This document shows, piece after piece, positions 1 to 64,000 of a stretch of 64,000 nucleotides of DNA. How positions within the stretch are numbered: position 1 is the stretch's first letter; every line of letters starts with the position of its first letter. The stretch comes from Labyrinthula sp. Ha (lineage: Eukaryota > Sar > Bigyra > Labyrinthulida > Labyrinthulaceae), in contig JAALGZ010000048.1 in NCBI GenBank assembly GCA_015227615.1, positions 1 to 64,000 on the forward strand. Direction: 5' to 3'. The translations under genes and the position numbers were made by a program. The notes beneath the pieces were generated by a model that was not told where the DNA came from, did not search any database, and worked only from the letters and a program-made list of their open reading frames with translations.

Positions 1-939
1 ATAGGCATTTTTTTCTATAATTACGCTGTTGTGGGAGTGATGTGCATTTTTGGGTACGAGTTTGGACTGCAGGGGAACGAAAGGCTCATCCCCTACCAGC
101 TAACTCAGTTTTATTTGGTCATGATCTCTGTTGTAATGTCCTGGTTAATAACATCATTGTTTCCTGATTTTACGATCTGGGCTCTCTTAGTTTGTCTCGG
201 ACTTTATGATCTGTTTGCTGTGTTGACACCATGTGGTCCATTAAATCTTCTTTTGAAGGTTGTTTCCAATAGAAACAGTCCTCCTGATGGTGCTCAGGCT
301 AATGGAGAGCAAGCTGAAAGGAGAGAAGGCCAGGTGATGGCTGGATTGTTATATGAGGTGAACACTGGAAGGTCGAAAGGGATGAGGGGGTATGCAAATG
401 GGGGAAGGAGCACTGGTGGGGGACAAGTAGGGGTACTTAATTTCATGGCTTCTGTAGATGGAACGAGTGAGGAGAAAGATAGAAGTGGGTTGAGTGAGGT
501 TAGTGAAAACAACGTAGCAGAAAGTAAAGCGAACGAAGAAGAAGGGGAAGCGGAGAAGTTGCTAACCAACGGGGAAGAAGTTGGTTTGGCCGAAGCGGAA
601 GCTTTAAGAATGGAGCAGGAGGAAAGACGTAGAAGAATTGCAGAAATTGAAGCTGAAGATTACGCTGAAAGCTCAAACTTGAAGCTTGGATTAGGAGACT
701 TTGTATTTTACTCAGTTTTGACTGCGAAATCTGCCGAATTTGGATTCTTGGCATTCATCTCAGTTGCGTGTTGTGTTTTATGGGGATTGTGTGCAACACT
801 TGTATTACTAAGTGTGTACCAAAAGGCACTCCCAGCGCTCCCAATTTCTATAGCTTTAGGTGTGACAACTTATATTGTCACCTTTAACTTCATCTCCCCA
901 TTAGCTGATGAACTCTCCTTGCAGATGGTATCATTTTAG
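1..939 (+). CDS. Presenilin, catalytic subunit of gamma-secretase (5' end outside window)
   Basis: Aspartyl intramembrane protease of the presenilin family. The reading frame is open from base 1, and the first ten codons already align with human presenilin-1 TM5 (an FYNYAVVGV-like stretch), so the gene continues upstream of the window. The first catalytic aspartate sits in GLYDLFAVL (codon at 208-210) and the second in GLGDFVFYS (GAC at 697-699). The C-terminal PALP motif, needed for the active-site conformation, is at 832-843. Between the aspartates lies a long hydrophilic loop (about 275-665) rich in Glu, Gly and Ser, where family members undergo endoproteolysis; it is poorly conserved, as expected. 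No intron is visible in this part. It converges with the ankyrin/SAM gene, leaving only 60 bp between stop codons. Identity is close to certain from the three motifs in order; substrates cannot be inferred. Confidence 0.97.
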   Translation: MGIFFYNYAVVGVMCIFGYEFGLQGNERLIPYQLTQFYLVMISVVMSWLITSLFPDFTIWALLVCLGLYDLFAVLTPCGPLNLLLKVVSNRNSPPDGAQANGEQAERREGQVMAGLLYEVNTGRSKGMRGYANGGRSTGGGQVGVLNFMASVDGTSEEKDRSGLSEVSENNVAESKANEEEGEAEKLLTNGEEVGLAEAEALRMEQEERRRRIAEIEAEDYAESSNLKLGLGDFVFYSVLTAKSAEFGFLAFISVACCVLWGLCATLVLLSVYQKALPALPISIALGVTTYIVTFNFISPLADELSLQMVSF

Positions 940-999
940 GAAATAGTCTTTTTGTAGATTTAAGATTCAAGTATTTTACAGTTTAGAAATATTTCAACG

Positions 1000-3699
1000 C
1001 TAAATTTTTTCGAGTTTTCTAATAATAGTTTCTCGATCTGTAAAGTTTTCAATTCCAATCTGTTGTAGCACTTCAGAATCAAAACAACTCCAGGAACCAA
1101 ACTGTGTGAATCCCGCGTCTAGAAATAAATCCAAGTAACAAGTTAAACCAACATCATATAACATAGCACCAATATCACTGTATACCATGTTAACATAATT
1201 TACAAGTGCTGGAGAACTTTCTTTTTTCATTGCCAACTTTTTCAAAGAAAAACTACTATAAACTTGACCCTTGCCCAGTGAATGATCTAAATATGTACAA
1301 TCCTCGCAAATTAAATAAGATCCCCTGCAATCATCTTCCTGAGTGTGTTGAGCTTCTATACAGCTGCAACTGAGAAATCCAACCTTTCCATGGTGTCGTG
1401 AAAAGGATTGGGAACAAACAACACAGAATGCTTGTACTTCTTCCTCAATCTGCGTAGTAAGCTTTAAGTAATAATTCAGTTTATATTTTCTATCTGCTCT
1501 GATGTAACTATTATAAAACTTTAATCTCTTCGGCTTTTTTAAACAGATGGATAAATCAATGTTGCGTTTTAATTTTTTCTTTCCTGGCTTATTTATCAAA
1601 GGAGAAGAAAGACAGAGCTTTAACAAAGAAATATCTCCAAATAAAATACTCAGACTCATAATTGAATGTGGACAATTTTTCATTTGATTTGTAAGTGGTT
1701 GCATCAAATCCTCTCCAGATTTCCAGGTTCCGTCAATTCGATACTGCGAAATATGTTCTACAAATTTTGTTAGAAGCTGCATGTCTAATTTTGACCCATT
1801 TCTTGCAAATCTATGAAACGCGAACCCAAAATGTTGGTAAAAATAAATCCAAGAGAAAGGGAAATCTTGTTGATTCGTGTGTCGTTGCCTACGAGTCGCT
1901 GGGAAAATCTTAGTCCTAAGAATTGCCCCTGAGGAAGCAAGTAAATCAAGAATTGAAAGATCAAACCTAGATTTTGCAAAATTCCGATCATCAACTGCAT
2001 TAACGCTACGAATTCTTTTCCATGCGTAACTGTAAGGAAATCCCTGCTGTCCATGAGAGACAGTGAGATCATACACGTCCTCATCTGTTAAACGACCGCT
2101 GGATCCGTTCGTAGCTTTAGTTGAAAACGCATCAAAATCCACATTTTCCAGCTTACTAAAAGCAGATGCATCACTAGTCGCAGATCGAAGAGTTACTATT
2201 GATCTTGTATGGTTTTCTTTTGAGAATGTTTTACCAATTCTTAGTCTAAGAAATTGTCTTCGATCCTTAAATGGGTTAAAACTTTGTTCATTATTCGTCT
2301 TAAACCGTCCATAAGTTAACAGAAGATTTAAAGCTTCGTAATCTAAATAAAAAAGACTTATTGTAATCGCAGAAAATGTATCTGAGCCTTCATGGGAAAG
2401 TTCACAACCTAATTCAAGTAAAAGTTTGGCTATACGAAAAGTATGTTCATTTCGATGATCGCGCAGCATACAGGTCATAATAGGAGTGTAGTTAAATGCC
2501 GTTGACTTGTGATTAATAATATCTTCTATTTCCTGTTTTTTTAATGCGTATCTTGATTCTCCAGCAACTGTAATCGTGGAATCTGAACTTAAAATGGATT
2601 CGGTCTCATCAGCATCATGTACTAGATTGGGCTGCTTGTCCAAATTTAAAAGAAGACGAAGAAAACGTTCTCGAGATTCATCTTTATATTTTGGAAAATT
2701 TGCCCGGCAACATGCGAAAATTGGTGTTAATTGAGTTGTTGTAGAAGAAGTAGTTCTTAGTTGAGGCGCTGCTTTGAGCATGATTTTAAACAAGTTGTAG
2801 TTATTGAAAAAAATACATATTTGAAGGGTGCTTAGTTTATTTCCAATTTCAGTAAGAACCTTTGTTGTTCGACTACTTCTTTGATTATTATTCTGGTCAT
2901 AAGAATAGTGATCAACCAAAGTTTGAAAAATATCACTTTGATATTTTTCTCCTAATTTCCTACTTTGAAATTTTACCGGATCAGAAAATGATAAATAATG
3001 AAAAAGATTTAATTCTTTATCCGTGCGAAAATCTCTTAAATCCCGATATTTTTGTACAAGAGAACGAGCTAAACGTAAGTCTGAATTTATTAAGGCAAGC
3101 GAAAGATAATTATCTGAAGAAAATGAATGTTTATTTCCATCTTGACTAATATCAGTATTTTCAAACTCACTTTGAGTTAGTACTCCAGAAGAAAATAAAG
3201 ATGTTAACACAGTATATTTTTCAAGACTGAGCGCAGTATCTTTTTGTACTGAAATTGGAGAGTGAATAGTCTTAGCAGCTAGAATACAGAGTATATGCAC
3301 CGGATCCAGATTAAGAGAATTCTTCCCCTTATAAAGCATACGCATGAGCTCAATATGATATCGATTTAGAACTTCGTCGGTTCTTAGATGAAGAAAAATA
3401 TTTGTAAAACCTTGAATCGCAGGATAGAGTCTATTAGAAGTGCAGTAGTGAAAAACATTATTGTCTTGGTTATCCTTGAAGGAAAGAAGACTTGATAAGT
3501 GAGTTTGAATGAAATCTTCTAGAACTTGTAGATTTTCTTCAGTCTTACATTCTTCAGACAAACTGTAGAGTTGTGATATATTTTCAGGTATGTCGCTAAA
3601 AAAGCAGCTAATCTCCTGGTTCATAACAGAAATTCTGTAATTTCGCCAGTGGTAACAGTAAAGTGGATGATTTGAGTCATACTGGGTTTCTCCGTCCAT
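1000..3699 (-). CDS. Large ankyrin-repeat protein with Cys-rich zinc-type module and C-terminal SAM domain
   Basis: A single uninterrupted frame of about 899 residues from the ATG at 3699. It is open a further 13 codons upstream with no ATG, so an upstream exon is possible. The N-terminal two thirds contain divergent ankyrin-like helices, for example DNQDNNVFHYC, KLSTLQICIFFNNYNLFKIM, and TPIMTCMLRD followed by RIAKLLLELGCEL and ALNLLLTYG. Near the C-terminus a Cys/His-rich stretch (CVVCSQSFSRHHG...CSC...CRGS...CEDC) looks like a small zinc-binding module. The last ~60 residues fit a sterile alpha motif: YLDLFLDAGF, then a loop, LQQIGIENFTDRETIIRKL. Ankyrin plus SAM proteins are usually cytosolic scaffolds; the partner is unknown. 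No signal peptide or membrane segment is seen. The domain calls rest on motif reading only; SAM is the firmest and the zinc module the weakest. Confidence 0.82.
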   Translation of the reverse strand: MDGETQYDSNHPLYCYHWRNYRISVMNQEISCFFSDIPENISQLYSLSEECKTEENLQVLEDFIQTHLSSLLSFKDNQDNNVFHYCTSNRLYPAIQGFTNIFLHLRTDEVLNRYHIELMRMLYKGKNSLNLDPVHILCILAAKTIHSPISVQKDTALSLEKYTVLTSLFSSGVLTQSEFENTDISQDGNKHSFSSDNYLSLALINSDLRLARSLVQKYRDLRDFRTDKELNLFHYLSFSDPVKFQSRKLGEKYQSDIFQTLVDHYSYDQNNNQRSSRTTKVLTEIGNKLSTLQICIFFNNYNLFKIMLKAAPQLRTTSSTTTQLTPIFACCRANFPKYKDESRERFLRLLLNLDKQPNLVHDADETESILSSDSTITVAGESRYALKKQEIEDIINHKSTAFNYTPIMTCMLRDHRNEHTFRIAKLLLELGCELSHEGSDTFSAITISLFYLDYEALNLLLTYGRFKTNNEQSFNPFKDRRQFLRLRIGKTFSKENHTRSIVTLRSATSDASAFSKLENVDFDAFSTKATNGSSGRLTDEDVYDLTVSHGQQGFPYSYAWKRIRSVNAVDDRNFAKSRFDLSILDLLASSGAILRTKIFPATRRQRHTNQQDFPFSWIYFYQHFGFAFHRFARNGSKLDMQLLTKFVEHISQYRIDGTWKSGEDLMQPLTNQMKNCPHSIMSLSILFGDISLLKLCLSSPLINKPGKKKLKRNIDLSICLKKPKRLKFYNSYIRADRKYKLNYYLKLTTQIEEEVQAFCVVCSQSFSRHHGKVGFLSCSCIEAQHTQEDDCRGSYLICEDCTYLDHSLGKGQVYSSFSLKKLAMKKESSPALVNYVNMVYSDIGAMLYDVGLTCYLDLFLDAGFTQFGSWSCFDSEVLQQIGIENFTDRETIIRKLEKI

Positions 3700-3739
3700 T
3701 AATAACCCGTTCTTTGGCTTCGTTCTGGTCTTCTTCAAT

Positions 3740-6698
3740 TAAGCAGTCGTTCCCTTTTTCTAGCGACCACATATGGTAATGCTGCATTGAGTGCTAGGGA
3801 ATGTATATAATGTTCATTTAGGAGCTTCTTAAGTATCATTCAAAGACTGTATCGGGCAGTAAATGGGATGCCCAAAATATAACAATTGCAGATTAGGATG
3901 TTCAAACTCCACAATATTGAAGCAAAAAAAATAAGATAGGTTTGTTCAAAAGGACAATTTCTTTAGAAAAAAAAACAATAATTTACAGAGGACTGGTGTG
4001 TTATCAAAATCCTAAATATTCTTAGCTAGTTTTATCTAAAGTTAACTTTCAAGACAAAGCGAATTTTTATTGATTCTCATGACGTCGAAAACAAACGCTG
4101 AGAGGATAATGATAAAAATTTAAGTGTTGTATAAACCGTAGTTCAAGGCTCAGAGTGAAGCCAAGCTGGAGTTGCAATACCATCGAGTTAAGAACTAGAG
4201 AGAGAGAATACATAGGGACTGGTATCGCACGCTATGTTACTTAAGTCTTTGGTTAAAATGAAATAGTCCTAAGCAACTTTAAAATTAATATGTTCTTCTT
4301 TTTATCCTCTAATGCCTGTGGCTATTCCTTTCTCTTGTATACCTCAACTCCACTAAACAACCACAAAAAAGTGTACTTTGAGGCATCTAGCATCAGGCAA
4401 TACTGCTCAGAACACCTTCAGGTTTAGTTCAATAAATATAGTCCATAGAAACTATGTACAAACTGGATCCAGCTATTTTCTGAGCCTAAGCATTTTTATA
4501 TGCAATCAACATCTAGTTTACACCGGTACCATGCACAAGAAGAGTAATTAGTAAGAACACTCACAGGAGTCTAGTATTACTATCCTTATCAGAGGAGTCG
4601 AGAACCAAAACAGGAATATTAAGTCAGAGGTTAATAAGCTGATAATAATAGGGTTAGATAATAAGAAATGTTCGTTATTGACCCTTAGGCTACGCTGTGA
4701 AAAAAATCTTTATACTTTCTCCACTTAAGCAAATTCTTAATAGTTTCTTTGACTGACTGAACATAAAAAATATGACAAGAGTGAAAAACTTTGTAGCTAG
4801 AAATTTATTCTACTGTAAGCCTGAATCTCAAAAGTATGCAGTACTAGATGCCTCGTAATATCATAAACTAAATGATTGTTAAGAAGACTGCTACAATAAA
4901 CCTAATATATGATGTTCTTCAATAAGTTGATGTTTGTAAATTTAAAAACAATTTTGTAAATTTAAGGATTTAATTTTCTGATACTAAGGAAAGGTTTCTA
5001 TCATATATTTCTTGCCAGAGCGCAGGTCCTTTGAATTAGCTCAAGAAAATGAAAAATTTTCCGTAGATTAATCAATTTGATCTGTGGATTTGGCTAAATA
5101 CATAATCAGAAATCCTACTGATTGGCATATTAGTATCTAGAGACTCACTAGATCCTGTCTTAATCATTAAACAGAATAGACAGGGTTACCATTAAAATTT
5201 TAACAACTGAGATATGCAGCTAGAGAAAACTTTCAAATAGTTTAGGAAGAAGTTTAGTTATAATCAGCCTTCTCCTTTACTCATGCATGGTTGTTGAAGC
5301 CGTATTTCATCATTTTATCTCTTTTGTTTTGAAAATAAAGAAATCAATTTTAGAAGGGGGTATTAGGCGGCAGCCTATCGTAGTAAATTTCTGGGACTAT
5401 TTCGTTGAATGTTTTAGGACAAGATCTTGGATTGAAACTAAAAGAGTGCGCGAAGGAACTTCTCTTCGCCGATTCAGAAAAAGTGAAATAATTCCCCGCG
5501 AGCTTCTTTGAATGCCCTAAACTTATTAAATTTCCATTAACTTTTTATGTATGCAAAATTCATTAACCTAATGAATTATTGTGTTTATAGCTAATTGTAA
5601 GCTAACACTTATCAACTCTTACTTAGAAAAAATTAAAGGATGTTACTGTTACAACATAATTTTATCCATCCAAAGCTCAGAATACTATATTAATAGTTTT
5701 TTGTTGGTTTGTTGAGAATCAAACTAATTAACTAAGTCAAACTGCGCGATCTTAGTTAGATTCAAGAGCTTTGAATTAAAAGCTAATTAACTGTAAGTAC
5801 CTTTACAAAACTGATATGGAATGTTTATAAGCATATACTGTAAAATAATGTTTTGATTTGTTTAATTCTATAAGAAGACCCTTGGATTTTTCATTCCTAT
5901 GATGTTACGGATTAGTCTGGAGGGATACTGACGATTTAAGTTTAGACATATCTCTTTTCAGACTCTTGAAATTTCGCAACCTTGACCAGAGTAGAATAAG
6001 TGCATTCACTTAAAGTATTAAGATTTAAGTTTTTTAACTATATGTAAATAATATTCACAGGAGTCAAGTGGTTCACTTCTTTCTTGTGTTACCTATACCA
6101 AACTACACAGTTGGGGAATTATCAGGTTCAGTTGACGTCAGAATTATTTCTTAAGTGATGCGAAATCATTAAATTTGACAATAATACTAAATAATCATTG
6201 TAAATTATATTAATTGTTTAAGTTAACCAACTTTAAGCTCTGATGGCATTTCTAGAAAGTTGTACCGAAATTGGGATTGAAGCGAGTATTGTGCAATTTT
6301 GCAAATGGATTACGTCAATAGCTCACCACTACATATAAATAAAGTTCGAAGTGTGATATTTGATAAATAAATAACATAAAAATAGTTTTCAATTAATTTT
6401 TTTTTAATAGGAAATAGTTCTCATCCTAATAATAGTAAAGACAGAGCGAAAGCAAAGAAACACACGTCCACAATCTTAGGGTCAAAGAATTAAATATTAA
6501 CAAGTTGGATTGTTTTAGACACACACACAGTTCCATCTTTTTATATCCCATTATCTCTTTCTCATTCAACTTTATAAATTGAAACTTCTTAGTTTATTCT
6601 CCTCAAAAAACCATTTCATTGATAACGCATCTTTAAGTTCCAACGGTTAAGTGTTCATATATCTCAATATTACATTACCGAAATGAGATCCTTTTAAA
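3740..6698. other. Gene-poor spacer, no convincing gene
   Basis: AT-rich and dense in stops in most frames. Two stretches have coding-like composition: 4140-4250, where overlapping frames read plausibly but stay short, and 5287-5511, an open stretch of about 70 codons. Neither resembles a family I know. They may be relics of decayed insertions. The 5' flank of the SWEET gene (6400-6698) contains A/T tracts and a five-codon upstream ORF at 6683. Confidence 0.5.
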
Positions 6699-7532
6699 AT
6701 GAGAGTTGGAAGAGGATCTGTTGAAGAAACTTCTCCTTTAGGCCTGTTACTCTCTTCTGCACCAGCAATTACATGTATTATTCTTTTTCTCTCTTCTACA
6801 CCTACCATAAAGCAAATTTATATATCCAATGACGTTGGAAACTACCCGCTTCTGCCATACATTTCAATGTTTACACAGTCACTAGTTTGGACATCTTATG
6901 GATTCTTAGTTCATAGTAACACAGTTATCATTCCAAACATAATGGGAACCATCTTAGGTCTTATTTACACAATTTTTTACCATATAACATACAAAAAGAC
7001 GTTTTCAAAAACTCCGAGACAATTTTCTACAACAAATAAAGACCAAGGATACCTTTCGAAACACTACGCTGTGGCAATTTTGCTCCTTTTACTACTTCTT
7101 GTACTCTTCTATGGTGATAATCCAGAAGATAATATTGGTTTTATGGGGATGTTCAGCACTATTTTGTTTAATTTCTCCCCACTAGTAGTTTTGCTTAGAG
7201 TTTGCAGGGAGAAATCCTGCGACTCGATGTCTTTTCCATTATGTCTGCTTGTATTCTGGAACTCTTTCTTTTGGGTTTTGTTTGGATGGTTTGTTAGGGA
7301 TGATTATACATTGTATGTTCCGAATGGTCTTAGCTTTATAGCGGGCTGTATTCAAATTTTCTGCTTTCTTTCTTTTGGAAACATTAAACAAGAATTTAAA
7401 TTTCTTCTTTGCTATAGCTCTCAAAGTGAAAAATTAAGTGATGGAGAAGATGAAAAACTTAACGCTGAAATTCGAGAAGGTAATGAGTTTCAAGATGTTC
7501 TAACAAAGAACAAAGGCATAACCTTAGAATAA
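6699..7532 (+). CDS. SWEET (MtN3/saliva) sugar uniporter
   Basis: Seven-helix sugar facilitator of the SWEET family, 277 residues and intronless. Two MtN3/saliva triple-helix units are visible, roughly residues 15-100 and 122-228, separated by a basic linker and a very hydrophobic linker helix (VAILLLLLLLVLFYG). Each unit has the expected Asn in the third helix of the bundle (IIPNIMGT and YVPNGLSF), the residues that line the sugar pocket in characterised SWEETs. SSTPTIKQIY and REKSCDSMSFPL correspond to the conserved PxxT/PxxS helix-hinge regions. The tail of about 45 residues is acidic and cytosolic. The start at 6699 leaves a short N-terminus before helix 1, normal for the family. A five-codon upstream ORF lies directly before it. 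Function would be passive transport of mono- or disaccharides at the plasma membrane or an internal membrane; the substrate cannot be told from sequence. Confidence 0.95.
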   Translation: MRVGRGSVEETSPLGLLLSSAPAITCIILFLSSTPTIKQIYISNDVGNYPLLPYISMFTQSLVWTSYGFLVHSNTVIIPNIMGTILGLIYTIFYHITYKKTFSKTPRQFSTTNKDQGYLSKHYAVAILLLLLLLVLFYGDNPEDNIGFMGMFSTILFNFSPLVVLLRVCREKSCDSMSFPLCLLVFWNSFFWVLFGWFVRDDYTLYVPNGLSFIAGCIQIFCFLSFGNIKQEFKFLLCYSSQSEKLSDGEDEKLNAEIREGNEFQDVLTKNKGITLE

Positions 7533-10500
7533 TCGTGTTTTGTTTGTATGGTGAATATTTTCGAAGATTTGTTTATGCTCCCCTTGTTGAAAGAATAAAC
7601 AAATGGAGCGTATTTTTTCTTTTCGCAATCCAAACCTTAACTTTTTTGTTACAATACTATTCTAAAAGTTCTCATGTCCTAAGATATTAAAACCTAGGAA
7701 AACTTATAATGTTCTTTTTAATGGTTCTTTTTTAATTGTATATATTTCCGACAACCCAACAGTGTGGAAAACATAGGATTCATTGGGATATCCATAATGT
7801 ATTACTTAGTTCGGAATTAGAAGGTCTTTCGAAGACAGTACACTAGAGAATAAATTTTTCTTGATATCACAAACTCTAGATTTAAAGTTTTTGATTGTGT
7901 TGAAGAAACATGAAACTCGATAAGTTTTTCTATCTCGAAGTAGATATGTAAAAATAAATAAGTATCTCCTACACTTACAGAGTTAGGCGAGCTTAATACA
8001 CCTCAAGCAATAACTTCTTGAAATTACACTGGTTTTCTAATCTATTGTTAAAATTTTGTTTTTAGAGAAAAGAGAACGTTCTTGTTGCTTCTTCAAGTTT
8101 TGGCTCACTAGAAATACACTGTTTCAGCTAGAACAGGGAGAAAGCTGGTTGTGGATGTTCTAATGCTGGCAACTATGCGCGAGCTTTTCTATCGACAAAT
8201 CAATAATCTCAGGTGCTCTTTTTCCTGAATGGTTTTATATATACTGTGTGGATAATTTTCAGTTTATGGGTTATATTATCATCTGTAGAGATCAAACTAT
8301 CATGTTTGGTTAACTCAAAAGGCACATAATGTAACTATAGTGGGTACTACAGCCTAAACACAGTAATCTAATATAACTTATGGCTATTAGATACAATGGA
8401 GAAATAAAAGATTTTTGTACACTATTACGTAGTATTAAAATCGCTTCGTAAGATATATGAAGTACTGGCCGTTATTAGTTTCCTCGTTTTGGGCAGAGTA
8501 AAATTAGAGCTGGAGAATTCTTAATACTGAGAACAAGTTCCGCGTTCAGTTACAGCACCTTGGTGATTTTTTTGAACTTAATGTGAAAAAGGAACCTTGG
8601 TTTATTTCCTAGTTGTTATCTTCAAGTCTTCATGGGGTACTTTGAGTGAAACAGAGAAATCTTTATGGAGGAACAAAAGTTCGTTCATGTGCCGGTTGAA
8701 AAAAAACTTATTTTTTTCCATCCCTGATGGCTTTGAACAGCACATTGTTTTTGATGATTATAAGCACAGCAGCATAGTTACTCCTCCATCACTAGCTGCT
8801 GGGTCCACGAGAATCTTGAAAGCTTTAATTATGCACTGTTTTCAGGAATCCTACACTAATTACCAATAGGAACTGGTTCAAGCCTGTCTGATAGAACTAA
8901 CTCAAGTAATATCATCTGGTTTAGTGTGACAAGGTAATTCTTAATGTCTTCTGGCGGTAATGAAACTAATAACTAAGATCTCAGATTAGGGGATCAACCG
9001 AGTAATCTTTGATACTGACAGTCTAATCATGAAAAACTATAATAATGTTGAAAAACTTTGAAGTTCAATGATATAAGTGGTCAGATGAACTACGTTCAAT
9101 TTACTCGGCAATCAGGCAAAGAACAGTCGAACCAACATGCGGTTTTTCTAGTCTCCAAGCTAAAGCTTTTTCTTAGAATAGTTATTAAAACTCAAAATAT
9201 GGGTATTTCATCCTGCTTTTACTCAAAAGCTTTGAAAGTATTTTCTCTTTGAGATGGACAATATTTTGTTTCAAGCGAACTAATCATGGAAGATTTTAAT
9301 GTTTCATCTTCTCTTTTTCATTCTAGGTTAGTGTCGAGGACATTTTCTGTTTTTCCAAATATTGAAGGACTTGTAGTCAATGCTTATAGACAACCAGAGA
9401 TGGTAAGGCTAAAAGCAGTTATATACTTTCTGAAGGATCTCCCGCTAAAAATCAGTTCATTTCAAGGGTTGAATTTAAGCTTTGCACAACCTATTCTTTG
9501 TTCTTTTCTGTTGCAGAGATACTTATTTTCACTTTTAGGGTCTAAGCAGTCGAAATTAATGAGAGTGAATAGTTGTTTTCCAGTGAGCTTAGCTATAGGT
9601 TATTTTTTTCAAGGGAAAACAACAAGGAAAGAATGTATTTTAATCGGTTCTTTGTTTGTGAATTCCAAGAATATAAATCTGGCAGCTGTGAAATAACTGT
9701 ACGCAGAAACTTGGTTTGACCATTGTGTTCTGAAATATTTTCAAAAGATATGGTTTTTATGCTTAAAACTGAAAAGGAGGAGCGTTTAAGCTTTTGGGCA
9801 TGAAATATATAAGATTAATCTTTTAAAACTTTCAATGATTAGCTAATAGAAGAAGTCACTTTATTTGTATACCTGTTTTTTTCCTGGTATATAATTTGCA
9901 AGAAGCAAAAATATAATCTGGAAAAGATAAAATCTTCTCTACTATGTGAAGAAGAGTTTAAGTAAACCAATAAAAGCTTTGAAGATTAGTACTGTAATGA
10001 AATCCAGTCTGTAAAAACTTCAAACCACACTAGAAACTTATTGTGTTCTTCATAGTATCTACCCCGCATCATTCCAGCACTTTGGGTCTATCTTCTCACC
10101 TCCAGCTTACTTTTTTGTTATTCTTAATGTCTTATGGTTTTCCATTCTGTTTACTTCGGGTAGAAATAATGTTTATACAAAAGTTTTTTGTTTTGAAGAA
10201 CTACCAATGTTTTTTCATGGCTTAACTATATTATTTTTCCTTGGCATTGTATCGATAATAGCTCTACTCGTTCAAGTCTCAATCCACCACACACAATTTA
10301 AAGCTGCAGTCTAACAAATAGAGATATGAAGCTTCTCAATCTACAGCACATTCCAGCTTGTAAACTATAAATAGTGGATCAATTTGAGTCTTAACAGTTA
10401 CTACCTTTCTGTAAAGTTGAAAATAACCAGTTCACTATCACTACACTCTTTAGACAAGACAGTGCTACAAAAAAAACACAAATATTTATCTTCTTCTCCT

Positions 10501-10836
10501 TAGTTGGTTCTCTAGGAAAATCTACTTTATGCAACTGTAAATTTGAGAGTATCTAATAAAAATGGTAAATCAGTCAACCGTTTAATGAAAAAAGAGTCGA
10601 GAGTTGAGCCATGGCTCCACATTACTCATTTAAAACAGCTCTATTGAATAAATTTACCCAAATTTCTTGGTGAGGAAACTCATTTACTGACTCGTTTCAA
10701 TATCCTGAGTCATGAAATTGTAAGTACCAGTCATAGATTGTGTTTCAGTTTCAACTTTGGTAAGTTTCACTGCAATATAAACACAACTAAACCAAGAAGA
10801 ACCAGAACGCTTTCTATACACCTGCTCTCAAGCTAA
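7533..10836. other. Gene-poor spacer with doubtful open stretches
   Basis: Mostly non-coding AT-rich sequence. Open stretches at 8597-8869, 9058-9252 and 9286-9696 (the last about 136 codons from an ATG) lie on the plus strand but match no family I recognise and have no visible domain, signal peptide or flanking splice sites joining them. They could be relics of an old insertion. No RNA gene or clear repeat was found. Confidence 0.4.
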
Positions 10837-11646
10837 ATGAATATTATCCTATTATTTTTTCTATTTATTACCACGTACGCTCAGGTTTGTTTAGAACAAT
10901 ACGAACAATGTGGTGGGCAAGACTTTATCCAAGTTGGAACTTGTTGTGAATCCCTTTCTTGTGTTGAACTAAATGTTTTCTATTTCCAGTGTCAAGATGT
11001 AAATTCTTCAACAACACTACCCACAGGAGAGCCTACAGAGTCACCTTCAATAAACCCTTTAGGTTCTCCTTCCCTATCCCCTACAAACTCACCATCTAGG
11101 TCTCCTTTCTTGCTTTCAAATTCTCCATCTAAGTCTCCTTCAACAAGTCCATCAGAGGCACCAACTTCCTCCCCAAATATTTCTACATCTACTCCTTCTG
11201 CTTCTCCAATCTTATCCCAATCAGAAACTGATTCATCAACTGATGATGAAGATAAACTTGATACTGGACTGATAATACTTGGGAGTATTAGTATGCTAAG
11301 TCTCTGTGTTTTAATCTTACTCTTGGGAGTCATATATATGTATGTAAGAGAAAGAGAAGAAGAAAATCCTAATGAAGTCATCCGTGGCAGAAAGTCAAAG
11401 ACAGGTGGACGTTACAATAGATTTGGTCAAATTTTATCTGTACGTCTGCATAAGAGGTTCAGTAGGGAAACAGAAAAAGTTCTATCTCGATCAGCTTCTG
11501 TATCTGCAAATGATGTTCTTTCAGTACATAGTTATCCACAGAAAGCAAATACTGAAATCATATTATCAAATTCTGCGTCTCAGGATCAGCTGGTTCCTTC
11601 GAGAACAATACACACACCAGAAAGTAGAATAACCAAATATTTGTAA
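10837..11646 (+). CDS. CBM1-like, mucin-linker, single-pass receptor-type protein (copy A)
   Basis: Type I membrane protein of 269 residues. Order: signal peptide (residues 1-15, cleaved near TYAQ), one small Cys-rich domain (about 17-53), a Ser/Thr/Pro linker (55-125) with recurrent SPS/SPT units, one membrane helix (about 143-169) and a cytosolic tail. The Cys-rich domain fits the fungal-type cellulose-binding module CBM1: YEQCGG, spaced Cys residues, then NVFYFQC, close to the CBM1 signature QCGG...C...NxxYxQC. CBM1 binds cellulose and related polysaccharides, usually behind exactly such a linker; a membrane-anchored form suggests wall or food-particle adhesion or sensing. The tail shares ETEKVLSRSAS and DVLSVHSYPQ with copies B and C and carries several R-x-x-S or R-S-x-S sites. 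It is the most diverged of the three paralogues and the best CBM1 match. Ligand and signalling role are inferred. Confidence 0.85.
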   Translation: MNIILLFFLFITTYAQVCLEQYEQCGGQDFIQVGTCCESLSCVELNVFYFQCQDVNSSTTLPTGEPTESPSINPLGSPSLSPTNSPSRSPFLLSNSPSKSPSTSPSEAPTSSPNISTSTPSASPILSQSETDSSTDDEDKLDTGLIILGSISMLSLCVLILLLGVIYMYVREREEENPNEVIRGRKSKTGGRYNRFGQILSVRLHKRFSRETEKVLSRSASVSANDVLSVHSYPQKANTEIILSNSASQDQLVPSRTIHTPESRITKYL

Positions 11647-11900
11647 TAGTATGTTCTTTACAATATTACATTAGCACAACTTGCTGGTAGTGATATTTAT
11701 TCCCTTTTCCTATTTAGAATAATTGTGTGTTGAAGGATAGTTTTGTTTTTTTTTTATCTGGAAGGTAATGGCTTTCTTCTGTTTTGGTTGGAAAAGCAGA
11801 AAGTATTGTTTATTAGCGAATATTAATGCTGGGTTTTAATTATGCGAAACTGGTAAAAATTTTAAGTAATTTTTTTTGGCTTTTTAACTCAGCGCACTAG

Positions 11901-12668
11901 TTATGCATTTTGTATCAACTTGGTCTGCTCAAACTCCTCTACAAGAATAGCATCAGCAATAGGCATCTCATCATCTGAAGTTTGTATTTGCTTATGATGA
12001 TTCAAGAAGTATGCCCCTAGGAGTTTTATAAGTTGAGCTGTTTGTTTTGCATCTTTCTTCGATGTTCTATTGTATCCAATGTAGATGCAGAAGGAGAAGT
12101 AAATTAACATACCGATCAAGGAAAAAACAGAAATTATTACAAGCAGGAAACCCAAAAAGAAAGCAACAAGGACCAACACTACAAAAAGGATTACCAAAAA
12201 ATATTTTAGGAGATACACTTTTGAACTGTCAGTTCTTTTAGCTTTAACTTTGTACACTGCGCAATTCTTTCCTTCTAAATATGGTTCTACAGATATAATA
12301 GTTACTGATTCGTATAGCAAGGAACTCTTTGAACTTTCGGAAACACCTAGGTTGAGTTTTCTTCTTGCTTCATCAATATTTATAATTTCATACTTTAAAA
12401 TACTTGAACTAATTCTTTGGCCAGAGTGGTGAATCATGTAACTATACATATATACAGATCCTACTTCATCACGGTTTCCCGCTACCCGGATGGCTTGACC
12501 TTTGCTTGAACAAAGAACTTTAACCTACTGCTCAAAATCCTTAGCTGCTCACCAAACAGTGGATAAAGGCTTCCTAACAATAAAGCAAAGAGTTTCATGT
12601 CCTTGTTCAACCTTTCCAGAACGATAAGTCTCTAGCGTTCCTTTCAATATTCCTTGTACAATATACGT
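11901..12668 (-). CDS. Small two-helix membrane protein, probably with a 33-nt intron; 5' end unresolved
   Basis: No family recognised. The frame is open from 12524 down to the stop at 11901. It encodes a soluble N-terminal part (about 120 residues), two adjacent very hydrophobic helices (LLKYFLVILFVVLVLVAFFL and a second ending IYFSFCIYIGY) and a short tail with an acidic patch. Just upstream, 12558-12668 holds a coding-like exon in another frame (GILKGTLETYRSGKVEQ). It joins in frame if 12525-12557 (GTTTGG...AGTAG) is removed, giving KPLST before VKVLCSSKGQ. That upstream exon has no ATG, so a further exon is needed. A competing model starts at an ATG at 12598 with a signal-like MKLFALLLGSLYPLF and removes 35 nt. 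Only the part below 12524 is secure. Confidence 0.55.
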
Positions 12669-12669
12669 T

Positions 12670-15600
12670 TAAAGTAGGGTAAAAGGTGTAGTTTTCTCAA
12701 TCTTTACTTTTCTATGAATGTTGTGCTTAATATTTTTTACACAAATGATTTGTGTTATCACATATCTGCTTATTATTTGAGGTGTCATAAAACCCGATGT
12801 CCATTTTAGACCTGAGCAGTTGCTATCTCGAAACGGCGGAGTTTCTTGTTTGTGTCTCGTTTAGTTTCGAGTTCTCGTCTTATCATTCCCGATTTTGAAT
12901 TGAACAGTAAGAGCTCTTTGTGTCTCGATGACAACCGTCTAGGGAGTAGAGGCTTAATCTGTGTTTCCCATAAAAACTCTTAGAGGTATTCATCTTTAAA
13001 TCCTCAGCTTAATACCACCAGTTTTAGTTTAGTTGTTGATTACATTCCAGATACACAATACTTTGGTACTCAAAGGAATTAAGTATCATTATTGCACGAT
13101 AAGCTTAGATACAAGCGAATCACAATAAATGCCCCATGTTGGTAGCATGATAGGACTATCTAACAAAAATAACTCCTGCATATCATTTATCTTTCAACTT
13201 AAGCACTTCATTAGTTCGACTGCTTGGAAATGGAGACTTTGATACTAGAAACAGCGGTTCAGCAACTCAAGTAGAGTTTTTAAACCAAATAAACAAAGCA
13301 ATGTCTATTCAACAGGTAACATCTTACTGCTACACTTTATTGATCTACCAAGAGAGAAAGAAGCATACCTAGAGAGTTAAATGGTGCAACGTACTTCAGT
13401 GAAGAAAAATATTACCATGTAAGTATGTCTAAAAAACTGTTTGCCTTACTGTAAGACTATGTGAGGTAGGAATGTGATAGTGCATTCTCTATATGCTGCT
13501 ACTGAGCCGGAGAAAATTTTCAACTCATCCCAATTTTTATTCTTAAGGTGAGAGCTCTAGTGATAGGTCCTCGTGTATATTTTCCCTTGGCGAAAGGAAA
13601 CTTAAGGTTGATTCTAATCCTTTACTTTTACTATAGCCGAGTAAATTAGAATAGCTTAATGAAAAAATTAATTTTCATGTTCATACTCTGCTAAGATGCT
13701 GCCATGGCTAAGCTTTCAATATGTTACAAATTAATTCCTTGTCAGGTTACACGTTTGATCTAATTTAGGGTTCTAAGTAGATGAAGGGAAATTTTAATCA
13801 CTCTTATTTTTGTAAAATGTAATTAGGCTTTCATAAATTGGGTTCTTGCAAGTAAGAAGCATATGATCTTGAATAACCGATAGCCGAGTACGCGCAAGAA
13901 GAACTCTGTACTATGATGTCTTGGTTAAGCACTGAGTTTGTTGCTTTATTGTCCAACAATTCTGGATTCATTTCTTCAAGCCATGCGAGAGATTGATTCA
14001 CCAGGAGTCAAGCTTCATCCTGGCCAGAAGTCGAATAGGGCGTGACATAACATCCAACTTTGTAAAAAATTATTAAATTCACACACCCCCCAAATTACCA
14101 TTAAACTTTGGATTTGCCTCTATCAGCAAATAGTTGTTATCATAGTGGAAGCTAAGTAAAAGATTGAAGATACAGAAGAAAAAAATTGCTGCCGCCACTA
14201 GATATATTTCCATTTTTTATCTACAGGAATAATAAAAGCAACACCACTATATGCAAAGTTAATTAAAAGCTATATTAAAGTAGATATGTTTGCCTTCTGG
14301 GTAGATATTCAGGCTCCAATCATTTTTTAAGTCTTAGACGCTTGAAAGATATTGCTATGCATGTCTAAACTTCAGCGTTGATCCATTTGCACTTAATTGC
14401 AGGGTATGTCATCAAAAGGTGTACCTTTGAGGCGAGGTATGTATTATTCTATGCGCTATCACACCTGGTAGTGTTCCTGTCGCTAGAAACTTTGGGGAAA
14501 GCTCTAACATTTTCATAGAGTCTTCAGCCGTTCTTATTAACAATCTTTTCGGATGGATTTAATTTTCCGATTAAAAAAGGAGCCTTATTGGTTCAGATCG
14601 TATATATGCACCCTGCGGCTGCGAAATAAATGATTTTACTCTCTAGCTTGGCATTATTCACTACACGTAAGCTAAGCTTGTGAAACGTTTTTAACCTCGA
14701 ATACTCTACACCTGAGTTTAAAGACTTCTATTTATGATTTAATTCCTCAAGTCTACATGTGTACATCTATTTTGGAAGGTTAACAGCCAAGTGTAGGCTT
14801 TTGAGTTTCAAAATGTAGTCCTGGGTATTGTGAGCCCTAATAGGCTTGTTCACATTTAATTAATGCCAACCTATCAAACAAAACCGAAGGAGTAGGCGAA
14901 ATAAAGCGAGTTCCAAATTGCTCTTGCCTTGATTGACCTTAGAATAAACTCAAGAATGCATTGAAAATCTTATTATTCTCTGTAGTAGTGAAAACATAAT
15001 GTTCATAATCTGTTATCCTCTATGATGAATTAATAAGAACTGTGAAAGTATTTCATTTCTACCTAGAATTTAGAAAACTTGCCTTGAGTTTGTTCATATA
15101 GACTCTCTAAATGCCTACTAAAGAGAATAAATGAGATCTTACAAATGCTCTTCGTGTCCAGACTTAAGCCATAGGTAAGAAATTTATTAATTAACCGCGT
15201 TCACAAGTAATTCAAGAATCTTATCTACATTTATTGGTTTCTTTGAGTCTTCGGAATATCAAAATCAAAGAGATCAAATCATACAGATGTGGGAATTACT
15301 CACGATATTTTCTTACCCAAACAAGATACAGGACTAATGGTTGTCATTTATTAGATTTTTTTGAATGATTAGAAATCTATTTGCCTGTTTTTTCACTTCT
15401 TTCAACTCAGTACATAGATCTCATGGTTTAAAAAGAATATACTTTGCATTCAAGCAGACCTAGCACTTGTTTGAACAACCTCTCCACAAGCATCATAATT
15501 AATCACCATACTCCTTCAGCAGGATAGAAATTCTAATGCAGAATCTGTGTTACCAGGGGACTCTATATATAGAAGAAAATTAACAAGGGAGTCTCCCACA

Positions 15601-15712
15601 TATCTATAAAACATCTTTTTTTTTGTAATAGATAAACTTTTGTTATTTAATAGCAGATATTATAACACTTATTAATCACTAATACATAATATTATTGGTA
15701 TATATAAACGGA
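12670..15712. other. Gene-poor spacer with one coding relic
   Basis: Long AT-rich spacer. A 58-codon open stretch on the minus strand (13831-14007; LAWLEEMNPELLDNKAT, then IIVQSSSCAYSAIGY) has protein-like composition but no start codon and no recognised family. It is probably an exon of a lost gene or part of a decayed mobile element. A somewhat more GC-rich patch at 12800-12960 could hold the first exon of the membrane protein ending at 11901. Nothing else was seen. Confidence 0.45.
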
Positions 15713-15831
15713 TCATACTCGCATTAAAAGTGTTTTAGAAACTGGTAATTCAGCACCCCACAAAATATTATTTTCTGGGAATAACTAATACTGCAATAAT
15801 AGCTAGGAAAACTGCACAAAATATGATTCAT
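15713..15831 (+). promoter_or_regulatory. Conserved upstream block of CBM1-like copy B
   Basis: About 119 bp that match 25421-25540, upstream of copy C, at roughly 80 percent identity by eye. The core GGGAATAACTAATACTGCAA is identical in both. The block ends 260 bp before the ATG here and 264 bp before it in copy C. Retention of sequence and spacing while the surrounding DNA has drifted suggests a shared promoter or enhancer. Confidence 0.6.
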
Positions 15832-16091
15832 ACAAAAGAATTAAGTTGAGTTATAACTCAATGTAACTGAATTATAGTTACTTAAATTGGTGAAACTGTA
15901 TATAATTAAGTAATTCACTTCATTTTTATAAATCGGATCATGTGCTTGAGTCATTAGTACTGAGTTATGGTTCTATTTAATACTTTACCTGAGATAAATA
16001 TCAGTCCAAAACAACAAGAAAAAAGTTATAAAAGAAGCTAAGCAATTAAATTCCACCCTTTTCTCAAAATAAGACAAGGGCGAAATACAAG

Positions 16092-16781
16092 ATGAAAATA
16101 ATCATAATATTTCTCCTCTTTGTCACTATAAGATCACAAACATGTGTAGGTGAGTTCGAAGTATGTCTTTTTCCAGAGTTGGAAATAAACGAAACTTGTT
16201 GCGAGGGGTTTACTTGCGTCGATCAGAACGACATCGTCTCACTATGTGAGATTAATGGTACTCTAACACCTACTCCCAATCCATCTACAGGAACGGCTGA
16301 TTATCAGCCAACATCCGCTCCTACTGCAGCTCAAACAACCATCCAAACACCTCTTCCAACATCAGAACATAGTGAAACTGGTTCTTCAACAGATAGTAAA
16401 CCAGATAGTACTCTCATAATACTTACAGTATTGAGTGTACTCAGTTTTTGTATTATAATATCTTTACTTGGTGTTTCATATTTGTATTTAACAGTTGCAG
16501 AAGAAGGAACAAATAGATTAAGAGCACATGTGGAAACTTTTAATACAGAGAATAGTAGTCATAAAACAGCAAAAGTTTTATTTGTTCATAGTCATAGAAG
16601 ACGTAGTGGAGAAACTGAAAGAATTCTTAATAGATCAATTTCTGGACCTCGTACTGGAATGCTTTCTGTTCTAACTTATCCTCAAACAGCACCTACTGAA
16701 ATAATATTATCAAAATCCGTGTCACAAAAAGAACTGGATCCCAATGAACTAAGGGAAGGAAAGATGAACCAACATCTTTAG
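16092..16781 (+). CDS. CBM1-like, mucin-linker, single-pass receptor-type protein (copy B)
   Basis: Paralogue of 229 residues: signal peptide (MKIIIIFLLFVTIRSQ), a Cys-rich domain (TCVGEFEVC...ETCCEGFTCVDQND...LC) with the same Cys order as copy C but without the QCGG of CBM1, a Thr/Pro-rich linker, an acidic juxtamembrane stretch, one membrane helix (LIILTVLSVLSFCIIISLLG) and a tail. The tail is strongly conserved with copy C: SHKTAKVLFVH, RRRSGETERILNRSISGPR, then MLSVLTYPQ. RSISGP fits the mode-1 14-3-3 docking consensus RSxSxP, and RRRSGE is a basophilic kinase site. Extracellular polysaccharide or adhesive binding with cytosolic phospho-signalling is inferred. One of the six CBM1-type cysteines pairs differently here, so ligand binding may have changed. 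Intronless. Confidence 0.82.
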   Translation: MKIIIIFLLFVTIRSQTCVGEFEVCLFPELEINETCCEGFTCVDQNDIVSLCEINGTLTPTPNPSTGTADYQPTSAPTAAQTTIQTPLPTSEHSETGSSTDSKPDSTLIILTVLSVLSFCIIISLLGVSYLYLTVAEEGTNRLRAHVETFNTENSSHKTAKVLFVHSHRRRSGETERILNRSISGPRTGMLSVLTYPQTAPTEIILSKSVSQKELDPNELREGKMNQHL

Positions 16782-19700
16782 TACTGGTTTTTCTTGGGCT
16801 ATTGGAGAGTTAGCTTTATATAACTTTTTCTTTGGCATTTGGTTAAACAAAATACAATTTTTTTTGTGTTCTTAATTATATTTAACTTGGACCATTTTGA
16901 TAGTATTATGTTGTCTTTACTTTTGTTAATTATTTTCTACTTTCTTGCGCATCACAGTGAAAGTTGGTTCTCATTTTCAATACTATTTTTTGTACTTCAT
17001 AAACACTCTTACTTGAGGCCAAAGCAAATATCTTCATATCTTCTGACTTTAGTCTAGCTCAAATCCAACAAATGTTAAATCACAATAACTCAACTATATA
17101 TAGATATTTTCTTGTCCTAAACCTTGATTTAGGTATCTATTTTGCATATCTGAAACAAAGCAAAGGATTATTATTCCATAATAGAAGGCGCACTTACTTT
17201 TGGTCTTTTTCTTTTTTTACAGAATGTTTACGGAGATGAACCTGATTAACTGTGAGTTTATGTCTAATCTCAGCAAATAAGTTCGATAAAGCGTATTACC
17301 CATAAGAAACATATACATGATAATAGCTCATTTTTTCATTTAGCTCTTAAAGAGATAGATTTTCACCAAACTTGCAAACAAAATATGATAAATTAAGTCA
17401 GAATTTGCTGATTATAAAAGAAGTAATAATAACTGGAGAACATTAATAGGGCTACTAAAGGTTGAAGAAAGTACACGCTTTGGGTTCTTGATTTCTCCGT
17501 ATTTAGCATTATGTGAAATGGTTCTCTCAGTTAAGTACAGGAGAGTAAATTATAGTTCTTAGAATAAGATAAATCCTTCAATATGCTTTTTTTATTTCTC
17601 TTTTTATTTAATACTGCTGTGGGGATGGAATTGAAGAGCGAGACGAAGGAATGTGCTGATTCTTCTTGCATTGATACAAACTTTTCTGTTGCAAGAATCT
17701 CATAAAGAAGACATGAAAAGTATTTGTAATTGTTATGTGTTTATATTGGTTTCAAGGTATTAAGCATTTCTTGATGTATCAATCAGTGAGGTTGAGTTTG
17801 GAAATATAGTAAAAGCAATGAAGTTCCCATTCCTGACTATTATTTGAAGTAAGGGATTGATCGGCAACGAGCTATCTAAAATTGTTTTGTAGGTCAAAGA
17901 AATTGCGATAATAGAGTATATTTTTTGGCAGTTTCTAAGTTAACACAGGAAGCATCAGAAAGTCATAGTCCTTAAGAAATATCCGATACAAATTCAGTTG
18001 TTGGCTTTTTGAGCACCCCTTTATTACAATGATGTTTCTACCATTCAATGTTGATAACTGGCACGGTTGCGCCTGATGTATTATAGTAATCGTTTGTGAT
18101 AAGAGGTTTATGGTATAATTAATCGTTAATAACTTAACTTGAGATTTACAAAGTTTAAGAAAGAATCCGGAGAGTGCGTCATAACCTAAAGTGAGCAAAT
18201 GGGACATTACTGTATTTATGGAGAACAGTTAGAGACAAATATCCAACTTGATATAGTAAATAATACTCTCGGATGCGAATGAAATTTGCCAATATTTTCT
18301 TTCGGACACCGATATTGTAACAAGTTATTTTGATATATATCATAACTTCTACACCTAGTTGACTACAAATACTATTAAGCATAAGTCCTGAATTATTCTG
18401 CTGCGTACCAAATGCTGACCCATTAACAATGGTACATTTTTTGTAGGTGTTTCAAGAAATCTAATATCAGATCCTTACAGAACAAAAAGGTATTTTTTTT
18501 CTACTAGAAAAATCTTATCCATCTTAACTGCACTCGTTTAAAATTAATAATAAGCTAAGCACAGTACAAGCTAATCTTACTATAAAAGCATCACAAAAAA
18601 ATGTTTCTAATATTGATGCGCTTTGATATTTCTTTGAGCGAAGAAAAATTCATCTTTAATATTTCCAATATTTCGTGGGAAAAGAAATGTTATAGTAGAG
18701 GTGTATAGAAAGAAATATGTTGCTTAATTTCCAGAGAAATATATAATATTTTATTTGTCTTAGAATGAAACATTAATTGAAGAAAGGCATGCAGTAAAAT
18801 TCCCGTCTCAGAATTTGTTCAAAAAAGTAAGTAGTGAGACATACTATTATCATTTTGTATTTTTCTTTTAATAGTAGTTCATCCCTGTACTTCTTATCGT
18901 CCATTTCATGGAATACTAAAAACAGCCATATCAAAGTAAAATGTTTTAGCTGTTCTTTGATTTTCAAATATGATTGAAAGTTTATGAAATTATATTCCAT
19001 AAGGGTGTTGTACCATTATGAAGAGAAAAATTTGCCCCTTTTAAATTGTTTATATGCACTGTTGTTTCTAACATTTCCTAGAGATATTCTCTATAAGTTA
19101 AGCAAATTGGCGGCATATCAAGGCTATCTGCACTCTTAGTTAATCTAAATTCATTTTAATAACTTTCTTGGAGAGAAAACTATACAAACAGAAGTATTCA
19201 GTCATAGCTTTAACTTTTGTTTTGTACAACACTATTTTCTTGCCGTAGTATAACAAATGGAACATTTCTGTAGTCTAAGTGGAAAAACTAGAACAAAATA
19301 AATTAATAATATTTAGCTGTGCATTTTTATGCAGCTATAAACTGAATTTGTACATATCTATGATTTGATGCTATATGTCCTGAAAACACACTCTTAAATA
19401 TATTACCCAGTTCAGTGCTCACAAAAGATAAAAAAGAAGTATTGGAGTTAATTGTGTGTTTGTACGGTTATATCAGGATTTAGGCGTTAAATATTAAGCT
19501 GTACAAGTATACGGATATGACCTAGTGCTACTTTATTAGTACCTGTATACATTAGGGAATTCGGTTTTTTATTTCTTCATGGGAATACCATGGATATTCT
19601 TGAGATCCAGAATACAGATATATTGAAAAAACCTCGGTTTTATTATAGTTGATAATAGGGTTAAAGCAAGATAGTTTTCTTATATAGTCGAGCTAAGTTT

Positions 19701-22700
19701 CCGTCTTGTTATCTCTTGTTTTTTTCCCTATGTTACTTTATATATTTGCTCAACTACCAGGTTACCCAACTCTGACTCTGTGCAACGCATAAATATTCAA
19801 CTTTTTAGACTACAGTTAGAATAAAGTTCAAGCTAAACAATAGTAACAATATTATTTGGTGACGCCAACAATAGTTTAGCTTAATAGATTTGAAAAACTA
19901 AATTAAAACATGGTGCGCTTAAACAATATATATATATATATTTATTTTGCATCTTTCATCCTATAGAATGGCTAGTTAGGGTTATCCCTAGGAAACTAAT
20001 GCTCCATGTTAGTCTATTTAAAAACAATTATATTATATTTTTTTCAACATAATTACCATATTAATTTCTTCTTACTAAGCTGGTTGGCGAAATAGCTCTA
20101 TCATAGCTCATTGCAGATAGTTTTTTCTTAGAGTTACTTAATCTACGCAACTGTAGGTTATAGTTTCTTAATAGGAAAAAGGAAAATTGACATCACCTCC
20201 AAAACCCTAAGACACGATATTCCCACTTCAATAAGTCCCATGAAGTTTAATAGACAAATTATGTTAAAGTTCAAACTGAGTTCCGTTTCAAGCTACTAGA
20301 CCTTCATACTATACACTAAGTCCACCTGAATATCTATAATGTGTCGTTAAAATCACTCTATAGAGTTACATTTGCTGATATTTTCCTATTTCATAATTTG
20401 TGTTGTCTTACCATATTATAGTGTTTGCTTATTCCCCTTAAATTCCAAGTAATACCGACATTCCACCCACAAGAAAACTTTGGACTAGTACATACTTTTA
20501 TTATATGGCTCTGAGTTCTTGGATATTTCGTTGTTCTTAAGAATTATGCTCTGAGCAGTTTAAGGTGACTACATTACCTGTATACCCTATATCCCAACTC
20601 CTGTTGATATTTTTATTAGGACTGATGATTCAAGTATCATCTTAGAATATAATGCGAAATAAGTTGTATGTTTAAATTAGTTTAGGTCTAACCCTTACTT
20701 GGGTGGCTTAAGAAAACTAAATCTTATCATACTGAACTTAATTAAAGATCCAAAGAAGTTTATGCCTGAGAAACTTAAAACTATAATTCAAAACTTTATA
20801 AACTATAGCCAAGGTGTGGGCTTGCAAAAGAATCTGCTCTACGCACAATTGTAGTTATTTTGTTTGCCTTTCATGACTTGTAAGTAGTAACAAAAGAAGC
20901 TAGAGAAATTACTTAACCTGTTTTCTTATAGGGTGTATGTATATTCTATTCTTGGGGATTGAGTTTGTAATACATCAGATTTTTCTTGAATTATCAGTCA
21001 AGTTTTGATTCAAACTAAAATTTAATCATCGACAGCTAATCTTTCTTGTCAGTAAAACTATCGCTATGTTTGTTTACTGTGCATAATTTTTTTTAGAAAT
21101 TAAGTTTATTTTGGGGAAAACTTGTATAAGATATAAATCCTCCGCTCAAAAACATAATTTTCAACTTGATTAGAGTTTGGTATAGAAGAAGAGTTCTGCT
21201 TGGGCTTAGTCAATGAGATTATGATACACGACTAATCAAACTGTCTTTGGAATAATAAGTAGGTGTGAAGATATGACAAGTTAATAATATTAAGCTTCAA
21301 AATAGCTATGGTGAAATGTATGTTTTCTCAACCAAATATGTAGCATAACATTTTCCCTTAGATTTTTAAGCTCTAAGTAGTTTATACCAAGAACATTGAT
21401 ATTGTGTCTTGCATTGGTTGGGCCGTGAGCTCAATGCCATCCTGCTACTAAATCCACCCCATGATTGCATTCCACCAACAATATAGCGCAAATAAACTTT
21501 TAAACTTAAGATGTAGCGAAGCAACAGAAGGCTTACTTATAGGAGATATACTTTAATGATGTAGAAACAGACAAATAATGAAATTAAGTATATTAGTGGA
21601 CATGAAAATGATATGGTAAAATACTGAATAGAAAAAAAAATAGTAGGATCAAGAATAGAGACTCTCAGTTCTTGATATTAATTTTGTTAGGCTAATGAGC
21701 CGTTTCTTACAAGTACGTGTCTTTTGTACTTATTGTCAACAGTATGCATGATTCCTTTACATCGGAAGATCTAATGGGATCTCAGTTGAGCTCTTTCTTG
21801 AGTTATGGAATACATATCATTTCATACTTCTAGCTAGCAAATTCCTTCAATGATTTTTAGTACCAGTTATATAGCCGCAAGTGATATATGCCCAAATTAG
21901 TTGAATTTTTTATCATCCATAATAATCTGACATTACCATAATCATAAATTACACCAAAGTTCCCAAGTTCTAGGATTTAGACCAAACAGATAACAGACTT
22001 TGTAAATATGAAATAAAGCATCTAAAGTCTGATTTTATAGTTCTTAAATATATTTTAATCAAATCCCATTCAATTTACTGTACTATGACCTATACTTGCA
22101 ATTAATTGTATGTCATTGGTTTTAATAGTTCAGGTTTCAAGTGGTTAGTGGTCCATAGGACATACGGTCCAGCTCGCATTTTCTTTCTCGAACCTGAATC
22201 TTAATTAGTGCTCTGAAATTATATTGCCAGTTTGAATACAGGCCATTGCATCTTTAAAAGTGTGAGAATATGTGGCTTAATTAGTTTCCACGACGTTCTC
22301 AAGTACTATTCCTAGCCATCTTTATCTTCGAAAGAAGGCCCTCCTAGGCTGAACCAGTTTGAGATGTTGGGTTGGCTTTATATTTATTCAACTTAGTTAT
22401 GAGCAACCATGCAGCCCTGTCTGCATAGGAAGTATACACCTTTCTGTAGTATGTCTGAGTATCATGTTGTAAAATTCTGGTTGCTTAAAAAATTGTAATC
22501 AGGCTTAAATTTTTACCAGAAACTTATCAGAAATCTTTCTCTTGCTCTTATACTTGTATCAACTATCCAACATTATTTGCAAGTGTTATATACTATGGTA
22601 TTAAGATTTTTTTTGGCAACCAATTCAAACAAAAAAGTTAACAAAAAACAACGAAGTGAGGGCTAGTAACATCTATTGGATATGGTGCAAACTTTAAAGT

Positions 22701-25420
22701 ATTTTAGTTTTCCAATATACTAATCCGAATGTTGCAGGGAGTTTCTGAAAGAAAGGGTGTTATTAAAGGCGTAACCTATTCTCATGGCCATAAAGAGTGA
22801 GAAACTTTAGTATTCATTCACATTCAAAAAATATTTTAATAGATTAGCATGTGAAGCTAGTAAAGTTTATAATTTCTTATCACAGCATTTTGAAAGTTTT
22901 GGAAACAGTTCAATTTGTACAGGGAAATATTCTATGGGTTTGTGGGAACACCGAGAAATCCCGTTAGCTAGTAACAGCTTGATGAAATGTAGCTCCATAC
23001 TGTTTTATCGTACCAGTAATTTCACATATGCTTAGAGCCAATGGTCTACAGGATTGATATCGAGGAAAATACTCAATTTCAAGGTTTTACTCTCAGGGAA
23101 TAGAAGAGTTGAACGGATATGTCTTTTTTTTCCTTGATCATTTTTGTTTGCAGGTTCCAGCTTATCTTTTTTAGCAAAGATGAATTAACTTTCTTGTATA
23201 ATCTAGGGACCATCTATGATTTCCCATAAGTGAACATTCTACCTTTTAAATAGTAATTTCTCAACAATACGACAAATAAGTTACTTAACAATTGAGTTTG
23301 TGGTTGACAACTACTATACCTCAAAATTAGCGTTTCTTCTTTGTTCTCAATAGTTTTTTGTTGCTTGCATAAATACAAAAAGATTGAAATAGTGACTTCA
23401 GTCAAAGATCGTACCTACTTTCAAAGATGAAAGATGCGCTCTAGCATCAAATTTAATGATAAAGTATACTATTTTGAAATATACCTATGAAACCTTAGTT
23501 TCCATCCCATTAGTAGCTCTGATAGGTATCTTTTATGAAAATTTATTTTCACCTAACACTCATCGATACAGCATACGCTTTTTTTTTCTCACAGAAGTAA
23601 GCATTAATATTGAATATCTACCTAAGTCTGATACTTTTCTTGCCTTAGCGAATCCAGGGTAAGAACACGTATTGTAGGTATAAAAATGCCTGTGCCGAAG
23701 AATTCATGGCTTTGCATTCCAATACTTAATACTATGTAGATTCCTAGGCAAGTATTTGAGATTAGTTATACATATGCCTTCATTTGTTTAATTTTTGAAG
23801 CTTAGCAGCTGATAAACTTCGACCCTCATCTCAGCTGTTGTAGCTAATTGAATTTCTTAATCGATAAATAAACGGGTAATAATCAACATAATTTAAAACT
23901 AACATAAAAATAATTAAAAATAGTAACACCCTAATTTTCCAAGAAGCCTTTAATGTATATACTCTTTGAGCCTTATAGGGGAAACTAGGGTCGAAGCGAG
24001 AATAAAGGTTGAAATAATGAGAAAGAGATCAATGGTCCGGTTTAGATTTATTCTGCCATCTAGCTATAAATCATTTTCTATTAATAGTAATGACAGCAAT
24101 CTTTCATACTCCTGTGACCTTTTTCACAGGTTGATTTAAATAGATTTTCCAGGTTCAGGTCGTGAAATTTCAAAAGGAAAACAACAAATTTTTTTAGCAA
24201 TTTCTAGAGATTATTGATGGGGGATCCTCTCTAAACCGATTTACTGCCCAAATTGTTTGTCCCGGTGCAATAAGACGGGAAAATTAACTGCGTTGAGTTT
24301 AAGAGTGTTGCAAAATGCTGAGAACACAGGAATACTAAACCAAACCGGTACAAGTCATTTCCGCGTTAACGATGGATTGATTTTGGTTATACATATAATT
24401 CCCTAGTTCCAACGCATACAAGATGCAATAAAAGTAATGCCGCAGGTAGCCTTCTGACAAGAAAACTAACAAATATTTATGGACTAGCGCAACAAGAAAT
24501 AGCATATCTAGAGGTAGCGGTCTTCCTGGCGTTAGGACTTTAAATTTAGCTATTGCAATATGCTAACCTAAGATAAACATAATTGTATATCAACGAAAGC
24601 GAGTTCTAGATTGGGCATAGTTTCATGGTGCTGAACCTCACCTCAAGAATTCATTCAATAGCTAGCAAATCTCAATATAGCAATACTCTCCTGTCTTTCG
24701 TCTTTGACGGTGTTTCATTAATTTGAAAATGTAACGAAAAAAGTTCTACTGAACTAAATCTACGAGTTAACTTGAGTTTTCTCTAGTTTATCCGTTAGAA
24801 AGGAAAGAGAAGTGTATTCTAGGGATTATCTCAGGCATAAGAACTACTAGAGGCGGTTACCCTTAAAGTAAAAGCGAAGAATTTAGCAAAGTTCTTGCAA
24901 ATGACAAAATGAAAGTTAAAAGTTAAGTCGTAGTTTTGTTTGTATCACCAGAAAGTTGACGCATAAGAGTTCACCTCTATCTAGTGATGGAATCCCTCTG
25001 GCGATTGTTTTACGTAAGAAAGAAAATGAACTAGTAAACCTCTGTTTCCATATATTTCTCAATTTTCTGCAAGATTTTTCCTAATGTAGTTTCCTCAATT
25101 TAGACGTCGATTATAAACCTAGATTTGTAATACAATACGTATGTAATGGCATTTAAGAAGGTGAAATAGCATCTTGAACATTGACTTCACACAAAATTCA
25201 GCTAATTGTCTAACTTGTTTCTTCTAGTTCAAAACATAGGGACTGGGATTTTGTTTTCTTCAAAATTTCCAACTAAGAGGGAAAGTAAGGGTGTCCTACT
25301 AAGTGCTTACTAATAATGTGTCTGACTTTTGTATAGAAAGAAAACTATTATAACTTAATAGCAAATATAATAATTGGTGAAAAGGTCTTGTTTTCTTGTT
25401 TGCTCATATATATATACGCG
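16782..25420. other. Large gene-poor spacer (8.6 kb)
   Basis: Almost entirely AT-rich non-coding sequence with a short AT microsatellite around 19926-19942. Minus-strand open stretches at 17935-18207 and 18179-18382 overlap in different frames and look like a decayed coding relic of unknown origin. No complete gene, RNA gene or clear transposon ends were recognised. The spacing between receptor copies B and C (9.7 kb) lies mainly here. Confidence 0.45.
17583..17705 (+). CDS. Possible tiny secreted peptide
   Basis: A 40-residue reading frame beginning with a strong signal-like core (MLFLFLFLFNTAVG), then a short polar part with two cysteines (KECADSSCIDT). The mix of a clean signal peptide and a Cys pair is unusual for random AT-rich DNA. 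The frame is short and has no homologue I know, and downstream splicing cannot be excluded. Confidence 0.25.
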   Translation: MLFLFLFLFNTAVGMELKSETKECADSSCIDTNFSVARIS

Positions 25421-25540
25421 TCATACTCGTAGTGAAAGTGTCACGAAGAAATAGTAATGCACCATCCCACAAGATACTATTATATGGGAATAACTAATAC
25501 TGCAATAGTAGCTAGGAAAACTACACAATATATGATTCAT
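25421..25540 (+). promoter_or_regulatory. Conserved upstream block of CBM1-like copy C
   Basis: Counterpart of 15713-15831. Matching landmarks in order are TCATACTCG, CCCACAA, the identical 20-mer GGGAATAACTAATACTGCAA, GCTAGGAAAACT and TATGATTCAT. Weaker similarity resumes just before the start codon (ATATCAGTNCAAAAC and a CACCCTTTT-like tract). Likely a duplicated promoter under constraint. Confidence 0.6.
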
Positions 25541-25804
25541 TTAATAGAAATATTTTGAACCATAACTCAACTTGTCTCTTTTAAAGTTTTTTACATTATA
25601 TATTCGTAGTGATTTTTAAAGTTTGAGTCCTTAAATTGAGCCGAATTGAAAAATGAGCCATAATTTTTGAAATTATATTTTAATGTTCGAAAACCCAGCT
25701 AAAGATAATATCAGTGCAAAACTAGCGACAAACAAGTTTGTACAAAAAACAGAACGATAAAAACACACCCTTTTTATAAGTGCTAAGTAAGGACAAAATA
25801 CGAG

Positions 25805-26527
25805 ATGAAAACTATTGTAATAGTTATCTTCTTTGTAACTGTAAGAACACAAACTTGTGTTGGTGAGTTCGGAAACTGTTTGTCACAAGACCCGTCGCAG
25901 AACATAACTTGCTGCGACTCCTTATCATGCGTCGCCCAGAACGACTTCTATGCACAGTGTCTCTCTGACACATTGGCTCCTGTTGGAACTGAAGAAACCA
26001 CCTCGCCTTCTATTACGCCAACTACTACCCCACTTCCTTCTACCCAGTTAACAATTCCACCAAGTAGTGCCCCAGAAAATGCTCCTACTACCACACAGAG
26101 CTTCGCACCCACTGTACTTCCAACCTCCTTTCCAATTTCAAACCAAGCAGAAAGTGGCTCTTCAAGTGGAGAAGAAGCAAATACAGATCTTATAGTACTT
26201 ACTGTATTGAGTGTGCTAAGCCTCTGCGTCATAATTTCCCTTCTTGCAGTTTCTTATTTGTATTTAACTGTGGCAGAAGAGGGATCAAATAGATTAAAAA
26301 TACAAGTTGGAACGCTTAACACAGATAGTACCAGTCACAAGACAGGGAAAGTTCTATCTGTACATACCCACAAGAGGCGCAGCGGAGAAACTGAAATGAT
26401 ACTGAATCGATCCATCTCTGCCCCCCGCGCAGATGTTCTTTCTGTGCATACCTACCCACAAATACCACCTACAGAGGTAGTATTGTCCACATCAGTTTCT
26501 CAGCACCAGTTAGCTCCTTCACTTTAG
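25805..26527 (+). CDS. CBM1-like, mucin-linker, single-pass receptor-type protein (copy C)
   Basis: Paralogue of 240 residues closest to copy B. Signal peptide (MKTIVIVIFFVTVRTQ), Cys-rich domain TCVGEFGNC...ITCCDSLSCVAQNDFYAQC that keeps the CBM1-like ending NDFYAQC, Thr/Pro/Ser linker (about 55-115), acidic GSSSGEEA stretch, membrane helix LIVLTVLSVLSLCVIISLLAV, and a tail with HKRRSGETEMILNRSISAPR and DVLSVHTYPQ. RSISAP exactly fits the RSxSxP mode-1 14-3-3 motif. Tail conservation exceeds that of the linker, which implies a conserved cytosolic partner. The gene converges on DnaJ with only 53 bp between stops. Surface location is supported by signal peptide plus helix; ligand and partner are inference. 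Confidence 0.84.
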   Translation: MKTIVIVIFFVTVRTQTCVGEFGNCLSQDPSQNITCCDSLSCVAQNDFYAQCLSDTLAPVGTEETTSPSITPTTTPLPSTQLTIPPSSAPENAPTTTQSFAPTVLPTSFPISNQAESGSSSGEEANTDLIVLTVLSVLSLCVIISLLAVSYLYLTVAEEGSNRLKIQVGTLNTDSTSHKTGKVLSVHTHKRRSGETEMILNRSISAPRADVLSVHTYPQIPPTEVVLSTSVSQHQLAPSL

Positions 26528-26580
26528 ACAGGTACACCGGAAGGGGAGCCATACCAACATGAATAACACAGTTTTTTCTC

Positions 26581-27672
26581 TTAGACTGTAACATTCCCAT
26601 ACTTAACAGACACCTGTTCTTGCTCATTTAGTTGAACCAAATACCGCTGCTTTCGTTGATCAATAACTTTGATAGTCCCCCATTTTTCATTATACTTCAA
26701 GAATTTTGCGTTTTTAAGACCTTTAATCTGAACGTTTGTTCCTTCAGGGAAAATTATGTTTTCTGTGCTTATACTCACGCTTGTTCCTTTGATTCTTACA
26801 ATGCACCGCAAGTTCTCCTTAGTTTCAAACACGATTCCTTGCTTTCCATTTAGATCACTTCTGCTTTTTAGTCCAGTTACAGTAACACCTCGCACAACTT
26901 GTTGCAAATTTTCTCTCTTAACAGAAATTTCACCAAAATCTTCAACCAAGACAACGTAACGTTGCTTCGCTTCATCATAGTACTTCACTTCTGCTTGATA
27001 TTCATTAAGATATTCGGTTTTAAGTTTCTTTAGAAAGACTACAGATCCCTCCTCCAGAATGCCAAACCTTTTTCTCTTTCTTCTCATACCCCTTTGCCCA
27101 AATCCTTGCGGAAACCCGCCTCCAGGGCCTCCCATATTGCCATGCATCTGACTAAACATTCCCATCATGTCACCTAGCCCCCCTAAACCTCCAAGTCCGC
27201 CTGCTTGTTGACCTCCAAAGGGAGCAGATCCCATTCCACCATTCTGGAAACTTTGGAAACCACTCCCAGGTCCACCTGTACTAAATTGAAATGAGGATCC
27301 TCCACCTGCTGGGCCACCAAAACCAAAATTAAAAATGTTTTCAAAGGGGTCAGAAGACTTTCCAAATGAGGATCCGAAGACAGCAGAAAACAAGTCTTCT
27401 GGGTTTGTGAATCCACCTGATTGAAAACCACTTTTCCCAACATGATCATAGGTTTTCCTTTTTTCAGGATCTGACAATACTTCATACGCTTCTGAAATTT
27501 TCTTAAAATTTTCCTCTGCTTTTGCTTTTTCCGCGTCTGAACCTTTTGCTTTATCCGGATGATATTTAATCGCAAGTCTACGAAAAGCTTTCTTTATCTT
27601 TGCTGCATCGTCTCCTTTCTCTACCCCTAAGACTTCATAATAATCATTTGAATCGAGTTTTGGAGCTTTCAT
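26581..27672 (-). CDS. DnaJ (Hsp40) co-chaperone with C-terminal SH3-like repeat module
   Basis: J-domain protein of 363 residues. The J domain (residues 9-76) has the HPD tripeptide at 38-40 that stimulates the Hsp70 ATPase. A Gly/Phe-rich region (about 78-195) follows. The usual DnaJ C-terminal substrate-binding domain and zinc fingers are absent. Instead, residues 207-363 form three repeats of about 50 residues, each with a GLK or LKKLK start, an N-x-x-x-G turn ([22 protein letters not shown]), a YVV/YLVQL strand and a closing VSVK..N. They look like small SH3-like beta barrels. Client choice may therefore differ from class B Hsp40s. No signal peptide, so probably cytosolic or nuclear. It starts head to head with a BAG-domain gene, the other class of Hsp70 regulator. 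J domain certain; the repeat interpretation is mine. Confidence 0.95.
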
Positions 27673-27864
27673 TTCTTTTAATCTTGTTTAGACAAGTTTG
27701 TTTATGGTTCTTTTTGTTCCTTGTTCTAGAAAAAGTATTCTGAGGAAATGCAATCTCGAGATTTCTAGATTTTTTGGGCAATTGCTGGATTATACTAGAA
27801 CTTGCTGGAAATAATATTCCGTTTGCCAAAAAATATCTTACGGAGTTTAAATTTAATCGTTAAA
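27673..27864. promoter_or_regulatory. Bidirectional DnaJ/BAG promoter with heat-shock-element-like motifs
   Basis: The 192 bp between two divergent start codons. Visible HSF-type pentamers are TTC at 27717, TTCTAGAA at 27724-27731 (an exact TTCnnGAA pair), TTC at 27738 and GAA at 27745. A second cluster near 27796-27823 has AGAAC, TGGAAA and TATTCC. Spacing is partly gapped rather than a perfect nTTCnnGAAn array. Shared stress control is inferred from motifs plus the chaperone roles of both genes. Confidence 0.45.
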
Positions 27865-28923
27865 ATGTCAGAAGAAGAAGTTGAAAATTTCATGACTACT
27901 AATTTAAAGATCCTGAATGAAGTTGAAGAGTCGCTTCATCGCATTGAATTTCGTCTGGATAACTATAACGAGCAGAAGGAACACTTGTTAGCAAAGTTGG
28001 TTATAAACCGCTGGTTTCTCTTTGCTCTTGGGAGAGAATGGAAAGGCTTTGACCCCCTTGGAGCGAGAAAAAGTCGAACCTTTATACTCGGTCTTGGGGA
28101 AAAACTTATGAGACTTCTAATAAGACTGGACCAGGTCCAAAGTAATGGAAAAGAGGAAGTAAAATTGAAGAGAAGAAGCTTGGTAAAAAGAATTAATAGC
28201 GAGCTGCTTCCTCGTTCTGATTCCTTATCAGTTGAGGCTCAAGCTGTTGTAACCTTGTTCAATAAGATCCGAAGGATTTGCCAGCCCGTGAGAACTGAGA
28301 TTAAGAAAAGGAGAAGCGTGGCCCTGAAGAAATCCTTGAGCTCCCAAATTAATGAGACTGATGACGCAGAAAATCAGCAGGCTGAACAGTATTTGAACTC
28401 TCTACAGAAAATAAGCGAAAATGAATCTGATAGTGATGAAAGCAACAGATCATCATTGCCCAAGAAACGATCGTCATCTGAGTTAAAGAAAGTTCCGAGT
28501 GTAAGTATTCCTGACGTAATTGAGCCAAAATTCGAACCACATGAAGGTAGAACAGCGACTATAGTAGACATTAATCTGCCAAGAGGCGAGAATGCGAGTG
28601 AACTCAAATTTTTGTGGGATGAAAGAAGAGAGGAACTTCTTGTTCAAGGCAATAACTTTGATCAAGCACTGGAAATCAACACGCGAAAGTATGACGTGGA
28701 TAACATTGAAGCAAGAGTCGTTGGTCCACATTATATAAAATTAGTTCTTCCTAAAAAAATTTCCCAGCCACAAAGGAACTATCAGCGTTACGGATTTCAG
28801 CGACCAGAGCATCGGCGTGAGTATTATCAACCTCGATTCTACGAAGATCCTTACCAAAGCAGGGGAAGGGAATATAGAAGACCACCCCCTGGAGCAAGAT
28901 TCGATCCATTCTTTGGTTGGTAA
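27865..28923 (+). CDS. BAG-domain Hsp70 nucleotide-exchange co-chaperone
   Basis: 352 residues from the ATG at 27865 (the frame is open 21 codons further 5' but without ATG). Residues ~10-115 read as a BAG domain, a three-helix bundle: helix 1 LKILNEVEESLHRIEFRL, helix 3 EKLMRLLIRLDQVQ, then VKLKRRSLVKRIN, which matches the Arg/Lys-rich Hsp70 ATPase-contacting face of BAG proteins. An acidic/Ser-rich disordered linker (180-220) follows, then a compact part with ATIVDINLPRG...ELLVQGNNFDQ, which might be a small beta domain. The tail is rich in Tyr, Arg and Pro (RYGF, REYYQPRFYEDPYQSRG), an RNA-binding-like low-complexity end. BAG proteins release ADP and client from Hsp70. Pairing with DnaJ next door supports the call. 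Confidence 0.8.
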   Translation: MSEEEVENFMTTNLKILNEVEESLHRIEFRLDNYNEQKEHLLAKLVINRWFLFALGREWKGFDPLGARKSRTFILGLGEKLMRLLIRLDQVQSNGKEEVKLKRRSLVKRINSELLPRSDSLSVEAQAVVTLFNKIRRICQPVRTEIKKRRSVALKKSLSSQINETDDAENQQAEQYLNSLQKISENESDSDESNRSSLPKKRSSSELKKVPSVSIPDVIEPKFEPHEGRTATIVDINLPRGENASELKFLWDERREELLVQGNNFDQALEINTRKYDVDNIEARVVGPHYIKLVLPKKISQPQRNYQRYGFQRPEHRREYYQPRFYEDPYQSRGREYRRPPPGARFDPFFGW

Positions 28924-28987
28924 GGTTTATAACTTTAAGCAACACAACATACAAACATATTATGGGAATACAAATTAGTAACAAGAG

Positions 28988-29473
28988 TTACAAATATTTT
29001 TCGGTCACAATTGCAATTCTGCGCTTCCAAGTTGGTGAAACCTTATCATCAAGCTCCCTGATCGCAATCATAGATAAAATTTGTTCCCTTACCAGATTAA
29101 TATTTCTTTTCTTCCACGTCCTAAACCCGAGCAACCGCTTTAACTTATGGTTGATCGCTCTGTTTTTCCTATATATACCAATTAGCTGAGCAGCTTTACA
29201 TATCTCCTTGAGCTCACATTTCACCATAGCTAGAGCAAGTGTAAGAACTATAGCTTCCTCACAAATTGTCCACCTACCAGAGAAAGTAATAAACCTGCAG
29301 TGAGCACAAGACGATGTCTCCTCTTGAGTTTCATCAGAGTCGTTGGTACCATTGCGCTCAATAGAAAATAACTTTGAACTCTTAAGAATGTTAAATAGCT
29401 TTGGAGTATAATGCTTTAAAAGCAGAGAACTTTCTACATTTGTATTCAAAGGATGTTCTGTACAAAAGTTCAT
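28988..29473 (-). CDS. Unknown basic protein, possibly Myb/SANT-like
   Basis: About 161 residues from the first in-frame ATG at 29473; the frame is open to 29532 without ATG, so an upstream exon is possible. N-terminal part polar. Around the middle is a CAHC pair, then GRWTICEEAIVLTLALAMV, followed by ICKAAQLIGIYRKNRAINHK and a basic C-terminus (KRLLGFRTWKKRN, WKRRIA). Spacing of W, EEA and R-x-x-x-A-I-x-x-K resembles a SANT/Myb helix-turn-helix, but key aromatic residues are not all present. It converges on the BAG gene with 64 bp between stops. Function not assigned; nuclear location plausible from basic content. Confidence 0.5.
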   Translation of the reverse strand: MNFCTEHPLNTNVESSLLLKHYTPKLFNILKSSKLFSIERNGTNDSDETQEETSSCAHCRFITFSGRWTICEEAIVLTLALAMVKCELKEICKAAQLIGIYRKNRAINHKLKRLLGFRTWKKRNINLVREQILSMIAIRELDDKVSPTWKRRIAIVTEKYL

Positions 29474-31489
29474 TTTTCTTTGTGAAAATTTTTCACTTTC
29501 TAGCAGTGTATATTCCGAAAGTGGGATCAATGTCTAGCTTCATCGAAGATGATTATTTTGGGATGAAAGAAATAGAGGGAGATGTAAAACACACAAAGTA
29601 CTTAAGCAGTTCACTAAACCCCTGTATTATCATAACTGTACTCTATCTTCTGGTATTCACACACACATATACGTTTTAATTAGTTTATTCATAATAGCTT
29701 ATGAATAGTATTCTTTAGGAGATTACACGTTATGTAAGTTCAATTAATATAATATTTGTTTAATAACGAAGTAATTAAATACGGAGTAGCAGTTGACTAG
29801 TTTTATCGAAAAGTTATTTAGTGTATATAAAACTGGTCTGGGGTGTAAAAAAAGAAGGGAGACAAGATATAGTAATGCACAATTGTTTGCGCAGGTCGGT
29901 TTGAATTATTAAATATATATATATATTGTTTCTATATATTTATAATGTGTGTGTATTGAACTTGGTAATTTGGTTTTCCTATTCTATATATATAAAACAA
30001 GAACGATTTACGTAAAAAACTAAATTATTTTGCATATATTTTATAAGAAAACAGAATTTGTCATAAAGGATGAAAGAAAATATTATGTTCATACTCCTTT
30101 TTGATAAGTTTGACTTGATATCAATGAACATTCTTTGTTTTATATATAAAAAGTTAAAAGAAAAGTTTATCTGCAAAGGATAAACTATTGAATAGTTAGA
30201 TACACGAAAATGAGGAAGAGTTACTCAATAGAACTCTAGACACCTAAACTAAGATATATTAGATACTTATGATTTCAATCCAAAGTCTTTTATCTCAAAG
30301 AGATATTTTGAAGAACAGAAGAAACTCTTGAATACTTTCTAGAAGTGTAAAAATATGCTTAGGTTGTTATTACTTCAAATAATATTACTCGTATTATGTT
30401 TTGTTTTTATTACTTCATAATTTGCCGTTAGCTTTGCGCTTTTATTGTTGTTTTTTCTTGCATAATGTCGTAAGATTGGTTATGTCATATATTTCTCTTA
30501 ATACTATTCACTAATTCTACTCTATAAATTGATAATAATTCAATATTCGATAGCTGATTAAATGTACACAAAGCACGACTGCAACTACCTACCAAACGCA
30601 CGAATCCTAGGGACTGGGATCACTTCAATAGCATAAATAACCTACAAGAACGCTTAGACACGAGAGAAAAACAATTAAGCGACCTTATTTTAACAGCGCT
30701 ATTTCTTTCGAGCCTATAGCAAAACCTAGAGTGCACGAATCAACGTTTAAAGCAGCTTCTTGGAATGACTGTAGGCGTGCATGATCTAACTACAACTAAC
30801 CTTACTCTCTTTCCGCAGTAGCTATTTAAAACCAAGATCGGTTTAGCGCCAGAGTCGCGAAAAAAATGGTGAAGCGAACTGTGTAAAAACTTTGCATCTA
30901 CAAGTTCATGGTGTGTAGTCGTTATGGATCGATAACGAACGAAATCAAATTCTAGAAGTAATACCGCGATCATATGCTATCATTCCCCGAGACTATTAGG
31001 ATACTCGATTTCGAGGAAAATCGGAATGATCCAAACAAGTACCCAGCTCAAACGGACGGTACCCCAGAATCAGTTGATTAAGTCAGGTTTGAATTCAAAC
31101 CCATGCTCCACCTTCAAAAACTTTTACTGATAAATTTAGTAATAGAAATAGGTATTTTCGAATTGGTTTTTACTCATATTCAAGATTTGATTGGTTAATT
31201 TTAGCTCTTTCCGGGTATTTTTCAAAACCTGATTCGTACAGGATGAAAATTCGGCAAGAGATAGATCATTTGTCAATAATAAACTTTAGCCGAATGCCGA
31301 ATAGAAACACGAGCAACTGAAAAGTAAAGAAACATCTAAGTATTTTTACTCTGGCAAAAAGGGGAACTTGCGATAATTTAAAAAGTGGGTGTATCCCACG
31401 GTAGTTGATGAAGGTATTCATTTCTGTACTACTTTCCGAAACAAGAGGGGTAATAACGTACTCCTCCTAAGAGTTAGCTAGTGAAATCT

Positions 31490-32560
31490 CGTGTGATGAA
31501 ACTACAGCTCACAGGATCTTGAAAGAAGTTTTAGAAGATGTTGTAAGATATCAGTTGAAAGGATTAAGCTATTTGTCCCTTGTATGGGTTGAGCCAGAAA
31601 AGATACAAAATGATAACATAGCTTGCTTCAGTATAATGACTAAGACAAATCCTATTGAGTAAATGAGAAATTTTAACGTTAGCTGAATAAAGCTTTGAAA
31701 GAAGATTCTTAAATTTGGGTAAAATGGAAAATCAATATGGTAAGGAGAGTTAATTACCTAGTGCAGAGTCTTACTCTTAATAAGAACTATTTGGAACAAA
31801 TCCACGAGGAAAGTGTCCAGGATTAAAAGCAGCTACCTCATGCTGTGCTGTGTTTTAAGCATGAGAATGTTCATGTGGAATCGAATGAACCAAGCACGCC
31901 ACACACTTAGCCCCTATACAGCTAAGTACTCAACAATATATGTTCATGCATCAGAGCCCACAATAAAGCTGAAAACGTTCCCATTCCCACAGTCATGGTT
32001 CCTGAAAAGCTTCATTAACCTGTAACACTACACTATTAGAAAGCTCCTACCTCAGATCAGATACTATATTGCGAAAACTTATCCTGATAGTATCCCAACG
32101 TGCGGCTCACCATTAGAACAATTAGGAAGATGTGACAATACCAAGTTTATTACACTCCAGGATTGGTTATCTTGATTTGTCAGATACGATGGTCCCATTA
32201 TCCCAGTAATTCTTTTCACGATTTGGAAATCCTTAAACATTCAAAAAGACTCTGACACAGAAACACTAATATTTTATCAAGACCACCATTTTAAATGAGT
32301 TAGTTGTCTAAAAGTTGATGCTCTAGGCATAATCTGAACTGCATTATCAATCAAAGAATCTAGTCAGATTTCTTGGAACAATTCACCAATGCAGTGTCTA
32401 AGAATATCTGGTCAAGTTGATGCGGCTAAATTGGTAATATATTGTAACACAGAATTTGTCATAAAACATTATAATGCTATTAAAATCGTTAGATTGGACC
32501 AGATTTTGAGAAAATTAACTCATGTTGCTAAGAATACTCCTTAAATCAGACTTAAAAGTC
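31490..32560 (+). pseudogene. Decayed coding region, possibly a LINE-like remnant
   Basis: Successive open blocks on the plus strand in shifting frames read like protein: DETTAHRILKEVLEDVVRYQ near 31.5 kb; PDSIPTCGSPLEQLGRC near 32.1 kb; GPIIPVILFTIWKSLN near 32.2 kb; and a ~70-codon block with AAKLVIYCNTEFVIKHYN at 32.35-32.54 kb. The Cys-pair block followed by an IIxxxLFTIWKSLN-like helix recalls the region after the reverse transcriptase in plant-type LINEs, and the last block could be RNase-H-like. This is weak resemblance only, and no reverse-transcriptase core was found. It is certainly broken. Confidence 0.3.
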
Positions 32561-32570
32561 CACCAGTTCT

Positions 32571-32649
32571 AACGTTAGGAACTGAAGAAACGCAGTAGTA
32601 GCCAGTGTAACGTTAGGGTTTAGGAGAACGCGGGAGTAGTAGTTCACTA
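32571..32649. repeat. Imperfect two-copy tandem repeat, ~38 bp
   Basis: Copies start at 32571 and 32609, each with AACGTTAGG, then a GAA-ACGC core and AGTAGTAG. Similarity is about 70 percent by eye. More GC-rich than the surroundings; role unknown. Confidence 0.5.
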
Positions 32650-33967
32650 TAGCGTACCGATAAAGATTTGAAGTGTGACGATATCATATTTATAGATAAA
32701 GTAATTTGATTGATGGACAGAATTTGTCTTCACTATGTTGGATTAGGTCATAGTGAAAAATCCAATCAATCTTAATTAACAACTAAATAATAAAAGTGCA
32801 TAAGGAAAATTTGTCTAAGAACTTACGGGGGAGATTCACAGGATAAAGTTTTAGGCTTTACTCTGCAGTTGCTCGCTGTTCCGTGAGATTAAGGTAAGGC
32901 AAAATTTTTTGCCAAAGAATTTCCCCGTACTCTAAGGAGCTTTGCAGTCCCACAAATAAATCTACTGTGTTTATCTTATTCTGGTCTTCAAATAATCACA
33001 GTCACCCCAATTTCTCTAGATTATTAAACGAAAAGACCATCAAGATGGTGCCTCGCCTCTTAAAACAAAAAAAGCTTTAATTACTTTAAAATCTCTACTT
33101 CATAAAACTGCATAATTATTAATATCATTAGTTCTTGAACTTCGTTTAACTCTTCCAACTTAGATAATATCTACAATTCTAATAGTAATACAGTTTGTCC
33201 AATGACTATTTAACCTTTTTGTACCTTTTGCTTGTCTAGTTTGTCGCAAGGGCTTGTTCAATATGGTACAAGCTCTAATTCATGAAGCAAATGTTAATAC
33301 AGCAGGTCATCCGCTGTTTGACTATCATTGTAACATAGTAAAAAATGGAATATAATTAAACAGGTCTATGATATTAACTTATATCCTTTGCAATCTTTCA
33401 TTATTCGTTTTTCTTTTGACGGCAGCACTTATGGTACATGAGTTGTTTGGCGCAATGTTTTTCTTGAGTAATTCATACTGTTCTAAGAAAGCCTTGATAA
33501 AAATATCCAAGAACACCGTCGCATAGAGTTGAACTTGATAAGGAACACACGAACTACAATTGAAAGGTCTGCTCTGGTCGAAATCTAATGCCTTGTACAT
33601 TCTATCGAATATATATCTAGTTTCAAGCTCTATTGGCTTTCTCTAATAGGTATTAAATCTGAATTTAGCTTGAGACAGATAATGAACCATACCTAAATAC
33701 TGGGTGAGGATGGATATAAAAGTATTTTACACTTGATGAGAAATAAACTGAGCTCTGTACAATCGTCTTGAAGGTTTTCTGAACTATGGTACCCTGGTTT
33801 TAAAATCAAAGAAATTAAGACTGTTCTAAAATGAATATGGTTGATGGGAAATAAGATTATAATCAATTTCGGTAAATCAGAGTAGTTAACTCCATTTCTT
33901 TTCGGTAACAAATTGTCTATTTAGGTTAGCTATTAAAAATTGAATAAATCTCGCTTGTATATTTTAT

Positions 33968-34983
33968 CTATTTGAAATTACTTTCCTTCCTTAAGCTTAT
34001 ACAATATTTTCTTAAGAGGTTGGCAATACTCAGAACCTCTTTGTATTTTTGAATACCCGGATAAGCAGCCTTAGCAGCTAACCAGTCATTTTGATTTTCC
34101 TCAGTTAGGAAATGGATCCTTGAATTCTTTATGTCGCGTTGTAACGACAAATCGCTTTCATTTTTGTATGTGGAATAATTGCGTCCATCATTGTAGAGGT
34201 AGCTCAAACTGCTCCTCTTGGCAGTTCTTATCCCCCTTCCACACACACACACATACATACAAATTCTGGTTCTTGTTCGTAGTATTTTATTGTTCCGAAT
34301 CACTGGTGATCCATGCTTAAATAGAAGCATAGTGATCTTAAAATCATTCAATGTTTGCTACCGTCGTCAGAAATTTCTACCGAAAATTATATGATATATC
34401 TTTAGTTTTCATGTCGAAGCGCCATTTACCTACTAGTCCAGAGGTATCGCTTCATATTCTAAAATATATCATAAGAATTTTCAGCTATTTGAATCCAGTT
34501 AGAGTAGTACTGAGAGTATTCCCAAGCGCTTAGTCTAAGTCTGGTGTTATCATGAGTTTCATTTGAAGCTTTCGCACATGGTCCTTTATTTATTCTTAAA
34601 TTTTGATGATGCATGTTCTTTGAGCTTTGGCATGCCTTTTTGGTATTTCATAATGATGTTGTTACTACCTTCAAAACCAAGGAACTCAAATTTCATTTTT
34701 TTCTTTTGATGTATGATTTTTCCTGCTGAGCCAGTGAAATTATTGCAAATGGTAGTCTAACAATAGCTACATATGAGCCAAATATCAAAGGCGAACCCGG
34801 TTGTCTATAGAAAAATTCTATTTCAATAAAAATAATCAAAACCATTGCATCCACGGAAATACATTTACTAGAGTTTACCTGTTGCGAAAGCTTCATTGGG
34901 TCACAGGACAATTTCCCATGGGTTCCATTTGGGGTGACAAAAATAATTATTATATCTGGAAGCTCGACACTTGGCCATGTTTC
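33968..34983 (-). pseudogene. Cluster of coding-like blocks, broken gene or spliced gene of unknown family
   Basis: Three minus-strand blocks follow each other. One is at 34983-34693, about 96 codons (VELPDIIIIFVTPNGTHGK... to YIKRKK). One is near 34645-34475 (LRLSAWEYSQYYSNWIQIAE). One is at 34351-33968 (LTEENQNDWLAAKAAYPGIQ). Composition is protein-like throughout, but I found no splice pair joining them that fits the 28-nt style of this genome. No family recognised. Probably a decayed gene or mobile-element remnant. Confidence 0.3.
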
Positions 34984-37900
34984 TAAAATAATATTTTAGG
35001 TGTTACAGTTTAATTTGAACTCTAAAATTATTCGAGATATATCTAATTCCAACAAATTATCACCTTTATTGTTTTTTTGATAATAGCATTTGACTTTTGA
35101 TAAATTTCTTTTAACGGTACTCCTATTACAGCCTAAGGACGGAAATGTAGATGCGATACTGTATGAGTAGTGTGTAAACCAAACCTAATCCCACCAATTG
35201 TCACACATTACACAACACAAGAATAAGAATGATACCAAATAATAGGACTCGGTAGTTGTTCTAGACATATTGTAAGTCTTCTACAACATAAAATCTTTAC
35301 CAAACTGATAAATTCAAATCATTCGGTATCACTCAACTACTAATAATTGATTTGAACTCAGTTTTGATCTATTTTTATGCCCATAAAATATCTTAATAAC
35401 ACATAAATTTCACTGTTTCTTTATAACTAACAATTTAAAAAGGCATTGCGGATATCACTAAGTTTATATTTGAGCTATGGGTAACTTTATAATTGCTCAT
35501 TGGCGAGATTATACTCTAGCTCCTGAATTCCGCAGCGCAAGCCATACAAATCCCAGATATTATTAAATCTTGGGTTAAACTTTGTAGTTTCACTCAAATG
35601 TTTTATTGTCAATTCTTGAACACAGACAACTGAAAAGCTGACTATGTAGTATGATGCTCAATGAGCTGGGGGAACACTTCACCGTTTACAGTACAGATAT
35701 CCTGTAGTTCACTCAGTAGATTGCCCAATCAAATTTCTGGTTGCATAAAAAATCAGATAATGTTAATCTCACGGTGGGTTTTATTTCTAAATCTATTAAA
35801 CTACGTTACGGAAATTGAAAACGAGAATTCTTTCTTGCATATTCTTCTTTTTTTGAGACAATTAATGTTTTCTCATAATATGAATTTAAACGACGGAACA
35901 AAGAATTTTTTTAGTGTAAGCACTAGGTGAACACGCATATACATACGTTCACGAGTATATTGGGCAACTCATGACCCGTTTATATTTTCCTACTTGACAA
36001 AAAATTTAACCCTTGTGCTACGATATTAAGTGCCAACAATATCTACTTACCAATTGGGGTTCTTCTAAGAAATCCAGTTCAGAGTGGAAAAGTTAAAGGT
36101 TTTAATTTGTTATCGTAATCATTACTGAAAACCTGGTTACTTTAATTCTTCACAGTATGTATATAGTAGGTATTGATTATATTTTCTCGCTATCTTCAAA
36201 CTGTAACAACAGTTAATGATAGTTGGTTTTGATGAAAAGATAAATGATATATTCTCATAAAGTATTGAGAGGCGGAGATTTAAACCAATTTACGAAAATT
36301 AAAAAAATGTCCGTACTAAAATTTTAGTAAACTAGGAATTCAAAGGAGAGACCGCCAACTACAGTCAAAATATAAGATCCGTGAAAATGCAAAGAACACG
36401 AAAAATTTTACAATGCTAAGGAAAGTCCATTGGTCAATACTTATCCACTACATATTTTAATTTACTGTTTTACCCCACAACCAGTTGCCGGATTTTCCCT
36501 TTAGCGCCTTATTCGCGAACTTTTTCTATGGCGATCCACTTACCGATTGATGTCTGAGAAAATTCTCCCGATCTATCTGTATGAATAATACCAAATCTTA
36601 AATTTTTGATGGTTTCTATATTTCCATATTGCTTGAAAGCTCTTTCACCTAAGAGGTGTTATATTCTTTAGCAAAACGAAGTAGTATTCAATAAATATGT
36701 CACAATAAACACAGACTTTATATTAGAAAATGTAGATAACTTCCAACGTAGAATATTATTATAGAGCTCTTTATCCTTGTTCATTATCTTCTGGGTATTG
36801 CCTTAAGTAAAATATATGCGATGATATCAAAAACTGAAAGATTTCTTAGAATAAGATTTACATAGTTCGGAGTTTTTATGTTTCTATGCGAAGGTTAGTG
36901 CAACTGCTCTGAACTGAGGTATACTTTAATAGTCTATCAAGTAAGTTAATTCTTGGGGAGTTAGAGTTTATGAAAATTAAATTATCTATTGATTCGTACT
37001 TAACGATATTGCATTTGAATATATGTTTTTAAAAAGAAGTAATCCCAGTTAAAGTGACCCTTAACTATGATAATCTAAGTCTTACAAATCCCACATCTGT
37101 CCAATATTCTAGCCCGGTAGACAATTAAAAAACTTTTCAATTTAAAAAAGATGACAGAACACAGAGTTTCGTTTGAGGCAGGGTTTAGAATGAAAACAAC
37201 CAAATACCATATGCATAATTTTCAGCAAACATAGTTTTCATAGTTTATGAAGCTTCTTCCTTACAAAAACTTATATAATAACGGCTAAAGTATTTTTTTG
37301 CGACAAATTGTTATCCTCCTTGATGAGTCGAGAGTCTCGAGCAGGTTATATGGCAATTATGCGGGATTTAAAAAAATACCGATTTAGTTATTACCACTTA
37401 GTAATAATGAAAAGACAACAAAATGAGTTCTGTGAATACCCACACGTCAAATATTCTAGCTACCTTTAAATATTTCTACAAGTTCCTTAACTTATATAGA
37501 TACATCTTCTCTAGCCCATATGGGATATGAATACGGATATTTCTAGTTATTTTCTGCCAAGCATGGTTTTATTATTGGAAAGTTGTTGTTATAATTTATG
37601 TACTGAAATCTACTTAGTACATTTTTTATGAACCATTTTTTACTCCGAAAGATTGTATGGAAAATGTAAATGCAAGTTCAAGGTAATTCACCCAAAATAC
37701 AGGATAGGAAAGAAACATTAGAAATGAAAATATTCCAGAATTCCCGAATACGACCAATGCAAAAAGACAATAATAGACTAATTTTTCTAAGAATTCGACT
37801 TATGGCCGGTAAACGGCTTGTACATTCAAATTAGACGAATCTAACTGAATGAACTGGTCCTTTGAAGTACATAAATGTTTTAGGAAGTATCATTGGTAAG

Positions 37901-38362
37901 TTCAAGTCTACAATTATTCCAAAGAAAGAAAATGTGCTAAAGTATACTGACTTCGACTCTTTAAGCCTTTCTTAATTTGCAATTTTTATAGAAAAGCCAT
38001 ATATTCGCAGTTCAAAACTATTTGTTGTAGGATTAGCACTAATATTCTAGTTTTTTTAACTTCTATATTGAAACTGCTGTAACACAAGTTTAAAATAACA
38101 GATAGCAATATTATATCTTGTTAGCTCTTAGAAAATTAAGAAATCTCTGTAATGGTATACCTTTGGTATCTTAAAACAAAATTTGAACCTGTGGTATAGC
38201 ATGATAATCCTTAGAATATGGATGCTCCTCAAGTATATTTCGATCTAAAGATAAAAAACAATGAGATCAGCATGGGAAGCGAAGTTGGAATAGAATTTTG
38301 ACGTTTAGGGAAAACAGTCGGAAATGTTTGCCTAATAACAGCCCTCCAGTTAACGCATGATT

Positions 38363-38458
38363 AGGGATCGTATTTGATTCATTGTTGATTCATCAATAAG
38401 TTTTTACCCATATTCTTCATTTTGATTAATTTCTATATTTTCACAAAAGTCTTTCTTG
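38363..38458. repeat. Truncated second copy of the neighbouring element's left end
   Basis: ATTTGATT...ATTCATCAATAAG and the following A/T-rich tract at 38372-38455 repeat the sequence at 38477-38560 with an offset of about 105 bp. It looks like a partial copy of the MITE candidate lying directly before the full one. Confidence 0.4.
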
Positions 38459-38468
38459 ATTAAGGAGT

Positions 38469-38810
38469 GGGGGTGGGATTTGATTTACTAATAATTCATC
38501 AATAAGAAAATTTTCCATTTCTTTTTTATTAATTGATTCTGATAATTCCTAAATCATTTTGAGCCATAGTTGAATGTGAAGTGATAATTAATAATAGAGG
38601 GAGCCCCAAGGCCCTAGGATAATGGAAAATCTTTCGTTTTGTGCTGTATGAAACCCCGTAAGAAATGATGAAGTAGCCCAATCTTGAATTGATAATCAAT
38701 TGAAAATCAAAATCATTTGCTAAAAATTAAGATTCCAATTCTTGTAATGATAATTAAAATCTATCTAATTTTTAAATAATTACTGATAATTTTTATCCGG
38801 TCCCACCACT
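38469..38810. mobile_element. Non-autonomous DNA transposon (MITE), Mutator-like candidate
   Basis: A 342-bp non-coding, TAAT-rich element flanked by perfect 10-bp direct repeats ATTAAGGAGT at 38459-38468 and 38811-38820. Its ends are imperfect inverted repeats: GGGGGTGGGATTTGAT on the left and, reverse-complemented, AGTGGTGGGACCGGAT on the right (11 of 16 match). Target duplications of 9-11 bp are typical of Mutator-like elements. No transposase inside. The family call is inference from duplication length. Confidence 0.5.
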
Positions 38811-39709
38811 ATTAAGGAGTATTCTTGAGCTTTTTTAATATGATTTTTACCATGACTTTGGGCAAGATTATTAACATTTAGCTAATTGTTTTTTACATTG
38901 GTTAAACTGGTTCAGTAAATGGACCCCGTGACAGATAACAAAATGATATCGAATCATTTTCTGACTAAATGGACCATTTCAGTAAACTTCTAATACATTC
39001 AAGAGCCCTAATGAATTTATTTGGACCATTGTACCCAGTTTCCTAAGAAGAATCCCCAAAATTAAGAAAATAAAGAAAAAGTTTGATGAAAATAGAAATC
39101 CAAATCTCTTTATTGTTAGATTTAACATAATAGTATTAGGTTCAACTTAAGATTGGTGAATCTTAGGGTTCTCAACCAAGACTCTCTGGTTATTTATAAT
39201 ACGTTAAGTCATTCTTTGACTTTCATGTTACTCTCGAATAAGCTAGTTTCATTTCAAAATGTACCAAAAATATGGAATTCTTGACCTATATTAGGAGTTT
39301 AAGGAGCTGGATACCGACTTTTCTACCGCTGGTGTCTTATTTTTGGAATTCATTTAAGTCCCTTTTTTCTTGATATTATACATGGGTATTTAGGAATAGT
39401 AACTTAATTTTTCAGCTATAGATGGATCAATGGAGAGAAAGCCTTAACATCTTGAATAATAGTTAGATTGCACAGAAGTAAGCAAAAGCTTTAATTACCA
39501 AGGTAACAGTTGTTACATTTTAATATCCTTGTGAGCTTTACTTGGAAAAGTATTCTACTCTTGCTTAGTACCCCATGGTGCTAGTTACCACACTATAAGA
39601 ATTTAGTCTTGTTTGAGCTCTAGAGAAGGGGTATTGCTTTTTTAAAGACTCTTTTAAATTTCGCACTAACCTTTTAAGGTTGTAGCATCTCTGTAGTTTC
39701 TCGTGAATA

Positions 39710-40183
39710 ATGTTTCTTGTTTTCTTCACGTCCTCTCGATCAAAATATCCTAGGGTAATGCAGTACCTTAAACATGATCCAGAAAATAAAAACTTTCCTG
39801 CCAGAAATATGAATAAATTTTGGATTAGGCTTAAATATATTAAGCCAAGCCATAATCTTATAGTGGTGTCATATCCCTCTCTTAATGTTCTGAAAATAAA
39901 AGAATTACTTATCTTGACATTATTGAGATGAATAAAATATTTTGTCCCTAGGATGATAGACAGAACAGATAATACTCTCTATCTTAGTACGGGAAATTAT
40001 CTAGAACAACAATTAACAATTAAGCTAATGAAAGTGGTGTATCATTCACTGTGTTTATCTCTGATTATATTACCCAATCATATCGGTTTTGACAATTCAG
40101 CCCTAAGAAAGATTTTAATAGCTGTCACTTTTTATGGGAAGACTTCTGCATTGCACAAAAAACTTAGGGCTATTTTAAAATGA
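39710..40183 (+). pseudogene. Two adjoining in-frame open blocks, decayed gene of unknown family
   Basis: Open blocks 39710-39931 and 39953-40183 lie in the same frame and together would span about 158 codons. They are basic and rich in Leu/Ile; no domain, signal peptide or motif is recognised. Separation by a stop and lack of fitting splice sites suggest a relic rather than a working gene. Confidence 0.3.
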
Positions 40184-40582
40184 AATTCAGGACTTGAAAC
40201 GAAGAAAAACTTTTAGAAAAATAAATAAAATGTAGAAGCTAGGTGAATAACAAAATGCAACAGCAGTATTGAAAATAGTTTCTGTAATGGAACAGTTTGA
40301 GCATTAGAGAACATGGTGAATCTATGAGATTAGAAAAGTGCATCATAAGTCACTTCAATTAGCATAAAAGATAGCTCAGCATGTAATTTATTGTTGGAAG
40401 ATTAACAGGAAAGCTCACAAGTACATTTTAGGCTGTTCGGTTTTATGTAGATAGTCTTTCTCGTAACGCTAACAAACTACTCTCATCAAGTAGAGGAACT
40501 TAAGAAGGTGCAAAAAAAGCGACAACTAAACATTCAAAGTTGAGATGAAAACTTAATACTATCTCGGAAAACTCGGGCTAAC

Positions 40583-43247
40583 CTAAGATAAGTTTATTTC
40601 TTTCCCAGATTGCTTCGATGATGCAGCGCCAATCGAAGATTCACCTCCGCCCATCTTGTCAAAATGCTCATGAAACCCTCTTTCTACCGGCGGATTGCTC
40701 TTGTTTAACTTGAACAGAAAATAGATGTTTAAACCAACGAGAGCAAACAACAACAACGAAATAAATACACCCCAACCTCGTCTTAAGTACTCATCTGCTC
40801 CAAGAACTTCATCCTCAACGGCATCCAAACGATCAATACATTCTCCAAGGGCTAATTCACTTTCAATAGCTGTTTCTCTTAATTCTTCTACACTGTTTCT
40901 TAACCAATGCCCCTGCACCCCAAAATCAAAGTTCAAGGAAAAAGGATCTGCGGTACCGTCCCGATCAAACTCAGGTTGAGCAACGACAATGCTCTCTATA
41001 CCTTCTATGATATTCTCGGCTATGTCGGTAGGAATGGTAGAATAACCCAAGTCAGCTGCAACCTCAGCACCTTCATTATACAAATAAAGAGCAAGCTGTT
41101 TTACTAGGTTACCAGAATCTCCCATTGGAGTCATGTCCTTTCTCATAAGCAGGTAACTTATGGATGACATAGGCCAACCATCAAACTCCTCATTGGCTTC
41201 TGTAGGGGTAATAACAACTTCAGACATGTCTCCGAAGATAATACTTGAATCTGGCCAATTAGCGTCTTCCACAGCGGCCTGTGTTGCTTCAACGTATTGT
41301 TCTTGGGTTCCAATACTCATGAACTGATTTCCCCAAGCCAAATAGACAGGAACCAAATCTGTACTTGAAGCCTGTTCATAGTTTGAGTAACCTATTGTGT
41401 TTGAGTTCGCAAGAAGAGTGTCAATCATGTCACTGGCACTAGAAACATCAAGCGTACATTGTGCGCACTCAAATTCATGTTCTCTATTTGCTTCCGCATC
41501 CCAATCATCGGAATATAAACTTAGGAAATTAGTAATATGCCAGGTAAAGTCACTGGGATCAGCGCGAAAAAGAGGCCTTACTCTGTTGTTGTTTGTTCTA
41601 GCCCATTCAATATTGTTCCTTTGACTACTTGGAACAATATCCTTCATATCTTGATACAAATCTCCCCAAGATACTCTTGAATTACTTGTATATAATCTTG
41701 TTAACATATTAGCATCCAAAGCAACAATGTCATCTATAATAAAAAATTAAAAAGATAATACTTTCTCCAAGGTTTGGTATATTTGCATAGAAACCAACCG
41801 CACCAAGTAAAATAGGGATTTGAGCAATGTCAACATCGTGTTTAACCATTTCTTCAAACTGCTCTGTGTTAAGAGGGCTGTCAAGTGCTGTAAAATGAGT
41901 TTGGGGTTGCCAACCTGTCCAATCACTACCTAATAACTCTCTCTGCCCTCTGCTTGCTCCACCGGCTCTGTAAGTAGCCCTAAGAGGCAGTTTTGAAGCA
42001 ATCTCAAAAGAGTGCAATACATTAAGCAAGAAGGTTTGCGGGCCCGTAGAACCAGAACCATGCATATGAAGGACACCAGGTGAAGCAAAATCCAGAGATC
42101 TGTCTACCACTTTGTGGTAGACAGTTGTATCCTCATAATTAAAAACATAATTTGGTGCAATTGAGTTGCTAACTGGATCCCCAAGTGCAAACTGTTTTTC
42201 TGCAGAGAATAAGATTGAGCTCTTAGTAGAGAGAGCAACAATAGAAGGATAAACAAAAGGTGGCATTTCAAAAATGACATGGAAGCCAGCAGGATTCATC
42301 AAATCAAGATATTCAACATAACCAATTTTCTGTATATCTTCTTCTGCATCATAGACTGCTGCACAGTTTGAGAAAACAAAAAGTTTATCATTCAACACTA
42401 CTACCGATGAATATAGTCTGCCATTGTTCAAGTTTTCAAATTCTTTATACTGACCAGTCTCTATGTCAAACACTATTGTTGCAGTACTATAGCTGGAAGG
42501 AGAATCTGTTAAACCAACAATAAATGCTTGGTGATTCCACACTGCAACACTTGCTCCAATTGCACTTCTTCCTAGGTTATAGGTTCGAACAAAAGAAAGA
42601 GTTTCTGAAACAGCATTGTACTCATACTTGTGAATCTCTGAGGTACCAACAAAGTTATTAGAATCTGTGCTTCCAAGCCCAATGAATAAATATCCATCTT
42701 CAAAGAAGGCAATTGGATCATACAGACCTTCATAAGAATCAGTAGGATCTAAAGTTACATCATTCAAGGAATTGTCACGAGCATCAAAGAAAACTATTCC
42801 AGCTGGCTCGCTATCTTCATCAATTCCACCAATAAGGAGATATTGAGAAGTTCCTGGGACTTTTACAGCGGCATGACGATATCTTCCAACTGAATCTATA
42901 GTATCAAAAGAATCCTCAGAGATATCATACACACCAACATTCGAATTTATGCTGCTGCATTTCTGAAATGCCTCTAGTCTACCCGCTTCAGTTTCTGCGT
43001 TTCCTGAAGTACTCGAGCAGCCTCCAAAGTAATACACTTTATTCTTTCCATCGAACACTGCCTTCGCACCAATCAATTTCAAACCGTCATTTCCAAAAGT
43101 TTCGAAAAGATATCCAGTGTCGTAAGACTGTTGCTGCCCTTCCTCAGCAGTCTCTTCACTTGGGTTTTTTGCCAACCTTAGCTCCAATGGCACTTGAGCT
43201 AGAGCAGAACCCAAGATAGAAATAGCAACAACAAATTCAATTTTCAT
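40583..43247 (-). CDS. Secreted kelch propeller fused to PstS-like phosphate-binding domain, single-pass receptor type
   Basis: Two exons (43247-41762 and 41733-40583) joined across a 28-nt intron; the sum, 2637 nt, is an exact number of codons (878 residues). Signal peptide at 1-17 (SALAQ). Residues ~45-350 form kelch-type blades, e.g. KVYYFGGC...VGVYD and YRHAAVKVP...YLLIGGI. Next is a type-2 periplasmic-binding-protein domain of the PstS class: LHMHGSGSTGP near its start, RAGGASRGQREL, then IPILLGAVGFYANIPNLGEN, LTRLYTSNSRVSWGDLY and a later SSISYLLMRKD. The intron falls inside this domain, right after NLGE. One membrane helix (GVFISLLLFALVGLNIYFLF) precedes a tail of ~40 residues. PstS captures phosphate in bacteria; here an outward-facing phosphate or ligand sensor or scavenger is inferred. 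I do not recall this domain combination from known families. Confidence 0.85.
41734..41761 (-). other. 28-nt spliceosomal intron in the kelch/PstS gene
   Basis: Begins GTATTATC, ends TTATTATAG. Removal fuses NLGE to NDIVALDAN in frame across a conserved PstS-like core; without it the frame ends after a few codons. Confidence 0.9.
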
Positions 43248-43596
43248 TTATTTCTTTTTGTTCAAAAAGGTAATGGTTGTATGAATTTAAGCGCAAGACT
43301 TTCTAGAATTAGTCGGGATTTGATGCATTAACGCAACACGATCATCAGGATTCTTTACAACCTTCGGAGTTATATCGTGTTCTCTTAAGGAATTTTGCTG
43401 CTTCATGCTGACACGTGGATATCGAATTTGATTGGATAAGGGAAAATATTTTGGGCAATTAAATTTCGTAACAATATCGTTTTACACGATTGTTATTCTT
43501 ATAGTCATACTAAGATTGAATAGAAGAATGAAGGGACTTAAGTTAATATACTGAAGCAGAAGATATTAATCTGTGTATATCCTTGTTAAAATATTA

Positions 43597-44388
43597 TTAA
43601 AATTTTCCATTTTCGTGTTTACAGTCGGTAGCAACAGGCTCAAATGTGTCCCAGTGTTCTACTGGCAACGAGTCCTGAATCAAGAACAGATCAAAAGCGT
43701 TGAACCCGACTGCACTAAAATCCATTGCAAAAAAAACAAAGTTTCCCTCAGTAACAGAGAATATCTTAACAGCTGGAAAATAGGTACTTCCCAACAGAGC
43801 AGCAAGCCCATCAAACCCGTTTGGCAAGCTTGGATTATGCTGAATGTAAGGGTCACCAAAAAACTCTCTCATCTCCTCCACAGCAGCTGGATCTCCAGAA
43901 CGTTCCAATACTCCCAAATAAGCTCTAGAAGCTGCTTCTAAAGACGCTGTTTCATTAGCTCTTCGAACTCTGGTTGGTCCATCAATCATGTTATTGCCAT
44001 TAGCACTTAATTCAGCCGGCACAGCTGCTTGCCAATTATCCCAGTGCTCTACAATGAGACCATTATTGAAGCGAAATACTTCAAACGTGATATGCGTATT
44101 GTAATCCACATGTAGGACGACTAGATCGTCTTCCTCAATTGCCCTAATTACATCTACATATTCGTATCTTCCATCGCGTACGGCTCTAACCCAAGATCTT
44201 CTTCCATCTACAAAACTGCAATTATGTTGGATTAAGTCACGACTGACAAAGGCCCGGATAAAACCAACAAATCCGGTTGCTTTAGATTCAGTTACAAGTT
44301 TCGCTTTCAGCTTATTCATCGAGGCAAGCGAAAAGCCACCGTGTAATCCTGCAACTAGTAAGAAGAGAACAAACTTCAAGACTTTCAT
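43597..44388 (-). CDS. Secreted SnoaL-like (NTF2-fold) tandem-domain protein
   Basis: 263 residues with a clear signal peptide (MKVLKFVLFLLVAGLHGGFS). Two SnoaL-like cone-shaped domains follow, about 25-120 and 140-255. Both show the family pattern Y/IQHN...(F/L)...LFxxxxxLxVEHWD: the first has LIQHNCSFVDG, VVLHVDYNTHI and LIVEHWDNWQ; the second has YIQHNPSLPNGFDGL and FLIQDSLPVEHWDTFE. SnoaL-like proteins are NTF2-fold enzymes or binding proteins, classically polyketide cyclases, often annotated as aldol-condensation-catalysing. Substrate unknown here. The strong bacterial look of both signatures and lack of introns would fit horizontal transfer, but a eukaryotic signal peptide has been added. 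It lies divergent to the SDR gene, 333 bp apart. Confidence 0.85.
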   Translation of the reverse strand: MKVLKFVLFLLVAGLHGGFSLASMNKLKAKLVTESKATGFVGFIRAFVSRDLIQHNCSFVDGRRSWVRAVRDGRYEYVDVIRAIEEDDLVVLHVDYNTHITFEVFRFNNGLIVEHWDNWQAAVPAELSANGNNMIDGPTRVRRANETASLEAASRAYLGVLERSGDPAAVEEMREFFGDPYIQHNPSLPNGFDGLAALLGSTYFPAVKIFSVTEGNFVFFAMDFSAVGFNAFDLFLIQDSLPVEHWDTFEPVATDCKHENGKF

Positions 44389-44721
44389 ATTATACTTTGG
44401 TTTTGCATAACAGAGATTCTTTTTTAATCAAAACTTATTTTCTCCGTGCCTTTTCTTCTTTTACAAGATTCCGATTATACCATTTTAGTAAGTTGAAACA
44501 AAGTTCTGCCATTCTTTTGTCGTTCAATTCTGTTTCAATAGTTCCCGACAATAAAACTCCTACAATTTTCTTGATTCTCCGTCAATCTGCCCAAAATATT
44601 TTCAAAAACTCCTACAAATTCCGGGATTCCGACAAATAATGTTTGAAATGGACATCCGAACAAACTTGGGAAAAGTGTCTATAGATAAACACCAAACTCA
44701 AAGAATAAAGAAAGATAAAAG

Positions 44722-45780
44722 ATGTACAGTAATTGTCCAAAAGAAACCAAGTACTATACAGAATTTGTAAAAAAGATTGCTGACCAAACAGGAAAGAATG
44801 TTGTGATCACAGGAACCACGTCTGGAACTGGCTTTGTAGCTGCTTGTACTGCAATTAGCAAAGGGGCATCAGTCTACATGCTTAACCGATCCTCAAAAAG
44901 AAGCGAGGAAGCTTTGAAGAAGATTCATGCATTTTTTCCTGAAGCAAAACAAAACGTAAAGAACGTTGCTTGTGATCTCCAAGACTTTGACTCTGTCAAA
45001 TCTGCGGCAGAAATAGTCATCGAGAATTGCCCTGATGGCATTGATATTCTTTGCAATAATGCTGGGATCATGAACTTTGCTAAGAGGGCTACTAAAGATG
45101 GATATGAGGTTCAAATGCAAACAAATGTTCTAAGTGCCGTATTACTTACCAAGCTTCTTCTGCCCTCTCTAGTTAAGAGAGTGGAGGTATATGAAAAAAG
45201 ATACAAGAACAACAGAACGAAAGGAAATAAGTTAAACTTAGACGCGGTTCGGGTCGTGAATCACTCCTCCTTGGTTCGAATCTCACCCTATAAGAAACTT
45301 GAGGCCAAGTACTTTGGGACGGACATGTCTGTACTGGGTAATGACGGCAATGGACATACAGAAGGAAGGTATATGAGATATCATATGACGAAACTAGCTA
45401 ACTCCATTTTTACTTTGGCCTTGCATAATAAATTGAAAGAAAAAAGTATTAGGATTAAATCTGTGTGTGCACATCCAGGCACGGCTTACACTGGATTAGC
45501 ACAAGCTACGAAAGGGGAGGATGCCTTTAGTCCAGAAGTGCAAGCAGCTTTTGATGCTGGGCAGTCCCCTGAAGATGGATCCATGGGAATTTTAAAGTGT
45601 ATGTTTTTGGATATGCCTTCAGGAACTATGCATGGACCTTTAGGGTACACAGGAAAAGCTAGAAGACAGCCATTTGGTCCGGGCTTGCATGGGAAGGATG
45701 CTCAGGAGTTAATGTGGGAGGAATCTGCAAAAGCCGTGGGCGGTTTTGAGGTAAAATCAAAAGAAGAATATTTGCTCTGA
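44722..45780 (+). CDS. Short-chain dehydrogenase/reductase, retinol-dehydrogenase/WWOX-like
   Basis: 352-residue classical-type SDR. The Rossmann cofactor motif is TGTTSGTG at residues 30-37, with NR at 55-56 favouring NADP(H). CNNAG (111-115) stabilises the central sheet. The catalytic triad fits NHSS (Ser 182/183), Tyr220 and Lys224 in YHMTK, and Asn135 in MQTNVLS. CAHPGTAYT after the active site is typical of the retinol-dehydrogenase/WWOX/protochlorophyllide-reductase-like group. A long insertion between residues 152 and 175 is basic. No signal peptide or membrane helix. The reaction is NAD(P)-linked oxidation or reduction of an alcohol/carbonyl; the substrate cannot be assigned. Intronless. 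Confidence 0.93.
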   Translation: MYSNCPKETKYYTEFVKKIADQTGKNVVITGTTSGTGFVAACTAISKGASVYMLNRSSKRSEEALKKIHAFFPEAKQNVKNVACDLQDFDSVKSAAEIVIENCPDGIDILCNNAGIMNFAKRATKDGYEVQMQTNVLSAVLLTKLLLPSLVKRVEVYEKRYKNNRTKGNKLNLDAVRVVNHSSLVRISPYKKLEAKYFGTDMSVLGNDGNGHTEGRYMRYHMTKLANSIFTLALHNKLKEKSIRIKSVCAHPGTAYTGLAQATKGEDAFSPEVQAAFDAGQSPEDGSMGILKCMFLDMPSGTMHGPLGYTGKARRQPFGPGLHGKDAQELMWEESAKAVGGFEVKSKEEYLL

Positions 45781-45954
45781 ATGAACAAAGTTTTACTTGA
45801 ACGGAGAAATCCACAAGTAAAATCCAACTTTCAACTGTTCCTCTAAATAAATATAAAATCATTAAAACCAAACCTTTCAAGCGGCAAGGTACAACCAAGC
45901 GCCAATATTATTTCTTTAAAACTTTTTTAATTTTTAAGAGAGTCAACTGGTTAA

Positions 45955-47094
45955 TTACCTTTCAAGAATGATGCTCACGAGGCTTTGCGCCTTATTAAAA
46001 AAAGCTGGATGGCCTTCATCCAGAGGAACTGTAAAGTTCGGTGCAGATACAGTGAGTGTAACAAGAGATGGAAAGTTTGAAGCACTGAAAAACTCTTCTG
46101 GTATATTCTCCAAGAACTCATCCCCAAAAGCTAAGACCTCGAGTTTACGAAAAACCTGGATGCCAAATAATTCCACTCTCTTCAAGGTTTTCTCTATAAA
46201 ATCATTCGCAACTGTACCTCTAAGATCTAGCATCAAAAGGTTCTCAGTAAGAGCAGGATGAGGATCAAAACCAAGTCTAGGATTTTCAAGTAACGAGAGC
46301 ACCTCTAAACCGAAAGAAACATCAAAGATATTCGATGAAAATTCTTCGAGATCACAAAAGGCTAAATCCAGTACCTCCAGACTAGGAAAAACCGCTCTTC
46401 GAAAGAGATTGTCAGGCAGTTTGGTAAACCTATTTGAAAGCAAGCTGACATAGCTTATTTCTTCAAACATTGGTTTCGAATTTATCAGTCCAGCATTTTC
46501 AAAAGCATCTGTGTGAATAATCTGCAAGCCATTAGCCTCCAAGTAAAGTTCAAGTACTTCATCTGCAGTATGCAAATTGACCTCTGTAAATGCATTAGCA
46601 GGTAAGAAAGGTAAAAAGATATCATGAAAAAACAAGATAGACCCCTGAAGGTTTTGAAAACGATTCGTACTTTGAGCACCTATCATTTTTCTTATTCGAG
46701 TAGAATCATCAAATAATTCATTTCTAGCTGCTACCTGTTGTTTTTCATCTTCATCACGTGTTGTAGTAAATCCAATCAACAAGAAAGCAAAAAACACTAC
46801 TATTACCCCGACAATAACTAAAATCAACCTGTTTCTCTCTGCTCTTAACCTATTTTCGGGAGAAGGATTTTCCATAAAGTTTCTCCAAGCTTTTCTATGT
46901 TGAATCAACTCTTCAACAGGCAGAGTAGGCGCGGGGACCGAAGACCGAGGGTGCTTGGTGTTGAACGTATCTCCAAACCGAAGACCAAAACTTATACCTG
47001 GAATACTACTAAATTTTTCTGTTTTCATATCTTCTGGTCCAAAATAACTCGGTTGTCTATTTCTCTTCCTCCATTTCTCTCTTAGTTGCCTCAT
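45955..47094 (-). CDS. Type II single-pass protein with extracellular leucine-rich repeats (minus copy)
   Basis: 379 residues. A basic cytosolic N-terminus (MRQLREKWRKR, 1-87) is followed by a membrane helix at 88-109 (LILVIVGVIVVFFAFLLIGF) and an outside part with degenerate LRRs, for example LELYLEANGLQIIHTDAF, YVSLLSNRFTKLPDNLF, LEVLDLAFCDLEEFSSNIF and LEVLSLLENPRLG. Repeats have the LxxLxLxxNxL core of about 24 residues. The last codons run GAAAGG then TAA, and a GTAATT donor overlaps the stop, so a further 3' exon cannot be excluded. It diverges from a similar LRR gene 379 bp away, suggesting an inverted duplication that has since diverged. Recognition or adhesion is inferred. Confidence 0.82.
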   Translation of the reverse strand: MRQLREKWRKRNRQPSYFGPEDMKTEKFSSIPGISFGLRFGDTFNTKHPRSSVPAPTLPVEELIQHRKAWRNFMENPSPENRLRAERNRLILVIVGVIVVFFAFLLIGFTTTRDEDEKQQVAARNELFDDSTRIRKMIGAQSTNRFQNLQGSILFFHDIFLPFLPANAFTEVNLHTADEVLELYLEANGLQIIHTDAFENAGLINSKPMFEEISYVSLLSNRFTKLPDNLFRRAVFPSLEVLDLAFCDLEEFSSNIFDVSFGLEVLSLLENPRLGFDPHPALTENLLMLDLRGTVANDFIEKTLKRVELFGIQVFRKLEVLAFGDEFLENIPEEFFSASNFPSLVTLTVSAPNFTVPLDEGHPAFFNKAQSLVSIILER

Positions 47095-47473
47095 GTTTGA
47101 TTTTGTCCGTTTGCTTTAAGATGAGAAACGGTTAAGTATTTAACTTGGGAGAAAGCCTAACATTCTTACCTGCTGTAAAACTGCATAGGTGCAAGATTAG
47201 GCAAATAAAACTTCGGTTCACCCATGGCTTTCTCTCAAGTATCACATTGTAGATAGTAGATTATGGAAAGTAAGATGTTACACTTCTGCTGAATCTTATT
47301 GTCTATCTTTTTCTGATGCAGCTGCAAGTTTGAAGAGTGGAGATTGGCCGATAAGGTCATTTAAACCAGTTTTTAGGAACACTTCATCCGCTAAAGAGGG
47401 ATAAAAGTGCGTTTCGTGCACACATGCAGTTCATACAAAAATTCAAAACGACCTAAGTCATATTTCAAAGCTT

Positions 47474-48793
47474 ATGAGGGTTCTTTCATCAGAAGAGACA
47501 AATACAACTGGAGGCACGTTTAGTTTCCCTTTGCAACACAGAAACCAAGAAGTATTTGAACTGCCCGAGTCTCCTGTCACTTTTTCTCCAAGAAGAACGC
47601 GTTTATCAGAAAATGATGTTATTTTACAGCAAGAAAGTCTTAACCCGAGAGTTAATATTCCCTCTTTGGAACTTCAGCGGGAGTACAGGAATGTGAATGT
47701 AAAGTTATTTGTTCTGTCTTTGGCTTTATTGAGTCTTGCACTTTGTGGATTTTTCATCGGAAAATCAATTAAAATAACTTCAGCTGAAAAATATAGTGAG
47801 GAGATAGAATTTGAAAATGAAGATTATGAGTTTGAGGTAGATGAACTTGCAGAAGCTGTGATTCGGAACATGGTCGCGGTCTTAGCAAGCACGCAATTTG
47901 GAGATTTCGCATTAAACTTCGAGGGACAGTTTATTCCAGTTTTTCCTTCAAATGCAGTTGGAAATATTGATATCTCAACAATTTTATCAACTAGTGCATT
48001 TATACTTAGCAACAATGGTTTGAAAAAACTCCATGAGAACAGCTTTAAACATCCTGAGCTTCAAGATATAGGCGGTCGTCTGTCATTACAAAAGCTGGTA
48101 GTAGAGAACAACTTCCTAGAAGAAATTCCTATAGATATTTTAAATGCCGAGATGTTTTTTCAAGTTTCTTTTCTCAGTTTTAGAAACAATAATCTGAAAA
48201 TTTTCTCTTCTGAATCTGTTGGCGACGGTTTACGAATAGGAACTTTGGATTTAAGTCAAAACAAAGATTTGATTTTAGATTTAACCTCAAATTCCTTAAG
48301 CTCTTTAATTCATTTAAATATCAGAGACACAAATATTTATGGTACAGCAGAAAGATTGGCCTTTGCATCAAATTCAGGTTTCACTATTGATAGTTTACAA
48401 ATCTTGATCGTTGGAGAGGATAGTAAAACTAAGTTCCCTAAAGAGATTCTCAGTGGAAATTTCTGGCCAAACCTTCTAGAAATGAAGCTCTTTGCAGAGA
48501 AACTTGAAAAACTTCCGGATGATTTTCTTATTGGATTGGAAAACTCACTGACTGTGTTGAATTTTATAAATTTACAAAGGATTAAGGATTTCCCGAATAT
48601 TATAGGAAACTGTTTATTTTTGGAAAAACTGGAAATGCCCTTTGTTGAAAGGTTTCCCAGAGGAGCTTTGAGTAATTTAGTGGTTTTGAATTTGGTTAGA
48701 GTTTCCAGAAAGGCCTTGGATGGATTCAATAACGTTTCCCAGCTAAGGGAGCATCTAGGACTAATCGATACCGCAGCCCTTTTATTTTCTTAG
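47474..48793 (+). CDS. Type II single-pass protein with extracellular leucine-rich repeats (plus copy)
   Basis: 439 residues with the same plan as the minus copy: cytosolic N-terminus with Ser/Thr/Pro (1-75, including SPRRTRLSEND), membrane helix at 76-97 (VKLFVLSLALLSLALCGFF), an acidic stalk (EEIEFENEDYEFEVDE) and degenerate LRRs: FILSNNGLKKLHENSF, LQKLVVENNFLEEIPIDIL, FLSFRNNNLKIF, IGTLDLSQNKDLIL, LLEMKLFAEKLEKLPDDFL. Paired head to head with the gene starting at 47094. The ectodomains differ in repeat number, as expected if ligands differ. No kinase or other signalling domain is present, so the cytosolic tail would have to recruit partners. Confidence 0.82.
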   Translation: MRVLSSEETNTTGGTFSFPLQHRNQEVFELPESPVTFSPRRTRLSENDVILQQESLNPRVNIPSLELQREYRNVNVKLFVLSLALLSLALCGFFIGKSIKITSAEKYSEEIEFENEDYEFEVDELAEAVIRNMVAVLASTQFGDFALNFEGQFIPVFPSNAVGNIDISTILSTSAFILSNNGLKKLHENSFKHPELQDIGGRLSLQKLVVENNFLEEIPIDILNAEMFFQVSFLSFRNNNLKIFSSESVGDGLRIGTLDLSQNKDLILDLTSNSLSSLIHLNIRDTNIYGTAERLAFASNSGFTIDSLQILIVGEDSKTKFPKEILSGNFWPNLLEMKLFAEKLEKLPDDFLIGLENSLTVLNFINLQRIKDFPNIIGNCLFLEKLEMPFVERFPRGALSNLVVLNLVRVSRKALDGFNNVSQLREHLGLIDTAALLFS

Positions 48794-48880
48794 TTAATTG
48801 AAAATTAAATCATTTTGCTTTTATATTCCTTTCTTCTCTATCTTTCCAAATTCCGAAACTTCTTTTAGCTGCAATTTTTG

Positions 48881-49080
48881 TGCACTCGGAAAACCCTCGA
48901 GTGTTCAGACGAACAAGGAACGTTCACAACCACAAGACGTAGCTCCTCTGTGGTTCTTAGTATCCAATTGAACGTTTGGATACAACCAGATCGCTCTTAT
49001 CTCTAAGGGATCTTATCACAAAACCAAATGCTGAGCTCTATTCAAGCCACACGCAGAGATATCTACCTATATCTCTCTAA
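48881..49080. ncRNA. Hairpin-rich tract, possible structured RNA
   Basis: At least four near-perfect inverted repeats in 200 bp: CACTCG/CGAGTG (48883-48903), AACCACA/TGTGGTT (48928-48955), GTATCCAA/TTGGATAC (48960-48983) and AGAGATAT/ATATCTCT with a 6-nt loop (49055-49076). A weaker AGATC/GATCT pair is at 48988-49013. More GC-rich than the neighbouring spacer. No known RNA family recognised; strand unknown. Confidence 0.3.
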
Positions 49081-49539
49081 TCTAAACTCACAAGGCGCGG
49101 TTAGCACTCAGGGGTTTATATTCTATGTGAAACTGCTTTCCGAAACAAAAATAACAAGTTTTCACGATCTGTACTCTTAACTATTAAATCTGATTTTCAT
49201 CGCCCAAAATACATAGGTGATATCTATTCTACTTACAATTATTCTATAGGCATATAACTAACTTGCACAAGTAACCAAAACTGTTGACAATAATTTAACC
49301 ACTACACAGGCTCTATGGAATCAGTTAAATAGCCCAAGCCATCTTAAATGTTAAACTTCAAATATACACAAATTCCAGTCTTATAGAATACTCTTCTTAA
49401 AAGATCACTTTTATTACGTTAACGGAACTTCATCACCTTGTATTCACTAAATAGAACAGTATACATTTCAATCAAAACCAGTGATGGAATAACCGAACCG
49501 GGCTCTTCTTGAAGCCGAACAATCAGAACAAAAAAACAA

Positions 49540-49767
49540 ATGAATTCGATTGAAAATAAAGAAGTGAGAGGTAATAAAGTAGAAGAGTTTCTGAAAAAGA
49601 ATGGTTATGCTAGTATCGGTATAGTTGCGTTTGGCGTGCTTTTTATTGCTGGATTTATCATATTATATCTAGCTGGTGTACTTGAGGGATGCAATGATGA
49701 ATACGAAGATTGTAGAAGTAGAAGAAGATCCGGAAGAAGAGGTTTAGTGGAGCTAGTATTGAGTTAA
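49540..49767 (+). CDS. Small single-helix membrane protein, unknown family
   Basis: 75 residues: polar N-terminus (NSIENKEVRGNKVEEFLKKN), one strong membrane helix (IGIVAFGVLFIAGFIILYLAG), a short segment with two cysteines and acidic residues (GCNDEYEDC), then a basic stretch (RSRRRSGRRG). No homologue recognised. The clean tripartite layout and an ATG preceded by A-rich sequence argue for a real gene. Its stop codon ends at 49767, and the stop of the convergent oxidoreductase begins at the next base. The charge pattern allows either orientation. Confidence 0.6.
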   Translation: MNSIENKEVRGNKVEEFLKKNGYASIGIVAFGVLFIAGFIILYLAGVLEGCNDEYEDCRSRRRSGRRGLVELVLS

Positions 49768-50847
49768 TTATTCAAATGATATTAATACTTTTCCAGCTGC
49801 ATGTCCTTCTTCAAGATGTTTCATTGCTTCAACTGCGTCGTCAATTTTATACACTTTATCAATAACAGCTCTTAAACGACCTTCTTCCATCTCTTTTGCT
49901 ATTGTTTTCATCCTTTCGCCATTTCCATAAGCCATAATAGAAGTCCAATGAGCTCTCTTCTTTCTAAGTTTTTTCTTTAGTTTACTTGCACCTGTAATTA
50001 AATTCAACAAAGAATTCCCAAAAGAAGAGTTTAAAAACCAACGAATAGGAGAAATAATCTCGGAATAAGAGCCAGAATTAATTAAGCAATCTTTAATTCC
50101 TTCTGCAGTTGGTGCATAAGTTAAGCTACAAATAGTTCCTCCCTCTTTTATTAAGTTAAAAGCTGGAAGCACATCTCCTCTAGCATGAAGAATGAAATCA
50201 AACTCTTCTTCTTTAATAGTTTCAAGTTCTGGGTCTTTCTTATAATCTATTACCAAATCTGCTCCTAATTTTTCACACAGTTCCTTTTTTCTTCCTGATG
50301 AAGTTGTTGCAATAAAAGAAGCATTAAACAAGTTCTTAGCAAGTTGAATAAAAACTGAACCAACACCACCACTTCCACCAAGTACTAATACTCTTGGTTT
50401 ATCTAATTGCTTAGAAGTTTCAAAACATTGTATTGAAGTAATTCCAACTAAAGGAATACTTGCAGCCTCTTCATAAGAAATATTTTCAGGTTTCAAAGCA
50501 CAAATATCTTCTTCAACAATTATCCTTTCTGCGCAAGTTCCAATATGCAAACCTTTTATCATTCCAAAAACAAAATCTCCATTTTCAAATTTTCCAGAGG
50601 TTTGTTTCTGGGATAAAACCTTTCCACAAAAGTCAAATCCATGAACAACTGGCGAAACTAGATTCTTCGATCTTGAAATAATTGGTAAGAAAGGTGCACC
50701 GCGAACTTTATAGTCAAGTGGATTCAAAGCAGCACATTTAACTTCAAGAAGAAGTTGGCCTGGTTTTAGATCTATTTCTTCAAGTAGCTTTACCAGTCCT
50801 ACCTTCTCTTTTCTGAAATATCTTCCTTCATAGAAAAAAGCTTTCAT
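49768..50847 (-). CDS. Zinc-independent MDR oxidoreductase, NADPH:quinone reductase-like
   Basis: 359 residues of the medium-chain dehydrogenase/reductase superfamily. The N-terminal GroES-like part has AALNPLDYKVRGAPF and VVHGFDFCGKV, typical of quinone-oxidoreductase/RTN4IP1-like members, and lacks the Cys/His zinc ligands of alcohol dehydrogenases. The Rossmann part has VLVLGGSGGVGSVFIQLAKN (glycine motif at 157-163) and KLGADLVIDYKKD. The C-terminal AVIDKVYKIDDAVEAMKHLE...GKVLISFE is the standard MDR ending. Catalyses NADPH-dependent reduction of quinones or enones. A basic insertion (SKLKKKLRKKRAHW) near 290 is unusual. Intronless. Confidence 0.93.
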   Translation of the reverse strand: MKAFFYEGRYFRKEKVGLVKLLEEIDLKPGQLLLEVKCAALNPLDYKVRGAPFLPIISRSKNLVSPVVHGFDFCGKVLSQKQTSGKFENGDFVFGMIKGLHIGTCAERIIVEEDICALKPENISYEEAASIPLVGITSIQCFETSKQLDKPRVLVLGGSGGVGSVFIQLAKNLFNASFIATTSSGRKKELCEKLGADLVIDYKKDPELETIKEEEFDFILHARGDVLPAFNLIKEGGTICSLTYAPTAEGIKDCLINSGSYSEIISPIRWFLNSSFGNSLLNLITGASKLKKKLRKKRAHWTSIMAYGNGERMKTIAKEMEEGRLRAVIDKVYKIDDAVEAMKHLEEGHAAGKVLISFE

Positions 50848-51174
50848 TTTTTATTTGTGTATGCTTCTAGAATTAACCAAATATTTATATTTACATATGG
50901 TTAATTCTTATGTTATTTTTTTAAAGCTAGGCTTCGTCACTTACAACCTGTTGGGCGTACGGGTTCCCGCTGCGTCAGTTAAAGATTCTGTCTGTTGTAT
51001 AGTTCTCTTATTGTTAAGTATTGTTATAAGATACATTTTAATAGTGCATTACTACAAGAATTCACCCTGAATCAAGGTTTGAATTCGGGAAGTGTTCTCG
51101 GGAAGTTCTCCCGATTCCCAATCCAGATTTCACAAGTTGTAATAAACAAAGTAGTGCTCAAGAAAAACAAGAAG

Positions 51175-52185
51175 ATGAAACAAAAATTTATCATCCTGTG
51201 GATCCTTTTGATTACGTAATTTTATATTTTGTATGTTAAACATAGAATCTTTTTTTATTTGGTTCTTTCTATAGTAGAAGCTATATATTCAAAGCCAGTA
51301 TCATATTCAACAAACGTCCTTAAAGAAACAGATGCTTTCAAAGACATAAGCTGTTCTGTCAACAAAACTTTTATTCCTGCGGGTGTAAATTTTAAATCAA
51401 TTGCAATTTCTTCTTATCCTGGATCTGGAAATACATTTTATAGAATTTTGTTGGAAGAAGTTTTTGGTATTTATTCTGGAAGTTTATACTTTGATAACAC
51501 TTTATCTTCAACTTTTCCTGGTGAAAAGAAATCTTCAAATGTTATTTTTGTTAAAACACATTTTCCTTGTAAAAACTGTTGGAATAAAACCAAAAATGGA
51601 AAAAAAATTCCAATAAGTGAGAATGAATCTGGAAGAATAACAAAGAAAAAATATGCAGCTGTTCTTCAACTAATAAGAAATCCTTTTCGAACATTTCTTG
51701 CAGAATTTCAAAGAAAATATTTAAAATTTAAGGTCAAAGAAGATGGATCACATATTAATCAAGTGGATTGGAATCGTTTTGATGCTTTTAGAGCTGAGTT
51801 TAAATCTGAATTCAACTCGTTTATTGAGAGATGGAGTTATCATACAAGATATTATGCATTAAGTGAGTTCAAAGTGTTTTCTATTTATTTTGAAGACTTA
51901 ATTGATAAACAAAACAGACAAAAATTAATTCAGGAAGTTATTAAATTTACTTTTAATAACTTACCACAGTTAACTCAGTTAATTAGCGAAGTTGAAACTT
52001 TAAGTTGTGTTGAAGAAAGATTAAATTCTTCAAGGTTAGAACTTTTTCATAGAAAAAAGAAAAATTTTGGAGTATCTCTATTTTCAAAAGATATGATTAA
52101 ATCTTCTTGCAATTATTTTAAAAGTCTTGGAGTTTGGAATCATAAACATTGGGGAGAATGTGAAAATACAAATATTATTATCTAA
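51175..52185 (+). CDS. WSCD-type P-loop sulfotransferase, Golgi membrane-anchored
   Basis: 326 residues from two exons split by a 30-nt intron (51216-51245). Splicing links the ATG at 51175 to the main frame and gives a signal-anchor MKQKFIILWILLIT joined to IFFYLVLSIV; without it there is no ATG start. The lumenal domain carries the PAPS-binding SSYPGSGNT (5'-phosphosulfate loop, residues 69-77), then GIYSGSLYFD and VIFVKTHFPC, the same order as in WSCD1/2-like sulfotransferases. LQLIRNPFRTFLAEFQRKY is the 3'-phosphate-binding region. YFEDLIDK and the C-terminal Cys/Trp motifs (WNHKHWGEC) also fit. Transfers sulfate from PAPS to glycans or similar acceptors; the acceptor is unknown. Several NxS/T sites support a secretory location. 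Confidence 0.9.
51216..51245 (+). other. 30-nt spliceosomal intron in the sulfotransferase gene
   Basis: Starts GTAATTTT and ends AAACATAG. Removal creates an ATG-initiated signal anchor in frame with the catalytic domain. Confidence 0.75.
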
Positions 52186-52763
52186 AATCTTCAGGGTAAT
52201 ATAAAAACATTCGTTCGGAGATAAATAAAGCTTATTCAATTTACCAAATTTCTTCACATATTTTTCTTTTCTATAGATTTTAAGACTGTAATTTCTGTGT
52301 AGTTTTTTATTGGAATATTCTCAATGTATATTTTAAAGAAGAAAATAAAAACTCTGTTGTCGTAAATCAAGAACATTGGTGCGTTGTTGAATCTTAAAGT
52401 GTTAACTATATAGGAGGTTTTTCAAAGGTTAAGAATAACAAAAAAATAGGTTCTTTTTTATGATTTCATATAGCTCAGTGGTTCGGCTAAATTTATTTGC
52501 AAAAAAGTTTGTTTCATTTTGAACACTTGATTTTATGTTCCTTTCTTTAACATTTCAAAGAAAATATCTACTATATAATAAAACTTGTTCTTTTCAAAAC
52601 ATGATGAAATTAGCTTTTTATCACTGAAAACTTTTGTACACCTAGAAATCTCTCTATGAAATAAAAGTTTTAAGTTTCAAAACTCTCATCTTCCTTTAGA
52701 CTGAAATGTTAATATTTATATTTTATACTTACAAAATAAGATAATAAAGTATTTAAGTTAGGT

Positions 52764-53500
52764 TTAAAGAATTATACAGCATGATTTTTTTGACTTAGAA
52801 TACCTGTTTTGAAATCCTAATACTAAAGCTTTGCGCACAGCTTCAGTGATTCCAACATTTTGAAAAGAAGAACAAGACATATAAGCAGCTATCTTGTATT
52901 TTCTCTTCAAGTTCATTGCTTCTATCATAATTTTATCTCTTTCATTTTCATCTGATGCTAAATCATATTTCATACCTAGCAATATAAACTTTGGCATTGT
53001 TTCCTCATTAAAATTGTTCATAATTTCTGGAATCCAGAATTTATCAACACTAAAGAGAGTTTCAATATTATCAAGAGAAAAAGAAAGAAGAATACCTAAA
53101 TATAAAATATAAAAAAAAATACAGTTAGTATCAGGGTAACTTAAAGCTCTTAATTCTTGAAATCCTTCTGGTACTATGCCTCAAAAGAAAAACAAGGTTA
53201 CCTGTAGAGTCCCATAGATCTAAACCTACACGAAAACCGTTCAAACAGTAAATCCTATGAACGTAATCATCTAAAACATGAAAATATAAAAATTATACGA
53301 TGCGTAGGATAATAATATTTCCACTTTGAGTTTTTTTGATAGTTTTCGTCATGGAATACTTCTAAGAACGTTGTCTACTTAATACAAGAACAAAACAAAC
53401 TTTCCCAATATATCGATCACCTAAATTCATACTTAATACCAAAGAGGAAAATACCGATTAAGATAATCTTGACTTTATACACGTCTTCATTATTTATCAT
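52764..53500 (-). CDS. Divergent Rho-like small GTPase 1 (six exons, five tiny introns)
   Basis: Exons 53500-53455, 53420-53401, 53374-53299, 53270-53202, 53173-53123 and 53095-52764; introns of 34, 26, 28, 28 and 27 nt. Total 594 nt, 197 residues. Order of motifs: P-loop GDRYIGKTT after KVKIILI, switch I region YYPTHHDY, switch II LWDSTVPEGFQELRALSYPD, ILLSFSLDN, base-recognition LGMKYD (N/TKxD-like), SCSS for the SAK loop, and a polybasic KSKK tail ending CIIL, a CaaX box whose Leu predicts geranylgeranylation. SYPD plus the insert and CaaX mark the Rho family. In switch II, DTAGQE has become DSTVPE, so the conserved Gly60 and catalytic Gln61 are replaced. It probably binds nucleotide but hydrolyses poorly. 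Membrane-associated regulator of actin or polarity by family; actual role unknown. Confidence 0.85.
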
Positions 53501-56500
53501 TTATATCTGTTTTTCTACTAAACAAGTTTTTATACAAGTTTATTTACAATTCTTGTTGTTTACTTAAGATTTAAATGGGCCATCTGGCCTAACCTATCGT
53601 ATGAGTGTCACTCTAATTACTATGCTATGTACATATTCAAGAGAAAAGTTCTATGGCAATATAATATTTCTTCTATCTGACTAGAATAAAATTCCATGGA
53701 ACTTTTGATCTCTAGAATACGGAATTTCATGATTTCCCAAAATTAATTTAGACAGAAATAAAACTTCAATCTTTTTTTAGATTATAAAGATTTATTCAAA
53801 AGGTTACAATTGAAGAGTTATGTGGGTTCAAGAATACTAACTGATGGTCCAAGTTCACTATTTAGGTTAATGCGCCATCTTCAAGCTCATTTTCTGCTTT
53901 CTAGTTCCCTGCTTTATGTTGTTCTTTCTTGTTGGGGGGAATGAAATTAATAAGCAATGTACATACATAATGCTTCAATGAAAGATTTTTGCAAGGGGTG
54001 TGAGTTCTGTATAAATTCTTGTGTGACTCATAAACTGGCTAAGCATTGAATAAAAAGTTCACGTTAGGCCATGGTTTCAAAGGAAGATTTTGAGTTAATA
54101 GAAATTGTTTTGAACAACTTAATTTATAAGCTGATTCCAGTATAATAAATGTTCGTGATCTACAGAAACTAGGTTTTTCCATCTTATATATATGTTCTTC
54201 ATAATGGACGTTATCTTAGACGATCTTTGATGACTCTAAATTTAAGCCTTGTTTAGCTTGATTTCTATGTTCAATGAAAGAAAAAGTGGAAAAAATATAT
54301 TAAAAGTTTTCGAGTCCTTCGAGCAACAACTGTGACTTAATTGTTTAAAACTATGATATGATTACAGTTCAGGATAAACATATTGCGCCCTACTTGTTAG
54401 ATTTGCGTCATTGTTTAGTAAACTAAGGTAATTGCACGCGACCACCATCAACCGACAGAGGGAAAGAATTCTAGCTCCTGTCAAATACCAGCTCCGAATA
54501 TGATATATGAAAACAACTATATTTTAGTCACAATAAGAACCTTCAGTAAATAGATATATACCAATTTTTTGCAAACCATCCTATCATAATTCCATTAGTG
54601 TTGTAAAGGGTGCATTATTCCTATATTTCTGCTCTTTGTTCTAACTTAGATCTAAGTGTACTTCTTAAGTATTATTTATTAGTTAATTTCGCTTTTTCAG
54701 TAAGTTTCCAACTTTTAATAATAATGGTTTTACGGGATGATTTCATTTCATACTTAATATTTGTTTTTTTTCTCTCCCTTTTCAGTATAATATTCTTGAT
54801 TGAGACTTGATATTGTATATTGGCCAATAGTTATCACAACATATTTCTATATAGAAAATTTATCGGAGTTGAGTAAAAAGATTGGCAGGTTGAGCTATAG
54901 TTCTATCCCTGGTCACGGAAAGTATTTAGCAAAAATATATTAAGTAGTAGGTCTAAAATCTAGGTGATCCTTAGTTAATATTGATACGTATCGTAGTAAC
55001 TAGTTGTATCACTTCACAACCTAACCTCTGAAAGATGTAGTCGACGAATTAAAAGTATTTAGAGTCTTCTAGAAGAAATGAAGAATCGGCTTAAGACCTA
55101 AGTAAATCAGCAAAAAAATAAACAGCTTTAGTAAGGGAGTTAGCTTCTAGATTATATTGCCTATCTAAAACAATAGTTAATTAAATGCACAAGTAACAGC
55201 AAATTAGTTAGATATCTCGACTCATATCATAAAATTGTAATTCTCATAGTAAGCTGAAGGAACTTTACTTTTTTTACTCTGCAGGTGATGCTAGAAAATC
55301 TATCTAAATGAACTAGCACAAAGCCCACCATACAAAAATAACTTTCAATGACTCTAATAACCTAAGAATACTTAGTGAAATACAACCCTGGATTTTTTAT
55401 AATATCTAACTATATTTATTGCGCTCAACTATTAACATAACCTATACAATCACGAACATTTATTCCATGTGAGAGCCATTGTTCTCTGCTCTAGTGTCTT
55501 TTTTCTTAATATTGTATTTACTTCTTACTAGCCACCATGAGAAGGTCAAGCTTGAGCTAACTGTTGAGATGTCATTCAAGAAAATAAATAAATAGAAAGG
55601 AACAATTATAATTTAACAAATTCTACTTTGGTTAATACTTTGAAACACCATCATGAACGCAGTGCATTCTCGGGCACTAAAATATTATCAATGCCGATAA
55701 TTACCTTACCAGACTAGTTGAAATTATCATAGGAAATAATGAATTCACAAAGAATATATACTACCATTTTGCTGTATCTATTATCTTGAAAAATACCTTA
55801 AGACAACCCACTAATATGTTTTCAATTCATTTTATTTTGAATACCTCAATCATTTATCAGCTGTTATCTAACCAGTGGAGCCATGATTACGAATTTCATT
55901 TAAATTCCTGGAGGAACAATTGAAGATGATATTTAATAGCATTCATTACATTGTCTAATTTATCTTTTAATGCATTCAAAATACCCTGATATGGTCCTTC
56001 ATGTTATTTACTCTTCTCTCTTATCTATTAGCTCTAATTTGCACATTTATGTGGGTCCGCTAATAAATTTTAGCGTGTCATTTTAAAGTAGTAACTTTTT
56101 TTACTGTGTTTATAAACTAACATGATCTTAATTGCCTCCTAATTATGTCCATTCTAGTTACTCATATACTTAGGTCTCAAGCAGTTTGGTATTTTTATGC
56201 ACAATTCTAAGCTCTATTTTAGTTTTTGATTGTTAAAACTCTATTTTCCGAATAGCGCAAAAGAGGACTAATATATCCCAACAAAATCACGGGCAACCTA
56301 ATTGCCTAGCTAACTATTTATACTTTTTTGTTCAAGAATCCCATATCTATAGGATGATTGAGTTTCCTTTCGTACAAATACATATTTATATGTAAAGCAG
56401 ATTGGTTATGTCAACTCATATGGACAACTATCTCTATATAAAGCATATTGGTTATATCAAGCAATAAAATAGACGATATTATTTACTTTCATATGATTAA

Positions 56501-57559
56501 GAATAAGAAAATATATTTTAGGTATTGCATACAATAATTTAATTAACTAGTTTCTTGTTTCTATCATGGGTTATAGAACTATCATATTTATCTCTTAGGA
56601 ACTATATGTCAAATAATAATGACAGAGATATTTTTCTATCTACAAGTACCCTTATTTCCATTTATACACATCTTCATCAAATCCAACACAGATTAAGTTT
56701 CAGAGAAGGCTTAATAAGGTATCAATAATTTAATAAGTTCAAGTTTGGTTAATTTACGCAAAACGATACGTGTTTATATGATCAAAACTTAGGATTATCC
56801 ATGAATAAATTTTTGTCTTCAACTTCACTTACGTTGATTTAACGCATTCAGTTAACCATCGGGTAAAAAGAGGGTCAATCCCTAAGTTATATATAGATAT
56901 GTCAACCTGGCAAATAAATACTAATACTATAAATGAATATAGTTTTTAAGCGCAGTTTAGGTTAGTACCTTGATTTTCCAATGCACAATCACTTTCTTTT
57001 CTGTATATAGCAATACTACTATCCCTAGTTACTATAAGAAACTTAACTAAATTTTTGCAGCCCTGACTTCTACATGAATAACACAAATTGCCCAGATAGC
57101 TACCTAGTTTTTCTTAGAATATAAGGCATCTGTTCTTCAGTACATTCATAACTAGAATAGTGTAAGTGGAAATACACACTCCAAGCGAAGAATCCATAAA
57201 TAGTGGTGGAAATAAAATCAGTTATACGGCAATAACTTTTTACTGCTTCTGTTTGCAGTCTGAAGTATCTCTGAATTTATTGTTCTTTACCAGCTAGCAC
57301 ATCCCAAGTTTAAAAACAGAAACACCAATTTCAATACATTTATTCAAAATAAAAGCGCTGTTTTGCTTTTAAACCAAAAAAATATATATGAAACAGTTTT
57401 AAACAAGATGGAGTTATTAATTATATGTTACAAAAACTCCGTATATGAGTCTTGATTTGTTATTTGTTCGTTTTGTAAATAAGAATGTTGCACAAATTTA
57501 ATGCTTTAGGTGGTTGAGATATCCAAGAAAATTAGGATAATTCACTAAAGCTTTTAAGT
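53501..57559. other. Gene-poor spacer between the two Rho-like genes
   Basis: 4 kb of AT-rich DNA. A plus-strand block at about 53770-53945 reads as protein in two overlapping frames but is short and lacks recognisable motifs. An open stretch at 54610-54810 is hydrophobic and probably chance. No third GTPase copy was seen. Confidence 0.45.
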
Positions 57560-58315
57560 TTAAAGAATATTACAAAAATATCTATTTTCGTTACCATATT
57601 TTGCTTCAACCCCAGCCGCAATTGCTTTATTGACAATATCTTTTATCCCTTTGTCTTGAAAAGAAGAACATGTATGTTCATAAACTGCTTTAAATTTTCT
57701 TTTTAACCCAATCGCCTTAGCTCTAATTTCATCTGAATCATTATCCGCAGAAACTAAATCTGATTTCATACCAAGAAAGATGAAACAGGGCATTCTCTCA
57801 TTTTTGAAAAAGTTCTGTATTCTTGATATCCAAATATCTTCGACAGCAGTTATTGAATGTTTATCATCCAAAGCATAGCAAAAAAATACAACTATGTAAA
57901 AATAAAATAGAAAAAACCATCTGTGTCAGGATAGCTAAGTTCATTGACTTTAGGCTGGGTAACGTCACCTATAAATGAGTTTGCGAAAACATATACCATC
58001 CATAGGCCATAAATCAACATGAACTGTATTCCCTTTATATGAACTTCTGAACGTATAATTTGAAAATGCTAGAAATAAGTTATGAAAAATCACAACTTTT
58101 TGGTTTATACTTCCTATGGTATGGGTTTACATAAAATGGGTTTGCATGATCTGGGTTCCTGAAAGCGTCTACGAATGTTTGCTACAGTCTATTCAACATC
58201 AAACTTAACCTTTCCAACTTTAGCATTTCCTAATATATAAAATAATTAGATAGTGAATATGGAAAATATTACCTGCGAGAAGTATTTTTAAGTAATATAT
58301 TTGCTCTTCTTGCAT
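57560..58315 (-). CDS. Divergent Rho-like small GTPase 2 (six exons, five tiny introns)
   Basis: Exons 58315-58273, 58229-58210, 58181-58097, 58068-57997, 57968-57918 and 57891-57560; introns of 43, 28, 28, 28 and 26 nt. Total 603 nt, 200 residues. Exons 2, 5 and 6 have exactly the same lengths as in Rho-like gene 1 (20, 51, 332 nt), and all five intron positions coincide. Motifs: P-loop GNAKVGKQT (the Mg-binding Ser/Thr is Gln), switch I KPKTFSNY, switch II LWPMDGDVTQPKVNELSYPD (Asp57 and Gln61 both replaced), VVFFCYAL, LGMKSD, TCSSF, and a CNIL CaaX end. Loss of Mg and catalytic residues points to a pseudo-GTPase. Duplicated from or with gene 1, 4 kb away, then diverged strongly. Confidence 0.83.
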
Positions 58316-58826
58316 TTTCTTGCGTTTTCAATTTGACAAAAATAATGTTCCAGAAATCTATACGATACAAATATTGATGAAATTTGAATAATATAAATTA
58401 TTATTATTATTATAATAGTTTGTGAAAGATAAAGAGTAAATAAAATATTCTTTATATATTTAAAAATAAAAATAAAATAGGTTATCTCAAATAATATTGC
58501 ACGTTTTTTTGCTTCACTACTTTCTTTTACCTGTAAATGCATCTCTATGGGGTAGAAAAAACCTTCTCTTTCTTGTTTGACTACTGTTGATTTTTAAAAT
58601 GCAAGAAGAAAAGAACTTGTTTGGATTGAGATTAACACCATATAATTAAAACCAGAGTTGGAGATATTGTTTAACGCATTACTAATGGGAAGATAAATGA
58701 CAATAGCAACTATTAGTTTATTCTTCAACATGTGGTAGAAACAAAAACATAATAGTTCCTATTCTAAAAAAACCTATTCAGGAATCTTTAAAAAATATCT
58801 CATATCTTCATGACTTTTCATACACT

Positions 58827-59886
58827 TCAATCTTCTGTCCTAGAAACCAAAAGGAAGCCAAATATAATAAAAAGTGCTCCTATATAGTTTCCTAAAGTAT
58901 GTTCAGCATTTCTAAAACCTAGCAAAATAAGTTCTACTATATATCCAGTTGGAACTATTAATACTTGACCTGTTGACATAAATATACTGCTGCTCACACT
59001 AATACCAAAAAATAAACTTAGGCTATAAATTACTTCGAAAAAAGAAAACAAAAACATCATATTTAAATTTTTGCCTTCTGGAAAGTGAAATTCCTCTTCC
59101 ACTTGTAACAAACTGGAGACAATATAGATTCCAACCCAAAAGAATAAAATATTATAAACACCAGCTAAAGTAAATACAACTAGAGTCAACACACCTTTTA
59201 AGCTTTCACCTTTTTCTCCTATTTCAACTTTTCTATTGTCTTCACTATCCGTTGAGAGTGGTTGAAACTCTGAGCCGTCAAAAAAATTTTTGAGAAAATA
59301 ATTTGAAAAAAATTCAAACATAACTTCAAAACAAGAAAGAAGCAGAGCAGAAAGTAAAACGAGAATATATCCAACTGGAGTTGAGGATTGAACGGAGCCA
59401 TCAGGATTTGTTTCAGATTTTGTATACACTGAGACTAAAAGGACGCCAAAGAAGCACACTGATAATCCCAGTATCTTTTTTTTTGTGGGTTCTTTTTTAA
59501 GAAAGATGATTGAAAAGATAAAAACCCAAAGAGGAACTGTTTGGTATATTGCATTATTTGCTGAAAGAATCGTCAACGGTAAGGAGTAATACCAGAATGC
59601 AGAGGCTAACACTGACAATAACCCACCTAGAAAGGAGATGAAATGAACCAAAGGAATAAAAAAGATCTTCTTTATATCATAGTTTACTCTTCTTTGCATA
59701 AGAAAAAGCGGAATACTAAATTAAACACGAGAAAAAGCAATACGCTGATAAGATATAGCAACTTCGAACAAACCAGGCGATAAAGAATGGATGTGGGTAC
59801 TCTTCAGTCAAATTTTGACCTAATAGACCCATGCTTTCCCAGCTAACAATCGTTAAACCCAATGCCAAATTGCTTATTTGTTTCAT
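58827..59886 (-). CDS. SLC35-type (DMT superfamily) transporter, one 28-nt intron
   Basis: Two exons, 59886-59744 and 59715-58827, sum 1032 nt, 343 residues. The first exon supplies MKQISNLALGLTIVSWESMG and HPFFIAWFVRSCYIL, the missing first helix and the start of the second; the join continues as SAIPLFLMQRRVN. About ten hydrophobic helices follow, with the DMT hallmark ANNAIYQTVPLWVFIFSIIFLKKE and a second-half counterpart around SSSIFMSTGQVLIVPTGYIVE. Resembles SLC35F/DMT proteins of the Golgi, vacuole or plasma membrane, which move nucleotide sugars, thiamine or unknown solutes; the substrate is not predictable. A cytosolic loop (FDGSEFQPLSTDSEDNRK) separates the halves. Next gene upstream, same strand, ends about 90 bp away. 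Confidence 0.88.
59716..59743 (-). other. 28-nt spliceosomal intron in the SLC35-type gene
   Basis: Starts GTATTGC, ends GTTTAATTTAG. Removal joins YILSA to IPLFLMQRR in frame and restores the N-terminal helices of the transporter. Confidence 0.9.
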
Positions 59887-59975
59887 TTCTACTTTTTCTT
59901 TATTTTGGGAAATAGCCGTTAAGAGTTAGTTGAGCCGTTAAAAGCAAAGGAGAAAGAAGTAAAAAGAGTTAAAAT

Positions 59976-60460
59976 TAGGTAGACTGCGTGAGAGCTATAA
60001 TATGACCATCTGGAGACCTGAGAACAGCTGAAGTCGAAGAAAGGTTGTGCTGTATTGGTCCATCCAAGTTTGCACCTAGAAATGATAGAAGAATTAACAT
60101 ACCTTGCTGTATGGCTTGTGGTATGATTTCGTTTATGTTTTCAACATCAAAGCTAATAAAAGGAGAATATCCAACTGATGCTTCACTCTCTCTAAAATAA
60201 CAGGAAGAGTTTGGAAAATTTGCCTTTCGATTTTCTTCAATATCAAAGAAATGCCGGTTGGATCCGAATGGTTTAGTTGGAGTTTAGCCTATGATGAAGT
60301 AAACATGCCCAAAGAGATACAATTTTATCGCTTACTGTTTGAACCGGTATATTGAGCAAACCATTGTAGAACTTGATGCCTAGAAAAATTAAATATATTA
60401 ACTTATTCTACTGGTTTCTATATCTCGAACCAACAAAACTAACCGATTCAACCGAGCCAT
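59976..60460 (-). CDS. Glyoxalase/VOC-superfamily protein in five small exons
   Basis: Exons about 60460-60412, 60379-60321, 60288-60224, 60191-60103 and 60075-59976 give ~120 residues; introns 32, 32, 32 and 27 nt. The product is a two-module vicinal-oxygen-chelate fold: MARLNRLVLLVRDIETSIKF then YNGLLNIPV (module 1 start), AKLQLNHSDPTGISLILKK, then GYSPFISFDVENINEIIPQA, GANLDGPIQHN and VLRSPDGHIIAL. The GYSP...F.V.DIN...GA.LDGPI...DGH order matches the plant-type glyoxalase-I family protein group. Third intron begins GC rather than GT, the only such case here; the second has an alternative donor 15 nt upstream. Probable small-molecule isomerase or detoxifier; the metal-binding set cannot be judged. 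The stop position carries a one-base uncertainty. Confidence 0.75.
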
Positions 60461-60857
60461 AAGAAAAATAGATTTGTATATTGGTATATCACCGCTCTTT
60501 TACTTACAGAGTACTTACGCCAGTTATGAAACTCCAGGGGTCTGTCTTCGTTTTTAAATTTGAAGCAATATAATGCAGAATGTTTAGGAGCGCGCAATTT
60601 CAGTATGGCATTACTCTAGTTTGCAATTAGAATACTCAAGATTTTGAAAATGCTGGGAAGGAATATCTAGAAATTTACTTAACCAGTTCGATATGACATA
60701 GGCAAAAGATAACTGTAATTCTCATCATAATTAATTGCCATGAGAAGTAAGATTCAGAAAATTTAAAAAACCCAGGGAGTTGGCAACTTCTTCAACATGT
60801 CTGTGCATTTCTTTCGTTCATTGCAGTAACGCAAATCATGCTAGTTGGCTCAGCTTT

Positions 60858-61210
60858 TCAAATCTTGAAAAAACACGGACTGCTTAGGAAATTAAGCGTC
60901 AATAATCGCATACGAATATCCTTAGGACCTTCTTTCCTGAAGAAATTACCGTCCTGCCATGTTGGCAAACCAAAGAACTTGTTTGCTTCATACGTTACAT
61001 AGGCGGAGACGTCTGTTATAGTTACAACATTTTGTCAAACTTAATCTTGAGCGCTCACTTAGGCATAAACATATTGCTTGAAACTTTATATGTCTCAGGT
61101 TTTCTTCGCATGTATGAATGAGAGGCTCAAGCATAATACATACACCTCTTCTGCACTAGGAGAGCTTCTCTTCACCAAACAAGGGGATGGAAGCTTAGTT
61201 TGAAGACCAT
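60858..61210 (-). CDS. Provisional short spliced gene, unknown family
   Basis: Protein-like blocks join in frame if 61156-61180 (25 nt, GTTTGG...CCTAG) and 61013-61058 (46 nt, GTGAGC...AACAG) are introns. The resulting 93 residues start MVFKLSFHPL, continue IMLEPLIHTCEENLRHIKFQ and YVTYEANKFFGLPTWQDGNF, and end after LNFLSSP. Further coding-like sequence lies upstream (near 61.36 kb, MEKGESCLPIQASSAKRQ) but does not connect cleanly. No family recognised. It may be part of a larger gene or a relic. Confidence 0.35.
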
Positions 61211-64000
61211 ACTATAAAATAAGAGTAGTAAAAGTTTGGGTTCATAAGCTCTCACATGAAAAGCCATAAACTCAATACCCAAAAGATAGAAAACTTTAGC
61301 AGTTCATATCCATAGTAGTTTCTATAATTTGTCTCTTAGCAGAAGAGGCTTGAATTGGCAAACAACTTTCTCCTTTTTCCATTCCTAGTCATTAGATAAT
61401 TCAGTAGTCTAATAATTAGATTTTCTACTAGTTTTGACGAATTTATTTAGGATAATTCTTCAAGAACTAACAAATGAATTTATTAGAATTTTGTGGTGAT
61501 AAATATTGCATTTTTCTAATACTAAGCTGTCTTTACACCATGTGCTTTTTTTCATGTCAATCAATGAGCATATGATGCAATACATTGATTCTGTACAGCT
61601 AGGCTCTTTTGTCTAGTGCTCTACCGATATTTTGTTTCTTTTTTCCTGGAACCTGTTCACTCATAATGAAAACCAGGTTTGAACAGGCAACTAATTTTCT
61701 CAATTAGGTTGCTGAGATTCTTATTAATCCTAAATAATAATTGCTAAAAAATCTACAACAAGTCAGCAAAATCTAAAAGAAAACCAAAGAATTGTTAGGT
61801 TGAACTTGGTTGACTGCTCATTCTCCATAGCCGCTTTGCAGAATTATGTAGCCCAATTTTTTTTAACTATTGCTGCTTCAGAGAAGAATAAACGTTATAT
61901 CCTTATTAGATTGTTATTTCATTTTTATTCAGTAAATCTGTCTTTGTTAAAGAAGTTTTCCTTTGGAATCGTTTTTCTTGTTCTTGAGTAGCGTAATCCG
62001 TCGGTTATAATTGTTAGAGTCATAAGTTATTCATAAGAGAACTATTCCACCCACAGAAAGCATTCTGATATGAATCTACAGAAAAAAGGAATATAGATAC
62101 GTTTTCTCATGTTAAATAAACTACAAAGAAACCATCAACATTCTTTAACAAACAACCTAAATCTTAACTTTTGTAGTTGCCACCTCACAACTTAAGAAAA
62201 CACATCACTGTCATCAAACATTTAAGTACTAGTAGCTTCCTTCCACAAAAGAAAATATATTCTCGAAACCTCTTCACATATCTCTCATTTTTCATTTAAA
62301 ATAGACTTATTTTCTTTGCTTCTACATATTATGGTATCATTGAACGCCTACGATTATCTAGGTTCATTTCAGCTGTTTCGTCCATGTTAGTATAATTGAT
62401 GTTGAATATAAAAGTATATAACTTGTCCTTTGTTATTCATATATTTAACCTAAGTACCATTAACATATCCAATAACCCGAAATTACGAAAGTAAAGGAGG
62501 ACGATTAACTAAGCTTCATTACTCGTAGAGAGTCATCATAAGTTGGTTTCTTAGAATAAGACTATAATAAACTCATATTACATAGAAAAAGACCGGAAGT
62601 ACTAAAGAATTTAAAACTCAATGAATTATCTAGAATTGTGTTCAGTTAGGGTTAATTAAGTTAAGAAAACATATCGAACGTCTTAGGCTTATATCCCAGT
62701 GGGACTTCCTCACTACAGCAAACCAGTTATCTCGGATTTTTATATTTAAAGGAACCGGTCACCCAAATTAGAATATACTCTATTCCACGTAAGAGAGCAA
62801 CTTTACTTAAAAATTTTCTTGCTTAAATGGTTCATATCGGCTATTCATTAGGACAAGAAGAATCGGAATTACAATAAAGTATAGAATAACACTCTAATTG
62901 GCTAATTCTCAGCAAATTATTTGAGTTCTGAATTATACTTGAACTCAGATGCATTCTAATGGGGCAGATGCATGAATACATTTTGCATGTGAAGCTGCTT
63001 TAGCTGTGATATATGTACTTATAGTCAAGATCAGTTGGATTTAAAGGTTAGAATCTTTGAACTTTTAGAAGAAGAATCAAAGATAACAGTACAACTAAAG
63101 AAGTATTAACATTGCAGAAGATATCGTTTGGATTCGTGACAAGAAGGCTTACAATAATTTTCCTTCTTCGGTAAGTCAAAAAGAACAGGGTCTCACTGAG
63201 AGCTGACATTGGTGGATCATCCCGCAAGGATTTCAACAAAGTAAATATAATTTTCCCTAAAAATTGGTGTTGAGTGACCTTCTTACTAACTTGATTGAAG
63301 AAGATGTTAATTTCTCTGTACATTCCCTTAATTTCACTTGAATCTGGGAAAAACTAATATTTTGGTAGGTTTAGTGACATAAGATTTACAGCAGCGAAAC
63401 CAAACTTCGAAGTTAGTGTCTCTATAAGCAAAATCTCAAGATCCATGATTTAATAGTAGTACGGAAAGCAGTTTTTGTTTTCAATGTACCATAAAACACT
63501 CTGAACCTTAAAAACTGAAACCTCAAAATCGAAATCACCGTGTGCATGATCACAAACATCACAGCAAAGCAGTTTTCTTCTTCAAGATATTCAAACGTCT
63601 TCTATTTTATAATGTGCGTATCTGAGTCCAGTGATCGTTCAATACCCCAAAGAATTAGCCGAAAACGAGCCAATTTGGTAGTTTTGAGAAATTTGATGTA
63701 ATTTTGATAATTTTTGACTTGATGAATGGCCAATACGAACTGTTTGAGTAAAAACAGGATTAAGTTAAGTCGCTTCAGTGTTGTTGTAGTTCTGGAGTAT
63801 ATGCATATTTACCTAATACTGGTCAATTATAAGGATTAGTTTTCCAAAAAAATTGATATGATTAGAAAAGCATTTGCAAAAATAAATTATTAAGAGCATA
63901 TTATAGCCTTTTTTAAGTGTAGATCCTGATGAATTTAAACGGATAATTTATGATCACATATAGTTATAGTCTTTCTGAGATGGCCACGTTTGAATGGAGC
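61211..64000. other. Gene-poor end of window
   Basis: AT-rich. One minus-strand open stretch of 91 codons with an ATG lies at 63048-63323 (LLKSLRDDPPMSALSETLFF and similar); it has protein-like composition but no known domain. A 63-codon stretch at 61800-61991 is doubtful. No RNA genes or transposon ends were seen. Confidence 0.4.

What the first reader, a model, noticed from the sequence alone, without database searches (positions are those of the whole stretch)
51216..60411. Nuclear introns of ~28 nt, among the shortest known
Seventeen introns in six genes (kelch/PstS, sulfotransferase, two Rho-like GTPases, SLC35-type, VOC) were located by joining conserved protein blocks in frame. Lengths are 26, 26, 27, 27, 28 (seven times), 30, 32 (three times), 34 and 43 nt. 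Every one keeps frame and restores a motif. Introns this short are known from Paramecium, Stentor, Blastocystis and chlorarachniophyte nucleomorphs. Here the stops are standard and intergenic DNA is long, so none of those fits well. No room is left for a usual branch-site spacing, which implies a specialised spliceosome or intron-definition rule.
Basis: partly seen in the sequence, partly recalled or inferred. Interest (0 to 1): 0.85.

Follow-up and report, generated by a model that had tools for sequence, protein, structure and literature searches.

The report
Very short introns, matching U6 change
The roughly 28-letter interruptions in these protist genes are real introns, among the shortest known, and the small RNA (U6) that helps read where introns start carries an unusual one-letter change that seems to fit their altered start signal.

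Summary
Three hand-spliced proteins are 100% identical to published EukProt gene models: kelch/PstS (878 aa), RhoB (200 aa) and, from another contig, UPF1 (1016 aa). The class is genome-wide: of 45 motif-verified introns, 44 are 26-34 nt, median 29; longer introns show no excess over controls. UPF1 groups the genome (50.8 Mb) with labyrinthulomycetes. The size is known nearby: Blastocystis, also Bigyra, has a mode of 30 nt. Branch-site room is not missing: an A lies 7-9 nt from the 3' end in 41 of 45. U1 and U2 recognition sequences are canonical. The surprise is the only U6 gene found: its ACAGAGA box reads AUAGAGA, and A is enriched at 5' splice-site position +5 (19 of 44, p = 2e-4) while G is at background (6 of 44). 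That U6 and 5' splice sites changed together is inference; I saw no RNA reads.

The parts
40583..43247 (-). kelch/PstS-like gene, 878 aa, one intron
   Evidence: spliced protein identical to EukProt P0001 over 878/878
41734..41761 (-). intron, 28 nt, GT-AG
51216..51245 (+). intron, 30 nt, GT-AG
   Evidence: frame and signal-peptide-like start only
52764..53500 (-). RhoA: Ras-family GTPase, five introns
   Evidence: PF00071 74.8 bits spliced, 29.1 for the longest unspliced frame
53421..53454 (-). RhoA intron 1, 34 nt
   Evidence: joins VYKVKIILIG to DRYIGKTTF
53375..53400 (-). RhoA intron 2, 26 nt
   Evidence: restores GKTTF
53271..53298 (-). RhoA intron 3, 28 nt
53174..53201 (-). RhoA intron 4, 28 nt
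53096..53122 (-). RhoA intron 5, 27 nt, multiple of three without in-frame stop
   Evidence: restores YPDTNCILLSFS
57560..58315 (-). RhoB: Ras-family GTPase, five introns
   Evidence: spliced protein identical to EukProt P0002 over 200/200
58230..58272 (-). RhoB intron 1, 43 nt
58182..58209 (-). RhoB intron 2, 28 nt (contains an earlier, unused TAG)
58069..58096 (-). RhoB intron 3, 28 nt
57969..57996 (-). RhoB intron 4, 28 nt
57892..57917 (-). RhoB intron 5, 26 nt
58827..59886 (-). SLC35/EamA-type transporter gene, one intron
   Evidence: PF00892 40.6 bits spliced, 34.7 unspliced
59716..59743 (-). intron, 28 nt
59975..60460 (-). VOC/glyoxalase-like gene, four introns
   Evidence: PF00903 35.6 bits spliced, none unspliced
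60380..60411 (-). VOC intron 1, 32 nt
60289..60320 (-). VOC intron 2, 32 nt (or 47 nt from an upstream GT)
   Evidence: both keep the frame
60192..60223 (-). VOC intron 3, 32 nt, GC-AG
60076..60102 (-). VOC intron 4, 27 nt, multiple of three without in-frame stop

Best explanation
These are U2-type spliceosomal introns of one narrow size class (26-34 nt, median 29) in an AT-rich, apparently intron-poor, 51-Mb nuclear genome of a labyrinthulomycete-like stramenopile. Shown: exact agreement of splicing with published models for 8 introns in three genes, recurrence across the genome, T-rich bodies, a UAG end, an A 7-9 nt from that end, canonical U1 and U2 recognition sequences, and a U6 box changed from ACAGAGA to AUAGAGA. 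Inferred: the positioned A is the branch point, so the lariat loop is about 20 nt and the 3' splice site is the UAG just after it. Inferred: U1 and U5 hold the exon end and GUA, then the site is handed to U6, where U of the changed box can pair with +5 A; U6 and the 5' splice sites changed together from the canonical GUAAGU pairing.
For: Identity to EukProt models over 878/878, 200/200 and 1016/1016 aa; the first two carry 1 in the MAKER field that, as I recall, is the fraction of splice sites confirmed by transcripts. Size peak for GT..AG and not for controls. 45 verified introns, 44 at 26-34 nt, TAG end 42 of 45, A at -7 to -9 in 41 of 45; 40 of 44 against 20.5 expected, p = 6e-10. U1, U2, U4 and U6 found. 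U6 alignment shows C to U in the box; only one U6 by DNA search; its pairing with U4 through stem I and a diverged stem II suggests it works. +5 A 19 of 44, p = 2e-4 over intron-body level; 25 of 44 sites can pair with U at +5, 6 with C.
Against: No reads seen by me; UPF1's model has no transcript support. The verified introns were picked by eye as GT..AG stretches that restore a motif, mostly in Ras, kinesin and kinase genes; in 22 of 40 targeted loci I settled none. Five of 20 exon-gap estimates are 55 nt or more, so longer introns may exist. No branch-site sequence motif beat shuffled introns. +5 is U or C in 19 of 44, only 6 of 44 have the full GUAUAU, and +5 G is at background, not depleted. 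The U6 change is one base in one assembly. U5 was not found.
Confidence: 0.8

Rival explanations
1. The introns and size class are as described, but the U6 base change is unrelated: a sequencing error or a neutral change. The lost +5 G merely reflects relaxed, AU-rich 5' splice sites read mainly through U1 and U5.
For: +5 U is nearly as common as A (16 and 19 of 44), only 6 of 44 sites are GUAUAU, the exon side is fairly strong (-1 G 28 of 44, -2 A 24 of 44), and n is small.
Against: +5 A exceeds the intron body (p = 2e-4) while +5 T falls below it (p = 0.004) in T-rich introns; U6 is otherwise well conserved around the box.
Confidence: 0.4
2. A reduced spliceosome with lost factors (U5, Prp18 and others) is what forces the introns to be short, as the first reader's 'specialised spliceosome' suggests.
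For: U5 and Prp18 were not detected and Slu7 is weak.
Against: The U5 and Prp18 searches rang in no control genome, so they do not show absence; U1, U2, U4, U6 and Slu7 are present.
Confidence: 0.12
3. The stretches are assembly indels, pseudogene damage or retained coding sequence, not introns.
For: Two of the 17 are multiples of three without a stop, so those could be coding by frame alone.
Against: Identity of spliced proteins to published models, GT-AG ends with uniform anatomy, controls.
Confidence: 0.02

Closest known systems
Blastocystis introns (Bigyra, Opalozoa; PMC5608401, passages read)
   Same: Uniform short GT-AG introns with a mode of 30 nt; same class Bigyra; rare GC-AG introns
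   Different: Blastocystis is intron-rich (85-95% of genes) in a 13-19 Mb genome and has U12-type introns; here most matched genes seem intronless, the genome is 51 Mb, and U12-type introns were not looked for. Blastocystis U6 was not compared.
Paramecium introns (PMC12862383, passages read)
   Same: Median about 24-25 nt, AU-rich, GT-AG, U2-type
   Different: Ciliate; over 80% of P. bursaria genes have introns; that paper notes SMU1 and RBM17, which I did not search for here
Stentor 15-16 nt introns (PMC9505925, outline and first third of the results read)
   Same: Branch A at a fixed distance without strong consensus; canonical U1 ACUUACCU and U2 GUAGUA; low intron density (18% of genes)
   Different: Half the length, branch A about 5 nt from the 3' end rather than 7-9; all five snRNAs reported similar to other eukaryotes, whereas U6 here has a changed box
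Mikrocytid 16-17 nt introns (PMC10245619, passages read)
   Same: Narrow size class in a genome with much non-coding DNA
   Different: 16-17 nt, highly conserved intron sequence, spliceosome reduced to 17-19 proteins with U2, U4 and U6 identified; here U1 is present and the sequence is loose
Two 5' splice-site classes and the U6 ACAGA box (PMC11732430, passages read)
   Same: AG//GU sites lean on U5 loop 1 and sites with +5 G lean on U6; here -1 G is common and +5 G is rare
   Different: That work treats sites that vary against a constant ACAGA box and its methylation; here the box itself differs

Membership tests
U2-type spliceosomal introns | GT-AG (rarely GC-AG) ends | tested here: met
   44 GT-AG and 1 GC-AG of 45, but GT..AG was partly a selection rule; controls with other dinucleotides give no such peak
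U2-type spliceosomal introns | U1, U2, U4, U5 and U6 snRNAs in the genome | tested here: inconclusive
   U1 (66.2 bits, under the 69.5 cut-off), U2, U4, U6 found; U5 not found, and the search has no positive control
U2-type spliceosomal introns | U1 5' end and U2 branch-recognition sequence conserved | tested here: met
   AUACUUACCUG and GUGUAGUA
U2-type spliceosomal introns | U6 ACAGAGA box | tested here: not met
   AUAGAGA in the only U6 found; the rest of the conserved core is intact, so the filing rests on the other features
U2-type spliceosomal introns | Branch adenosine upstream of the 3' splice site | tested here: inconclusive
   A at -7 to -9 in 41 of 45; position only, no lariat data, no motif above shuffles
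Ultra-short intron genomes | Genome-wide intron mode under about 35 nt | tested here: met
   44 of 45 verified at 26-34 nt; 12 of 20 exon gaps at 28-31 nt, five at 55 or more; from samples, not the whole genome
Blastocystis-type gene structure | Introns in most genes | tested here: not met
   121 of 132 kinase and 32 of 35 DEAD matches have no stop inside, which under-counts introns that cut a match; 16 of 46 predicted genes in 20 sampled stretches hold a short intron, part of them false (24 introns against 9-13 in controls)
Ciliate short introns | Ciliate ancestry | tested here: not met
   UPF1 falls with labyrinthulomycetes; one gene, no ciliate in the tree
Labyrinthulomycetes | Groups with known members in a tree | tested here: met
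   UPF1 with Mucochytrium and Hondaea, SH-aLRT 98 and 100, but a long branch (1.37), 32 of the 120 listed rows, quick method

The most novel reading that the evidence does not exclude
In this lineage the core reading of the 5' splice site has been rewired. [quoted passage not shown]
Probability: 0.45. Interest if true: 0.75.

Novelty: new variant of a known kind. Interest (0 to 1): 0.55.

Why it matters
It adds an apparently intron-poor, non-ciliate nuclear genome to the few with introns under 30 nt, and together with Blastocystis suggests that the size class may be wider in Bigyra. If the U6/+5 link holds, it is a natural test of the view that U6 makes the final choice of the 5' splice site (PMC11732430, passages read), and it shows that a base of the ACAGAGA box can change when the introns follow. 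It is also a warning for annotation: a minimum intron length above 30 nt would break these genes.

Tried and rejected
Tried without result: the eukaryotic SSU rRNA family in the own genome did not complete, so taxonomy rests on UPF1. U5 and Prp18 gave nothing, nor did their controls, so no absence is claimed. A motif search for a branch-site consensus did not beat shuffled introns. The Rfam scan at gathering score and the tRNA scan of the window were empty. Gene finding on coding signal alone misplaces many boundaries (24 of 53 calls at 61-300 nt, like the controls), so exact introns were settled by restored protein motifs.

Rejected: nucleomorph or organelle origin (a 50.8-Mb genome with contigs up to 3.3 Mb); a ciliate-type code (genes end at standard stops and match models read by the standard code); random indels (identity to published models).

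Not settled: the organism's name; EukProt rows show a MAKER label without species. Searches for a report of such introns in labyrinthulomycetes and for a U6 AUAGAGA box (one search listed 10 of 12 papers, by title microRNA, EST and cancer work) showed none by title and abstract. I did not open most of those papers, and most subscription journals are not in that library.
Full report
WHAT WAS CHECKED. I read the region and its frames and re-derived the introns from the DNA. One (kelch/PstS) lies outside the stated span, one is GC-AG, and one VOC intron could also be 47 nt. The sulfotransferase intron rests on frame and a signal-peptide-like start; that protein has no Pfam match.

INDEPENDENT CHECK OF SPLICING. 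Spliced kelch/PstS has a single database hit, a EukProt two-exon model identical over 878 of 878 residues. Spliced RhoB (introns 43, 28, 28, 28, 26) is identical over 200 of 200 to a EukProt six-exon model. In both, the second field of the MAKER quality string is 1, which as I recall means all splice sites confirmed by transcript alignment; I saw no reads. UPF1 from another contig (locus L027, introns 32 and 31) is identical over 1016 of 1016 to a SNAP model whose transcript fields are 0. These three genes hold 8 introns, 6 of them in the window; the other 11 window introns have no such check. Splicing lifts Pfam scores: Ras 74.8 against 29.1 bits (RhoA), 42.5 against none (RhoB), glyoxalase 35.6 against none, EamA 40.6 against 34.7.

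GENOME-WIDE. The window is C97:1-64000 of a 50.84-Mb genome in 153 contigs. An exon/intron search that lets introns be 12-400 nt at equal cost, on the window and 20 sampled 10-kb stretches, gave 29 GT..AG introns, 13 at 24-34 nt; TG..GA gave 30, 1 in that range. With a stronger coding model and eight more loci: 13 of 52 at 20-40 nt against 1-6 for five controls, and 39 at 41-400 nt against 39-51, so longer introns do not stand out. Capped at 60 nt: 27 of 37 at 24-34 nt against 5-13 for seven controls; at a lower intron cost 31 of 49 against 8-22, where the GT..TA control matched GT..AG in total score. In 40 loci chosen because domain matches were broken, adjacent or held stops, plus one METTL16-family gene: 21 of 53 at 24-34 nt against 0-8 for four controls. 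From the search rows alone, 12 of 20 exon gaps come to 28-31 nt, three to 19-37 and five to 55 or more; two of those five (both 55) turned out to hold 31-nt introns (L015, L046), the other three (68, 72, 103) were not resolved.

ANATOMY. 45 verified introns, 17 in the window and 28 in 24 other loci (18 of the 40 targeted ones; in 22 I settled none): 44 are 26-34 nt and one is 43, median 29. Bodies are 56% T. The end is TAG in 42 of 45. +3 is A in 36; +4 T 22, A 13; +5 A 19, T 17, G 6, C 3; +6 T 26. Exon -1 is G in 28 and -2 A in 24 of 44. An A lies at -7, -8 or -9 in 41 of 45; in the first 44, 40 against 20.5 expected (p = 6e-10), none in excess at -6 or -10, a weak excess at -13 (p = 0.03), and no wider motif above shuffles. 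By the frames that a coding model prefers, 27 of 44 are phase 1, 8 are multiples of three, and 42 of 44 would bring a stop or a frameshift if retained. Introns seem few: 121 of 132 kinase and 32 of 35 DEAD matches hold no stop, though an intron can also just cut a match short; in 20 sampled stretches 16 of 46 predicted genes hold a short intron, with 24 introns against 9-13 in controls.

MACHINERY. U2 (3 copies), U1 (3, at 66.2 bits, under the cut-off of 69.5), U4 (3) and one U6 were found. U1 starts AUACUUACCUG and U2 has GUGUAGUA, as in the Rfam consensus. U6 differs from that consensus by C to U in ACAGAGA, and a DNA search found no second copy. U4 and U6 fold together through stem I and a stem II diverged on both sides, so this U6 is probably the working gene. 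A METTL16-family match (a family shared with bacteria, which also rang in controls) and a weak but over-cut-off Slu7 are present. Prp18 and U5 were not found, without a positive control. SF1 and U2AF were not searched.

HOW IT MOST LIKELY WORKS. Shown: size class, ends, positioned A, canonical U1 and U2 sites, altered U6. Inferred: U1 and U5 hold the exon end and GUA; the site passes to U6, whose box AUA can pair with U at +4, A at +5 and U at +6; U2 takes the A about 20 nt downstream; the UAG after it is the 3' site. 25 of 44 sites can pair with U at +5 (A or G) and 6 with C, yet only 6 of 44 are the full GUAUAU. +5 A is enriched (19 of 44, p = 2e-4), +5 G is at background and +5 T is depleted. 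Final choice of the 5' site at U6 is argued in PMC11732430 (passages), which is why the change matters. That the two changes belong together is my inference.

WHO IT IS AND WHAT IS NEW. UPF1 places the genome with Mucochytrium and Hondaea (SH-aLRT 98 and 100; 32 of the 120 listed rows; long branch). Mucochytrium is in Bigyra, the class of Blastocystis, whose intron mode is 30 nt. The size alone is thus a new member of a known kind; the U6/+5 pair is what makes it a variant. Neither showed in my searches for this group, in a library that lacks most subscription journals.

Noticed in passing
L032:1501-1609 minus (G000:C46:223545-223653): The only U6 snRNA gene found has AUAGAGA in place of ACAGAGA.
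   Followed up: yes
G000:C96:200293-222920 and C135:72694-77477 (L009-L011, L033-L035): U4, U1 and U3 genes lie within about 1.3 kb of each other with U2 a few kb on; the set occurs twice in opposite orientation on C96 and once on C135.
   Followed up: partly
G000: C2, C72, C107, C71 and others (rows): Many copies of open frames of about 600-650 aa with a weak Ras-type GTPase match, crowded on a few contigs; nature unknown.
   Followed up: no
window 10837-11646, 16050-16781, 25787-26527 (+): Three similar proteins with a signal-like start, a short Cys-rich part, a Ser/Thr/Pro-rich stalk and a membrane segment (by eye).
   Followed up: no
window about 53500-57550 and 29600-39500: Long stretches with few open frames of 100 aa or more: intergenic DNA is long although introns are minimal.
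   Followed up: no
P0003 (EukProt snap_masked-scaffold_48-processed-gene-0.14): A further Rho-like paralogue labelled with the same scaffold, 77% identical to RhoB over 73% of it, predicted without evidence (AED 1.00).
   Followed up: no
L008 (G000:C41, around 8299-8808): GC 24.7%, against 31-38% in the other loci listed in that call; small contig or foreign DNA not checked.
   Followed up: no
   Followed up: no
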